NCBI GenBank assembly: GCA_950295325.1
Contig: OX485804.1
Location: 62,090,533-62,154,532 of the forward strand
Direction of reading: 5' to 3'
DNA from: Polytrichum commune
Taxonomy: Eukaryota; Streptophyta; Polytrichopsida; Polytrichales; Polytrichaceae
Length of the DNA stretch: 64,000 nucleotides
Below are positions 1 to 64,000 of the stretch, one piece after another. Under the pieces are notes generated by a model. The model searched no databases. It was not told the DNA's origin and saw nothing but the letters and a program-made list of their open reading frames with translations. The first letter of the stretch is position 1, and the number at the start of each line of letters is the position of its first letter. Both the position numbers and the translations under genes were made by a program.

Positions 1-16
1 GACCATAAGTTGTTTA

Positions 17-537
17 TGCCCCCTTCCCACCTGACTTTAGCTAAGACTCAAAATTGGTTCTAAAAACCCGGCCTTCACACCATCGACATTTATCTAGTGC
101 CGAGCCTAGTTGGCAAATGATGTGGCATGGCTTAAAAGTGGAGGTTTCAAGCCTCAAGCACCGACCCTACCATCGGTACCTAAACATGAGGCAAGAATAT
201 AGGACCTTTAAAAGTGTCGCCTCCCGCCCTTGTGATTGGTTGCTTTTTAGTCTTAGCTATGAGGGCACGAGGAGCTCCATTAACAAAAACCGATGGTAAA
301 AAGGTGAGTAGTAAGGCATTTGAGGATGGGACAAAAACTACCCAACATTCATTGCTTGGTAGATAAAACAATGAACATGTGTGAAAGCTACTTAACTAAA
401 ACCTACTTGAAAATCTCTGGAGCAAGTTCTTGTAGGTGCATTGGGATAGCTGGATGCCTCTGTTGTAACCGAGGGAGCTTTATCCGGTTTTTAGGAAATA
501 CTTTGGTTATTAGCTAAAGTCAGGTGGAAAGGGGGCA
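17..537. mobile_element. Non-autonomous TIR transposon (MITE), family A copy 1
   Basis: The element starts TGCCCCCTTCCCACCTGACT and ends with the near-perfect reverse complement (AGTCAGGTGGAAAGGGGGCA), giving inverted repeats of about 30 bp. TTA is present at 14-16 and again at 538-540, a 3 bp target duplication of the type made by PIF/Harbinger elements. A second copy lies at 10246-10770 with the same ends and body. No transposase is encoded. Superfamily assignment is inferred from TSD size only. Confidence 0.8.
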
Positions 538-544
538 TTAGAAT

Positions 545-1915
545 CATTAGCACAGGTCATTTGCTTGAAGAAACACCTGAAAATGAGCAAGAGCTGTTCT
601 ACACCGACATGGGAGGTGGTTGTTATAGACAGAGCAGAAAGGAAAGATTGGGCCCATCTTGGATTGCGAGCGGTATGAGCCTATCTCACAGTTGCAAGAA
701 GACATTGACGCAAGAGATCGAATGTTGGCATTTCACATTCAGTGGTAAGTGGATATTTCTCAGAATTTGCTTGAAGAGATGGATCTGCTAAAAGACATTT
801 GATCATGGAGTTGAGCTTTTCACATTGTGTGGAGGTCTGGCCTGCTCATGAGTACTTTGCAAGGTAAGTTTGAGTGATGACATCTAAAGCTCTTGTACTC
901 GGGTACTACCCTCCAAGCTTGCGTAACCTTCTGAAGGAGCGGCTTCCGAATTTGACCGAGAATGATTCGAAGGCCTTGAAGGGCTCATTTGATTTGACTT
1001 CATTGGCTAGAACCACTACACGATGCATTGGTCACGGAACCTGCCGAATGGTTCAATATTCCCACAATACGATGTTGAAATGTGCGATGCAAAAGTCGCC
1101 ATCTCTGGTACGTCCATTCACCTTATCAGACTCTCTCTCTGTACATTTCAAAGAATCAAAACTGAGGAACTTAGTGACTGAATGTGAGATTACAGCCTTC
1201 TAGAGAATGCTTACCCTAGGTTCTGCATTTTAAGAGGTGATGTAGGGATACAGGTAGAGCTTGATATTACTTTCAACTTATATCAGTATCTCTTCTCATT
1301 CTTGACTTGACTTATGGAATTATGTGTGTATGGGTTCACCGGCGGCAATAAGAGATGGAGTTCCTATTGGACCTCAGGTAACTTATCACCTCTTTGACTA
1401 ATATGAATGTTCCATGCCTTGCGATGTTGTGGACTGTACAGATATTCCTGAAGTGTATGCTGATGTAGTGGATTTTGATGTTGTCATGGTTCTGGAACAC
1501 GTTTTGTTGATGAGGGTGGATTAGGATACAGGCAGGTTCACCGTGGCTTCAAATTGTGCCATGGGGGATGGGGAGAGTGCTTAACCAATTCAACGTCTTG
1601 TACAACAACAACCCACTCATTTACATAACTGAGAATGGTAAGCTTTCAAAACCTCTTCATCATACGTTGAGTTTTGTGGAATTCTGTTACCTGAATTTTT
1701 TTTTACGTTTGAGAGTCTTCAGATCTAACAAAAAAACTATGTCTGTATCACTCAATACTACAAACACAGACAAATGATGGATCTGCTCATTTTATAGGTG
1801 CGGATGAAGCAGAGGAGCCTGGATCGCCACGAGAAAAGTCCTTACAAGACAGATTTCGCACCAAGTAGCATCATGACTATCTTGTGTATGTACTTGACGC
1901 TCTAAGGTATAAGCT
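545..1915 (+). pseudogene. GH1 beta-glucosidase pseudogene (central and C-proximal exons)
   Basis: Several exon-like blocks read as plant family-1 beta-glucosidase. About 643-745 encodes YEPISQLQEDIDARDRMLAF, followed by GTAAG. About 890-1110 encodes GYYPPSLRNLLKERLPN and a KGSFD stretch. About 1330-1378 encodes RDGVPIGPQ. About 1530-1640 encodes IVPWGMGRVLNQFNVLY and IYITENG, followed by GTAAGC. About 1798-1910 encodes a divergent tail ending HHDYLVYVLDALR. The ITENG segment carries the family's catalytic nucleophile Glu. The gene is broken: the block after KGSFD changes frame with a stop where the family has SFDFIGLNHY, and an in-frame TAG precedes HHDYL. The N-terminal exons and the final exons are absent; a MITE ends at 537 immediately upstream. 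A functional gene is unlikely. Exon limits are approximate. Confidence 0.8.
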
Positions 1916-1984
1916 CTCTTGACTGTGGAGCCATTGAATCAGTTTTCTGCAATCTTGTGCAAAAATAATACCACTTGAATCTGT

Positions 1985-2140
1985 CAACTATACTAAACAG
2001 TCCTCTTAGTGTGCATTACCATTTGGAGTTACACGTTGTTGTAACTTTTTTATTATCGAGAATAAATTTTTTGTATCAAGTAAGTTATTTCATTTTCCTT
2101 GACGTGCACAATACACTAAATAGTCCTCTTATTGTGGATG
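1985..2140. repeat. Dispersed repeat fragment, related to 9180-9320
   Basis: The stretch has repeated CACTAAATAG/TAGTCCTCTTA-type ends and a TTATTTC..TTCCTTGA core that recurs at 9180-9320 with scattered differences. This is probably a piece of a decayed DNA transposon. No coding potential was seen. Confidence 0.45.
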
Positions 2141-2384
2141 GAGGTGGAGACTTCATCCAACGTGAAGTTTTTCAAGCTCTACCCGAGGGGAAGAGAAGCC
2201 AGAAGCTGGGGCAGCATAGGAGCCTTTAGATCTCTCAGACCAAAATCGACGGCCCAAATCTTCCTAGCGCGCAAGTTGATGGGAATGCGTTCACAACGCC
2301 TCAGTGACGTGGCAGTGACAAACCCATCTATTCTCACACCACCTTATGATGTTGGTGCCACTGCTCGGGAAGAACTGGCGGTTA

Positions 2385-2500
2385 GTTAATTAGTTACAGA
2401 TGAAATAATTGGTTGAGTTTGAGAAATAACCGGTTGAAGTTGGAGACTTTGGGAGAATTATCCATCACTTTAGAGGAATCTATACAAGAATATACCTCAA
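2385..2500. repeat. Dispersed repeat, direct copy at 56175-56275
   Basis: TTGAGTTTGAGAAATAAC and the next roughly 80 bases match 56190-56275 in the same orientation with point differences. It is a non-coding repeat family whose boundaries I cannot define. From 2500 to 3280 I see no gene and no structured element. Confidence 0.5.
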
Positions 2501-3280
2501 ATGAACAAAGCAAAACCGGAAGATGATGTCAACATGTGGATTTAGAATCACTAGGATCTTGACCGACTATAAAAGCCCAACAACTTCCCAGGCACCGGTT
2601 GGTGCATAGTAAGACTCAAACAAAACACCATGATGCCTTCGGCGTTTCCCTGTGATTGTTGTGAACCACATAGCAAAGCTTATAAAGCTTGAACCCTTAT
2701 TTAAACCTCTTATAATCATTCTCTTATGTAGGGTTAAGAATTCTACATATATAATAGGGGTGAGGCTTGGGGTTATGGGTAGGGTTCACCATATTTTGAA
2801 GCATTTTGTAGTTCTGGATTCATACATGAATCATCAAATAAGCCTTCAAAAGGTGATTAGTTGCAGGGAAGCATGTGACGACTGTGAAAAAGCCCCCCAA
2901 GGTGGGGGAGGGACAAGAACCACATGCAATAAAGGGATGTTCTCGAGGGGGTTATGAAGTAATGCGAATATTCATGAGATATTCTATACATTTATGAATG
3001 TTTTTATAGTAACTTGTATTTATGTTAATTGTATTATAATTTTATTCCTTTGGCTTTTATTCTACCCTTTATCTTCCAAAGAGTGACCTCCCCAAGTGAA
3101 AATGATGAAGCAACATTCAACAAGTCTTGCAAGTGAACATGGCAATTGATTTAGAGTAGAGTCTTTATTCATGGCAGACATGTATGCATATGCATCAGAC
3201 ATATCACATTCATCAGTGTAGTGGATCATATTTACATAAATTGAAACTTAAATGCCTTTTTTACAGCAGTAGTAGTAACT

Positions 3281-3659
3281 GCACCGAATGTGATATTTAG
3301 TGTCACCGATTCTAATTGTCTTGCTCGATACGAATTATAGACCATGGTATAGTGTCACCAACACTAAATCTTAACCCAACATTATTTGTCATTCCTTGTA
3401 ATTGTTTTTTAGGGATATAGATTAACAGTGTTGCAAGTACTGATAATGACACTTACCAAGTGATTTTCCATCCAAATGTCAATCATCCATGACAATATTT
3501 CATCACAAGTTGCTGACAAGAGAAGGTAGGGTTTTGGCCAATGGATGAACTCATCCATCATCCATGACAATATTTGTTCACTTATTCATAGGAAGCGTCA
3601 TCCGCAAAGTTACCATAGTGGCATTAAATAACATGTGACACTAGGTATCATATTTAGTG
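3281..3659. mobile_element. MITE family C copy (ends in TATTTAGTG)
   Basis: This roughly 380 bp block is collinear with 24919-25295 and, inverted, with 11513-11820. It ends with ATCATATTTAGTG; the better-preserved copy at 24919 has the palindromic ACACTAAATATGATATTTAG at its other end. There is no coding sequence. CACTA-like termini suggest a CACTA-type origin, but target duplications were not confirmed. Confidence 0.6.
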
Positions 3660-3798
3660 TATGCAACCGACCCAACACAATCACTTGGAATTTCCAGCAC
3701 GCACGGTGGCCATATGTGTTGTGACTTGGGTTGAATTCTCAATCCTTGGTCTTCAACATGCTCAAGTTTCCAAATAATGTTGAGTGTTTGACTTTGGT

Positions 3799-4050
3799 CA
3801 CTATATTCGTTAATTGGAGACTTTGGAAAGTCTCAAAATAAACTTTACTCATAGTTTGGGATGCAATATTGTGAACGTGGGGAACATTGGTAATGAACTT
3901 TCTACATATTCATGCATGAGGAGTATATATATTTCTAAATAATATAAGTATCTATATCATAATCAAAACATGCACTAAACACGATATTGGACTTGAAGTC
4001 CTTGATTAGTCTCCAAATCATGAAAAAGTCTCTAATTAACGAATATAGTG
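3799..4050. mobile_element. Small foldback element with 26 bp inverted repeats
   Basis: CACTATATTCGTTAATTGG at 3799 continues to 3824 and is matched by its reverse complement at 4025-4050, with one mismatch in 26 bases. The roughly 200 bp between are AT-rich and non-coding. The arrangement fits a MITE or inverted-repeat relic. Confidence 0.55.
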
Positions 4051-4227
4051 ATTTAGCATTTTGTTGCAAGGAACTGCATGCTCGCGGCCTTGAGTCCATG
4101 CTCACTGTCGAAGAAACCATAACGCTTGTTCTCGCATACCTCCATCGCCTTCAAAACCTCACCACAATTTTTGTGATGCTATTGACTTCATCTCAACAAT
4201 GTAAGCTTGCTTCACATACTGTTCTCC

Positions 4228-4900
4228 CTCTTTAGTATGACACGTTTGGGAAACACAAAAAAAAAGAGGTTGTATTATCGAGGTGTCGTCTTCTCATTAG
4301 TATGACAAATGGCGTAAAGTTGTCGTGTTATCGAGGGAATATGAAAACGTAAGTATTCTGAGCTTAAAAACATACACAACGAGTTTAAGGAATATAGATG
4401 GTATGAAATAACAACTTATAATTCCAAACAAATACAAATATTCTCAAGAACTCTTGAAATAGGAGTTCAAAGATCTCTGTTGTTGCTTACTCAAGTTATT
4501 AGAGAAACTAGACAACAATGATGCATGACCTTTAGCATCACTAAGCTCTACTGTAGGTGAAGCAACATCGTCCATGTCCATTCTACACTACCTTGACCAT
4601 GTCCATTCTACACTAGTATTCCTAATCATCATTAAGTTCCCAATGATAAATGAAGCTCCCAAGTAGTTCCCAAGTGACAATGGATGTATGTTAGATGTAC
4701 AAAACATAGATGAAAGAAATTTTAGCATCAACTACCTCTTTGGATATGACAAAACGGAGATTCTAAATGTCGCATCATCAAGTGCCGTAGTCGTTCAAAA
4801 GAGGGAGTTTTGTACTAAAAAGTTTGGTCACGTAAAAATGTGTCGTAATATTGAGGGTGTTGTGTAAATGAGTGTCGTGTTAACGAGGTTGGACTGTTCC
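4228..4900. repeat. Unclassified repeat-rich intergenic stretch
   Basis: The phrases TATGACA, GTCGTGTTATCGAGG and TGTCGTGTTAACGAGG recur at 4240-4340 and 4745-4890, suggesting the two ends of a degenerate element. There is no gene. Boundaries are uncertain. Confidence 0.3.
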
Positions 4901-5068
4901 GTGAAGAAGCATCCATCCACCACTTTGGGACCATGAGGTCATTGCACGATTCGTTAACTGCTCATTAACTTCTTCTTCTTTTCCTACAGAAGATGCTCAT
5001 TAATCATATCTACCTTTTGATCAACATTTGTGTCAATTCGGATAGATTTAGTATACAAAACAAAAGAT

Positions 5069-5600
5069 CATATAAGGTAGAAATACCATAACCCGTGAAA
5101 ATAAGGTGATTCGCATTGAAGATATGGTCACTTGACCGCTTATGGTATTTCTACCTTACATGTTCAGCTACATAAGGTAGAAATACCCAAACCAGTTAAC
5201 TACCCTCTACTCGTGCACTAGATGGCCGTCATAATAATGAAGTTTCATTTCTGAAACCGATCATGGCGAGGCGGCAACTTCAATGCGTGTACACTTAGTG
5301 TAGCCAATGGGAGTCAAGTGTTAATGTACTCATGAGGTAACCGATTTAGGCGATGTTTTGTATGGAAATGCGGAGTACCGTGTTCTGTGTAGGGAGAATC
5401 TAGTGAACGAGTAGGGGGTTGGACCAACTTTTCACTTTGAAAAATTGTGGAATTTTTTGTACAGGGCAGAAAAATATGAAACAACTTGCATTCTTCATGA
5501 ATCCTTCTCGTCTATGTTGGAAAATTATCTCATGATTGTCAGACCAGATCTTCAATGCGAATCTCCTTATTTTCACGGGTTATGGTAGTTCTACCTTAAT
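5069..5600. mobile_element. MITE family D with about 55 bp terminal inverted repeats
   Basis: The left end (from about 5073: TAAGGTAGAAATACCATAAC, continuing to 5130) is matched by its reverse complement at 5543-5598, about 55 bp with only a few mismatches. CAAAAGAT occurs at 5061-5068 and again at 5601-5608, a possible 8 bp target duplication. A second internal inverted pair (GGTATTTCTACCTTA near 5144-5158 and its complement near 5173-5187) is nested close to the left end. A related diverged copy lies at 28782-29240. Confidence 0.7.
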
Positions 5601-5872
5601 CAAAAGATTTGAGTCTCGTGAGAGTTCGAAGGGGTGTTGCAAACGTTAGAGGTGTAGGGTAGGGGAACGTTGCTTGAAAAGCGGGCCTCGTTTGTTATCG
5701 GAATGCACCCGCGGGGGGGGTGGGGGGGTGTGGAATGCCGTGCCCGTTGGAAATGTTTCTTGTCAAAACTATGTGAAGCCCAAGAAATAACACAAGACAA
5801 AATGAGCCACGTTTTAAATTAAGTAGTTGTGCAGAGCTGTCTGAAAACAAGCTTCCATGATAGAAAGTTCCA

Positions 5873-6375
5873 TGGCCACACACACAAGACTGAGAGCCCG
5901 TGACCAGTACACTTCAAGCACTCTCATTGGTGGAAAAGGCGGAGCCGGTCCAAGTTCGCTACTTCACACTACGCTTGAGGGACCAACGGAGTATATAAGT
6001 GAATGCAAGATGGATATTAAGTCTACATGGATTCCTACATGGCATCAAAGGGATCATATTTCATGGTCACTTGGACTATTTTCAAAAAACCATCTCTTGG
6101 AGGTAGGCCAAACACAAAACTGGAGGTCATGGCACTCCGAATGCTCACAACCCTTGATTTATTCTAGTTTATGATGTGTGAAGACCCAGATGAATAGAAT
6201 TTCATTGAAATAGCATTTGGTTGATGGCCTGGTCACATATGACTTCACACTACACTTGAGGGTCCGTGACCACACTATATGATGTTGGAGGTGTGTTGGG
6301 ACGGCCTTTGAACACTCTCTTTTGGGCTCTCACAATTTCATGGTCACGGCTCTTGGCTCGTGTGTGAAGTGGCCC
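5873..6375. mobile_element. PIF/Harbinger-type MITE, family B copy 1
   Basis: The body is collinear with 27362-27836. The right end reads TGTGTGAAGTGGCCC followed by TTA (6376-6378). The left end is degraded (GGCCACACACACAAGACTG). Inside are ACACTTCAAGCACTCTCATT and a TTGGTGGAAAAGGCGGAGCC block found in all copies. The element is non-coding. From 6380 to 7150 there is only AT-rich sequence in which I see no feature. Confidence 0.7.
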
Positions 6376-7149
6376 TTATGCCCATATAGTCACATATATG
6401 GCCGTTGCTTGACATGTGATAAAGCATGTGTGGTTTTGGTAGATCACCTTGTAAGGTTGTTCTACAATGGGACTTGTGGAATGTAGCTCAACTCACCCCA
6501 ACAAACATGTTATCCAACTTTCAATTTACGGATGGACACATCTTAGCATTAGTGATTTGATTGAAGTCCAGTTCCCAGGGAGTGCACTATTCATTAAAAC
6601 CAAGCATCACGTGCGTGCATGCCCCTTATTAAAATACCCTTGTATACATTTTATTTTTGCTAAAATCAAGCAATATACTTACAAATCTCATTGCTTCAAA
6701 ATACATTTCCATACATACACAAGGGTCCAAAAACAAATACAGAAATTGTATATAACATGTGTACAAATGTTTGGAAATGCAAAAATATGGCCCTATTATA
6801 TGTATAATATCAAATCATAGATTTTTAGTTATAAAGTCGTTACTTAGTGGATGAAAAAACACATGATTCTTGGTCCAGGTCTGACTTGAACGCGTAAACG
6901 CGTAAATGCGTACTTTACATATATTTTTCTATAGCCTCATGTATATCTACTTCTTGCTTAATAGCAATATGTCTCTTGTACGTACATTTTGTACATGCTT
7001 GTTTTAAATAATACCCCTTTTGTGCACCCACGTGTATAAATACAGTACTTGAACAGTGCACTCCCTGGGGTCCAGTTTGACTTGAAGGAAGTAATTGATC
7101 AGCTCCATAGTTCAAGTGAAGGTGGGTGTAATGGGCAACATTATTTACC

Positions 7150-8220
7150 TGGAAATGAAATGAAATTGCAGATACACAACTGAACCAGTTGATTTCGGCA
7201 ACATCAATTTCCAATGAAATGTAATTGATTTTAAGTCTAGGAAGTCAAAAAGGCTAATGGGAATGAAAGTGCATCAGGGTGGTCTCTAACCAACTACCTC
7301 TCTAGAGTGGCGGAGCAGTAGCCTCTATGAGATAGAGGCTAATGTCAACTTCATGGTCCAATTGACAGAAAGACTTGCGGCTCCCTCAAACTACTTTTTC
7401 AATTAATGATGAAAACTTATCTCTAATGGGGTTATATAGCGGACATTTCAACACGAAATGTGCCTTGTCTTCAACTGCATTATAGGAGCAAAAATGGCAC
7501 CGTGTAGTATCTCTAGAGGTAGGGATAGTCATCCATCGTCTAGTTTCAATAGCAAGTCTATGGTTTTAGGTGCAATAGGCATCAATGATCTTGCGTTCAT
7601 GGTGGTGTCAACGGTTGCTTCGTGTACAATTCACATTCTTATTTGAGAAAATAATTTAGGTGGAAATAATCTTGTTTCTTCCTTGACAGATGGAAAGAGT
7701 TCCACTTTTTAGCAAGAAAAGCCTCCTTGATGTCAACATATGTTGTTTTTGATGTGGTTGGGTTGTCATAGGTTTCCAATGAGATATACCCTATGATGTC
7801 TTTAACTTGGTTGTCAATTTGTGCCAAGTATTAAATCCTTGTTTCGCCAAGTGTTGGGAAAGTGAGGCTACTTTACTGATTAATGAAGATGATGATAGGT
7901 GGACAAGCCATAGTTGAAAGCCCATAGTGAGCTCGAGTACGTGTAATTCTATGGGAAGTTCTCCAAATTCGGCCAACAAAATATGATAGGTAGTAGAAGA
8001 AGGCACTTTGACATGATACATCAAATGTATCTTCATGCCCTTGTCAAAAACCTTCCAATGAGAATTTCTCAAGTCACCTCCCCAAATTTTAGTGTCATGT
8101 GAGAAAGTTGGAAGCACCAAAGCTTGAATTGATGGGATTGGAGTTCCCAGCATGTGACTCCGAGTACTGCTTCCTTCCTTAAAGTGCTCATTAAGGCTTT
8201 CAAACCTGCGATTCTTCACT
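7150..8220 (-). mobile_element. LINE retrotransposon 3' fragment (RT-associated zinc-knuckle region)
   Basis: Reading on the minus strand, a 142-residue open stretch (8219-7791) contains TYHILLAEFGELPIELHVLE, a pattern I associate with the region downstream of reverse transcriptase in plant LINE-like polyproteins. Further 3', at about 7505-7430, comes a broken zinc-binding segment reading CHFCSYNAVEDKAHFVLKCP. The 3' end has a short reiterated tail (reverse complement of GAAATGAAATGAAATTG at 7153). The fragment is truncated and frameshifted, hence inactive. Related pieces lie at 30850-31280 (minus) and 32900-33575 (plus). Confidence 0.65.
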
Positions 8221-8374
8221 TTTAACTAGATGGCTCATAATAACCATGTGAACAAAAATCAATTCCAAGGTATTTGAATTCATGGGTTATCTCAATATGG
8301 TCCTTGTCTAAGTAAAATGCCTCTTGGTACAATGGGAGAGCAACAAACAATTCCTCAACAAAGAGTTGCAACTA

Positions 8375-9081
8375 CACTAAATAGCCTATTAGTTCGGGCT
8401 CGGGGGGGGGGGGGGGCAGTGTGTTAGAAAGTTAAGGATATAGGTGCGAACAACCACTATTTTATAGGGGGGTATTACTTTCAATTCTCTTCTTTTTTTC
8501 ACATGCTATCATTATGTAAAATTCTACTTTGGGTTAATAGAAAACTGGCTTGCATTACTTATAATTCCAAATTCCCTATTATTCCATACCCTATAGTACT
8601 TTAAAGATGTCCAATGTCATTTTTGATACCCTATATTACTCTTAAGTCCAATTATAAATTTTTGCCCCCATGTTTTTAAAATACCCTATCATTTGTTCGC
8701 ACGTATATTGCTACTCCAACCAATGACTACCCCCCCCAAGAGTTCGGGTGAAAAATTAGCAGGGAAATAATTAGCATGGGTCACTCTAATTGCCTAGTTA
8801 GGGTGTAAATAATTTGAGTCCAAGACCCATGATCTTTCCCTCAATCTTCCTTGAGACTTTTGACCAGCACCCTACATAAAACAAATAGTCACCATATATC
8901 AAAAGTACCATAAAAAAAATTCACCCACACCAATCTCCAAGAAAAACATTCAATATGGCCCATATAAATTTCAAACTAGAGAATGACTATGGGTTGAAAC
9001 TTGATGTGGCTTACACTAATTGTGAGAATTAGTGTGGACTCTGGAGAATTAGTGTGGCCACACCAATAGGACTATTTAGTG
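8375..9081. mobile_element. CACTA-like terminal-repeat element, about 707 bp
   Basis: The left end is CACTAAATAGCCTATTAGT. The right end, read in reverse complement, is CACTAAATAGTCCTATTGGT. This matches the CACTA signature of terminal repeats. A 15-base G run sits just inside the left end (8402-8416). No transposase is present, and the expected 3 bp target duplication is not intact. Confidence 0.5.
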
Positions 9082-9650
9082 TCGGTGCCATTCACATGCC
9101 CTTGAGTCTTGGATTGCTCCCCCGACGTCATTTTGTCAGTCAGTATCCTTCAACGTGGTAGACAATCTATGATATACTAACAAACCTTCTACACCAATTA
9201 GTCCTATTAGTGTGAGTTGCCATTTAGAATTACACACTTTTATAAATTTCTATTATTATTTATCAAGAATATCATTGTTTACCAAGTAGGTTATTTCTTG
9301 TTCCTTGATATGCATATTATTAATTTGTCTTAAATGAGCACACTACGAAATTCTTAATAAAAAGTCCTAATAGTCCAACACTAATACGACTATCTACTGT
9401 ACCTTTGGACACCTTGCTTGCTCGTAGCCTTGCCACACCGGCCGTGCCTGGGCTAGCCAGCCGGTGGCCCTGGCCAGAGAAACAACAGGTTGGGCCAGCT
9501 CCATGTGGCAGGGCACCAACCATTGCTCCAACGACTGCCTAAACATGGCAGTGGTTGGGACCCTAAACCATGCCCACTTGCACAAATGCTCCCGCACTTG
9601 CACAAATTCTCCCGTTGCATAGGCAGCTTACGCAACATCTATTTGTTTCG

Positions 9651-10860
9651 TGAAGATTGACAGGCTTCTTGATTTCTGACTGACTTGGAATCCGGAGGAA
9701 TTGCACGAAAGCTCAAGCAAGCAGGATGATCATCATCGCCACAGATCTTCCTTTGGTCGGCGCTCCAAGAGCTCTGATCAAGACTCACAAGATGCTAATA
9801 ATCTGGAGTCTCTATTAGTACTTACCATCAAAGTACGTGACTTGATGATGACGAAAGTTGTGACCGATTCTTCTTGAACATGGACGAGAGACAGAGAATA
9901 TTGGGAAAAGTGCTTGAAGGTTGACAGGCTTTCTTCTCTTTGCTTTCTGACTGACACAAACGAACGCTCGAATTGCACGAAAGCTCAAATGAAACATCCA
10001 CTTTCGGCGTGCGAGGTGCATGCAGACTCATCACGAATCTAATGCTGTAAGCAGAGATTGGGAAACTGCAAGACTCACAAGAAGCTGAATCAATCTGGAG
10101 TCTGAATGTATAATAACCATCTTCGTGAGTGGCCGAAAGTTACGGCTTCCATGGCCGAAAGTTGTTGTTGAACATGGATATTGAGAGTTTTGGGGAAAAG
10201 TGTGTTCACTAAGATTGACAGGTTTTTTGGAATCTGACTCGCCTATGCCCCCTTCCCAGTTGACTTTAGCTAATAAGACTAAAAGTTGGTTCTAACAACC
10301 CGGCCTTCACACCATCGACATTTATCTAGTGCCCAACCTAGTTGGCAAATGATGTGGCATGGCTTACAAGTGGAGGTTTTAAGCCTCAAGCACCGACCCT
10401 CCCATCGGTACCTAAACATGAGGCAGGAATATAGGACCTTTAAAAGTGTCGCCTCCCGCCCTTGTGATTGGTTGCTTTTAGTCTTGGCTATGAGGGCACG
10501 AGGAGCTCCATTAACAAAAATTGATGGTAAGACAGATGAGTAGTGAGGCATTTGGGGATGGGACAAAAACTATCCAACATTTCATTGCTTGGTAGATAAA
10601 ACAATGAACATGTGTGAAAGCTACTTAATTAAAACCTACTTGAAAATTTCCAGAGCAAGTTCTTATAGGTGCATTGGGATAGCCGGATGCCTCCGCTATA
10701 ACCGAGGGAGCTTTACCCGGTTTTTAGGAAATACTTTTAGTCTTAGCTAAAGTCAGATGGGAAGGGGGCATTAGCAAACCCTTGCTTTGCATGAAAGCTC
10801 AAAACAAAGATCTATCTTCGGCGTGGTGCGAGGCACGGCTAGCTTGAGACTCAAGAAAAC
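9651..10860. repeat. Tandem repeat array, three units of about 265-295 bp, split by a MITE
   Basis: Units start near 9655, 9919 and 10213 with GATTGACAGG or GTTGACAGG. Each contains TTTCTGACTGAC-type and GCACGAAAGCTC phrases, then GACTCACAAGA, TCTGGAGTCT and GGGAAAAGTG. The third unit is interrupted after about 30 bp by the family A element at 10246-10770 and resumes at 10774 (CATGAAAGCTC, CTTCGGCGTGG). No ORF continues through the array. GC-rich blocks resembling each other flank it (9400-9630 and 10870-11090). Confidence 0.65.
10246..10770. mobile_element. Non-autonomous TIR transposon (MITE), family A copy 2
   Basis: It has the same termini as the element at 17-537 (TGCCCCCTTCCCA...TGGGAAGGGGGCA) and a highly similar body. 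Flanks are CTA (10243-10245) and TTA (10771-10773). It lies inside the third unit of a tandem array, so the empty site can be inferred from the neighbouring units; that supports a short, roughly 3 bp target duplication. Confidence 0.8.
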
Positions 10861-11512
10861 TTCATTGTTTGTTGGGAAAGGTCTGGCCCTACCGGAGGTA
10901 GCGGGCAAGTGCCCTAGCAGGCTGGCTGCGAGGGGGGTGCCTTGCAGCCAGCCAACCGGGGCACCTGCCCAGCTTTGGCCTATGCGTCCACACCGGCCGG
11001 ACTGGCTAGTTGGGCAACTAGACCCCCCCAATGTGGCAGTGGTATCAATTCCCCTAGTAGTTGTTAAACACTAGCAGTTTGTGTAACATGCCCACGTAAA
11101 TCCCCTAGCTCTATTACTAATCCAATTGTTGAGCAATACATTGTTCAAATTTATTTCAAATTGTGGCATTCTCGAAATCCATATAACCATCTTTGCTTGC
11201 TATCCTAAGACATCCTTCAGTTTAGTCCTGATGTTCAGAGAAGAGATTGTTCCGATGAAGGAACTTTATGACATGCAACACGAAATACCACAAGGACCAC
11301 CTTGATTGTCCAATGTGTCCTTCAATTTTCTCATGATTATGCAAAGAATATGCGCATTGGTCTAATAGATCCCAACCTCAATTCTTCTAGCCTTGTCCCT
11401 AGCTTCCACACTTCTCATTACGCCTTGCTCTCGTTGGTTGTCACTAATTAAATTCTAGATACATATGGGTCTCCCCCACAACCGTAAATGTTGTTTTTGG
11501 TGTCATATGGTA

Positions 11513-11820
11513 TTTTATGTCACTGTGATAACATTTTATGAATAAGGTTACAAGTGTTGTCATCCCAACTTAATTTTCATTCATCGAAATGCCAATTATG
11601 GAACTAAGTTGGGTATATTTTGCATCCTGACAAATTTGTGATGAAAAATCGCTTAATAGGTTACAGTAATTGCAACACTGTAAATGTATAATCCCTCAAA
11701 AAAATTACAAGGAATGACAAAAATTGTTGGGTTAACGCTTAGTGTTGGTGACACTACACTAGGGTTTACAATGAGTATTGAGCAAGACAATTAGAATTGG
11801 TGACACTAAATACACTATCT
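11513..11820. mobile_element. MITE family C, inverted copy
   Basis: Read in reverse complement, it carries the same phrases as 3281-3659 and 24919-25295 (GACACTAAATA, CAAGACAATTAGAATTGG, ACAAGGAATGACAA) in the same order. The element is diverged and incomplete. From 11090 to 11510 and 11825 to 12110 I see no features. Confidence 0.5.
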
Positions 11821-12115
11821 AGTCTATTGACCCCAGATGGAACAAGGCCCACATAAATATGCACTTGTGAGAATTTTCAGGCCCCTGAGGTGAATATATT
11901 TTGAGTTACATCAGTGACCTCCACTTGGTATTTCAAATGGTAGACCTTCTTATGCCAATTTAGAAGCATTTCATATACATGATCATATTTTATATTGAAA
12001 GATTTGGCTTACAATATCCATTCCATGTGGAGATCACTATATGGTTACACTTGAACCACTTTGCTCTTGAAGTAGCATAAGCATCTAAAACAATCTTAGT
12101 GAGCTCAAATACTTA

Positions 12116-15100
12116 GGGCCGGTTTACACCATGGGCCATGAAGTGCAACCATGGAAGGTGGCCTTTTTTCATGGTCCAACTTGATGGTCCAACTTCAATG
12201 GTCTGATTCCTTAAGAAATCAATTTACAAAGCCTTTGGATCCCTCACTAGGTGTAAACCGAATGTGGACCAAGAGGAATGACCATGCACCAAAAAGTGAA
12301 TGTGTTGATTTTTTTTCATATATGCCTTAAAAGGGCAATTTTGAAAAGAATTTTTTTTCAAGTTTGACCATTCTCTTGTGTTCACTTCTCTTCACTTCTT
12401 GTTTTCGCATGTTTTCACCCGGAATTTCAACAAGGATGGTTACAGTAGAGAAAAGGAGGAAAAAGATTTATTTTTCTTTTAAGGTTATACATGTTTTTGT
12501 ACATGCTTGTGAAGTATGTTGTGAACATTCATACATTGATTTTACAAGAATAATGGAAGAAGTTTATAATTTTGAGCTTGGTTTATGAGAGTAGAGGGAG
12601 GAGCACATGGAGTCAAGAATAGATGTACGGATTTATAAACCATTTGTTGTTGGGTTCACGAACAACAAACGTGTTTAGGAAATGAACTTGAGCGAAATAC
12701 ATTACATTCATATTTTTGTGAGAGGTTTGGCCCTCATTTGAAGAAAGATGATACCCATTTTAGGGTTACTCTCCCAGTAAAAGAAAAGGTAGCAATGCCA
12801 TTGCATAGGTTGGATAGTGTTTATGGATTGCAAAACATAGGGGATTTATATGGAGTCCACAAGAGTACATTGTCAAAAATAGTAAAGGAGTTTTGTTAAG
12901 TTGTTAGGAAACATCTTCAACCAGTTTTTATGCAAACTACAAGTGAATCGTAATTTAGAATTTTATCTTCAAAATTTGAGCAGTTGCACATTATATCTTA
13001 AATCATAGGAGCAATAAATGGGTCACATATTCTTTTCTTTTTTGTAATTAGTAGTGAAGACTACTACTACATATAGTATTCTCATTCAACAATTCTACAT
13101 GAAATTATTGAACTAAATTGTATGATCTGATATACGAGTTTGACTAGGCAAGAAGTCTTAACGATTGGGCGGTTTTTTGTGTTGCAAGAATTGAATGTGG
13201 ATGCATAATATGTAAGTTTTAGACATATAAACTCATAAGAGACGTTGCAAATTTGGTGAGACATTGGATGTATTATTCATTTAATGATGGAAATGTTGCA
13301 TTATTCAGGAATAAGGAAAATTGAATTTTATTCAATTTTCAACCAAAATGTGTGTAGAAAGGGTATTTGGTATTTGAAGAATAGATGGAGGTTGATAACA
13401 AAGTGATTTGAAGTACTTTTGAGAAACATGCTCAATATTGTAGCTACTTGCATGCACAATTTGTGCATTATAAACAATGAATGAATTGAAGATGAATGGA
13501 TTATTGAAACAAAAAATAAATTAGCTAAAAGAGTTAGCGAGTGAAAAATACGAGGTGGTGAATTACCAGAAGAAAAACTCAACTTGTTGAAGTGATAAAT
13601 AATGATTTAAGCTAAAAAAGATGTACCAATTGCAGATGAAGTCAATGATGTAGAAACATATTTATTTTTATTCAAAAAAATTAGAAGGAATTTTTTCTTT
13701 TCTTTTCGTAAAGCCACAGTAATGCATGAATTACTAGCTAAAACTTTGTGGGAGTACAAATTACGCACAAAATTCAGCATCACAAACACACACAATGATA
13801 GTGGAACATGTACAATAGAAGAGTAACTAGAATTTATCTAGGAGATCAACGAAATTTTTATTCACCTTCTTTTGAAAATTTGTCGATTCTTGGATTGATA
13901 TAAGAAAAGCCTGAGAATTATGAAGAACATGTTCTAGCATAATTTTGATCTTCTTTTGGGTATTTTTTTCCTCTTTGTGTTGTAATAATTGATAATGTAG
14001 CAATTGATAATAATTGGTGGTATAGTAGTATTTGTTTGACATGAAGTAGATGTTAATTAAATGACATCTTCTTCTTTTAATTATGTAACATTTGTATGGA
14101 TTTGGTTGTCACACTTGCACTACTGCCATGCCATTCATTTGTTTCAATATTTTTAACATTATTGTCAATCATGTATTCTTTGGTAATGGACTTGTTTTTT
14201 TTACAGTACCCAAAAATAGTTGAAACCATTGATTGTTGTTACTAATTTAGTTTGTAGTTTGATCAAATAATTAACATCTATATGAAGCATCCAAAAAAAC
14301 GTAATGAAAATTTGAATGACAAACAAAAAGGCTTAGACCTGGTGAATGTAAAGAAAATCAACATAAAAGAAGTTAAAAAGATGTTTATGGGAGCAATGTG
14401 AGTCGGCAAGGACAGAAAACACGAGATGGATTAGTGGCTAGAGGGATGAGGAGGATAGACTTTGAATGGAAGTAAAGAGTGTTCAAATCCTCTTGTATGC
14501 GGAAAAAAAAAATTATTGTAGTAATCTCATTCAAAGTCCCCGTGGCAACAACCGTTGCACTCTGGGGGAAGAACTTATGGCTAAGGTGAAGGTCTTTCAT
14601 GTCCACATACAACCTCATTCACCACATTCGTTTTTTGTTTTTAAAAAATTAACTTGTGTTTTAAAAAAATTACAATGTTTATTTATTGTTTTCAAAAATT
14701 CTTCGTCCATCTCGCCTCGAATAGCAATTAGGTGATGCACTTCAAAAAAAAATTTGATTATTGTCATATCATCTTCTTCTTTATCAAATTTATCAACTTC
14801 AATTACATTTTTTTTGTTAGTTTTTTCATCTTCCTCATTTTTTTTTGGTTGGACGTCTTCTCTTCGTTCCAGCAAATTGCTTCATTGATGTTACAACCAC
14901 TTCTTCATTTCCTTGCAACATTCCAACTCAAATAATTGAAGGAAGACTCTCTGATTATCCTCTTTACCAAAAATTGAACATGGGTGTAATAGGAGGAGGG
15001 CGAAATGCACTAGGAGTGGGGAGCATATTAAGACCATGTAACATTTGATAAATCAATGTCTAGTTACTCTTAAAAATTAGAGTTATCATTTCTTGCATCC

Positions 15101-15582
15101 ATTGTGAATTTTGTGACTCCTCATCAACAATATATTTTTTTCATTAAAAAAAACAATTGGACACACTATCACCCAAACCATGCCAAAATAAGAATGTAAG
15201 ATAAATGAAAAAATGTTGCAAACAACGGCCCTTTCTACTATAGTTTCAAAGTATAATGTTAGTATATAATGAAAGGGAGCCGCCATTGTATCTACAACAC
15301 CCCAAAAGTTCATTCAAATTTTATCATAACAACATCTATATGGCCCAATGTCTTTTTCTACCAAAGCATCTATTTTGCCTCTCCCACCGCAAAACATGTT
15401 GGACCATGTCAAAGGATAATGTAGGCCTTAAAATATGTCTTTTGGGGACCTTGAACTCCATGGTCACTGTAACATTTTTTGCCTTGGTGTAAACTGAAGT
15501 GGTCCCGGGACGAATTCAATAGCCAATCACAGATTTTACAAGGTCTTGGGACAACTTCATGGTCCATTGTGTAAACAACCCC
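12116..15582 (+). mobile_element. PIF/Harbinger transposon, formerly autonomous, now decayed
   Basis: The left end GGGCCGGTTTACACCATGG is mirrored by the right end, whose reverse complement is GGGGTTGTTTACACAATGG; the match extends through GACCATGAAG. TTA precedes the element (12113-12115) and TTTA follows it. Inside is a plus-strand DDE transposase relic (12640-13560). The remaining 2 kb are AT-rich without an intact second (Myb/SANT-like) ORF; the 86-residue minus-strand ORF at 14615-14875 is not recognisable as one. The TIRs resemble those of MITE family B (GGGCCACTTTACACA), so this lineage may once have mobilised family B. Confidence 0.75.
12640..13560 (+). pseudogene. Harbinger-type DDE transposase pseudogene
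   Basis: The longest clean run, about 12715-12898, encodes CERFGPHLKKDDTHFRVTL, then PVKEKVAMPLHRLDSVYG and GVHKSTLSKIVKEFC, the typical N-terminal helix region of PIF/Harbinger transposases. About 13000-13030 gives GAINGSHI, the DDE_4 GAIDGTHI motif with the first catalytic Asp replaced by Asn. Near 13070-13170 HSTILHEIIELN is recognisable. Near 13345-13470, in another frame, come LKNRWR and ATCMHNLCI, equivalent to the family's LK-RWR...LHNIC end. There are multiple frameshifts and stops, so no active protein. This is a family-level identification by motif order; no alignment was run. Confidence 0.8.
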
Positions 15583-15704
15583 TTTATGTGAGGCCTTCAA
15601 CGTTCGTGTTCATAATCAAGGTATGCATGTGTTACTCAATTACGTTTCTATAATTGATTGGTATGCAGTTTAGTGAGGATCAAAGAACAAACAACATAAC
15701 ACAC

Positions 15705-15950
15705 ATGTTTAGAAGAGATCGGACTACATCTTCAATATGTATTAACTACTCCACATTCAAATATTAAGCACACGAAGACATGTATTCAGTCGAGAAATCA
15801 ACAAACATGCACTACCAATAAATATAACTAAATCAGGGGAAGTCCAATTCTTGATCCGATTTGTGGCGATGCTTCATCATAGAACTGCTAATGCCAACAA
15901 GTTTCCCTGTGTAAATATAATCTGTAGAAGTTGGAGAACTTGGAATATGA
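15705..15950. repeat. Dispersed repeat, direct copy at 21210-21425
   Basis: ATCAACAAACATGCACT, GATGCTTCATCAT and the spacing between them recur in the same orientation at 21295-21400. The two copies flank the RabA4-like gene, downstream and upstream. There is no coding potential. I see no gene between 15590 and 16640. Confidence 0.5.
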
Positions 15951-16654
15951 ATCGAATGACACCCGCACCTCAAGTTAGTCCAATAATTCCCGAGTCCGAG
16001 GAGTTCCAATTAAAAGTACCTAGGTGTCCATTGTCAATTAAATTTAGGTCCAGATTATCTACATGCAAGCGGGGCTCATCAAACTAGCCAGAATTAATGT
16101 GCTTTTCCGGATTCCAATCTCTATAATAAGATAAGCTACCTACCTCACTATTTCTGTGACCTTTGAATTTATTCTGCTAAATACCTGTATGCTTTCAGTT
16201 TCGATGATGGAGTGCGGCAGACAAGGTCAACCTCCTCGAGTGAACACCTAGATTACAAAGCTGGATAGGTACAACCCAAGAGCAAATGACAAATAAAGGG
16301 TTAAACCTCAATGTATGCTAAAACCAGAACCTGATGGAACAATTGCCTTAGAGGCCTGTTTGCAAGTCATCAAAACAATAACCTTGCTCACCACTTTGAG
16401 AGAATAATGGCAGGGGAAATTGACAACATTCCCATCTCACCCATGAAATTTTCAAAGAATATCATTCGGATCCAGACCCTCCTGAGCCAAGTCCGACCCA
16501 CACACTGCAGAAGACTTGACATAAGCCTTGAATGATTGATTCTATCCAGCTCTCTAGTGCTGGCCTCTAAATGCACGCAAGATTGCGCTGACTAATGTGT
16601 ACCTCGCCCAATCGTGAACTGTACAGAACCTACTCCAACAAAAAGAAAAAGAAA

Positions 16655-18117
16655 TCAACTACAACATCTTTGAGATTTCTTGGTTCCAACGACATCATCT
16701 TTATCAGTCCCGGTCAGGTTGATTTTTGTGCCAGGTAGAAGAGGAGAGTTCCCTTGGTTCTCATCAGCAATAAGGGCTTTCTTGCTAACAGTCTTATATA
16801 TCTCAGAGAGCACAGTGAAGAAGGCAGTCTCAACATTTGTGGACTCCATCGCTGACGTCTCAAGGAAAGACAATCCTTCTTTCTCCGCATACTCTCTTGC
16901 TGTATCTGTGTCAACTTGTCGTAGATTGCCCAGATCGGACTTGTTACCAATCAGCATGATCACAATATTTGAATCTGCATGTGCTCTCAGTTCTTCAAGC
17001 CACCTTTGTACATGCTCAAACGATTGTTGCTTAGTAATGTCATAAACTAACATGGCACCTACAGCACCTCTGTAGTATGCACTTGTAACAGCCCTGTACC
17101 TGCAAAATAGGAAGAAAAACTGGTCACACACAAAAATACATTCATACTGCTCACAAGTCACAGATGAAGAAGGTACTGGCTCAGAGGTACATGATATGCC
17201 CAACACAGTCAAGACACATAAATATTGGACAGGCTACAGCCTCTCTAAGTTGCGCTCTTTGCATTTACAAGTAGGCCACGTCAACGCATGGTGAGAGAAC
17301 TTGGATGAACCAGCTTGCTCTATCAGATAAAGAACTATGTCATAGAAGTTGTTGCAGGTGGAAGGAAAAGCTGTAGGAAGGTAAAGTAGTCTGTACTCAA
17401 GTACTTTCAATATCACATAAAGTTTGTCCAATAAACTTAATCAATCTCAAGAAGTTTCTTCTGTTCAGAATCCTATACAGAATCCCCTGGCTTTGCATGC
17501 AAATCATGAGTAGCAAAGAAAGCTCATGCTTTAAATAACATATTGTGACGAATTAAACAATTCCTTTTGGCATGCCAAGAGGTGCTAAAATGAGTCTGAC
17601 CCTCAATGAACTGATATAGAATGTTCTTTGTTAAACCTCTACACCAACTCCAAACATTCACCAAAAAACTTATTGAAAGTGTTGTACGCAAAACAACCAA
17701 CTCCCAACCAAAACTCATGTTAAATTGAAAGATAAATCTAGTATGTTGAGATAATTTTATAATAAGGATTCAGTTCATTTAGTCCAAGGTGCACAATAGA
17801 GTAATTCACTACATGGTTCTACAACTCTGACTTGCAAGGAACTATCTCATTACCTTAGGAGTCAGAGGAAAAGACTGAGAACAAACGCACCTTTCTTGTC
17901 CAGCTGTATCCCAGATCTGAGCTTTGATGGTCTTGTGGTCTACTACAATTGTTCGCGTTTGAAACTCAACTCCAATTGTGGCTTTCGACTCAAGACTGAA
18001 CTCATTTCGGGAGAACCTTGCAAGCAGCTGTGACTTTCCAACAGCCGAATCCCCAATGAGAACAACCTTGAACACATAGTCTATCTTGTGATCGTACTCA
18101 TTGTATCCATTCGACAT
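16655..18117 (-). CDS. RABA4: RabA4-like (Rab11-class) small GTPase
   Basis: A small GTPase of the plant RabA (Rab11) clade; family members direct trans-Golgi/recycling vesicles to the plasma membrane and, for RabA4, tip-growing sites. There are two coding exons, 18117-17891 and 17099-16655, joined by a GT-AG intron (…CAAGAAAG|GTGCG, TTTTGCAG|GTACAGG), giving 223 residues, the usual length. Visible motifs are the P-loop GDSAVGKS, switch [10 protein letters not shown], switch [22 protein letters not shown], guanine-binding NKSDL and ETSA, and the C-terminal prenylation motif CCS. The N-terminus [20 protein letters not shown] fits RabA4 better than RabA1/A2. The start ATG is the only one upstream of the P-loop in frame. 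The leader carries a further intron (18150-19795). I am confident of RabA; subclass A4 is inferred from memory of family signatures. Confidence 0.95.
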
Positions 18118-18149
18118 GGTCGCTCAAACCTCCAATGTCTCCTTATGAA

Positions 18150-19795
18150 CTGAAATGCTGGCACATAGAATGACCAATCTTCTAATCTCAGAACAAGTTG
18201 GTGATCAATCCAAGTCCGCTTCCACTGCCACGCCTCCCAGAGGTTCTATATACATATCATGCATAAGACATCCTTTCAGTCTATTGAAACGACGATATGA
18301 CTCTCAAATTCATATTTCAAAAAGTAGCAATAACCTGATGCTAATTGCATTACTCCAACTTAAACTTCCACTAACACAAGAGGTTAAGAATGTCATCCTA
18401 CCGTTATATTTGTCAATCATCACAATTCATTGAACATTGAAACAATTAAGACTTGTGAGCACTCCTTGAAATAAGCTTCAAGCAATGCATACACATATAA
18501 AACGGCAATCACCTTTCACATTATATCCCTACTAAATTCCTACATCCTGAATTGCCTATTGCATCAGTAAACCTCGGTCATTAAATTTATCAAACTTGAG
18601 TGCCTTATGAAGCATCAAAGGCAGTCAGATTGCCATTTCCCTCGGCGCATCAACTTGTAAGGTGCTAAACAGCAGAATTAAAATCCTCTGTTCTGCAAGC
18701 CAGAAGGTGCTTTTATTGCAAATCATTCACTGTTGTTATTCGTACCATTAAAACGTGTGCAATTAAGATAAAGTCAATGCACACACATACAAGCAGAATA
18801 CGACGATCGCCATTCACATCATATCCTTATTAAGAAGCTACATCCTGAGTTCCTATTACAATCCCGACGGCCATGGAAGACCACGGTCATCAGATTGATC
18901 ACACTTGAGCCTTAGAAAGAATCAAAGGCACTCAGGTTGCATCTTCCCTTGGCCCGCAACTTGTAAGGTGCTAAACGGCAGGATTGGAATCGCCTGTTCT
19001 GCGAACCCGACGGTGCTTTCATCGCAAGTCATTGAATATTATCATTCGTACCGCCAAAACGTGTGCAGTTAAGAGACTTGAGCCTTACAAAGAATCAAAG
19101 GCAGTCAGATTGCACCATCTCTAAGCGCATCAACTTGTAAAGTGCAAAACAACCGGATTGAATCCTCTATTCTGCGAGCCCGACGCAACTTTCATTGCAA
19201 TCCATTCGCTAGTATTATTTCATACCGTCGAAACGTGTGCGCTTAAGAGAAAGTCGAGCCTCATGCAGCATCGAAGGTAGTCAGATTGCATCTTCTTTCG
19301 ACGCATCACCTTCTAAGGTGCTCAACGGCCGGCTTGAAATCCTCTGTTCTGCGAGCACGGCGGTGGTTTCATTGCAAATCATTCGCTATTCTTATTATTC
19401 ATACCGTCGAAACGTGTGCAGTTAAGAAGAGAAAATCGAAGTAAAGAAGCGAACAGCTCATTCTCGCAGTCCGAACCATAGATCTTCTCTGATAACACGA
19501 CCACAACCCCCGAAGATCGGAGAAATGTAGCTTCATTCCAATAACCAAAACCTAAATGCCAGGCAAGAACCTCTGATGAAGAACAGAAGAGGAGATGCTT
19601 CGAGCATTTCAAGATTCAACAGAGAGCACTCCGCCAAATACTACAGTGTTCCACGATACCGAATAAAGAAGCGAAATATGGCTAGTTACTTGCAGATCGG
19701 TGCCCGCGGGGAGCAACAACCTCGCGCATCTAACCTACACGAGCTTTGACCGGCCGCCGCTACCTCAATTCTTGAGCAACAGAAGCAAATAATAC
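18150..19795 (-). other. Intron in the 5' leader of the RabA4-like gene
   Basis: The inferred donor is at 19795 (TTTCAAG|GTATTATTTG) and the acceptor at 18150 (GCATTTCAG|TTCATAAGG), 32 nt upstream of the start codon. Leader introns are common in plant Rab genes and often raise expression. More than half of this one is a tandem array (18478-19430). No transcript evidence is available here. Confidence 0.65.
18478..19430. repeat. Tandem array in the Rab leader intron (4 units)
   Basis: Units marked by ATCAAAGGCAGTCAGATTGC start near 18612, 18920, 19092 and 19268. The first two units are about 300 bp and include TACATCCTGA and CACGGTCAT-type phrases. The last two are shorter, about 175 bp, and lack that part. 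Each unit repeats CATCAACTTGTAAGGTGC, CCTCTGTTCTGC and AAACGTGTGCA. The array stays within the intron. Confidence 0.75.
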
Positions 19796-20031
19796 CTTGA
19801 AATGTCGGGGAGGAAGCGATCTTCGCGGCGGCAGGGCAGGGGAGGGTTGGAGAAAGCTGGAGATGTAGCGATGGCGCCGCGACGAAGGTGCAGTTTGCTC
19901 GAGTGACTCTCCCCTACGCACCGCAAGTGCAGTGAGACTCCAGTCTTCGCAAAACTTTCCCTTGCCCCCCTTCTCTCTCTTTTCTTCTCGCCCTCGTTCC
20001 CCATGGAGCTCCCGCGTTCCCATCTTTAAAG
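19796..20031 (-). promoter_or_regulatory. Leader exon and core promoter of the RabA4-like gene
   Basis: This is a GC- and pyrimidine-rich block, in contrast to the AT-rich surroundings. On the minus strand it ends at the splice donor after CTTCCTCCCCGACATTTCAA. A TATA-like CTTTAAAG lies at 20024-20031, upstream in the gene's direction. An upstream ATG at 20004 would open a short reading frame ending shortly after the splice junction, if transcription begins early enough to include it. The last 31 nt are almost identical to the leader exon of the DUF538 gene at 36725. Confidence 0.5.
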
Positions 20032-20035
20032 CCCC

Positions 20036-22390
20036 CATTCACACCTACTTGGGCACTGCTTGTATTGAACATTTATAAGTCCGGAGATGTATCAAACCTC
20101 CGATTTAGTGTGGCCCACACTATTCATCATTGACCCACACTACACCATTTATGATATTTTAGTGTCACATACACTATTTGCGAAGGGCCTAAACTAGATG
20201 TCTAGAGGTCTCAAAGTGTCACATCCACTAATTGTCAATATGATATTATTTGTCAACATAAGTTTTTTTTTTCAAATGAATACTAATTTGCATTATGACG
20301 GTAATTAGCGTAGCACATTGGGATACTTGAGATGATAGTTTTACATTCTAGTATGCAAGGGGAAGATATTTATTGAGCGTACTAATGCCAAGTGTTGTTT
20401 ATGTACACTTTAGTCAACTTGTAGACCATTATATAACATAAGCATAAGTTATACCTCATAACATTATTGAACATACTCATGCCAAGATATTAGTAAGTGC
20501 ACTTGAACACCAAGTGTCATGAGGTGGCATCATTGATGAAGTTGTTGATCATTAAAGTAATCAAGCATACACCTCAAGATAGGGTAAGTGACACTAAATA
20601 CCATAAATGCCCCCCCCCCCCCATATCTCGTTCCTTCCCACCCTCGTTCCTTGTTCACAAGAAAATTTAAAGTCAAGAATGAACTAACTTTTGCCTTTGT
20701 TGATACAATACTCAATACAATACATTCATATTATTTTGATTGAAAATTGACAATTTTATATGGAATTTATTTATTTATTTATTTAGCACAAGATGATAGA
20801 GCTTTTATAAAGAATCAAAGTTCTTTTTAGGTCAACATGCCCTACATCGAACCAATGCGTTTCCGCACATGGGGAATTGCACTAACATTGTTATGCTTAC
20901 ATCTTGTTGGCGGCTGAGGAATTTTCTTTACCTCGAAGCGTACATCAATTGTTAATACAATATTCAACATTTGGATTGTAATTTTAAAACATATATTTAT
21001 CAGAATTTCTTGAAGTTTGATGAATCTAAATTGATTATAAAAAAATCATAAAAATCACTAAATATTACTACCATATTGACGTGATCTTAAAATCATTAGC
21101 AACAACTTTTCTTTTAGGTACAAAAGAAATCGAGCTCTAGAAAGCTTACTTTTTAGATGATCTAATGAAATCCACAATACACTCCATGAAGTTAAGGGTC
21201 AAAAGAGATTGGACTATGCCTTCAAATTTTGTTAATTACTCCACACTCAGTAATGAACAAAATAATTCCATGAGGATCTATGTATTTAATTAAGGACTCA
21301 ACAAACATGCACTTCTGATAAGCGCAACTAAATTAGAGGAGGTTCAATTTATGTTGATGCTTCATCATGGAGTTGCTAATGCACCACAAATCTTGTTGCA
21401 TAAACATAAGTTAGAGAACATGAGTAACCAACCAAATAACAAATACAATTTCAAATGATGCTAAATTACTTAGAAAATTTTGATTTACTTGTTCTCTACA
21501 ATGGCAAACTTAAGACTCCGATATGGCATGACGTATATCCACATTGCTATATATTGGTGAAAGAAGAGTGTATACATCAGAACCCAATTGTTCAATTTTC
21601 ATTCATTTTGCATGTATTATATGTGAATTTATTCTTTTATTTTTATATTTAAAATCCTTTATTATTTTTGTCATACTAATTTATTTCTACCTCAAACCTA
21701 AAGTGGGGGGTTTCCCCTTATGCTAAATTATATGTTTTGCAATTTAAATAGGCTATGGTAGATCCAAAGTGTCTATAATTCTTCTTGCCAATGAATAAAA
21801 AACACCCTATAGTTGTTCTCACGTGGTTTCTACATTTCAGCCGGTGACCCCCCCCCCCCGAGAGATGGTGCACTAAAGATATGAATTAGTGTGGCCCACA
21901 CTATTAGTCGTGACCCACAATCGTTGTTTTTAAATCAATGGGTCGCAACTAGAGAGGATTTCATATGACTATCGGTCCTAGTACATGACAAGTCGTAAAG
22001 ACCACTCTATTAACATGGCACACCAATCTAAATGCCACATTAATTAACACAATCAAGAAGTTATAAGGCACAATATATCTTCCCTTATTTGGCCTCACCC
22101 TTGTTTTTTATGAAGTACGTATATTCCCATCACCAAAGCTACGATTCGCACCGAGTTGGGCAATGCTTGTATTGTATAAATATTAGTATGGAGGCACACT
22201 ATTCATGATCAACCCTCTTTAGTGTCTTGTGATCATTGGGTGACAACTAGAGAGGGTGTCATGTGAAATTTGGTGCTACGTGACAAGTCATGAAGACCAC
22301 TCTAATCAACATAGCATACAAATTTTAAGGCTACACTAAAACATATGCTTAATGTAGTTGTAACACACAAAATATATACATAGCTGTGAG
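20036..22390. repeat. Intergenic repeat cluster upstream of the Rab gene
   Basis: There is no gene. About 21885-22090 and 22180-22385 are direct repeats about 290 bp apart (AACTAGAGAGG, GACAAGTC-TGAAGACCACTCT, AACAT-GCA). The stretch 20036-20130 shares TTGGGCA-TGCTTGTATTG and the following TTTATAAG/ATTAGTATGGAGG-type sequence with 22155-22210. 21210-21425 copies 15705-15950. C runs of 12-13 bases occur at 20610 and 21848. Confidence 0.5.
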
Positions 22391-24601
22391 GCCAAACCCC
22401 CCACCCTTAAGCGTCCGTAGTCCGAGTAGTGGGTTTGGGCTCACATTCCTCCGCGGTATTGGATTTGGACTTGGATGAGTCCATAGTACAAGGTTCACCC
22501 TTCAAGTGGTCTTGGATTTAACTGGAATTTCACTTTTAACAACTCAATGTACAATTTCAATACGTATGTGGAGAATGCACAAGTTAACTATGTTATTTTA
22601 ACCTCCTTATGCTCGGGTGCTATTTTGTCTTTGTTTGCTTCTAACGTCCATCCGGCCGCTTTAGCTACACAAGCCCTTAAGGATATCCCTCTCCTAAATT
22701 GAGTCCGTGCCGTTGACTCTATACTACCACTTGAACTATCACTTGTGTATTCCGTATCGCTACTATAAGAGGTCTCACTTGGTGTCTCCATACCGTACAT
22801 AAGCCTTTAAGTATTAAGAAATACTTATGTGACTTATGTCAATCTCTCCCTCGCACCTTTGGTCTTTGCTTTCTTTGTCTTGCCATCGCGAGAGTGCTCC
22901 ACATTCTCCATTAATTTGTGCACGTGGTTTATTTTTAAAGAGAGGATGCAAGTGTTAAAAAAAACACTATTCTCTATAGTCAATCTCAAATACATTTACT
23001 TGTGAAAGCCACCATAACACTAACTAGCATAATGTAACTAACTACTTGTCTATGAGCTAATTAGGTAGGCTATCTACTAAGCTCCTTCATGAACCCATCT
23101 CTTTACTTTCTAATTACATAAACCTAGCTCCTTCATAAACCCAGCTTCTTAGCTTCTAACTAAACAAACCCAGCTCCTTCATAAACCCAGCTCCTTCATA
23201 AACCCAGCTCCTTAGCTTCTAACTAAACAAACTCAGGTCCTTCATAAACCCAGCTCTTTACTTTCTAACTAGACAAACCCAGCTCCTTCATAAACCCAGC
23301 TCTTTACTTTCTAACTAAACAAACCCAGCTCCTTCATAAACCCAGCTCCTTCATGAACCCACAACTTTGTAGTTGTAATCCCCAACTACCTCACTAATTA
23401 TTCAAGCCCTTAACTAATCTTCCTACCTAATTTCCCTAATTCTACTAACAACCCCTTTCTAATCACACAATTCTTCTCTAATCCTAAAATCCTAAAATCC
23501 TAGAGAGGAGAGGGGGAGAGAGAATTTCCTAACTTCACTAAGACTAACTAATCCACACAAGTATATTTTTGCACTCATCACAACATCAAGTGCTCAACTC
23601 TTAAACATGGAACTTGCAACCACGTGTATTCAAAACATGAACTTTAAGTACCACAAATTGGAATCATGAATTAACTTTAAAATCCTTCACGTCAACACTA
23701 ATTCTACCAAGAGGTCAAGCCCTCTTCAAGGCTAACAAGCCTTGGCTCTCAAACTAAAAACTAAGCACACACATGTGCTCCAATATGGCTTCCCACACCC
23801 ACACTTATAACTCGTGGGGTGCCTTGGAGCACAAAGGAAAGAGAGGATGAGTGAGGGAAGAATGAGGGATTATATAGTAAGCTTGAGGGGGTGAGCACCC
23901 TCAAGGCTCACGATAAGCCCTTGAGATTTCCTCCTACTTAGTAGGCGCCAATCCTATCTTCTAAGCCTTCCTCCCTCAAATGATCAACAAGGATCCTAAT
24001 TCGAACATTTAACTAGCCTTGGCTTTCTACCTACCACACTTTACCAAACTTGGGATGCTTCAACCCAAACTTAGCCTCCTTCGCTTTCCGCCGCCATAAC
24101 TTTCTCCCCTTACTTTCCCAAATCGTCGCTCACCACTTAATTCAAACCACGATGCTTAACTCGTGATTTGATTGGTGCTTTGAGAATTTGCTTATCCTCC
24201 ACCTTGCATTCTTCCTTGGGCCTTCCCCATTAAGTGGCCATGATGAGGTGGTCCACTTGTGCGCTCCATGTGATCCTCCATTCATCCCAATTCGAATGCA
24301 CTTGCCTCTTGAGTCACTTTGGTTGTCTCCATCCATTTGTACTAGCCTACTCACTAACTACTCAATCCAAGTTCTCCTTACCTATCTTCATTCACTCAAA
24401 TCCTTCCGAAGGTAAAAACACAATAACAACTCACATCCTAGCCTCTTACAACATGGTACTTCTAAGACTAACATTTCACTCTTTTTATATTTTTGTGAAG
24501 TAACATGCTACTTCAAAGTGCATCAACTAACGTTTCAAGGGTCTAAGACTAAATGTGGGCACCCTTTTGGGCTCACAATAGCCAAACAACTTGCCACGTG
24601 T

Positions 24602-24633
<32 letters not shown>

Positions 24634-24900
24634 CACTTTACCGTTTAGGATAAACTTACCTCGTGTGTAAACTTGGAGGCGGTGTTGTATGTATGTATGT
24701 AAGTATATATATGTGTGTGTGTGTGTGTGCCACTTGAGTTGGAAAGTTGAATGTTCTAGGTCTCTATGAGGATTAATTGGATAGGCATAACATTACTCAG
24801 GGGCTGTCTTTTGTTCCTTTTTTATTTAAGAACAAGCCCCAGGTTCATATTGAGTCTGAAAAACTTAGAGATCCCTGCATCTGGCACTTATATCTAACCA
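22391..24900. other. Gene-free intergenic region, possibly an old retroelement edge
   Basis: I see no convincing gene. On the minus strand a 70-residue serine-rich ORF (22800-22588, starting MYGMETPSETSYSSDTEYTS) is unassigned. On the minus strand near 23870 TATATAATCCC precedes a CT-rich stretch, as in some LTR promoters, but I could not find paired LTRs or a primer-binding site. Microsatellites lie at 24608-24632 (GA) and 24713-24729 (GT). Confidence 0.3.
23070..23365. repeat. Minisatellite, AACCCAGCTCCTTCATAA-type units
   Basis: The phrase ACCCAGCTCCTTCATAA recurs about eight times between 23090 and 23350, alternating with CTTTCTAACTAAACAA or TTAGCTTCTAACTAAACAA. It is a compound repeat with a higher-order period of roughly 50-60 bp. 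Non-coding. Confidence 0.75.
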
Positions 24901-24918
24901 ACCCCACGGAGCAAACTA

Positions 24919-25295
24919 CACTAAATATGATATTTAGTGTATTTGTTGTCTTGCTCAATACTAATTGTAAACCACGGTATAGTGTCACCAACACTAGTAT
25001 ATGTTAACCCAACATTATTTGTCATTCCTTGTGATTTTTTTTTTTGGGGGGGGGGTTATAGATTTACAATGTTGCAATTACTGTCACTTACCAGGTGATA
25101 TTTAATCCAAATTTCAATCATCCAAGATAATATTTCATTGCAAGTTTCTGACAAGAGAAGGTAGGATTTTGGCCAATGGATGAACTCATCCATCATCCAT
25201 GACAATATTTGTTCAACTTATTCATAAGAAATGTCATCCAAAAAGTTACCATAGTGACATTGAATACCATATGACACTAAATATCATATTTAGTG
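24919..25295. mobile_element. MITE family C, best-preserved copy
   Basis: The ends are CACTAAATATGATATTTAG (left) and ACACTAAATATCATATTTAG (right); each end is itself near-palindromic. The body is collinear with 3281-3659. A G run (25046-25055) preceded by T's replaces a TTTTTTAGGGATATAG stretch in the other copy, showing local homopolymer growth after insertion. Non-coding. Confidence 0.65.
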
Positions 25296-25299
25296 TAGC

Positions 25300-27355
25300 C
25301 CCCCTGAGCAATGTTATGGAAACTAATAATCTTCATGAAACCATATAATAATGAGAAAAAAATCTTAATGTCATGATCAGTTCAAGAACTTATGGAAAAT
25401 ATATCTTCTAATTGTGTAAGCCCATTATTAATAAAGTATATATTTTATTATTAACGTGGTTTTGAAAAATTCTAGCCAAACATGCACTATTTAGAAAATA
25501 AATTGTAAGATGGTCTACTTATCTTGGAACACAAATTTATGATACATATTCAAGAGTCCAACATGGACCACTTTCAAACAAATAAAAAATCATTTGATTT
25601 TTTTAGTGTGCCATAACATTATTTAGCCATGTAGATCAGATCCCTAATTTTGGAGTATGTCAATTATATTATGCATGCCCCCAAAAAAAGTGGGAATATT
25701 CTTTTAGTATTCATACATTCAAAGATGAACTTAGAAATTTGGGTGAGTTATGTTCCCAACATTATGCATAGGAGTCATTGTTTATCCCAATAATATTTGC
25801 AAGAAACAATGTTCATCTTGCTATTATTACCTAAAATTATTATTCATCATAGCAATAGCACTGAAATATCAGATGCTAAATATAGATTGGAACACAACCA
25901 TGTAGCTAAATAATGTTATGGCAACCTAGAATGAGTAAATATTCCTACATTGTGTCCGCTTTAGACTATGTCCAATCAATCAGTTGCACATCTATGATAA
26001 TACAATGGTAAGGGAAGCATGCTTTCCATAGTCTTTAAAGACTTTGTAAGCAAATACAAACATGTCTCACCTCGTTAAAAGATATTTGGCATCCACATGA
26101 TTTCTATTTCCTAAAAACAACAACACCATGGAATGGCACCCAATGAAAGAGCTTGACCGTTCCACATTTCCTTAACATCCTCGTCATCAACTATTGAGGT
26201 TCCTCTTTAGGGTGCAACCACACCGCCTAGTTAGGTGCACTAACTAACTCAAGGGTTAAGAAAGATCAGTTGGCCAAATGCCACCCCTGACATGTTTGGA
26301 GGCCACACCACCTGATCAACAAACTCGACAAATTCAACTAGCTAGGAGCCCGAGCTAGGGCAGCCATTGAAATTTAGTGTTCCTTGCTTGATGGACCTCC
26401 AACCTTCCACACGTCTACACCATTCTCAGCCCTTCATGTCTTAGTTCTTCAAGGTATGAAAGGACTCTCAGTTCTTCATGCGCTTTGAAGCACCTCTGCA
26501 CCAACTCTGCAATGGGGAAGATCATAAAGTCAGAAGTTGAATTGAATAAGTTTTGTTGTATGCTGGCATGCAAACACAATGCCAAGGAATTCGCTTTGTC
26601 TCCGCGATTGCAATCACCGCTTGTTCAATATGGGCATCCTTTATTGATTTTCTCTTTCACTTGAAACTTGTGAGTGTAAAAATTGGCAATTCATTAGCCT
26701 TGTCCGCATTGATGTTGTTGGTAACCAGTAAATGCAGTGAAACCATGTCAAAGTTAAAGCCACAAGTAGATCTTTCAAGGCTCAAGAAAAATGCAGCCTC
26801 ACATGTGTTAAGTTCAACAGTATCCTCAACTCGGCCTTAATTGTATTGCACCGGTTCCAAAAACAAAAATACAATTGTACTGAGGTTAACATGCACATAT
26901 GATCCCAAAAATGTGCCCATGTGCCCAAAAATGCCTTGATTCTTCTCAAATTTTATTAAAATGAAGAGATATTTCTTATTTCGGTTGGTTGTGCCCCTGC
27001 GGCCTTGGCGTTTTAGAGAAACATCAAACATGACCGATCATCAAACATGACCGATCATCAAACATGTTAGTGATAGTGAACTAAATTTCCCTTGACATCA
27101 AGAGTGATAAAATGTTCCGAGGTCATTGGAATGCACCCTATGGCAATAAAAGGTTAACTTCTATAGTGGTACAATTGAATGCTCCGATTCCAACTTTTGG
27201 GGTTTAGGTACACGATACGAAATAAAAAAAATACAGAAATATGCATTGCAGTGGGAAATTTCCTTCTATGTAGGGTTGTCATTTCTGGCTTGAGCTACCA
27301 GTACTAATATTGTATGTTGATTGACATCACTTATTTTAGCAAGGCACACCGGCTG
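25300..27355. other. AT-rich intergenic sequence, no gene recognised
   Basis: There are only short chance ORFs (for example 26553-26840). ACATGACCGATCATCAA repeats about 2.5 times at 27027-27065 as an 18 bp tandem. I see no conserved domain, RNA gene or complete element. Confidence 0.5.
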
Positions 27356-27361
27356 ATCTAA

Positions 27362-27836
27362 GGGCCACTTTACACATGAGACTGAGAGCCCGTGACCATT
27401 ACACTTCAAGCACTCTCATTGGTGGAAAAGGCGGAGCCGGTCCAAGTTTGGTACTTCACACAACGCAAGATGGACGTAAAGTCTACATGGATTCTTACAT
27501 GGCATCAAATGGATCATGTTTCATGGTCACTTGGACTGTTTTCAAAAACCACCTCTTGGAGGTAGGCCTATCATGAGACTAGAAGACCATGGCATTCCGA
27601 ACGCTCACAACTGTTGGTTTATTTTATTTTATTATGTGTGAGGTATCCACATGAATAGAATCTCATTAAACATCATTTAGTTGAGGGCCCGGTCACATAT
27701 GGCTTCACAATACACTTGAGGGTCCGTGACCACACTACATGATTTTGGAGGTGTGTTTGGGATGGCCTCTGGACACTTTCTTTTGGGCTCTCACAATTTC
27801 ATGGTCACGGCTCTTGGCTCGTGTGTGAAGTGGCCC
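27362..27836. mobile_element. PIF/Harbinger-type MITE, family B copy 2 (intact ends)
   Basis: The left end is GGGCCACTTTACACATGAG; the right end in reverse complement is GGGCCACTTCACACACGAG. TAA lies on both sides (27359-27361 and 27837-27839), the TWA-type duplication expected of Tourist/PIF-Harbinger elements. Length is 475 bp and it is non-coding. Related copies lie at 5873-6375 and, inverted and diverged, at 31285-31728. Confidence 0.85.
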
Positions 27837-27956
27837 TAAGTTATCTATCATACGATCTGGCAACCTGTGTATAACTTACTGACAAGAAGTCAGAGGAGAA
27901 TTTGTTAATTGAGCCCTGTCAATGTATTTTTGGAATATCCATAGAAGAAGCATACG

Positions 27957-28181
27957 TATACACTCTAAACTCCGTAGTATCACACGTGGCAACCAAAGTG
28001 CATGTGATATTATGGAGTTTTGTAGTGTTAACATGGATGCGTGATACTAGTGAATTAGTGTAGCATGTGACACTATGGAATAACACAAAGTGCAACATAT
28101 TAAATGGTGTGGTGTGGTCCACTCCACTTGGCCTTCCCGGGCGATGTGGCATATGCATGCATCAACATTCAACAAGTGGCA

Positions 28182-28212
<31 letters not shown>

Positions 28213-28413
28213 AAGAAGACACTCCACATATTGACACATGGCGCAATGCAAGGGTGTGGGTTGACTTCTTTGGTGGTTTGCATTAATGACAAAATTTGTG
28301 ATATAAGGGAGAGAAAGGTGACAATAAGGAGTGACATTTGAACTACAAACATTTGTTCCCTAGGGTTTTGGGATATTAGAGAGTGTGTGACATTATGGAG
28401 TTTAGGGTGTATA
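27957..28413. mobile_element. MITE family E with TA-flanked ends, containing an AAG microsatellite
   Basis: The left end CACTCTAAACTCCGTAGTAT is mirrored by the right end (reverse complement CACCCTAAACTCCATAATGT). Both are flanked by TA. An (AAG)n tract of about 38 bp lies at 28182-28219. A partial inverted relative occurs at 32720-32870. Non-coding. Confidence 0.65.
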
Positions 28414-28781
28414 GGTATCAACTTCTTGGTGCTTGACAACAGGTTCCATCATGTCAAATCTAACTTATGTATGCCCAATGTTCACGAATATAGAGTAGAG
28501 AGACCCATTTCCGTTAACTCAAAGCACTTTCGCATAAGTGTAGTACATGTGTGATACTGGAGTGGTCTTTCACATGTGTGGAAATTGATATCACAACATT
28601 TAACCAAAAAAAATCACAATTCATTATCAAGTTTTGAAATTATCGCAAATTTGTAAAGGCAATATTCTCTCCCAACATATATTCACAACATAGGTTGACC
28701 TATTTCCAATCATTGGGAGACATAAACTTGTGTACAATCAATGCCCTTTTCAAGGAACCCAAATCCACGCCCTTTAAACTT

Positions 28782-29240
28782 AAGGTAGAAAATCCCGAAA
28801 ACCATGAGTGACCTCTACTAGTGCACTAGACTAGGGGTAGAATGATTATTGTGTGAACCCAAAATGGCTAAACGTAACAGTGGTGGCCCGAAAAGGTTGC
28901 AATCATAGGTGGGATGCAATGATTGGCTGGATAGGTGTTGTTTCACACCACATGTGATTATTTTTGGGTGGCATTGAGTTAATCCTTTAGAGTGCATTCT
29001 TATGTAGAGTAGGCTATTTTGATGCTCAAATTAGGGAGATTCTACTATACAAGTAGGGGGTTTGACTTACTTGTGTCTTTGGGAAAATGTAACTACTTAT
29101 TTACTTGAAATAAAGTTATGAAACAATTTGCACTCCTCATCATTTCCTCTATTCCATCTTTGAAAATATTGCACAAATTTCAAGCCACTCTCTCTGTCCG
29201 AATTAACTTATTTTAATTCTTTTATGTATATCTACCTTCC
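28782..29240. mobile_element. Diverged MITE family D copy
   Basis: It starts TTAAGGTAGAAAATCCCGAA, shares CTCTACT-GTGCACTAGA with the element at 5069-5600, and ends with a diverged ATATCTACCTT. It is recognisable but eroded. Non-coding. Confidence 0.5.
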
Positions 29241-30849
29241 TTTTCCCATCATGCTAGATGTGATGGTGACATGTGTGGAATGTCACAACTTTAGGGGACA
29301 CTATGTATTCAGAAAGGGGGGGAAGGGGGGGGGGGTATTGAAAATGGGTTTGTCTACTCTACATGTCAAAAACATCTTCTTCGTGCCCACCTCTTCGTAT
29401 TTACCATAGTAGTGACCTTAGTTACCATAGTAGTACCTTGAGTACTAAAGTGTCGAAAAAATTGAATTCATGCCAAATCTTGGGGCAAGAGGAAATTATT
29501 GCATATGAGCAGACCTCTCATTCATTGGATGACAACATCCTAAAATGGCATGAGAGAGGACATTGCATATTTCAAATACTTTGACACGAGAATCAACTTC
29601 GAAGACCCCAACTTAGCCTAGTGAGCAACTTTTGAAATGAAATGAAATGAAATTGATTTTAGAGTTCATTAAGTCAAAAATCTCATATGAGAGAGCTAGG
29701 CATGTCTTGATCATATCTATGCTTACATTCAAGCTTAGTCATGTGTGAATACATCCTCTTGTATAGAGGCCAAACCATTCCTTCCACATATCTATGTATC
29801 CCTCAAACTCTGGGAGGGTGGGTGGGACCCTCCCTTATGGAAAAACACTTTCCACCATAACCAATACTTTTCACAACTCGGTGGACAACTCAATTAATCA
29901 TCAAAAACTTATTTACTATATTGATAGGGTATTGGTCTAGGTAAACTTATGTATTATGCCATACCTCATACCCATCTCTCACTTAGTCAAAAACAAAGAT
30001 GTATGTAATGTCAACACAAGCTAACTTCAAAGGTCTTTTTACTCGAATAAAAAATGCTTTGTATTCCAAACTTTCTTGTAGAATATCTAAGCAAAATACA
30101 CATTACTTGTACTGAAAGATATGCAAAGTTTAAGAATACTGCCAAGTTTGTGAAGGGTTTGCCTCACCTATGCCCATACCACCAACCAAATCCACAAAGA
30201 GGGTTAGTAGCGTACATGAGGTGAATAACAACAAAGCCCAATTGTTATCTATGTCACACAATCAATCATGGTACAACCAAATACTTTGTATCAAAGAATA
30301 CACATCCCTTTCATGAGTATTTTACATGTTCCTTAGCCATTCGGACCTTGTGCAACCAAAGCTTGTGGTAGGTTACACGCACCACCCGCTTTTAGTAGTT
30401 TGCACCACTTACACTAATCCTAAATTTTTTACTTAGGGTAAGCAACCACTTGTGGCTAAACCTTCGAAAGAAGGTGCTCACGTTTCTATGCGCTTAATAT
30501 AGGATTAGGTAAAGAACATGCACCTTAGATGTGTAGTGTCACGTCTACGGTGGATATGTGTTAGGTAAACTTTGACGAACCCTAAGGTAATTTTCTTGGG
30601 GATGATATCTTGATATCTAGTAAATCATTAAGGCTAAAGTAAAAACATAGTAGAGAGAGAGAAAGAGAGAGAGAGCTCACTTCGCCTTGAACATAGTTGC
30701 AAGCTAATAAGTAAACTCAAAGTGGGTTCATAGAGCATGGCTATGGGACAAATGCTACTCCCTCATATCATAGGCGTTCCCTTATGGGATTGAAGTACAT
30801 CGAGATGATGTCCAAAAGGTTGATTTCTTAGAGTAACATAGTGCAATGG

Positions 30850-31280
30850 CCTCCGTGAGACAATGACTGATATCAACTTGGTAGTTCAATTAGAAAAAAG
30901 ACTTCAGATTTCCTAGCACTACATATTGGAATGAGGAAAGAAACCTATCAACAATGGAGTTGTAGAGGGAGCACTCTAGCAAAAAGTGTGCCTCATTTTC
31001 AACTGCATTGTGGGAGCATAATTGGCATAATTTGGTTTTTCTAGGGATAGGGATAGTCATCCACCACCCAATTACAATAGAAAATATTTGGTTTGAAATG
31101 AATAAACAACAAACATATAGAGGGTAGGTTTTCTTAACATGGATGGATGAGAAGTACGCTCGCATGCAACAATTTCCTCTCGCCAAATCTTGGAGCCATG
31201 TCAATAACATTAACCCTGGTAGCAACAACTAAGTGTAATGGCATGCAATCTTCATCATTTCTACATGACATTAAATAAGG
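30850..31280 (-). mobile_element. LINE fragment with RT-associated zinc knuckle
   Basis: The minus-strand ORF 31228-30890 contains WWMTIPIPRKTKLCQLC followed by HNAVENEAHFLLECSLY: a C-x2-C...H...C arrangement with the E-H-LLEC-Y pattern of zf-RVT domains. It is truncated and has no RT core. A separate LINE-type tail (GAAATGAAATGAAATGAAAT) lies at 29635, so two insertions or a split one may be present. From 29240 to 30850 I see no gene. Confidence 0.6.
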
Positions 31281-31284
31281 GCAC

Positions 31285-31728
31285 TTGATGCTATGGCCAA
31301 GGGCCATGACCATGGTATTGTGAGGGCCCTTGAAACTCATACGAAGGCTACACCATGGAAATTTGAGATTGGATTTGTGTGGTCATGTGCACTTCGAGTG
31401 AATTAGGTTATGTACCAAATGGTATTTCAAAGCTATCTTATTAATGTGGCCCATATACCCAATACGTTACCAAGGGTTGTGAGATATTGAAGCAATGTCA
31501 TGGTCTCCTTGTCTGTGTTAGACCCACCTCTTAGAGGTTGCTTGACACAAATATCTCAAGATCATGAAACTTTATCCATTGCATGTCACATAGATTTTAT
31601 ATCCCATTCACACTTCCTTGGTCATGTAGGCCCTCAAGCTCTAGTGTAAGTGAAGTGGGACAATCTCACATTTTCCACCAATGAGATTTTAGATTTCAAT
31701 GGACAAGGTCCTCAAGCTCTAGTGTAAA
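31285..31728. mobile_element. PIF/Harbinger-type MITE family B, inverted diverged copy
   Basis: Read in reverse, it keeps the family landmarks GACCATGG-ATTGTGAGGGCCC, TTTTCCACCAATGAGA and a terminal AGTGTAAAGT. The ends are eroded and no target duplication is evident. It directly abuts the LINE fragment. Confidence 0.5.
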
Positions 31729-32719
31729 GTTCTCCTAATTTCAGTGCATTTTAAAACTAGTCATGAAAATACCGGAAGTTTTTAAATGAGCCTTACATAG
31801 TGTTTTCATCCAAATAAAAACAAATATATCATCACTTTAGTGATGAACTTGCCTCACTCGTAAGGTGAAATGTGTCAAGTTGGGTTAAGGTACTAAGGCC
31901 TTAAAGGACACTTTCTACAAACTTTTACTATTTTAAGTAGGTAAAATAGCTTGGATAGATTCCAAAAATTCCAAGTCTTTAGAAATTTTAAAAAAAATCA
32001 TAAATTCATGTGCAACCTACATAATTTTACTCAATTGATGAAGATGAATTATGTTCATGGGCCCAACAATAAAGTCAAGAACAAAGAGTCTGGATGCCGA
32101 AATTCCAATGCTTCACACTGAATCCAAAGTCAAAGCAACTGAATAATCATAAGTTGAGTAATTTTATTCTCCATTAGGGGAGGGGGGTGTCTATTTACGT
32201 TGGATTACTAGGTGATAATCACCACAAAATCAACCTTATTGCCGGTGAGGATCTTCTATTAAATGAAAGTGTTATCCCCCTTTTGTGGATTATTTCTTTG
32301 TGGATCATTGATGATGGTGCCCCACAATTACTTATAAGATAATAGGAGTGTAAGTTGCACTTGTTCAATTCATCTCCACCTTCTTGGTGTGTATCGACTA
32401 CTAACCTCCAAGGTCCAAGGGGGGGGGGGGGGTCACTCCCATATTTTAAGAAAACTATGTGAGAACAAATATAGGGTCCACTTTAAAGTTGCGGTCTACA
32501 AATTATAAAACTTGTATTTGTAACAAAGACCAAGTTATATATTGAACTTCATGGTATAAATTGATTAGGACGTTTACAAATTGATTATGTTAGAGATATT
32601 TAAAAACTAACATATCATAGGGTTCAATAAGGTGGGGAATTAAAATATTAGATTAGGGACCCACACTATGGATGAGCACCATTAAATAAGCACCGTTGGG
32701 AGATTATATGTGTCCCATG

Positions 32720-32870
32720 TATGAAATTATCAATTTCAGCATTGTAATGTTGCGCTTTGTGTTATTCCATAATGTCATATGATATACTAATTTTCTATTA
32801 TCATGCATCCTTGTTAAACACTACAAACCTCCTTAATATCACGTGCACTTTGGTTGCCATAGGCATGGCT
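32720..32870. repeat. Partial inverted copy of MITE family E
   Basis: GCGCTTTGTGTTATTCCATAAT and CACGTGCACTTTGGTTGCCA are the reverse complements of phrases inside 27985-28105. Only the internal part is preserved. From 31730 to 32700 I see no gene; a 14-base G run lies at 32419-32432. Confidence 0.5.
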
Positions 32871-32899
32871 TTAGGGAGGTCAGAGTTTACCAAATGATA

Positions 32900-33575
32900 C
32901 CCACCACCCTATGAGGCTAACGATAGGTTTTCAAACAACGGCTTGCTCACCTACCCTCTTGGTTGGTCAATCAAGCAACCTCACTTTCACGACACCTTGC
33001 TGAACAAGGATTTGGCACATGGCATAAATTGACAACCATGTGGAAGGCATCATGGGGTCTATCTCAATGAGAAACCCATAGCAAACCAACGCCGTCAAAA
33101 ATCACATTTGTTGATCTCAAAGAGGCTTTTCTTGCTAGAGAACTCTTTCCATCTCTTGGGAAAGAAACTATATTACCTCCATCTCAAGGATTTTCTTTTA
33201 AATATGAATGTGAATTATACTTGAAGCAACCATTGACAACACCCCAACTCTACATCATTGTTGCTTATTGCGCCTCGAATCATAGACTTGCCATTGAAAC
33301 TAGACGGTGGTCAACTATCTCTACCTTAATCTCTAGAAATAATATATTATGCCACTTTTGCTCTTATAATAACGAGGCACACTTTGTGTTCAAGTGTCCT
33401 CTATAGCATTCCATTAGTGATAGTGTGGTGTTAAGGAGTCTCAAGTCTTTCTTTCAATCGGATCATCAGGTCGATATTAGCCTCTACCTCACGGAGGCTT
33501 ACACACTCTGCCACTCTAGGGAATTAGCTGGTCTAACACCATCTTGATGTACTTCAAAGTCAATTTCATTTCCTG
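32900..33575 (+). mobile_element. LINE 3' fragment, plus strand
   Basis: In shifting frames it encodes SLSRHLAEQGFGTWHKLTT-like sequence, then NHRLAIETRRWS and CHFCSYNNEAHFVFKCPLY, parallel to the minus-strand copy at 7150-8220. The R-L-IE-RW then C-x2-C...H...C order is the zf-RVT signature. It ends with CAATTTCATTTCC, the family tail. Stops and frameshifts show it is dead. Confidence 0.65.
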
Positions 33576-34253
33576 AAGTTTGGGGATTGACTCTGCAATA
33601 AATCATGTGACTTTTCTCCAAAAGTAACCTTGGTATTACAGCATTCATCTGAGGCAAGTGAAACAATGAAATATTTCACCAATAATGTGAGAAGTTAGAA
33701 TGTTCTAATCTAGGAAATGTAAAAGCACTCTGTGATTGGATTTGACTACTGTTTATATGCAGTACAATCATCAACAAGGCCAATGTACTCAGGCACTTGC
33801 AATCACCTAACTAAATGGTGGCTATGAAAACCAAGCTGTAATTCAAGGACACCAAAGACACAGCAAATGGAGATAATACAACGCACATAAAATTTGACAT
33901 AATAGGAAATCGACATTGCACTTCACATCGAATATTCTTAACACATGGTGGTACAATAAACCTTTGTGACCATGGAGAGCAAGGTCATCCATGTTCAAGA
34001 ATGGTAAAGATTACAGGAAACCAATGTAACCTGCTACAGGGAATAATACAAATTACCAGAGACCATCAACTAATCATCGATTGCCTGCACTACAATATAT
34101 ACAACACCCTCCCCTTCCAAGTGCTATATAGTTGGTTTGTCAGGTTATTCTGGTACTTTTCCAGCCCTAAAGCCATACTCAACAATGAAGTTGCATATTG
34201 ACCAATTGAGAGTCCACTTCGAGACTCCCCAATTCAAATGACTCAAAGATGAC

Positions 34254-34763
34254 CTAAAAATACGCGGTAGGATCCATGAAGGCCGACTCCACAGAACTGA
34301 CCTCACAGATGGGAGGATCATCAAAGTTTTCATAAGGAAACTTTGTGCTCAAAATGCCAATCTCAAAATAAAGGCTGTTGTCATTACCAAGGGAGATCCC
34401 TGTGATGTTCCACCATATGTAATACGCCTTCACAGTGATGCCTTTGAGTCCCTCGAGCCGTCCATATGACAGCATCCCAGTGATCACTTTATCGTAAATG
34501 AGAGGGTACTTGTCTTGGATAAGCACACGGCACTTGCTTTCCAAGAATAGAGTGAATTTGCCGTTGGCTTCTAATGTATAGCCCGTGACGATGTGAGGTA
34601 ACAATCCTTCTGGGAACCCATAAGTTTCCAGTTTCTCATACGCATCTGTGCCCTCTGAAGGGGATGCATACACTTGGCTTGTACTACAATAGCACAACAC
34701 AAGGAGCACAAGCGCCCATTGAATCCTAGATCTATTTCCAAGAAGTCTCTTAATGCACTCCAT
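34254..34763 (-). CDS. DUF538 family secreted protein
   Basis: An intronless 169-residue protein of the plant DUF538 family. Residues 16-33 (WALVLLVLCYCSTSQVYA) form a signal peptide core with a likely cleavage after VYA, so the protein should enter the secretory pathway. The mature part has the family order: YEKLETYGFPEGLLPHIVTG, YTLEANGKFTLFL, a central YDKVITGMLSYGRLEGLKGI and VKAYYIWWNI, then a C-terminal beta-rich end. The biochemical role of DUF538 is unsettled; stress-linked and cell-wall or plastid-associated roles have been proposed for some members. The ATG at 34763 is chosen because it is the only one giving a full signal peptide. A second CDS exon is not needed. A leader intron is inferred upstream (34828-36724). 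Confidence 0.92.
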   Translation of the reverse strand: MECIKRLLGNRSRIQWALVLLVLCYCSTSQVYASPSEGTDAYEKLETYGFPEGLLPHIVTGYTLEANGKFTLFLESKCRVLIQDKYPLIYDKVITGMLSYGRLEGLKGITVKAYYIWWNITGISLGNDNSLYFEIGILSTKFPYENFDDPPICEVSSVESAFMDPTAYF

Positions 34764-34827
34764 TGCTTGCTATCAATGGATTTTGCTTTCTTCAAACTTT
34801 GCCCCCTGGTACTGCTGGATTGAGCTG

Positions 34828-36724
34828 CTGTAGAATCAAAATGTAAGACAATTTGGACTGCAGGAGGGTCTCTCTCCCTTATTCATCTTCCTAAAAAAAC
34901 AACACAATAAAATTCATCTAGTCAAGAACTGGAGATGAATCATCATGTGAAATATAGACAAAGCTTGCAAAGAAAACATGCCGATGAGTTTTCATGCTTG
35001 CCCAGCCAAAATGTCAATCCGATTCGTTCAAACCGGCGAGTGAAATTAAAAATAAATAAAATAAACTAACCCTCTAGTGAGTTGACAAGCCTTCTCAACA
35101 AGCCCAAGAGAACTTCAAAATTGACTTTGAAAGGGTAATCACCTATTTGCACCATCTAATCATAACTTCCTTATGATCATCAGGAGACAATGTTCACAAG
35201 AAAGTTAGCGTCACATGATTTAACTAGACAACCAGAAGGCTATGGAACACATTCTCTGACCAGAGAAACAACCAAAAATATGGCCACCAAAGGCTCCGCA
35301 CAAACCCCTTCAATGTAAACCTGACTGAACCTAGCATGGAAGACATCAGATGTGAGTATGCGCAAATCTCTCTTGAAAATCGTACTGGACTATTTGATCC
35401 ACGTCAAATAAAAGGTGGGCTTTTTTTGGAGTTCCTTGAAGTGGTGGTGATGGCGTTGGAAAAGGTTGACAAGCCTGTTCTCCTACTCTTACGGACCAAT
35501 TGTGTTAGAATTTTGTTCCAGAAACTGGGACTAGAATTGGACTCAACACCACCTCAAGGTCGTTCAAGTTGCACATTCTCTAACAAGAGCTATGATCTAA
35601 AAGAAGGACAAAATCTTAATATCCACCGTGTTGATTAGATTCTGTAGCGGAACTAGAGTACTGCCCGACAATTTAAATGCATCATATTTCACAAGATCAT
35701 CAAAACTGCATCAAACTGCAGACAGCCATATAAAGCTCACATCTTGCAGGATACTATCAGAATCCAAAATGAAAATAGACACGTTCCAATCAAACTCAAA
35801 AAGTTCGATAGAAAGTACAAGTTAGTCAACCTAGGTGTAAAGAGAGAAATTGTTCACATTGCATCTGTCATAAGTTGTTCCTTTTCTTTTAACAACTAAA
35901 GCATCACACCGAAAGGCAAATCTCACTTTCAGATCGGAATATACAGTTAAGCAGATGCAAATTGCAGAACTCTACCACCATGAGAGGTCGTGTGTGCGGA
36001 CCTAACCTTTCAGATTCATTCACAAGGCATGGACCACTAAACATGTACTAGAGTAGCAATCTAACATAAAAAAATCTTCCAATTCCGAGTAGTCTCCCAT
36101 GTAGAACACCCTATTTGTGTCAAAGAGGATATGCTTAAGTATAAAGCACATGCAGAAATTTTGCAGCATTTCCAAATACGACCGAAAACAGCAGCCATAC
36201 TAGCTGTTCACCTACTAGCACATAAAATTTCCCATAGGATTAAACTTCAAAAGCATAAAGCACCCAAATCCGGGGAGCTAGTATCTCGCCGAGAGCATCA
36301 ACTTCTAAGACATGCTTTATTAGCGACTAAAAATACCATGCCCAAGACAATCTCGTCCATGTATAGGCTCTATAGGCTCTTCTACGAAGCGAAAGCTGGA
36401 GTCACGAAACTTGATCTTATAATCAGACTCAGAGAGAGATCACTTCCTCCATTTAAGAGGACATGAAAAATCAATCAGACACCAAAACCTAAACGCTACA
36501 AACATCGTTCGAGGGAACCAAAGCATCCGCAGAACCACAAACTCAACCAAATTTTACCCGTCATTCTTCGAGTGACACCTTCCAAGCAGCTGGAAACATC
36601 TCCAGGAAACCCTAGCATTCGAGGATACCTCCAACGCACCCCCTCCTGCACACCACCCCTACCTAACTCAAACTTTGACCTGCCACCAGGGCCGCAAGCC
36701 TTAACCGAAAAACGAGAATGATAC
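34828..36724 (-). other. Inferred leader intron of the DUF538 gene
   Basis: The donor is TTTCAAG|GTATCATTC at 36724 and the likely acceptor GATTCTACAG|CAGCTCAA at 34828. Several short ORFs inside (for example 35336-35638 and 36131-36466, plus strand) show no recognisable domain and are treated as chance. The assignment rests on splice consensus and on the strong match of the donor region to the Rab leader exon. Confidence 0.5.
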
Positions 36725-36975
36725 CTTGAAATGTCGGGGAGGAAGTGATCTTTGCGATTGCGAGGAGGTCGAAGGGATCGCGGGAGCGGAGCACCGGTGC
36801 CGGATCAACGACGGAAGCAACTTCGGCTTCCTCTCCTTCCTTCGTTGTGACACAAAGAGTATCAGCAACCGCAACCGCAACCGCAGCAGCTACGGCTCTC
36901 CAGCCTTCTCCGACTTCGTGCCTTCCTTACGAGTTCCCATACGTTCCCCTCACGTTCTCAATGGGTTCGCGAATC
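36725..36975 (-). promoter_or_regulatory. Leader exon and promoter-proximal region of the DUF538 gene
   Basis: This GC-rich block resembles a plant 5' leader. It includes a (CAACCG)n-like tract at 36869-36890 and a CCATACGTTCCCCTCACGTT phrase at 36937. A similar TACGTTCCTCTCACGTTCC occurs near 61012 in the promoter of the ANP32-like gene. The donor-proximal 31 nt match the Rab leader exon at 19796-19826 with two differences. Confidence 0.45.
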
Positions 36976-37559
36976 GTTCCCTCAGGTGATTACTAGAGCG
37001 AGGTCTGCTTCACCACCTTGAGTGCAGAAGGGGTCCTTTCCACGTAGGATTTTAATCGTGTCGTGACCAATCTGAGCACGACACGTCTCTATTTCTTCCA
37101 TTAAGAAACTAGTTTTGTGGCGTATCAAAGAGCACCCTACGGTAGCCTGCCTTTCCACCATTGGGTGACGTGTCCACATATGAGTTGGTGAGGCTCTTGT
37201 TGTTTATGGAAGTGCTTGCTTGGCTCGGAATTCCAACTTGGAATCAATTGTGGCAATTGTCGGTTTGGCTGCGAGCGCTTCCTTTTCTTAACCATGCAAC
37301 GTACATTCAAGTCACTATTTAGTGTGGGTCATGTTAATTTGGCATCTCACACTATTTACATGCTATGCCAAGAGTATGGCTCCTCTTCTCTTGCAAATCC
37401 ATGCCAAATCATATAATTCCTAGTTTTTCTTTGAATATGAATATGATTTACAACCAATTATTAGGTCAATGTCAATGGATAGAGCATCTACACTGATATG
37501 TGCGATTAGGTTGTCCCGCACTACTGGATTGACGTTCCATACTATTTTGATGATTTATT

Positions 37560-38060
37560 ACCACAATAATAAAATGGTAGAACCGTGAGGGTTTGTCCTT
37601 TCTTATGAAAGACTACGAATTGTACTTGTACACTTTGCTCATGCCAATCCATGATTGTTTACTACACCTATAACCAACTATAGTCAATTATATTTTTTTC
37701 AATACATTTTAAGAAACAACTCTAATCAACTAGGTATATAAAAAGTATAGTTAACTACATTTTTTGGCATGTCAAATCGCGAACAATTCTAGTTACAAAA
37801 GGCAACTAGTTAATTAGTAGTTGAATTAGTTGGTTAGTTGTCCAAGGTATGCAAGCTTTCGTCATCCACGTTGAATAAATTGGACCAAAAATAGTAGGAA
37901 GAAGTAATGTCCAAGTGTTAACGCAAAGTGGTTAGGAAATTTGCTCTTGAACCATAGAAGTTGATGCATAGTCTCTGTTTGGTTTCAATTGGGAATCATC
38001 TCATCTAGGTAGCGATTGCGAACAACTCAAATTTTCAGTCAAGTATTAGAATTGGAGTCA
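37560..38060. repeat. Dispersed repeat, inverted copy at 62330-62800
   Basis: Phrases here (ATTTTTGGTC reversed, GACTATGCATCAACTTCTAT reversed, CAAATTTCCTAA-CACTTTGCGTT reversed, TTTGCTCATGCCAATCC) occur in inverted orientation and order at 62330-62800. Part of it (38030-38060, TAGAATTGGAGTCAAGATGC) also recurs at the window's end (63980-64000). Non-coding. From 38060 to 40330 I see no gene. Confidence 0.55.
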
Positions 38061-40333
38061 AGATGCAAGAGGTTAAAATGAAGCTTCTTCTTCTATTTAA
38101 GTGACCACATAAACCCTCCTTATCATGTTCACTATTTAAACTTAAAATGACACCTATATTATGAGCACATCATCTAATCAAGGTCCAATCTCATTGTAAC
38201 ACATGTTTTTTCCATGTCCATTCTCAGCTACAAGCCCTTGCCATATACCATTAAAATGCAAGCGACCACATAAAGCCCACACAAGTTACATGTCGCAACC
38301 TATTACCCTACGAGTAGTGATTTTTTTTGGGCTTAATTTTGCAAAATGTCTATCTCAAAACTATTAATAAAATAACATTTAATTGGGGAAAACAATTTTT
38401 TTGTGCCAATTGTTCTAGTTTTCTAAATAGATGAATTTATCCAAACATGTTAAAGTTATCCTGAAAGTTACAAGGTTGTGAACCTTAGCTTTGACCCTGT
38501 ACTATGGGCTTGAACCACCTTGAACAACATAATGGAAAGTCATGGAGTTCATTCCCAAAGTTAAATGGGTTTATTGTTACTTGTCCACTCCTTGCCAACC
38601 GACCACTATAAATTATTGTAAAATAAGCCAACATGCCATTGTGTTATTATGCCACCACCTTAGCGAATGGTTCCTATGGCATGTTCTTGATGCTTTCACC
38701 CTTTCACATTGTTCCCAATCCGTTCCCACAGTCGTTCCCAACATACTTTAGGACTAATGCATTTTATTTTTTTGAGTTTGCAAGGCTTCTAGGTTGAGCT
38801 CTCTTTCAAGGTTTAGGGTTTAGCATTTTAGTGTGGGAATTCATACACTTCCGTAACCCTTTCAAAATCTAACTACATGGATTATGTACTTTATGCAGAC
38901 TCTTATATGAGTTATGGAATGGACACATATGAATTTTTTTTGTAAGAATTAGAAGAAGGCATCTTGATAATGCACACTATGACGATGGTTGCTTGCAACA
39001 CTCATAACTTGTTCAATCCGGACAAATTGGAGGAAGGTGATCAAACAATTGTCAACCATAGTGTGGTAGTTATGAACGTTCTTAGTTGGATGCGAGATGT
39101 GTTGGCATTGTTTAAAGTTTTGACTAATCATGAGATATACGAAATTGATGAACTTGCTTCCCTTGTGTGTTATAAAATTTATGACAATGTCCGTAGCATG
39201 GTATTGAAAATGTATTTAGTGGCAGACCCATGAGCAACATTTGCTCAACTTCATCATGTATTTGAAGCATGACGCCAACACCAGTGTTTGGTGTCGTTTA
39301 TCTTTATGAAGCACAATCATGTCATTAGCTATGATTATTTTCAATGGAATGTCGCCCAGTCGACATTGTGAGATGATGTGGTTTTCATTGCTTTGTGCAT
39401 TACTTATGCACTTGCTCATAGATATCATGACCTAATGAGGTAAAGTGTAGGTGTTTGTTTGTATTGAATCCTCATTTTCCAAGTTGTATCAAAATAATTG
39501 ACAATACATTTGTCAAAGTTTGAAAGCCATGGAATAATCTCAACCACACAAAGTAGTTTAATGGTTGGATGATGATGTATTGTATGATCAATATGGTTGT
39601 GGTGTCCCACAAAATCCTTTTCATTTACTTGAACTTGAGTTTTCTTGGTTCTTTCCATGATGTTATAATCCTTCACCACCTTGACTTCTATAGGCTTTGG
39701 CGTGCACACTTCATGATGACAAATACTTTCAATATTTGCTTAAAGATCCTAGCTACATAAGCAAAAACATATTCATAATGTGGAGATTTAGCAATGTGGA
39801 AAGGCTGTTGGATATGGATGAGGGAGCACTCACCGCATACAACAAAATGCATGTCGACTATCTGTGAGGGTAGAATGGGACGTTGGTGGGTTAAAACATA
39901 AGTTTTGGAGGCTCATGAAGCAATTAGTGGTTGGTGCATGATGATGCAATCATCCTCAACCTACTCAGATGATAGGCTTCCCATACCCTTAACCACCTAC
40001 GCATCTTCTTGTTCCAACATCAAGTTGTTCAAGATAGCCATGTCCTCTTTGTTGAACTCCGTGTTGAAACATAGTGTAGGACCATTCATCTAGATCTCAA
40101 ATGAAATATTCTCATAAGATAGTTGTGACAATTCCCTATATTCCATCTACAAGAGACATTGATAACAACAACGCGAAAGGAACATACCGTCACCCACAAC
40201 ATCATACATTCACACAATCAAATTCGCCAGTCACCAATGTGCTTCCCATTACAATTTTTGTAGGTCCAATTGGATTGTGCCCACTCCACACGCTCTTAGC
40301 ATGGAGTGAGCTCGTCAGCTAGCTCATCCTTTA

Positions 40334-41247
40334 GAGCATTGCCACCCATGAGAGACTGAACTCAAAACTGGATGTAGAGTAGTTCAGTTCAGTCCGGAAT
40401 TGCCCCACCCATTTGCAAAACGGATGACCTGAACTACTCTACATCCGATTTTCGATTTCAGTCCTGCAAATCTTAGTTGTTTTGCAGGGAGCCTTGCTGC
40501 CATGAACTCAAGCACTGGAAGAATAAGACAAGCGACTGACTTTACCCGGAGGAAAAAACGGGGACACTGGTTTTGCCCTTACAAGCTCGAAAGCTTTGAG
40601 CAGTGTGACGAGACTAGGGGAAACAGACATTGAAGGATCCCTTGCTGCTTTTCCTTCCTCCCTTGCTTCCATCAATCGCCACATACTCACGATTCACACA
40701 CATACTTACAATACAGTATGTAAGAGGAGAGAGAAACGTCAAGCGGAACAGAAAGAGGGATATGTTAGCACTACTTTCTTTGCGTTCTTGTTTAATTACC
40801 GGTCTAAGTTAATCAACTTGCTAATTACCAGGAGTGTATTTGGCTATGGTAACTATGTATGTACAGTACTAACTCGCAAGCTTGAAGCAATGCGACGAGC
40901 ATTACAACAGTGCGCAGACATTGAAGAATCCCCTGCCTCCTTTTCTTCCTTCCTTCCATCAATCGCCACAGACACACATGTGCTTACAGTTGAGTATGTT
41001 TACAGACAAACTTACTCACTCACTCACTCACTTACCCTGCGGCGGACTCAAGCAAGTCACGTCGAGCTCGGCGAATTCCATTTACGTGTTGACTTTTCAC
41101 GTGGTTTCTCAGGGCGCTTGTTGAACTGGAACTCAAAAGCGAGTTTATGGGTGGGGCATATGCCCCTAACCCGCCCTGAACTCCGATGAATCTCTGTTTT
41201 CAGTTTAAGGTTTTGCAGTTCAGATTGACCCATGGGTGGTGATGCCC
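40334..41247. mobile_element. TIR element F, 914 bp, TTA target duplication
   Basis: The left end is GAGCATTGCCACCCATGAGA. The right end in reverse complement is GGGCATCACCACCCATGGGT. TTA flanks both sides (40331-40333 and 41248-41250), pointing to PIF/Harbinger. The interior holds two direct copies of a block (CAGACATTGAAG, TTCCATCAATCGCCACA), near 40625-40690 and 40915-40975, about 290 bp apart. The 197-residue ORF at 40596-41189 has no recognisable domain and crosses both repeat copies, so I do not call it a gene. Confidence 0.7.
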
Positions 41248-41259
41248 TTAGTGTTATGT

Positions 41260-42639
41260 AGAAATCATATGGGACTTCATATTTCCTCATGAAGTAGTTT
41301 TAATATCCTCGTATACAATTGTCAAATGAAGGGCCATAAAGCAACCCCAAATACCAAAATCCTCATAATCAAGCTCTTTCCCATCTAGTTTGCAACAAGG
41401 AGAATCTAAATATTCTCTCTCTCTCTCTCTCTACTATTGTTGTTATTGCCTTTAAACTATATAAATAGTAAAATGTGATACTCTTGACAAGTTGATTAAA
41501 ACCTCCTACAAAGCTTGTAATACTTAGTAGGCTTTACACCAAAGCTAGAGAATTACACTGCACTTAATCATGAGTTAATAAACCATAGTTAAGGGAGTTA
41601 CCACGCTCCACGATTTATGGTTTCAGTGACCTAAACTGGCCACTATACCTTACTAAACCAATACTTATACCCTAGACTCTTCCATGTGAAGACTCTTTTA
41701 CACAGTTGGAGGAGAAAATACTTTGCTTAGATTGTTCAATAAGGCTAAGTAGATGCGCGATAAGTGTGGAAGTGCATGGTGTTTGGTGTGCAAAAGGTTA
41801 TTATTGTTCAAGAAAGTTACACAATATGGCAAAAAAGTAGGTTTGTATACTCATTGTTTTGTATTGAGTATAAATGATTGCAAACATTCAATGGACTCGA
41901 TAGGTGAGGTAAACGTGTGACATGAATTGCAATTGAGCTTAGTTGAATACACCTAACACACGCCTTTCTAACACACAAATGTATGTTTGGGTTGGCATGG
42001 ATGCAGGTGAGGCTAGCTCTTCACATTTTCAACACCAACAATAGTGCATTACTCATGTTTGAATGCTCTTTCAATCTTGAAATATTACACTTGTGAAAGT
42101 TATTATGTTACTTTGAATTAGTATCTTGATGTATACACAAATTCCAAATAGTAGTTGAGACATTGAGAATACATACAAATGAGGTATGTAAGTCTACATA
42201 TCACATCTTTGCTTTAGTACTTGGTTGTAGCAATAATCATTGGGCACAATGCAGTCATATATTAGATTTTATTTTGAACTCAGTTGCCATATGTGATGGA
42301 TATTTATTACCATGACATATATCATAACATTTTAGTACTTTATGCCTTTATGACAAACCATGCTATTAAACTTTGATTTGAAATCAAAGAGACATAGTGG
42401 AGTATCTAACTACTTTGATAAGCATACATATTCCATTTTGAAAGTTCAATCAACTTATTATGATGTAAAAGATAGCGCTAAATCCAAAGTTACAATATTG
42501 GATGCTATGTTCAGGGAGGCAATAAACTTGTGATGAAAGAAAATCTCACCCACCCTTGCTTCATTTTGATGAAGAATAGAAAGGAAAAGGCCTCTGAAAA
42601 GAGGAAGATCAAGCTTTGAGAAAAACTTTGAAATATGAC

Positions 42640-42715
<76 letters not shown>

Positions 42716-45230
42716 CCTTCACCTCCCACATTTGTGCAGTTTCTATTCTAATGGTCCAATAAAAGTCATCATATGTCAACAACACTCGCAGGGTGTTATC
42801 CACGAGTATCTAATAAATTGGATATTTCCCCAAAACGAATAACACTCAAGTTGAGTAATTGATCAAACCCCATAGATTGTCAGAATTGTGGGAAATTGGG
42901 AATTAATAGTGAAACCTCTCGTTGTTTGTATATGCGTGAAATAAATGAGGGTGATGGCCATGGTCAATGCAATAGCATCGTTTGTTGGAGTCGAAGAGAG
43001 GACCAAATTGTGTTGCTAGAGTTATCCCACAACGAAGGCGGAACATGTGCAGAGCAATTATAAAGAGAGAGTTGTGAAGGACCATAAGCAAGTAACACTT
43101 CATAGAGGCTTGACCATGACAAATTGTCACTTGGCCATTGTCTATTGACCTTATACATGGCCACGTACATACAAACTTAGGTGACTAGATTTCATAGATT
43201 TAGCTTCTTATTTTGAAGACTTATTTGTCTAAATTGGCCATCGCCTTTTGCATTATTTTAAAATTAAATTATTATAATCATTAGTCTTTTTGCAAACAAA
43301 AAGTCATATTAGCCTATGAATATAATATGAACTCCATGGAATTAACCTAGCTAAAAGTTCATTATAAAAGGAGCATAAACCATCACTATGTGAATTATTG
43401 GTGAGCATCAATGAAGTAAATAATTACATGCAATGCATTCAAATCACACTAAAGGATTCACAAACCATGGTATAGGCATGTACACTAATTTGTTATGGCA
43501 TATGATTCCGGAAACTTACAGGGCGTTGTCCTTCAGTCGATCCAAGTAAGGACAATGGTCCCACTACCTCATTAAAATAAGATAAATTAACAAACGTCGT
43601 AACCCGTAGAGTTGGCACTATGATTTTTCATGACCCACTAAATTATCAATTAATTAAGGATAGACTATTGTTTAAGTTGGGGCGCCCTTGGCCCTGATTA
43701 AATGTGCTTGGGGGCATTCATGGTTGAGGTACTACTTTTGGGACAAAGGACTTAAGGACTTTGTTGCATTGATCTTGATTTTTATCATGATTTACTATTA
43801 TTTTATCAATAAATTTTACATAAATAAGTAGATAATTCATAAGCTTTATCAAGAAAGATTTTATTATTATTTAATAATCACCCTAAACCCTAGGCCACAT
43901 CAGTGGCATTTTTTTGCTATTTAGGTGTGCATTGGCGGTCAATTATTTCTTGTTATGTATCTTGGTACCTTGGTAAAAGTGTCATGTGTCCGTTCATATA
44001 ATTTTTTTGTCCAATTCTAATACTAGACGTTCCTTTTACGTGTGGCCGTGAGTATATGTATATTTGGACATGTTTGGTGTCACATGTAAAGTTGGGCAAT
44101 TGTTATTCAATACATATTTGGTTCTATTGGTACACACTTGAACGATGAGTGTGAGGAAAATTTTTGGGATCGTTTCGATTGATTATTGTTGTCCTTTTCA
44201 TTCCTTGATCCTAAGGTGAACAATTAAGACAACACTCCTGAATGTCCTTTAAGGAATCAAAAGGATATCTTAGATGACCCTATTCCTTCTAAATTAACTT
44301 TGTCAGTGTACTCGATATGGAGTATGAAATGTAGGTATGATCCAAAATATGCTTCACAATACAAATCTAAGCATACCAAGCATGTGAAGTTATCCAAAAA
44401 AGTCCGTTTTCCGTTAGACGGCCAAAAGTAGTACCCCAACCGTGAATGGCCCCGCTTATTGGTTACTAAAAAAAAACTATTGATGAGCCGTGACTCCCTC
44501 ATCAAAAAAACCCATGGTATAGTGAGTTGTGACTATTGGACTAAGATTGGCTAGAAGGGAGAGACTGCACATTTGCATGTATGACACTAAGTGACTCTAA
44601 TAATCCCTTCCTTGATCTCTTAATTCCCTAAATATCACATCAAACAAAGTCTTACCTAAGTTTGGTACCCCAATTTCTTTCTAAAGTTATTATGACCTAT
44701 CAATCAACCTAGTAGTGACACTTAGAGTTCAATCTGACTCTTATTTAGTCTTCCATGTGTGGTTTTGTTAATCGGGACCCAACCCAAAAAGTTATCTACA
44801 AACCCCAACTTTGTTTTTAGGCCTCTCACACACTCATCCCATGGTGGTAAAAAGAATACATGTGCCTCAACTCAGGAATATACTATATGTGTGACTTGAA
44901 ATCTGTTAACTTTAAGGTTAACTTTATATTTTTAATAAAATTCAGGATGAATGTCACATTACATCCAAGTAATCTCATATTTACGAATGTTCCCATGATG
45001 TTGATCGCCACTCAAGCTATTACAACAAATGGAATAGAGTATAATCACCTATTCTCAATCAAGACCCCATTGGGAATTTACGGGGTGCCATAATGTCAAT
45101 CATGTTGGGATTGATCTTGATAATTTATTTTCGTGGGTAGTTAAAATAAGGTTTCACATTTTACAATTTCCAAGGGTTAATTTCCATGTAGGCTGCTCGC
45201 CCACCAAATTCTAGTGAAAATGTAAATGCC
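41260..45230. other. Intergenic region without recognisable genes
   Basis: AT-rich sequence with short chance ORFs only. A long (TC)n tract lies at 42642-42712 and a short one at 41416-41434. I see no RNA gene, domain or complete mobile element. Confidence 0.5.
42642..42712. repeat. (TC)n microsatellite, about 70 bp
   Basis: An uninterrupted alternating CT tract, the longest microsatellite in the window. Non-coding; no neighbouring gene. Confidence 0.95.
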
Positions 45231-45243
45231 ACTAGGTGGAATC

Positions 45244-45980
45244 TAGAGTAGAGGCGCCCATAATCAATCACTTAAGGGATTTTGCACCAAATCTAGAGAA
45301 GTATAAGGATGTGCAAAATTTCCCCGTGTAGGAAGATAGAAATCAGGAGGATTGCAAATTTTGATAATTTAATTTCTTAAATTGAAATTACTGTGAATTT
45401 TTTGAAGCTAAATGTTGGCCCGAACATATTACCAATGTCTAGAATCTACCATAACTGCTCATCCCTCCTCACTTTAGCACTCAAAACCAAGACATAACTC
45501 ATGGCACTATTGGTTCCGATTTGATTGAAATTTAGTCCCAACCTTATGAAAAATCAATCCCAACTTGATTGGAATTTTGTCCCAACTTGATCAAAATTCC
45601 GGTACCCTATAGATTGTTGATGGGGTCCTGATCGAGAATAGGCGCCTCTACTAAAACCCTAATTCTCCAACTTCGGTTATGGTATCACTAGGGAATTGAT
45701 AATGCCATGACACACATCTCTGATTTTGAGTGCTAAAATGAGGAGAAAGTTGTCTCAAAATGAGTGATTATGACAAACAACATACATTGGTAATGTGTTC
45801 GGATCAACTTTGGACTTCCAAAATTCACACTAATTTCAATTTAAAGAATAAAAAATATCAAAAAAATTACAATTCGCCGGATTTCTATCTTCCTATATAG
45901 AATTTTTTTGCAGCGCCTTATACTTCTCCAAATTTGGCGTAGAATCTCTTAAGTGATTGGTTATGGGCGCCTCTACTCTA
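45244..45980. mobile_element. Foldback element with about 280 bp inverted arms
   Basis: The left arm (45244 to about 45520) starts TAGAGTAGAGGCGCCCATAA. The right arm (about 45690-45980) is its reverse complement with moderate divergence over almost its whole length. The loop of about 170 bp contains repeated CCCAACTTGAT phrases. There is no coding sequence. A clear target duplication was not found. Confidence 0.75.
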
Positions 45981-46483
45981 AATATATACGGTTGGGGGTG
46001 GGGAGTCAGATAAGGTGCAACATAAACCAATAAAAGTTAGTCTCAACGTGTCGACATGTGATTGATTGAGCATTATTGAAAGTTGACGTGACAATTGCAT
46101 GTAGGTGGAAACGTGTCCAAATAGACCTGAACGAACGGTATGGTCACAAGCTTTTGCCTGTTAGGCGTGAGGTGTATCACCTTTTTTGGAGAAGACGAAT
46201 GTTGATCTATCATCCATCCAGTCGCGCGTATGCATTCATCCATTCAGGGGCTCGTCGCATGTCTCCCTCCCCTCCTCGTCGTCTACGTCGTCTTCGTCGC
46301 AGACTCAAGCTTGTCTTCGACACTGCGAAGCATAAAGGGAATTGCAAAGTTCGTCGCCACGAGAGGGATTTCCACGGAATTCTTCAAGTACACATTATTT
46401 TAATCGCTGGATTTTTGACTGAATTTTATTGAATTGCGTTGCGTCACGGTTGCGTTGCATTGCGGTAGAGAAAGGGTGTGGTG

Positions 46484-49400
46484 ATGGGACCTGCAGAGGT
46501 CTGGGCGAGCGTGGGGCCAGGTCTCGCGGGGGCGGTGTTCGGAGGCGGGTGGTGGTTCTGGGTGGACGCTGCGGTGTGCAGCTCTATGACGGTGCCTTTC
46601 CTGCACTACCTTCCAGGTCACACAATTTTCTCCCTTCCATCACCACCCCTCCAACTTCGATTTCTGGTTCCTATCTAATAGGACGATTGCATTGTTTGGA
46701 AGTTATAGAATCATGGCAATCGGTTGAAGGTAACAACGTTGGAGAGGCGTTCAATTATTATTAAAGAGTTTCATAGGTATAATTGTATCACTAAGTTTAA
46801 TGCACCCTAAGTACGTCCTTGGGGAAGGAGGGATTGTCTGATTGTTTCAATGTGTGAATTGCACAATTAAGTGTTAATTTTAAGGTTCAGCTAATTTGTA
46901 ATATTCCACCATTCCTCTATTCCATCAAAACCCCCTCCAAAATAGATTTTTAGTTCCTACTCCAAGAGGACAATTGCATTGTTTTCAGGAATTCGATCAC
47001 AGCAGTACCGACATTGGAGAGGTGTTGAAATATTATTAGAGATTTTCAAAGGGATTAATTTCTCACCATGGCTATTGCACCCTGATTATGTTTCTGGGGA
47101 AGGAGGGATTGTCTGATTTTTCAATGTGTGACTTGCTAAATAAATTCTTAATTCTAGGGTTTAGCTGATTTGTAATATTCTACCGTTCCTCCCTTCCTTT
47201 AAAACCCCTTCCAAACTGGATATCTGGTTCCTATCGAAGAGGCAATTGCACTATTTGGATATTTTTAGGAACTTAACAGCAACCGGTTTAAGGTACCAAC
47301 ATTGGAGAGGTGTTGATATATTAATAGATATATTCATAGGGATGATTGTATCACAATGGGTAATGCACTCTAATTATGGTGGCCATGCATATGTCTTACT
47401 GAATGTTTCTGGGGAAGGAGGGATGACTAGATGTAGTTCCGTTAAAAAATATTTATTAAACTTTAGGGTTTAGCTGATTTGTAATATTCTACCACTCCAC
47501 TTCACAAAACCCTTCCAAAGTGGACTTTTGGTTCCTCTCAAACACGCATTTGCATTATTTTGGATTTTTTGGAAATTGATAGCAACCGGTCAAACGTACC
47601 AACATCGAGATGTGTTGAAAGATTATTAGAGTGTTCCAGAGGGATCGTTGTGTCACCATGGGCAATGCACCTTAAATACGGTGGGCTACCTATATGTCTT
47701 AATGTTTTTGGGGAAGGAGGGATTGTCGGATTTTTTCAATGTGTGAATTGCACACTTGAAGACTTCGAATTCTGTCACCTAATATGATTATATTCTTGGG
47801 ACCTCTATCATTGCATGGAAGATGCAGGCTTTATATCGGGGTCAGGTAAGAGATTACTAGATGCTAGGTCCTTTGAACAGGTTTTCTTAATTTTAGGCTT
47901 TATGTGATCTGTAATAGTCTGCCAAGCTTGTGGAGCTTCAATAATCCTCCTGTACTTCAGAAGCAGGGTGCCGATCTTAATTTTCAGACTTTCGGATGAA
48001 GAAAGTCTAGAAGATTTGGTTTCGGAGGATATCTTGACTATACTTATTTGTTCCAAATTTTTTAATAGTTATGGAATGAAATGTCAAGGTTTCTTGCTAT
48101 TGTGATGTGTGAGTCATATATTGACAACTGATGCAGGAAACTTAGGGAAAAAATAATATTTTGCAAGTTGAAGAGGAAAGGTTTTATGGCATCCTGATCT
48201 TGCTTTGCATGTTGGAGCCAGCATTGACAAAGGCATGAGGCTGTGCAGGTATAGGTGCAACACTTGCAGCTTTGATGTTCAATTTTGTGAGAAGAGATGA
48301 CATTAACGATTATTCAAACTTCGATGATGACGGCTGCCGGTAAATACCTGATAGAGATGGGAAAGCACTTCATGGTTTTTTCCCCTTTTTTTTCTTTTTA
48401 ATTTTTTTAAAATTTTTGGTGAGTTCCCATAACTGACCTAGAATGACAAGGCTGCAACTCTACCAAGTGCTCTACTTTGTAAGATAGTGTTCTTATAATG
48501 TGAGATAGTCTGAGGCCTAGACTCTTATAGAGTGCACTTACATTGTTGTTGTGACCTCTTTGTATCTAGACTCTCAAAAACAGGTCTGTTTATCATTGAA
48601 AGTATTATACATTGTGCTTGTTAAGCCCCTAGCATTAACTTCTCAGAGGTGAATGTGGGTTTCAGATCAAGGACTTGGCTATTCATTGCATATGTGATCG
48701 CCTTTGTGTCACTCTCGGGTTCTGTAGGTCTGCTTGTCCAAGACGCATTGCAACCTGCCACTCCATCTACTTGGACTGGCGTTGCTGGGGTGTTGCAATG
48801 CTGCTTTGTGCTCGCCAGGTACTCATCTTCTCCTCTTTCCATTTGACCTGAAAAAGCTCAAATTTCCTGCCATCAGAGTTATCCTTCAACTCAACAGGAC
48901 TTTTAGTCGGGAGTCCGTTGTTTTAGATAGAGCAACCTTCCATGTTTGGCAAGTTTTTGGTTCATGCTTGGAGGTGGTCATGTAGACCAATGAAATAATT
49001 GTAGTTCGTATGCATCATTGCATGGGCTTCCGCCACCATTGTTTGGCCACTGTCACCACTAATCTCAAAGTGAACAATATCGCTAAAAATCTCAACATGG
49101 CTTGTCATGCCTTGATGCTGCCACTGCTTGATATGGACAGTGTTTTAGATGTTTTGGGGGATTATGTATGTGTTTCGTAATTTAAGCCCATGTTCAATTG
49201 TAAATTGTGGTGTCTTGCACGCTACAGTAATTTATTTGTTGTGCAAATTAATGTGGGTATTCTACTATCTACTATATAGTGGACCACATTAAATCAAGAT
49301 AACTAAACTAGTGACAAAGCTCTGAAATAATGAAGCCAACACTACATAAAAGAAAGAGTGTAGTTCGGGCGCCTGTGCTGTCCCGTCCCTTTGCACCCAT

Positions 49401-49673
49401 GCATATGAATTAACGTCCATGGTCATCTCTGCATCAGCCATTCAACATGTCATTGTGGACTGCCAACCATTTTGGAAGTTTGGAATGGTGGATGCACCCA
49501 TGCGCCCCCGCCGTTCACCCTTTCCAAAATGTAAAATAGATTCTGAGCAATGTAAGCATTTTTTTCCACTCAAACAGTATCAATAAACAATTTTTCACTC
49601 ATATGTTGATGGTGTGTTCATGGTTGGCAGTGGTATGATGTATTGGACTTCAAGAAATTTGTCAGAGTATTGA
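46484..49673 (+). CDS. TMEM50 homologue (small four-span membrane protein)
   Basis: Four coding exons: 46484-46616, 48249-48339, 48666-48818 and 49631-49673, all with GT-AG borders and matching phases, giving 139 residues, close to the size of plant TMEM50 proteins. Exon 1 encodes EVWASVGPGLAGAVFGGGWW, then FWVDAAVCSS and HYLPG. Exon 2 gives IGATLAALMFNFVRRDDIND. Exon 3 gives RTWLFIAYVIAFVSLSGSVG, LLVQDAL and STWTGVAGVLQCCFVLA. Exon 4 gives SGMMYWTSRNLSEY and the stop. Four hydrophobic segments are evident. The family is conserved across eukaryotes and sits in endomembranes; its function is poorly known. The start is the ATG after two in-frame GTG codons. Intron 1 holds a tandem array and intron 2 a tRNA-like sequence. 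Confidence 0.92.
46617..47790. repeat. Tandem array in intron 1 of the TMEM50-like gene (4 units, 275-303 bp)
   Basis: Landmarks TTCTGGTTCCTAT/TTTAGTTCCTAC, ACCAACATTGGAGAGGTGTTG and GGGGAAGGAGGGATTGTCTG recur in order. The GGTTCC mark is at about 46662, 46947, 47225 and 47528. The first copy begins at the exon 1 donor. A partial trailing unit (TTTAGGCTTTATGTGATCTG) is near 47893. No continuous reading frame. Confidence 0.8.
48378..48478 (-). repeat. Possible tRNA-derived SINE in TMEM50 intron 2
   Basis: On the minus strand, 48478-48418 reads GTAGAGCACTTGGTAGAGTT, then GCAGCCTTGTCATTCTAGG and a degenerate GGAACTC, resembling a tRNA D-arm, an anticodon arm with GTC and a T-arm. It is followed on the same strand by an A/T-rich stretch ending in A's (48417-48378), as in SINE tails. 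The acceptor stem is not preserved, so it is not a functional tRNA. Low confidence. Confidence 0.3.
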
Positions 49674-52280
49674 TATGCGACGTCAAGATTGATGATAAGT
49701 TATACCTGGAAGGAGCTCATGGGTGCTTCATTTGAGCCCTTTCAATAGTCTACTTTTCCAAGATTTTTTTTGACACCCCTGTTTTTTTACCGCCTAGAGG
49801 GAACCCACCTTTGGTTTTTACAGGAACGCTTGAAAACAAGTCGAGATCTCTTAGGGGTGCATCTAAAATTGCAGTTACTTGGCTGCCTCAAGCTGTAATT
49901 TTATTGTTTTGCGACAGAAAGCATTCCCATGCCATTTATTTGTCCATAGCTGTAGGCAGCGCCTTATCAACCATATTAATTGTGGAGGATTTGCTTTCTT
50001 GCATAAGTCCAACAGAATCCCCCTGCCTTTTCCCATCCAATTTGTGCAGGTTGTAGGAGCGCACTCAAAGTTTTTATCATTGGCAGAGTGACCAAGGGTT
50101 TTGTTTCTTGAAAGTGCAACATGCAGTCAAGGACTCACCAAAATGAGCTGTGCAACTCATTTTTTAAGTTGAGCAGGCAATAGTTGTCTCAGCTTCTTGG
50201 AATTGGGACCAATATCTCATGTTACAGTATGTGGGTGTTATTCGGTTTGTTTTCCATGTTCTCCAACTTCTACCAAGTAGATTTACACAACAAAACTTGT
50301 GTTGCATTAGCAAATCTACGATGAAGCACTGACAAAAATTGGATCGAAAATCAGGCCTCCCCTGATGTAGTTGTGGTTATGGAAAGTGCATGTTTGTTGG
50401 CTCTGTCCCCTTCGGGGGACAGAGCCTATGTGAAGGTTTTATGACAGGACAAAGTCCTTAGCTGGTAAAAGAAGGTAACAATTGTGCTTAGTAAAAAGTA
50501 AACGTGATAACTTTTGAGATGTTTATGGTGGAACTCTCAATTATATGAGTATTTGATATTGGTCGATTCTAGAAATTTCATAATACATAAATTTGAAACC
50601 TATTTAGTATTTTTAACTTACAAGTTTCTGAAAATGTCATCAAATGTTCATTTGCATCATGTTGCTTACTACATTCTCAAAATTTCCTTAGAATTTCAAG
50701 ATCTCATTGAACATTCATTAGAATTTTATGAGAAGTTCATTCTAGGTTCATATGTTAATATCATGGTATTGTAATTTTATAATAGGTTTGGATTTAATAA
50801 TTATTAAAAAAAAGACGCCAAATTTATTTTGAATATTGTTGAGTCAAATTGTTGAAAATATGAAAATTAGTAAATACCCAAGGAGAGTAGACATGAAGCA
50901 TGTGGGATGTTGAGATCATGAGGATGAGGGTGCTTAAGCCACATGGTTATGGTCAAAGAGACTTGACTAGTTTGGAACCTAAGTGATTTTGATTCAAACC
51001 CTTCTGGCATTGCATTTGGCACTTTTATTTGTTAGAGTTGAAATTTGATCATTTTGAAAATTTTGCCAGAACACTTTTTCCATTCTGGTAGAAAGGTGCT
51101 AAACTTGCACCTAAAATACAATATTATGTCAATATTACATTGATACTACAATGTCAATTTATACCATCATTGTATTGTACCACCATTATGCCAATTTTAT
51201 TAAATTGAATATATCAATTGGGATAGAGCCCATCATGACCATGCCATCTTGTTGATTCCTTAACTAGATACGGAGATCGTCCCAAAAGTCTTCACTCTTG
51301 AAAGGGGAGGAGTTGACGACATTCAAAATCGCTGTCCAATCTCTTTTACTCATCATGTGTCTTATGGTGTTTGATTAAGAGAAGTAACCGAATGACACCC
51401 TCATACCTCAACATAGAGAGATGTTACATTAGAATGTTGAATATAAGGATTATCTAGTCTCACAAGTTTTTGTTTTGTATTTTTTGTTTTGTGTTTTGTG
51501 ATGCAGCAGGTTGTGTTACGTTACGTACTACTGCACTTGAATCATATGTGGTTGTACAGTGCTATTCGGCTCAAGAAGCTAATCAGAGATGTAGATGCGG
51601 ATGAACACGAGAGTTTGAGGAGCATGAAGAACAGGGGGATTCTTAACATGGATTTTTGATGGAAGGAAGAATTTGTATCCAGTTCCATTCCCCAATCAAA
51701 TGTCGAAGAGGCATCCTTAGGGTGAATGTATTCCATAGGGATAGGATTATGCAAAACTGCTGCGGCGGTTTGTCAAACTTCATCTGATCCGCTCATTGTC
51801 TACACTGTAACTTAACACCGACCTATGTATGTTTGTAGTTTACAATCTGAAAAGAATGCTTTCGGTCGGACGAAAAAACGATTGACAAAGCTCGAGAAAT
51901 CCAGTAAACACACATTTGACAGGTTTCCTCAAACACAGAAATGGACGACAGAAGTGGCGACTCTTTACAGTGGTAGCAATTTACATACTAATTCATCATC
52001 GCCGATTGTATTCAGCTTTTTTCAAGGATGAGATATACACACTCGGGTTAGGATTTTGCAAAACTTCTGCGTCGGTGTGTCAAACCTTCTCGCATCGGTC
52101 TGCACTGTTGAGAAGCCTTTCAGCCTAAATTCGGACTGACAGAGGAAATCACATCCCAATGGTTAAGTGAGCCATGATCACCTCAACCTCTACGAAGTCT
52201 TTGATGTTGTTTGGCGAAGGAACAACAACATCGAGCCAGGGCTAAGCTACTCCACTGCTTCTTTCCTTCCGAAATCCTCT
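49674..52280. other. TMEM50 3' region and intergenic sequence
   Basis: The first few hundred bases are presumably the 3' UTR; no clear polyadenylation site could be fixed. A perfect hairpin lies at 50399-50426. Near 51735-51815 and 52040-52115 a block (TAGGATT-TGCAAAACT, GCGGCGGTTTGTCAAAC / GCGTCGGTGTGTCAAAC) is directly repeated. No gene is recognised. Confidence 0.4.
50399..50426. other. Perfect 12 bp hairpin with TTCG loop
   Basis: GGCTCTGTCCCC, TTCG, then GGGGACAGAGCC: a 12 bp perfect stem closed by a TTCG tetraloop, in a region where no gene is seen. As RNA it would be a very stable UUCG-capped stem. Its role is unknown. Confidence 0.9.
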
Positions 52281-52282
52281 GT

Positions 52283-52580
52283 TGAAGCCGAAACAAGTTC
52301 CAAACAAAAATTCAAGAACGGGTGCAGCAACGAGTTTGCTTCATCGCTCCCTACCATTGAAGCCTTAACAAGCTCTAACAAGAAGCCAAGCACGGGTGCA
52401 GGAAAGTTTGCTTCATCGCTCCCTAGCAATAAAGCCTTAACAGAACTCTAAACAATAATCCAAGAACGGGTGCAAGAACGCATTTGCTTCATCGCTCCCT
52501 ACCTTGAGGCCTTCACAAGCTCCAAACAAGAATTCAAAAACGGGTGCAGGTTCGAGTGTGCTTGCTTCACCGCTCTCCTC
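52283..52580. repeat. 75 bp minisatellite (4 units) overlapping the end of the zinc-finger gene
   Basis: Units marked by ACGGGTGCA at about 52319, 52392, 52467 and 52540 each contain TTGCTTCATCGCTCCCTA and GCCTTAACAAGCTC-type phrases. The last unit runs into the stop codon of the minus-strand gene (CTTGCTTCACCGCTCTCC at 52562-52579 contains the TCA complement of its TGA). The period is a multiple of three, so one plus-strand frame stays open through part of the array, but there is no sign it is translated. Confidence 0.75.
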
Positions 52581-52954
52581 TTTGCTCAGGTGTGAGGCCG
52601 CCCGAGCCACAATTGGGACAACTGACGAGACCAAACCCCTGACAATCGTAGCATTTCCACCGCTCAAACATGTTGCCGTTCTTCTTATTTTTGCCGGAGC
52701 CTTTACAGCCCTGGCACTCCATGGAGCCTTTCCCCTTGCACTTGCTGCACCCCTTCCCCCCTCCCTTTCCCCCTTCGGCTGTTGCCTTGTTGCCTTTCCC
52801 TCCTATTCCGAAAAACGACGCCCTCACGCTTACCTGCTGCCCTCTCCTCCTAGTGGTGGTGACCACTCTGCTGCTTCTTCCACCACCGAATTCCAAATTC
52901 TCGCAGCACGCTGCTGCCAATTCCTGGGTTACTCTAACCGCATGCAACGAGCTC

Positions 52955-52959
<5 letters not shown>
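52567..52959 (-). CDS. DnaJ-type (BSD2/LQY1-like) zinc-finger protein, probably plastid
   Basis: A 130-residue intronless protein. The N-terminal 50 or so residues (MTSSLHAVRVTQELAAACCE, then an Arg/Ser/Thr-rich stretch ending near VSVRASFFG) look like a chloroplast transit peptide. The C-terminal half has four CxxC units: CSKCKGKG, CQGCKGSG, CYDCQGFG and CPNCGSGG, the cysteine-rich domain of DnaJ without the J domain, ending LTPEQRGER as in plant homologues I recall. Such proteins bind zinc and act as thiol-dependent chaperones for plastid complexes; the exact partner here is unknown. The ATG at 52959 is chosen because the upstream frame is only a (GA)n repeat opened by GTG. The stop lies inside a minisatellite. 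The gene is GC-richer than its surroundings. Confidence 0.88.

Positions 52960-53002
<43 letters not shown>
52960..53002. repeat. (CT)n/(GA)n microsatellite directly upstream of the start codon
   Basis: About 42 bp of CT on the plus strand, so GA in the presumed 5' leader of the zinc-finger gene, ending at the base next to the ATG. GA-rich leaders are common in plant genes and may bind GAGA-type factors. Length polymorphism is likely. Confidence 0.9.
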
Positions 53003-53004
<2 letters not shown>

Positions 53005-53006
<2 letters not shown>

Positions 53007-54680
53007 AGCTGAACTGATTCAACGCTACCGAAACCTGTGCGGATTGCAAACCTGTCCCTCGCACCAGAACACTCTGAGATTTGCCTCCCTCTTTTCTAGT
53101 GATTTATTTCAGAGTTTCTAGAGCGACATCATCAGACTTTTCTTCATCGTCAATAATGATGCTGTTGGATTACCTACGAGTTTGGTGTACGCGAGGAGGA
53201 TTGATTTCGAAGAGAGATAAGTTTAGTGTTGGAGGCAATCCTGTGTACCAGTACTGCAAGGGTAACATCTGTGTGGCGTCACTGGACTAGGTAGCCTAGA
53301 GATGGATATTGGACTCATCGGTCACTTTATCATCATCATCAACAACATTTCATTCAGGCTAAGTTAATTAGTTCGCCCGCAACACCTTACAACGGACAAT
53401 TTTGCCACATTTTGAACAGATACCTACCCGGGTCAATGATAACTTCCAGGCATCCTGATTACTTATTTGCAGAGTCGGCAATCATCCAGAAATGTATGTA
53501 TATTGTAGCACCACAAGTCAACAACTCGGTACTCCTGTGAAGCTGATTTATGAATCTGAAGTGAACGTCTACCCTAACTCGATGATCACGAGCCTGTGGA
53601 TAACGCAGTCTACTCCTTAATTTGTGGATTGTCATTTCTAAGAGGTGGTTTCTGAGATATTTATTGGTACTTGTTATCGATGTAATTGGTTGAACCTCCA
53701 CCAGTTGTCATGCAGATGTGCTCAAGAAGCTTGTGCAACATTCCTTCCAATTCAGAAGAAATATTTAATGGTATGTGGCCCTACGGTGGGCATACATTTC
53801 CAACTCCACATGCAAATTTGACTGTGGGATCGAATTGAGGATTGTTTTCATCCAGTTAGTATTTGCAAATTACAGAGATTGTCCTTTCACGTTTCAGAGT
53901 TGGATTTGAGATGCAAAATAGTCGTTAACAAAGTAGAAATCGTTTGTAGTTCGCTGCAACACTCCACTCATTTACGAAATTCGACTCTAAGGAAAGAAAC
54001 ACACCCCGATCTTTGTAATCTGTGGTGCAACCTCAAACTCCGGTCTTATCACATGTCATTGCTATGTCACTTATCTTGATGCCAACATTCCCGCATCCTT
54101 GCTGCAAAAACACATCATCATAGACTGATGAGTGCAACACAAAACTACCTATGTCAGGTAATAAACTTATTGAACCGAGAGGACAGTAGAACCCTCTGAT
54201 GTCCAGATGCAAAGTGCCCAGATGTCAGATAGTGCTAACAGCTTTTTCCACCAAACTGTTGTTTCAGAGACACAAAATTCTCATCATCCTCAAAAAAACA
54301 AGTCAAAGGGAAATAAAATGACAAGGTTTTCAAGGAAGCCAGACTATTTGTCAGCAATTTCCATCTGTTCATGTGGCTCTGTCTGCTGGATCGATTATAT
54401 TGCATGTCTGTCGGATACAACATCTGAGTCATGCACAAGCCTGCAACGGAGTTCGCTCGTCCAGTTTGTTCAGCTTTGAACTGCATTCATTACTGCAGTT
54501 TCAAGTTAAATTGCGAAGGTGACTTCAAACAACGTAGGACAAGAAACACTCCAAACATTTCGACTTGAAATTATCACACAGAAACACAGGTAAGTTTTAT
54601 TCTATTTGTTGTCTAAATCAAAGGGCAACCTGAACATGGTGTCGATACTGCCCTATGTTATCTGAGGTGACTTCTCCGGC
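53005..54680. other. Promoter of the zinc-finger gene and intergenic sequence
   Basis: The first hundred or so bases are the likely promoter and leader of the minus-strand gene; no unambiguous TATA box was found. The rest contains only short ORFs without recognisable domains. Confidence 0.35.
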
Positions 54681-54689
54681 CACAAATTA

Positions 54690-55090
54690 AAGTACCTTGG
54701 AAGATAAAAGAGAAACAAATTTCAGGTTAAGGAAGGCCAAGAAACCCTAATCCCTAATCGAGGTTGTGGTCAAGTGACGACTTCGAAGTGAGAAAGTTCG
54801 ATGACATACCTTGAAAGATACAAGGGAAACACATTTGAGGTTGAGGAGTAAAAACCCTAGACCTACCTAATCGGTTTGTAAGATCGAACAGACAAATTCG
54901 AGGTTGTAGTTAAGTGACGATTACGAAGTGACAAAGATTGATGACATACATTGAGAGATACAAGAGAAACACATTTGCAGTTAAGGAGGAGTAAGAAATC
55001 CTAACCCCCTATTGGTTTGTAAGATCGAACAGATAAAATCAAGGTTGTGGTCAAGTGACGACTTCGAAGTGAGAAAGTGTTGATGACATA
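54690..55090. repeat. 140 bp tandem repeat, about three units
   Basis: TCGAGGTTGTGGTCAAGTGA recurs (with changes) at about 54758, 54898 and 55039, each followed by CGA-TTCGAAGTGA-AAAG and GATGACATAC. The repeat includes AAACCCTA phrases reminiscent of plant telomere boxes, but not in a run. Non-coding. Confidence 0.75.
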
Positions 55091-55094
55091 CATG

Positions 55095-56100
55095 CATGTA
55101 TTAATCCGGTGCGAGCTTGGTTCCACCGAGGAAGGTTTGAATCAGAGAGGGATGGAACTTCCCCCACGTTTTTGCTACAAATCGGAAGACAAATTCTGGT
55201 CCACGCAAGGTACTTACTACCCTGAGAAGTTTGGAGTGCAAGAAGGCGACAAAGAAGAAGTGAACCAACACACGACGATCATTTGGGGCCCAACCAAACA
55301 CCGTTCAGCGTTCTAGGGTTTCAAGAGGTCAAACTGCGCGGTACATAACTAAACTCCATACGGATCAAGCTCCAACATAAACAGACACATCACGTTTATG
55401 TCTCTTTTGCTAAACCAGCTGGTTCTCCAAATCGTCGTTGGAGTAAGCCATCTGCACAATTTCAACTGCAGTTTCAAGAACTCCTCCTCCCCCCTCAAAG
55501 CAGATCACCTGGATATCAAAATCTCCAAAAATAGTCCACGCAAGCATGTCAAGTATGACGAGATAGCGGTCGAATACGGCGGGGTAGCACATCAACATCG
55601 ATAACTGTCGAAGAGGATTTCATCTTGACAGGTTACTAATCATTTTCTTAATCGAACAGACATGACCTACAACTCACAGCAAAGTCTGAGGCACCGGTGG
55701 ACAGTCACAGTATGATAATGACATGCTAGGGTTGGACCACTTCTCCATCAATTATTTATGTGTCACGTTCCATGATAGCATTCAAGCTGACAGTTCCATG
55801 GCCGTTGCAAAAAGACTATTGCCCCCATGTGACTCATGTTATCCTCACCTGCATGGCCTGATAAATGATTCAATTGGGAAACTTCGATTCGATGATGCAC
55901 AGAAGCTACCCAGTCTATTTGGCATCTCAGTTCAAGCCCAGCTATTTTGGAGCTTTTGAACAAAGCAAGCAACTCCCGGCGGTGAGTGAGGTGCCAAATT
56001 AGTGAGAGGACCAATTTGCCACATGGAACTACTGCCCTGGAAGAACAGTTATACTTACTGGTTGGCACTGAGTGCGTTAGGTTTTCATACAGTTCATGTA
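55095..56100. other. Intergenic, no gene recognised
   Basis: Short ORFs occur on both strands (for example 55763-56068 minus) without recognisable motifs. Nothing further was seen. Confidence 0.35.
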
Positions 56101-56107
56101 TGAAGAT

Positions 56108-56143
56108 GAACCTAGTAATGAACCTAGTAATGAACCTAGTAAT
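56108..56143. repeat. 12 bp tandem repeat (GAACCTAGTAAT x3)
   Basis: Three perfect copies of GAACCTAGTAAT followed by a partial GAACC. In frame it would read MNLVMNLV-type sequence, but no gene is evident. The dispersed repeat shared with 2385-2500 follows at 56175. Confidence 0.9.
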
Positions 56144-56449
56144 GAACCGGCTCTATGAACGGGGAGATACGACCGATAGTTACAGATGAGCCGGTTGAGT
56201 TTGAGAAACAACTGGTTCAAGTTCAAGACTTTAGGCAAATTGCCAATCGTTTTAGATGAATCTATAGAAGATGCTTTAGATTAATCAGGTTTTCTGGTTG
56301 GACTTACAAACACTTGGAACTCAACTGATTTTGATTCAAAATTCATCCAGAACAGTGTGCCCAGGTGTTGTTGATGTAACCATGCCTGCACTTGTTGGTT
56401 TCACTTCCCTGCAAAATAGGCAGATGATGTAAGTGAATGCACAAAGATA

Positions 56450-56504
56450 TGATTACTCACAGTTGATGACCACAGCATCAAAAGTCATCAACTGTAAGTA
56501 ATTG
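56450..56504. other. Imperfect 21 bp hairpin
   Basis: TGATTACTCACAGTTGATGAC (56450-56470) pairs with GTCATCAACTGTAAGTAATTG (56484 onward) around a 13-base loop, with few mismatches. It lies directly beside the mini-MITE at 56512. It may be a small inverted-repeat relic; no evidence for a miRNA. Confidence 0.6.
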
Positions 56505-56511
56505 CGTGTAC

Positions 56512-56649
56512 AGTCTGGCCCTCTAAGTCTTATCCCCACATGTGTTAACATTTCTATCACAGGGTAAGTTTTTCTATTACATTCTAATAATTTAGCTTGT
56601 AATAGAGATGTTTAACACTTATGGGGGTAACACTAAAGAGGGCAGACTC
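56512..56649. mobile_element. Very short MITE, about 138 bp, almost all inverted repeat
   Basis: The left arm AGTCTGGCCCTCTAAGTCTT continues through ATCCCCACATGTGTTAACAT. The right arm, in reverse complement, reads AGTCTGCCCTCTTTAGTG and continues through TTACCCCCATAAGTGTTAAA. The arms are roughly 50 bp each with a central spacer of about 40 bp. Non-coding. Confidence 0.6.
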
Positions 56650-57694
56650 TACAAATCTCAATTTGCACAGCTTGGCACTTGGGCAGGCCGCTTGGTGGAT
56701 TCTGCTTTGTAACCATACAAGAGGACATCACTTCAAACTCAACGAGAAGCTCTTTTGTCTGGTGAGGTCAACTTTCGCCAGATTGATAAGTACTGCTGTA
56801 ATAAAGACAAGCATCGGTCTGCCACTGTGACAAGATTCTGGACTCGAATTACCACTTGTCACTGCTACTTCCAAGTATTACTGTCTTGATTCCAGTTGTA
56901 CAAACCTTTTTTTGGAGGTCCTGCCTTCATCCACTGTCTTACCTTGGGCTGTCATGCTATGCATTGACAATGTATCTGCATTTAACAAGAAATTGACAGC
57001 AGTACTGTGCATCAGGAACTGCCCAAGCAAATGGTGACGCAGAGAGAAAGCTGGGGTAAAAGTTCACAAGATTCACTTTATTCAGAGAGGAAATTCTCCA
57101 ACAAATGCTTTGCTTAATGATTAAAGAGAACATGAAAAAAGACAAGAAGCTGCAAGCCGGAGGTAGACATGAGGCAGTGGCATCCACCTTCAGAGTGTTA
57201 CATACAAAGGAAGGGAGGCCACAAACTTCCAAAAAAGTTTTGATCTCTGAAATCAGCTCACATGTGTATCAACTATCTCAAAAAGCTTAATCTCTGTTCT
57301 ACCTAACACCGGGGTTGCATGCCGAGCTAAGACCCAAGATTGATGTCTGCATAGTGCATGGATGCTTGCGAGGCGGGTGGACGTTTTCAGAATAGGCATG
57401 GGCGATAATCAATGCAACCCCAAGATGGCTGTCCCTGGTGTGCTACTTGTACATTTGTTACAAAGAATTGGTAGTAGGGAGCGCACTGCCACCTGCTCTA
57501 TTTTCCTGCCCTCAAGACATGCCATAACTTAAGCCACAATGCACAGCTATCTATAACTGCTCATTTGCTAGTGGCTCCAATTGCAGAGAATGCTTAGCCA
57601 AGAGATCCCCCTCAAGAAGGCTCTGGCAGGCATCTTTCAGGGAAGGAAGTGCCAAGGATGCAATGGCTTTCCTTTCTTTCTAACAAAGGATCAG

Positions 57695-59589
57695 TCAGTG
57701 CTTGGGCGGCCGTCCAACTTTCTCCTCATCTTCCTCTCTACTTCTTTTGCGTTGTTGCTTTACCACCACTGGTTCCTTCACTCCCTCCTCCTCATCATCC
57801 TCCTCGTCTTCAAACTCATCATCTTCCTCATCATCATCTTCCCCAGGTTCGAAGTCACTGGCTCCTTCATCATCTTCTGGCTGGCCAATTGGTTGCACCA
57901 AGTATTCAGTCCCATATTCCTCTTCCTCATCTTCCTCTTCCTGCAACATTAGTATCAATATGTCAGACCTGTTGAGTCACACTATAAATGAGTACCCAAA
58001 ACATGCACTCATGATCTGTCAACCAGTACCTCATGAACAACGCTTTATTATCAGTTTGCTAAGGTCATAGGAAATTGAGGGGGGGCACAAGGAATGACAG
58101 ATGCATTTTCTTTGTGAACACAACTAACACAGTCCTTAGGAATGGGACTCTTGAGGCTTGCTTGACCAAGAACTGACGACACAGAGATCACTTATACCAA
58201 TCCGTCCATCGACAATAGGACCAGGGAGGGTAGAAGTCTCAAACAGCCTATGCAAAGGTGGACAAAGATGAACATATGAGCATCATACCTCATCTTCTCC
58301 TTCGTCTTCCTCGCCTTCCTCATTTTCCACAGCATCATCCTCAACCTCATCATCCTCATCCTCTCCTAGTTCTCCGTTCTCGTCCTCATCGTTCTCATCA
58401 TTTTCTTGCACATCGAGCTCGCCCTCTGTAGCCACAAGTGCCCCACTGGCTTGCTCTGTGAACAGTTGGTTTTGATATTTCAGCGTGGTAACGCATACCG
58501 CTGAGAATTAAGTATGAGAAAAATAGATGGCTACTCAAAGGAGTTGTCTCCTTGCATCCCTTATGGATGCTGTCTGATAATGACTTAATAGAATTTGTGG
58601 GCACACACAAAACTTAAGAGAGAAAATATGAAGACTTCAAACTATTTTCAGAAAGGGGAGAAAGCATTACCTTCATCATCTTCTTCCTCCTCCTCACCAA
58701 CAGCATCGTCATCGTCTTCTCCAACCTCCTCCTCCTCACTCTCCTCATCAATATCTTGAACCTCAACATTGTCCTCATCTTCATCCTCCACCTCATCCTC
58801 ATCACTGCCATGATCACTGCCATTTTCATTATTGACAGGCCCTGCCACCTCTCTTCCAGCAGTCACGCCTTCTTCCTGATAGCTTCCACCCTCATCTTCC
58901 TCCTCATCTAACTCATCATTCTCCTCTCCATCATCGTCACGCTCCTCCTCCTCTTCACCTTCCTCATCCTCTTCATCATGAATGGCCGCACCTTTAGAGT
59001 CTCCCTCCACCGCCTCCTCCTCATCGCCCTCGACTTCCACACCATCCCCATTGCAGTCATCAACATCCTCGTCTTCTGACTCCTCTTCCTCCTCATCATC
59101 TGACTCGGGCCTCTCGTTCCCGTTCACATCCGTCTTATCCAGATATCGGAGCGATTTCATCATGCTGAACACTTTGGCCCTATACTCCACCACCCGTGTC
59201 ACAGGGCACTCATACAAATCCAAAGACTCGAGCTTCAACTGTGCAAGCGGCTTCAAGTCCTCCAGCAACTGAATTTTGTTGTTTGAAAGATCCAACTCTC
59301 GCAGTGACTTCAAACCTGCTTGCACCAGGTGTTCCAACCCTCCAGCGATACGGTTGTCACTCAGGATAAGCCTCTCCAAAAGTGGAAGTGCAGGAAAATC
59401 AGCCAACGAAGACAACCCTACATTCGCAATGGAGAGCCTCTTCAGCTTTTTAAATGGAGCAAATATTGCTGCCTTTGGCAACCTCCCTTGTGCACACTTG
59501 ACCACCCCATCAAGTGTCAACACCTCAGTCTCATGATCCTCCTCCCTGCCTCTGGCCTGCTCCACTGCTCTCTCCCATGCATCGTCCAT
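57695..59589 (-). CDS. ANP32-type acidic leucine-rich nuclear phosphoprotein
   Basis: Three coding exons, 59589-58671, 58455-58289 and 57940-57695, with GT-AG borders and compatible phases, give 443 residues, near the length of plant ANP32-related proteins. Residues 1-155 hold leucine-rich repeats: FKKLKRLSIANVGLSSLADF, LERLILSDNRIAGGLEHL, LRELDLSNNKIQLLEDL and LESLDLYECPVTRV, capped by YRAKVFSMMKSLRYLDKTDV as in the family LRR cap. The rest is an extreme Asp/Glu tail with a C-terminal basic patch KQQRKRSREE (likely NLS) and an end of GRPPKH. Animal ANP32 proteins act in chromatin/histone binding and PP2A inhibition in the nucleus; the plant role is inferred. The ATG at 59589 opens the conserved N-terminus. 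The leader intron is 59611-60546. Confidence 0.93.
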
Positions 59590-59610
59590 CCTCTCCCCTT
59601 CCTCCTCCTC

Positions 59611-60546
59611 CTATTGTAACAACAGCAACAACAACAACAACACAAACGTCTACATAAATAAATGCATTGACAACAAACTTCAAATAAACACATACGAAGC
59701 ATATAAAAAGAGACAAAGTTCCACAAGTTCAGGTTGAACCTACACTGCCGCAAAAAAAAGGTAACAGGGTGATCCTGGCCTTGCAAATTGTTATTCAAAG
59801 CGTCAAGGACGTTACCAACATTATTACAAGCAATTTAGAGGTGCCATCACTACCCCTTTCTGAACGAGCTTCCCAGAGCGAGTACTGACGCACTCACACG
59901 ACACGACCAAAAGGGTGGTTTACATAAACAACGGGTCTTAATCTTTGAGCAAAACTACGTCTGGAGTTCCTGTCGCATTTATCGAGGAACCAGAAACCTC
60001 AGCCGCAAATTTGCTCGCTCGCACTCAGAGGCTTAGATGGCATCCTCCCTCCAGCATCAACCTCTACAGCGCGATGTTCTATGGACACAAAATATGCCTA
60101 GACACACCTATCTGTCTTGCACAGAACCAATATCTAGGAGCTTCTGGTAAGCAGGTTTCTCCCTCCAATGCGCAAAGCCTCCTCTGGCTATCAAACCGGG
60201 GGTAGAAGCATTGCTGAACCAAAGAAACAGATGGCCAAACGAACTCCCCCCCGCTCCCAAACCTAATCGTCTCTCACACCACACCACAACACGGCCACGG
60301 TTACCCCTCCTGTCTTCTACCCTCCCCTCCCCTCCCCTTCCCTTCCCCTCTACCCTCCCCCGACCAAAACCAAAACCTAAAACGTCCGTTAGAGCGCAGG
60401 CTCCTCGACGGCCGTGGAGCTGCAGCGCAAAGATTCAGCAAAGAAGTTGTCAACCGCACCAAATCCCGCCCCCGCGGGCCAAAAAACCCTAGCTAGGGCC
60501 AAGAACCGGCCGCCGCTAGCTCAAAAACCTCCCCCCTCCACTGTAC
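59611..60546 (-). other. Inferred leader intron of the ANP32-like gene
   Basis: The donor CATCATCAAG|GTACAGTGG is at 60546 and the acceptor GTTACAATAG|GAGGAGG at 59611, 21 nt upstream of the ATG. The acceptor side has a GTT-rich tract ((TTG)n, plus-strand CAACAACAA at 59620-59640) acting as polypyrimidine-like sequence. This is based on splice consensus only. Confidence 0.5.
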
Positions 60547-61180
60547 CTTGATGATGCGTCGGAGTCCGGGTGCGAAGTCGCCGCAATCTCCACGGCAAGA
60601 AATCGCCTTCCCTCCCTCGCTTTCCTCGCTTTCCTCCCCCCCCCGCACCACCACCACCACCACCACCACACCCCAGCACCCGCCTCCCCGCTCGCCCAGC
60701 AGCTAAGTGAGCCCGCAACAACAAGCTCCCTTCCTGCCTTTCACTCTCCCCTCTCGCGCGCGCTCCCTCTCTCTCTCTCTCTTGTGGTTGTGTAGTTTGT
60801 GTTTCCCTCCCTTTGCGAGCGAAAGGAAGGCCCGTGGCTGGGCTGGGCGTAGCTTCCCTTCCCTTCCCTTCCCTTCCCTTCCTTTGCCTTCCCTCCCTCC
60901 CTCCTTTGCGTTGCCTTGCGTTGCCTTGCCTTGCCTTGCCTTGGGCTGCGCTGGGCACACTGCAGTCGCGGCGGTTTTTCCCTCGCCCCACGTTCCCCCG
61001 TCCTCCGTTCCCTACGTTCCTCTCACGTTCCCCACGTTCCCACGAGTGTGCTCTTGTCTTCCCGCGGCAACCACCCGTGGGCCTGGCCTGCCCCTGCCCT
61101 GCCCGCCCCTGCCCGCCCTCAAATTTCAAACACACGGGATTTGAGTATTACTCCTGTAGCTTTACCATAAACCACCCCTG
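60547..61180 (-). promoter_or_regulatory. Leader exon and pyrimidine/purine-rich promoter of the ANP32-like gene
   Basis: A GC-rich, low-complexity block with tracts of CCTTCCCTTCCC (60855-60880), CTCTCTCT (60767-60781), CACCACCAC (60648-60668) and CCTTGCCTTG (60910-60945). Its strong composition change from the flanking AT-rich DNA fits a CpG-rich promoter. Long ORFs through it (for example 60521-61135 minus) are products of low complexity. Confidence 0.5.
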
Positions 61181-64000
61181 AATTTAGTTTTATCCCCAAT
61201 GAAGTAAGCTTATAGCTAGGGGGCTTCACTTGAGGTAACATCCAAGGGTTAGGGCGCAACACGGCATCAAGCTTTGGCCCCTCCTCATCTCACATTGCGT
61301 TGGTTAAATGGACCTCCTAGGGCGATAACGGTTTTCAAGGTTTTAAAGGAACGAGAGAGGCCAAGGCTTTCCAATAGACATCATGCCCTTGTAATAACGT
61401 GTCGTCATATTTCACTTCCGAGAGCAACGTTGTCGTTTCACCATGGGGAATGAACGAGGCAACGAAATTGGTTGGGGCAAAGGAAAATTAATTCTTTAAA
61501 CGGGTTCTATGTTGTAGAACACCTCGAGTGGAGGGATTTCTCCGGTGTGTAGGGACGCTCGGACCAAGGGCGGAACACCTCGATGACCTTGCATGTTGGA
61601 AAGCATGACATAAGAGGTGTGGTATCATACATAACATCATTCGACTATGGTCACACACAACTAATTAGGTGAAAGGCAAAGGAAAGTAGAAGCAAAAACA
61701 CGGGCTACTTAGTCAACGTTGGTCTTTTAGTGGCCATTGTAATCAAATGTGTGTAGAATTCAAACCTATTTACAAAAACAATACATGTATTTATATGAAC
61801 ATCAAACAAGTTTTTGATACAAAATACACATTACAAATGAGAGATCCCACTAGCTCTACCGACAAGATTTGTAGACGAGAATGCAAAAAGGATGGCCAAG
61901 GAACCAAACTAAAAATGCTTTTGGAGCATGCCGCCCTAGCTAGTGGAGGAGAAGTTGCACAAAAGATGCGTTGTAGCCTACCACCACATGAGCTTCCATC
62001 TTCATGCCTACAAATGCCCCCCCCCAGGTGCAACAATCAACCAAATTAAATTAAAAAGTAACGCATGTATTTGGGTACCGGCGTGAATGTGAGCCCGTTA
62101 GCCTAATGTTGATCATTGATTATGATGCAACAACCAACCAATGTTAGTTTTTATCAAGAGATTGTGAATCATGGCCTTTGTCTGCTACTTAATTCCTAAA
62201 GGACCACATGTAGAGCAAAGTAGAATTTAAAACAATCTTCACATTTTTAATCGGGGAGATTAAAGTGGTGTTATTTTAGATTATTTTTTTCCCCTCAAAT
62301 CATCTTTACATATTGATTAAAGTGGTCATGAGAGTACTTGTATTTTATTGGCGTTATTTGTAGGATAGAGACTATGCATCAACTTCTATGTTTCAAGAGT
62401 AAATTTCCTAATCACTTTGCGTTCACACTCGGACGTTACTTGTTCCCGTTATTTTTGGTCCAGTTTATTCAATGTGGATGTGAATTGTAGTTATATATAT
62501 CTAGTTAACTATAATTGCTCCTTAAACTGTATTGAAAAAATTATTAACTATAGTTATTTTGGCAGTTTGTTAATTATTTATTTTTAAAAATAGGGTGATA
62601 AATGAGTAGCTTTAGTCCTTGACCCGCATTTGAGAAGAAGGTGCACAAAATCCAATATTTTTTTGGTTATAGGTATAGTAAATAGCCACGGATTGGCATG
62701 AGCAAAGTGGACAACTACAGTTGCAGTCTTTCATAGTAAAGGATAGAGCCTCACGCTTCTACCATTTTCTTGTTCTCATAGCATTTGACAACATTATGAC
62801 CGCCAAGATTAACTAGTAGTTTGTCACAAGAGTGTTATGCCTTGTGTTGTCCTACACAAGTGGCCAATTCTATTTGGCTCGTTTCAAAAACTATCTCAAA
62901 AGGCAAAGTCAATAATCCATTGCAATGCAATCGAGCCTCAAAACAATTTCAAAAATCCACAATACAAACAAAAAAAAAAAAAAAAAAGTCTACAAAATAG
63001 GTATCCACTCGAGAACAACATGAGGTGTTCTTATTGTGGGACAATGATGTATGATATTTACCATGATATCATGGAAATAATATAAAATTAGTTTCATGAA
63101 ATTTTTAGTAGGTTACATGTTGTGTAGGGCCTACTTTATTTTGAAATCACTTCAAACTCTTTGATACCATCAATAAAAGAAGACCCTATCTTTGGCCACT
63201 TGTAGTTTCTAATTTATTGGGGGTGTCGGCTTCAAGAAAATGTTTGAAAATTTTGTAGACAAGTTATTAGGCGGCTAAGGGAGATGTGCAAAATGACAAT
63301 GGAAAGAGAAAACTAGCTCAATGTGCTTCTAACCCTTATTATTATTATTACTATTATTAAATACAATCTTCTCATCCACATTGGACCAAATTTCATCCAC
63401 AATAAAACCAAAGTTCATCCCAACAAACCAAATCTCCTCCATAGTAATTGAAAGTCCGGTCATGTTCCCAACGAAAACCCACTATTTGTTTTTTAACACA
63501 ACTCATTTTCTAAACATACTCATCTTCCAAAAAACATTATTCATTCCATTCTTGTTAGGCTATTTTACCCCAAAACAAATAAAAGTAAATTAGCACAATT
63601 TATGGTATCGTATGTTATATATAAATCACTTATGGATACTTAACAAAGCGCAATATAGTTCTATACAAATATATAATATTTTTGTCTTACAAAAATATTC
63701 CACCCTACCTTTTTTTCACACGTTATTTCTAAGTAAAATTGTATTGAACTCCCCTAGTTTGGATTTAAGACAAAGTTAGCAAACATGATAAAGAAATGGA
63801 CAAATGACCATTTTTTGCCTTATGGTCCTTTAGGGGTTGAATAGCAACCTAATGAGACAAATCAATAATGGGTATAGCCTAACCTCCAACTTCACATACA
63901 ATTTCGACCATTGGATCAGACCATGAGTTGTTTCGTTTAGTTGGCAATTACGAATCACAAAGAATGTTTGTCCAAGATCTAGAATTGGAGTTGAGATGCA
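61181..64000. other. Repeat-derived intergenic end of the window
   Basis: 62330-62800 is an inverted copy of 37560-38060, and 63900-64000 contains a further related piece. Other contents are AT-rich, with a 9-base C run at 62017 and an A run at 62971. ORFs such as 61747-62049 have no recognisable domain. No gene is called. Confidence 0.5.

Follow-up and report, generated by a model that had tools for sequence, protein, structure and literature searches.

The stretch of DNA considered here, which we call the window, covers 64,000 nt of the Polytrichum commune genome (C2:62090533-62154532 of 408 Mb), and it raises the question of why two genes with non-homologous products, a RabA-type GTPase and a DUF538 protein, should have presumed leader exons that end in nearly the same sequence. 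The original prediction allowed for a shared regulatory or splicing element, for a small dispersed element that supplies splice donors, and for the remnant of a common captured leader. We compared the two leaders with each other, with the rest of the window and genome, and with the upstream regions of related genes, and we weigh these readings, together with others, against the pattern of identity that the comparison revealed.

Two genes and the segment at their leaders

The coding exons of the two genes match Pfam Ras and DUF538, in agreement with the names under which they were first described, although the RabA4 subtype stays nominal. For the RabA-like gene, a candidate acceptor CAG ending at 18150 is compatible with the ATG at 18117, and its leader holds candidate upstream ATGs at 20004, 20023, and 20038; for the DUF538 gene there are two candidate acceptors, CAG at 34828 versus a rival TTTTTTTAG ending at 34891. 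Both presumed donors, judged by eye, are of middling quality, the base at +5 not being G. An alternative first exon of one and the same gene, with 36725 spliced to 18150, is unlikely because it would need an 18.6-kb intron running across another gene. Between the two genes lies a dispersed repeat (at least 41 matches including itself, with 4232 candidates at first look), meaning that insertions may have widened the gap and that the copies were perhaps once nearer to each other.

On the minus strand, the last 31 nt of the two presumed leader exons agree at 29 of 31 positions, GTAT comes next in both copies, and after GTAT an ATT is again identical. When the 31-nt segment was scanned across the 64-kb window, the next-best place had 11 mismatches of 31, which bears out the near-identity first described. 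The accompanying claim that the remaining exons and introns do not match fell, as the homology runs in register and without gaps past the donor into both introns. BLASTN within the window aligned 19744-19827 with 36673-36756 over 84 columns (76% identity, zero gaps), and ungapped extension brought the pair to 98 columns, of which 72 are identical, with 66 nt in each intron; depending on whether the 84- or the 98-column alignment is taken, the homology thus reaches roughly 50-65 nt into both introns. The intronic 44 nt past GTATNATT are identical at 27 positions, a count reached by none of 200,000 letter shuffles (shuffle maximum 25), and when this tail was slid over the whole window its partner was the best placement, with one unrelated place reaching 25/44. 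The similarity of the segment is real rather than a product of chance, and it is local: the copies lie on the same strand, 16,929 bp apart. With 50 self-similar pairs in the window at E <= 1e-3, among which the leader-segment pair is the 35th listed, such pairs are in themselves common here.

Identity is spread unevenly along the alignment. A change-point test located the drop in identity directly behind GTAT, at the end of column 36 (permutation p 0.003): up to there, across the exon end and GTAT, 34 of 36 columns are identical, compared with 38 of the remaining 62. At both exonic positions that differ, the RabA copy reads CpG and the DUF538 copy CpA, a frequent type of change in methylated DNA. 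The differences in the tail comprise 12 transitions and 12 transversions, with no indels in the alignment, and the 5' edge of the homology at 19827/36756 is sharp.

Table 1. Positions in the window of the two presumed leaders, the sequence they share, and the associated genes.
Feature	Position	Strand	Basis
31-nt near-identical segment, end of presumed RabA-like leader exon	19796..19826	-	29/31 vs 36725-36755
31-nt near-identical segment, end of presumed DUF538 leader exon	36725..36755	-	window comparison
Full gapless homologous segment, RabA copy (32 exonic + 66 intronic nt)	19730..19827	-	72/98 identical
Full gapless homologous segment, DUF538 copy	36659..36756	-	72/98 identical
Presumed splice donor GTATTA, RabA-like leader intron	19790..19795	-	read from sequence
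Presumed splice donor GTATCA, DUF538 leader intron	36719..36724	-	read from sequence
Four diverged ~173-nt units inside RabA-like leader intron, outside shared segment	18588..19425	-	one genome place among matches listed
RabA-like GTPase, coding exon 1 with ATG at 18117 and putative 3' end	17891..18117	-	Pfam Ras
RabA-like GTPase, final coding exon with putative 5' end, terminating in QRCCS	16655..17099	-	Pfam Ras
DUF538 coding sequence, one uninterrupted frame, 169 aa	34254..34763	-	PF04398, 2.6e-28

Flanks, coding potential, and RNA structure

Support for remote homology of the leader upstream of the segment is mixed, and we consider such homology doubtful. Global alignment of the upstream 100 nt gave p 0.004 against shuffles and p ~0.01 against GC-matched stretches (988 and 406 stretches, overlapping), and ungapped comparison gave p 0.14, 0.012, and 0.010 for 60, 120, and 200 nt. 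Local alignment over those same three lengths detected no similarity (p 1.0, 0.79, and 0.53), and upstream near-register blocks showed no excess (p 0.64). Both leader regions sit in local GC peaks, at 57.5-59.5% versus a 200-bp median of 39.5%, as is expected near transcription starts.

On the other side of the donor, no homology between the copies was found from intron +67 to +236 (p 0.47) or past +252. An isolated block with 15 of 16 bases matching lies at intron +237; 2 of 600 control anchors were equally good, local alignment of the 200-nt intron stretch holding the block gave p 0.003, and near-register short matches in the introns were not enriched (3 versus a control mean of 2.1). Given the doubtful homology of the remaining leader and the lack of any from +67 to +236, the copied piece may be small.

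An explanation through coding sequence or an upstream open reading frame was rejected, because mismatches across the shared segment are even by codon position (8, 9, and 9) and the DUF538 leader lacks an upstream in-frame ATG, whichever frame is taken. In the RabA copy, frame 0 of the segment meets stops; frame 1 (..SSPTFQGII..) runs for some 30 codons without a stop in either copy. The predicted RNA fold of the segment is nothing unusual (z -0.84 to 1.28), and a search of positions 16000-39000 returned no Rfam match at E <= 1.

The original prediction had also seen a weaker resemblance at the leader of an ANP32-like gene (60547). When AAGGT sites within the window were ranked with a 39-nt query, gaps allowed, this leader scored 9 and came 13th of 157, compared with scores of 39 and 33 for the pair, and it was dropped as a third member.

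Further copies in the genome and relatives of the two genes

With 161 and 171 bp surrounding the respective copies as queries, the matches listed by BLAST in the 408-Mb genome were just these two places, each copy finding the other at a genome-wide E of about 1e-8, and a whole-genome pattern search located the exact 23-mer core at the two leader sites only, plus one further match at 3 mismatches; searches of both kinds can miss strongly diverged copies. With a pattern for the 5' half of the segment, up to 3 mismatches allowed, 16 matches including the pair were obtained, versus 14 for a reversed-pattern control. The 3'-half pattern gave 4 matches, the pair and two CCCCGACATTTTCAGGTATT sites at 2 and 3 mismatches from the pattern, versus 0 for the reversed control, and by our own estimate about 1 match at up to 3 mismatches is expected for it. 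The single further match to the 23-mer, at C1:29867460 with 3 mismatches, was discarded as a copy: its GT is one base off the donor context, and such a match count is expected by the same kind of estimate.

The two look-alikes, CCCCGACATTTTCAG followed by GTATT on C3 and C7, are both donor-like in appearance, and each falls in the first-exon region of a homeodomain-zipper gene; in both genes Pfam placed the homeodomain and leucine zipper in a later exon. As these genes are paralogues, the two sites represent one event. Both sites are inside open frames of 96 and 108 codons that continue beyond the site (..TPTFSGIIRQP.. and ..APTFSGILRQP..), for which translation is at most presumed, and neither in the 30 nt before the core nor in the 60 nt behind it do the sites resemble the pair (p 0.33-0.89). 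Because of these dissimilar flanks and a frequency near chance, the look-alikes were rejected as further copies; they most likely reflect chance, with a short motif being possible. Many copies at unrelated places, the mark of a dispersed repeat, did not appear in the BLAST and pattern searches. An 18-nt string of the segment did not occur in the limited literature text searched, and we make no claim that the case is unpublished.

We also scanned about 4.5-7 kb upstream of each of five other Rab places and of the other DUF538 places among the matches listed. The 23-nt core is absent, in an ungapped scan, from the Rab loci L001, L002, L008, L009, and L010 and the DUF538 loci L003/L012, L005, and L011, where the best placements had 7-9 mismatches of 23; L001 and L002 form a near-identical pair in inverted orientation, and L003/L012 is a fragment. 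Within this genome, neither the Rab nor the DUF538 family thus shows the shared segment as a family trait, and the segment's absence from these stretches of about 4.5-7 kb is what a leader captured by either gene would leave among the recipient's relatives.

Origin of the pair and comparison with known cases

We consider it probable that the pair is an old local duplicate of a leader and donor segment, now in two non-homologous genes, whose exon-donor part has been held by use. The 98-column alignment and its intronic tail provide contiguous similarity beyond chance that is wider than a functional motif would need to be. The copies are also few and near each other, occupying two places among the matches listed in 408 Mb. 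With two listed genome places on the same strand and gapless homology through the donor, local duplication is the best reading. Of the three explanations offered at the outset, the captured-leader remnant is the best fit, there being one local pair with gapless homology across the donor, while a shared regulatory or splicing element may be the reason for the near-identity of the 36-nt exon-donor part; the dispersed element that supplies donors finds no support, as BLAST listed just the pair and the pattern matches occur at or near chance frequency.

Under local duplication, a piece of at least about 100 bp, comprising the end of a leader exon, its donor, and the start of the intron, would have been copied locally long ago, so that one copy would now stand at the presumed leader donor of the RabA-type GTPase gene and the other at that of DUF538, 17 kb away. 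As the genes are otherwise unrelated, one of them would have acquired its leader end and donor ready-made; that the DUF538 gene, whose coding frame is uninterrupted, was the recipient is our guess, as is the direction of copying that goes with it. The intronic part would have drifted to about 61% identity, a divergence best read, from the sequences themselves, as the sign of an old duplication. Over the donor and the 31 exonic nt before it, identity would have stayed at about 94%, most likely, we infer, because both splice sites are used and selection has acted on them.

Other histories could produce the same contrast at the donor. A clearly less likely one is that the 36-nt exon end and donor form a functional cis-element, acting as a splicing enhancer together with its donor or as a start-proximal regulatory site, and that strong purifying selection has preserved it whatever its origin. 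The retention of 34 of 36 positions beside 38 of 62 in one gapless alignment is consistent with this, as is the fact that the two exonic differences are both CpG against CpA, but no third gene with the full element appears among the matches listed, which would be out of the ordinary for a motif of general use in splicing or promoters, and the ordinary RNA fold, the lack of an Rfam match, and the missing coding signature all speak against it. Combining descent with function, the 36-nt element could be common by descent to the GTPase and DUF538 leaders and remain under purifying selection as one inherited control of the leader, in splicing or near the start; the two genes might then be co-regulated, and a weaker form might exist in the homeodomain-zipper pair. 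We hold this combined idea as a speculation, somewhat less credible than a cis-element of any origin. Gene conversion, the chief alternative account of the contrast, is unlikely; acting later on an older duplicate pair, it would have made the two copies alike over about 40 bp with no selection involved. Conversion would account for the same identity contrast and for the sharp 5' edge, and the copies are near each other, but a tract ending exactly at the donor would have to be a coincidence, and the surrounding homology, short and about 61% identical, would probably be a poor substrate.

Still less probable is an origin as a small mobile element, or as a short motif that recurs at other genes. 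The neighbourhood is rich in repeats, and the homeodomain-zipper paralogues with CCCCGACATTTTCAGGTATT stand against a reversed-pattern control of 0; against this, BLAST listed just the pair, the 5'-half matches barely differ in number from those of their control (16 including the pair versus 14), and the homeodomain-zipper sites have dissimilar flanks and lie in a frame that stays open past the site. Chance or shared composition draws some plausibility from the C- and pyrimidine-rich character of the leaders and from the unrelated place that comes close to the partner on the intronic tail (25/44 versus 27/44). As an account of the whole segment it is effectively refuted by 29/31 identity versus a next-best place at 11 mismatches, by the genome-wide E of about 1e-8, and by an intronic tail that, in fixed register, beats 200,000 shuffles.

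Set beside known systems, the near-identity around the donor invites comparison with intron-mediated enhancement in plants, for which the cited part of one source describes short motifs within many first introns and lists AGATCG among its hexamers (PMC8157754). The pair resembles such motifs in lying near a first donor, and the RabA copy has AGATCG; unlike them, it is a single match of 36 nt between two genes and for the most part exonic, and the DUF538 copy has AGATCA. Another likeness is to jingwei, a chimeric gene formed by partial duplication (PMC4972966): in both cases, so far as the cited part of that source goes, part of one gene's 5' end would have been duplicated and joined to another gene, although protein-coding exons are involved there and just non-coding leader and donor sequence is common here. 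New human retrocopies gain 5' UTR exons from their surroundings (PMC2584115), as do green-algal retrogenes (PMC4972966), and in the portions of these sources drawn on here a foreign non-coding leader exon, sometimes with an intron, is supplied to a coding sequence much as we propose. The differences are that the homologous segment is still visible next door in the present case and that DUF538 is at most a candidate for a retrocopy or young gene. The pair would thus be of the known leader-acquisition kind, with its source still visible and with recipient and direction resting on our guess. General views of gene structure are unaffected; the case is ordinary in kind, its noteworthy feature being the strong conservation of exon end and donor. 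If both sites are used, it would be a compact example of a foreign leader exon and donor whose source can be recognised beside the recipient gene, and the contrast at the donor would allow one to estimate the strength with which the end of a non-coding exon is retained.

Repeats in and around the two genes

Four diverged copies of a 173-nt unit lie inside the presumed leader intron of the RabA-like GTPase gene, with a mutual likeness of ~74-79%. A genome search with these units returned one place, no Rfam match to them was found at E <= 1 (window 16000-39000), and each unit was folded singly. Just 5' of the leader, a stretch that by reading of the sequence holds a TATAAAT-like site (~20077-20071) has short diverged copies ~2 kb farther upstream.

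One copy of a dispersed repeat is located between the RabA-like and DUF538 genes; this repeat has at least 41 matches, itself included, with the best 40 of 4232 first-look candidates scored. A 530-bp pair of direct copies is probably a transposable element.

Coordinates of repeats and related loci (C1, C3 and C7, contigs of genome G000)
Feature	Position	Strand	Remark
Dispersed repeat	window 27363-27837 and 5874-6376
530-bp direct copies	window 15-541 and 10244-10774		92%, ends inverted
Stretch immediately 5' of RabA-like leader	window 20017-20139		short diverged copies at 21883-22193
173-nt units (4)	window 18588-19425	minus	RabA-like leader intron
RabA relative, copy 1	L001 5163-8297		C1 ~4.13 Mb
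RabA relative, copy 2	L002 1-3144		C1 ~4.15 Mb
Copy of 77-bp DUF538 piece	L003 3132-3208		C3 ~36.934 Mb
Homeodomain-zipper paralogues	L006; L007		C3 39.351 Mb; C7 38.262 Mb

Related loci elsewhere in the genome

A RabA relative is present in two inverted copies, spaced ~20 kb apart and 99.4% identical across 3.1 kb. On a different contig, 77 bp of the DUF538 coding sequence (window 34301-34377) has a 94.8% copy, perhaps a captured gene fragment.

The two homeodomain-zipper paralogues are strongly similar in their first-exon region, with 48 of 60 nt identical before the look-alike of the shared leader segment. An open frame runs through this region along with overlapping short frames, which could represent an upstream ORF.
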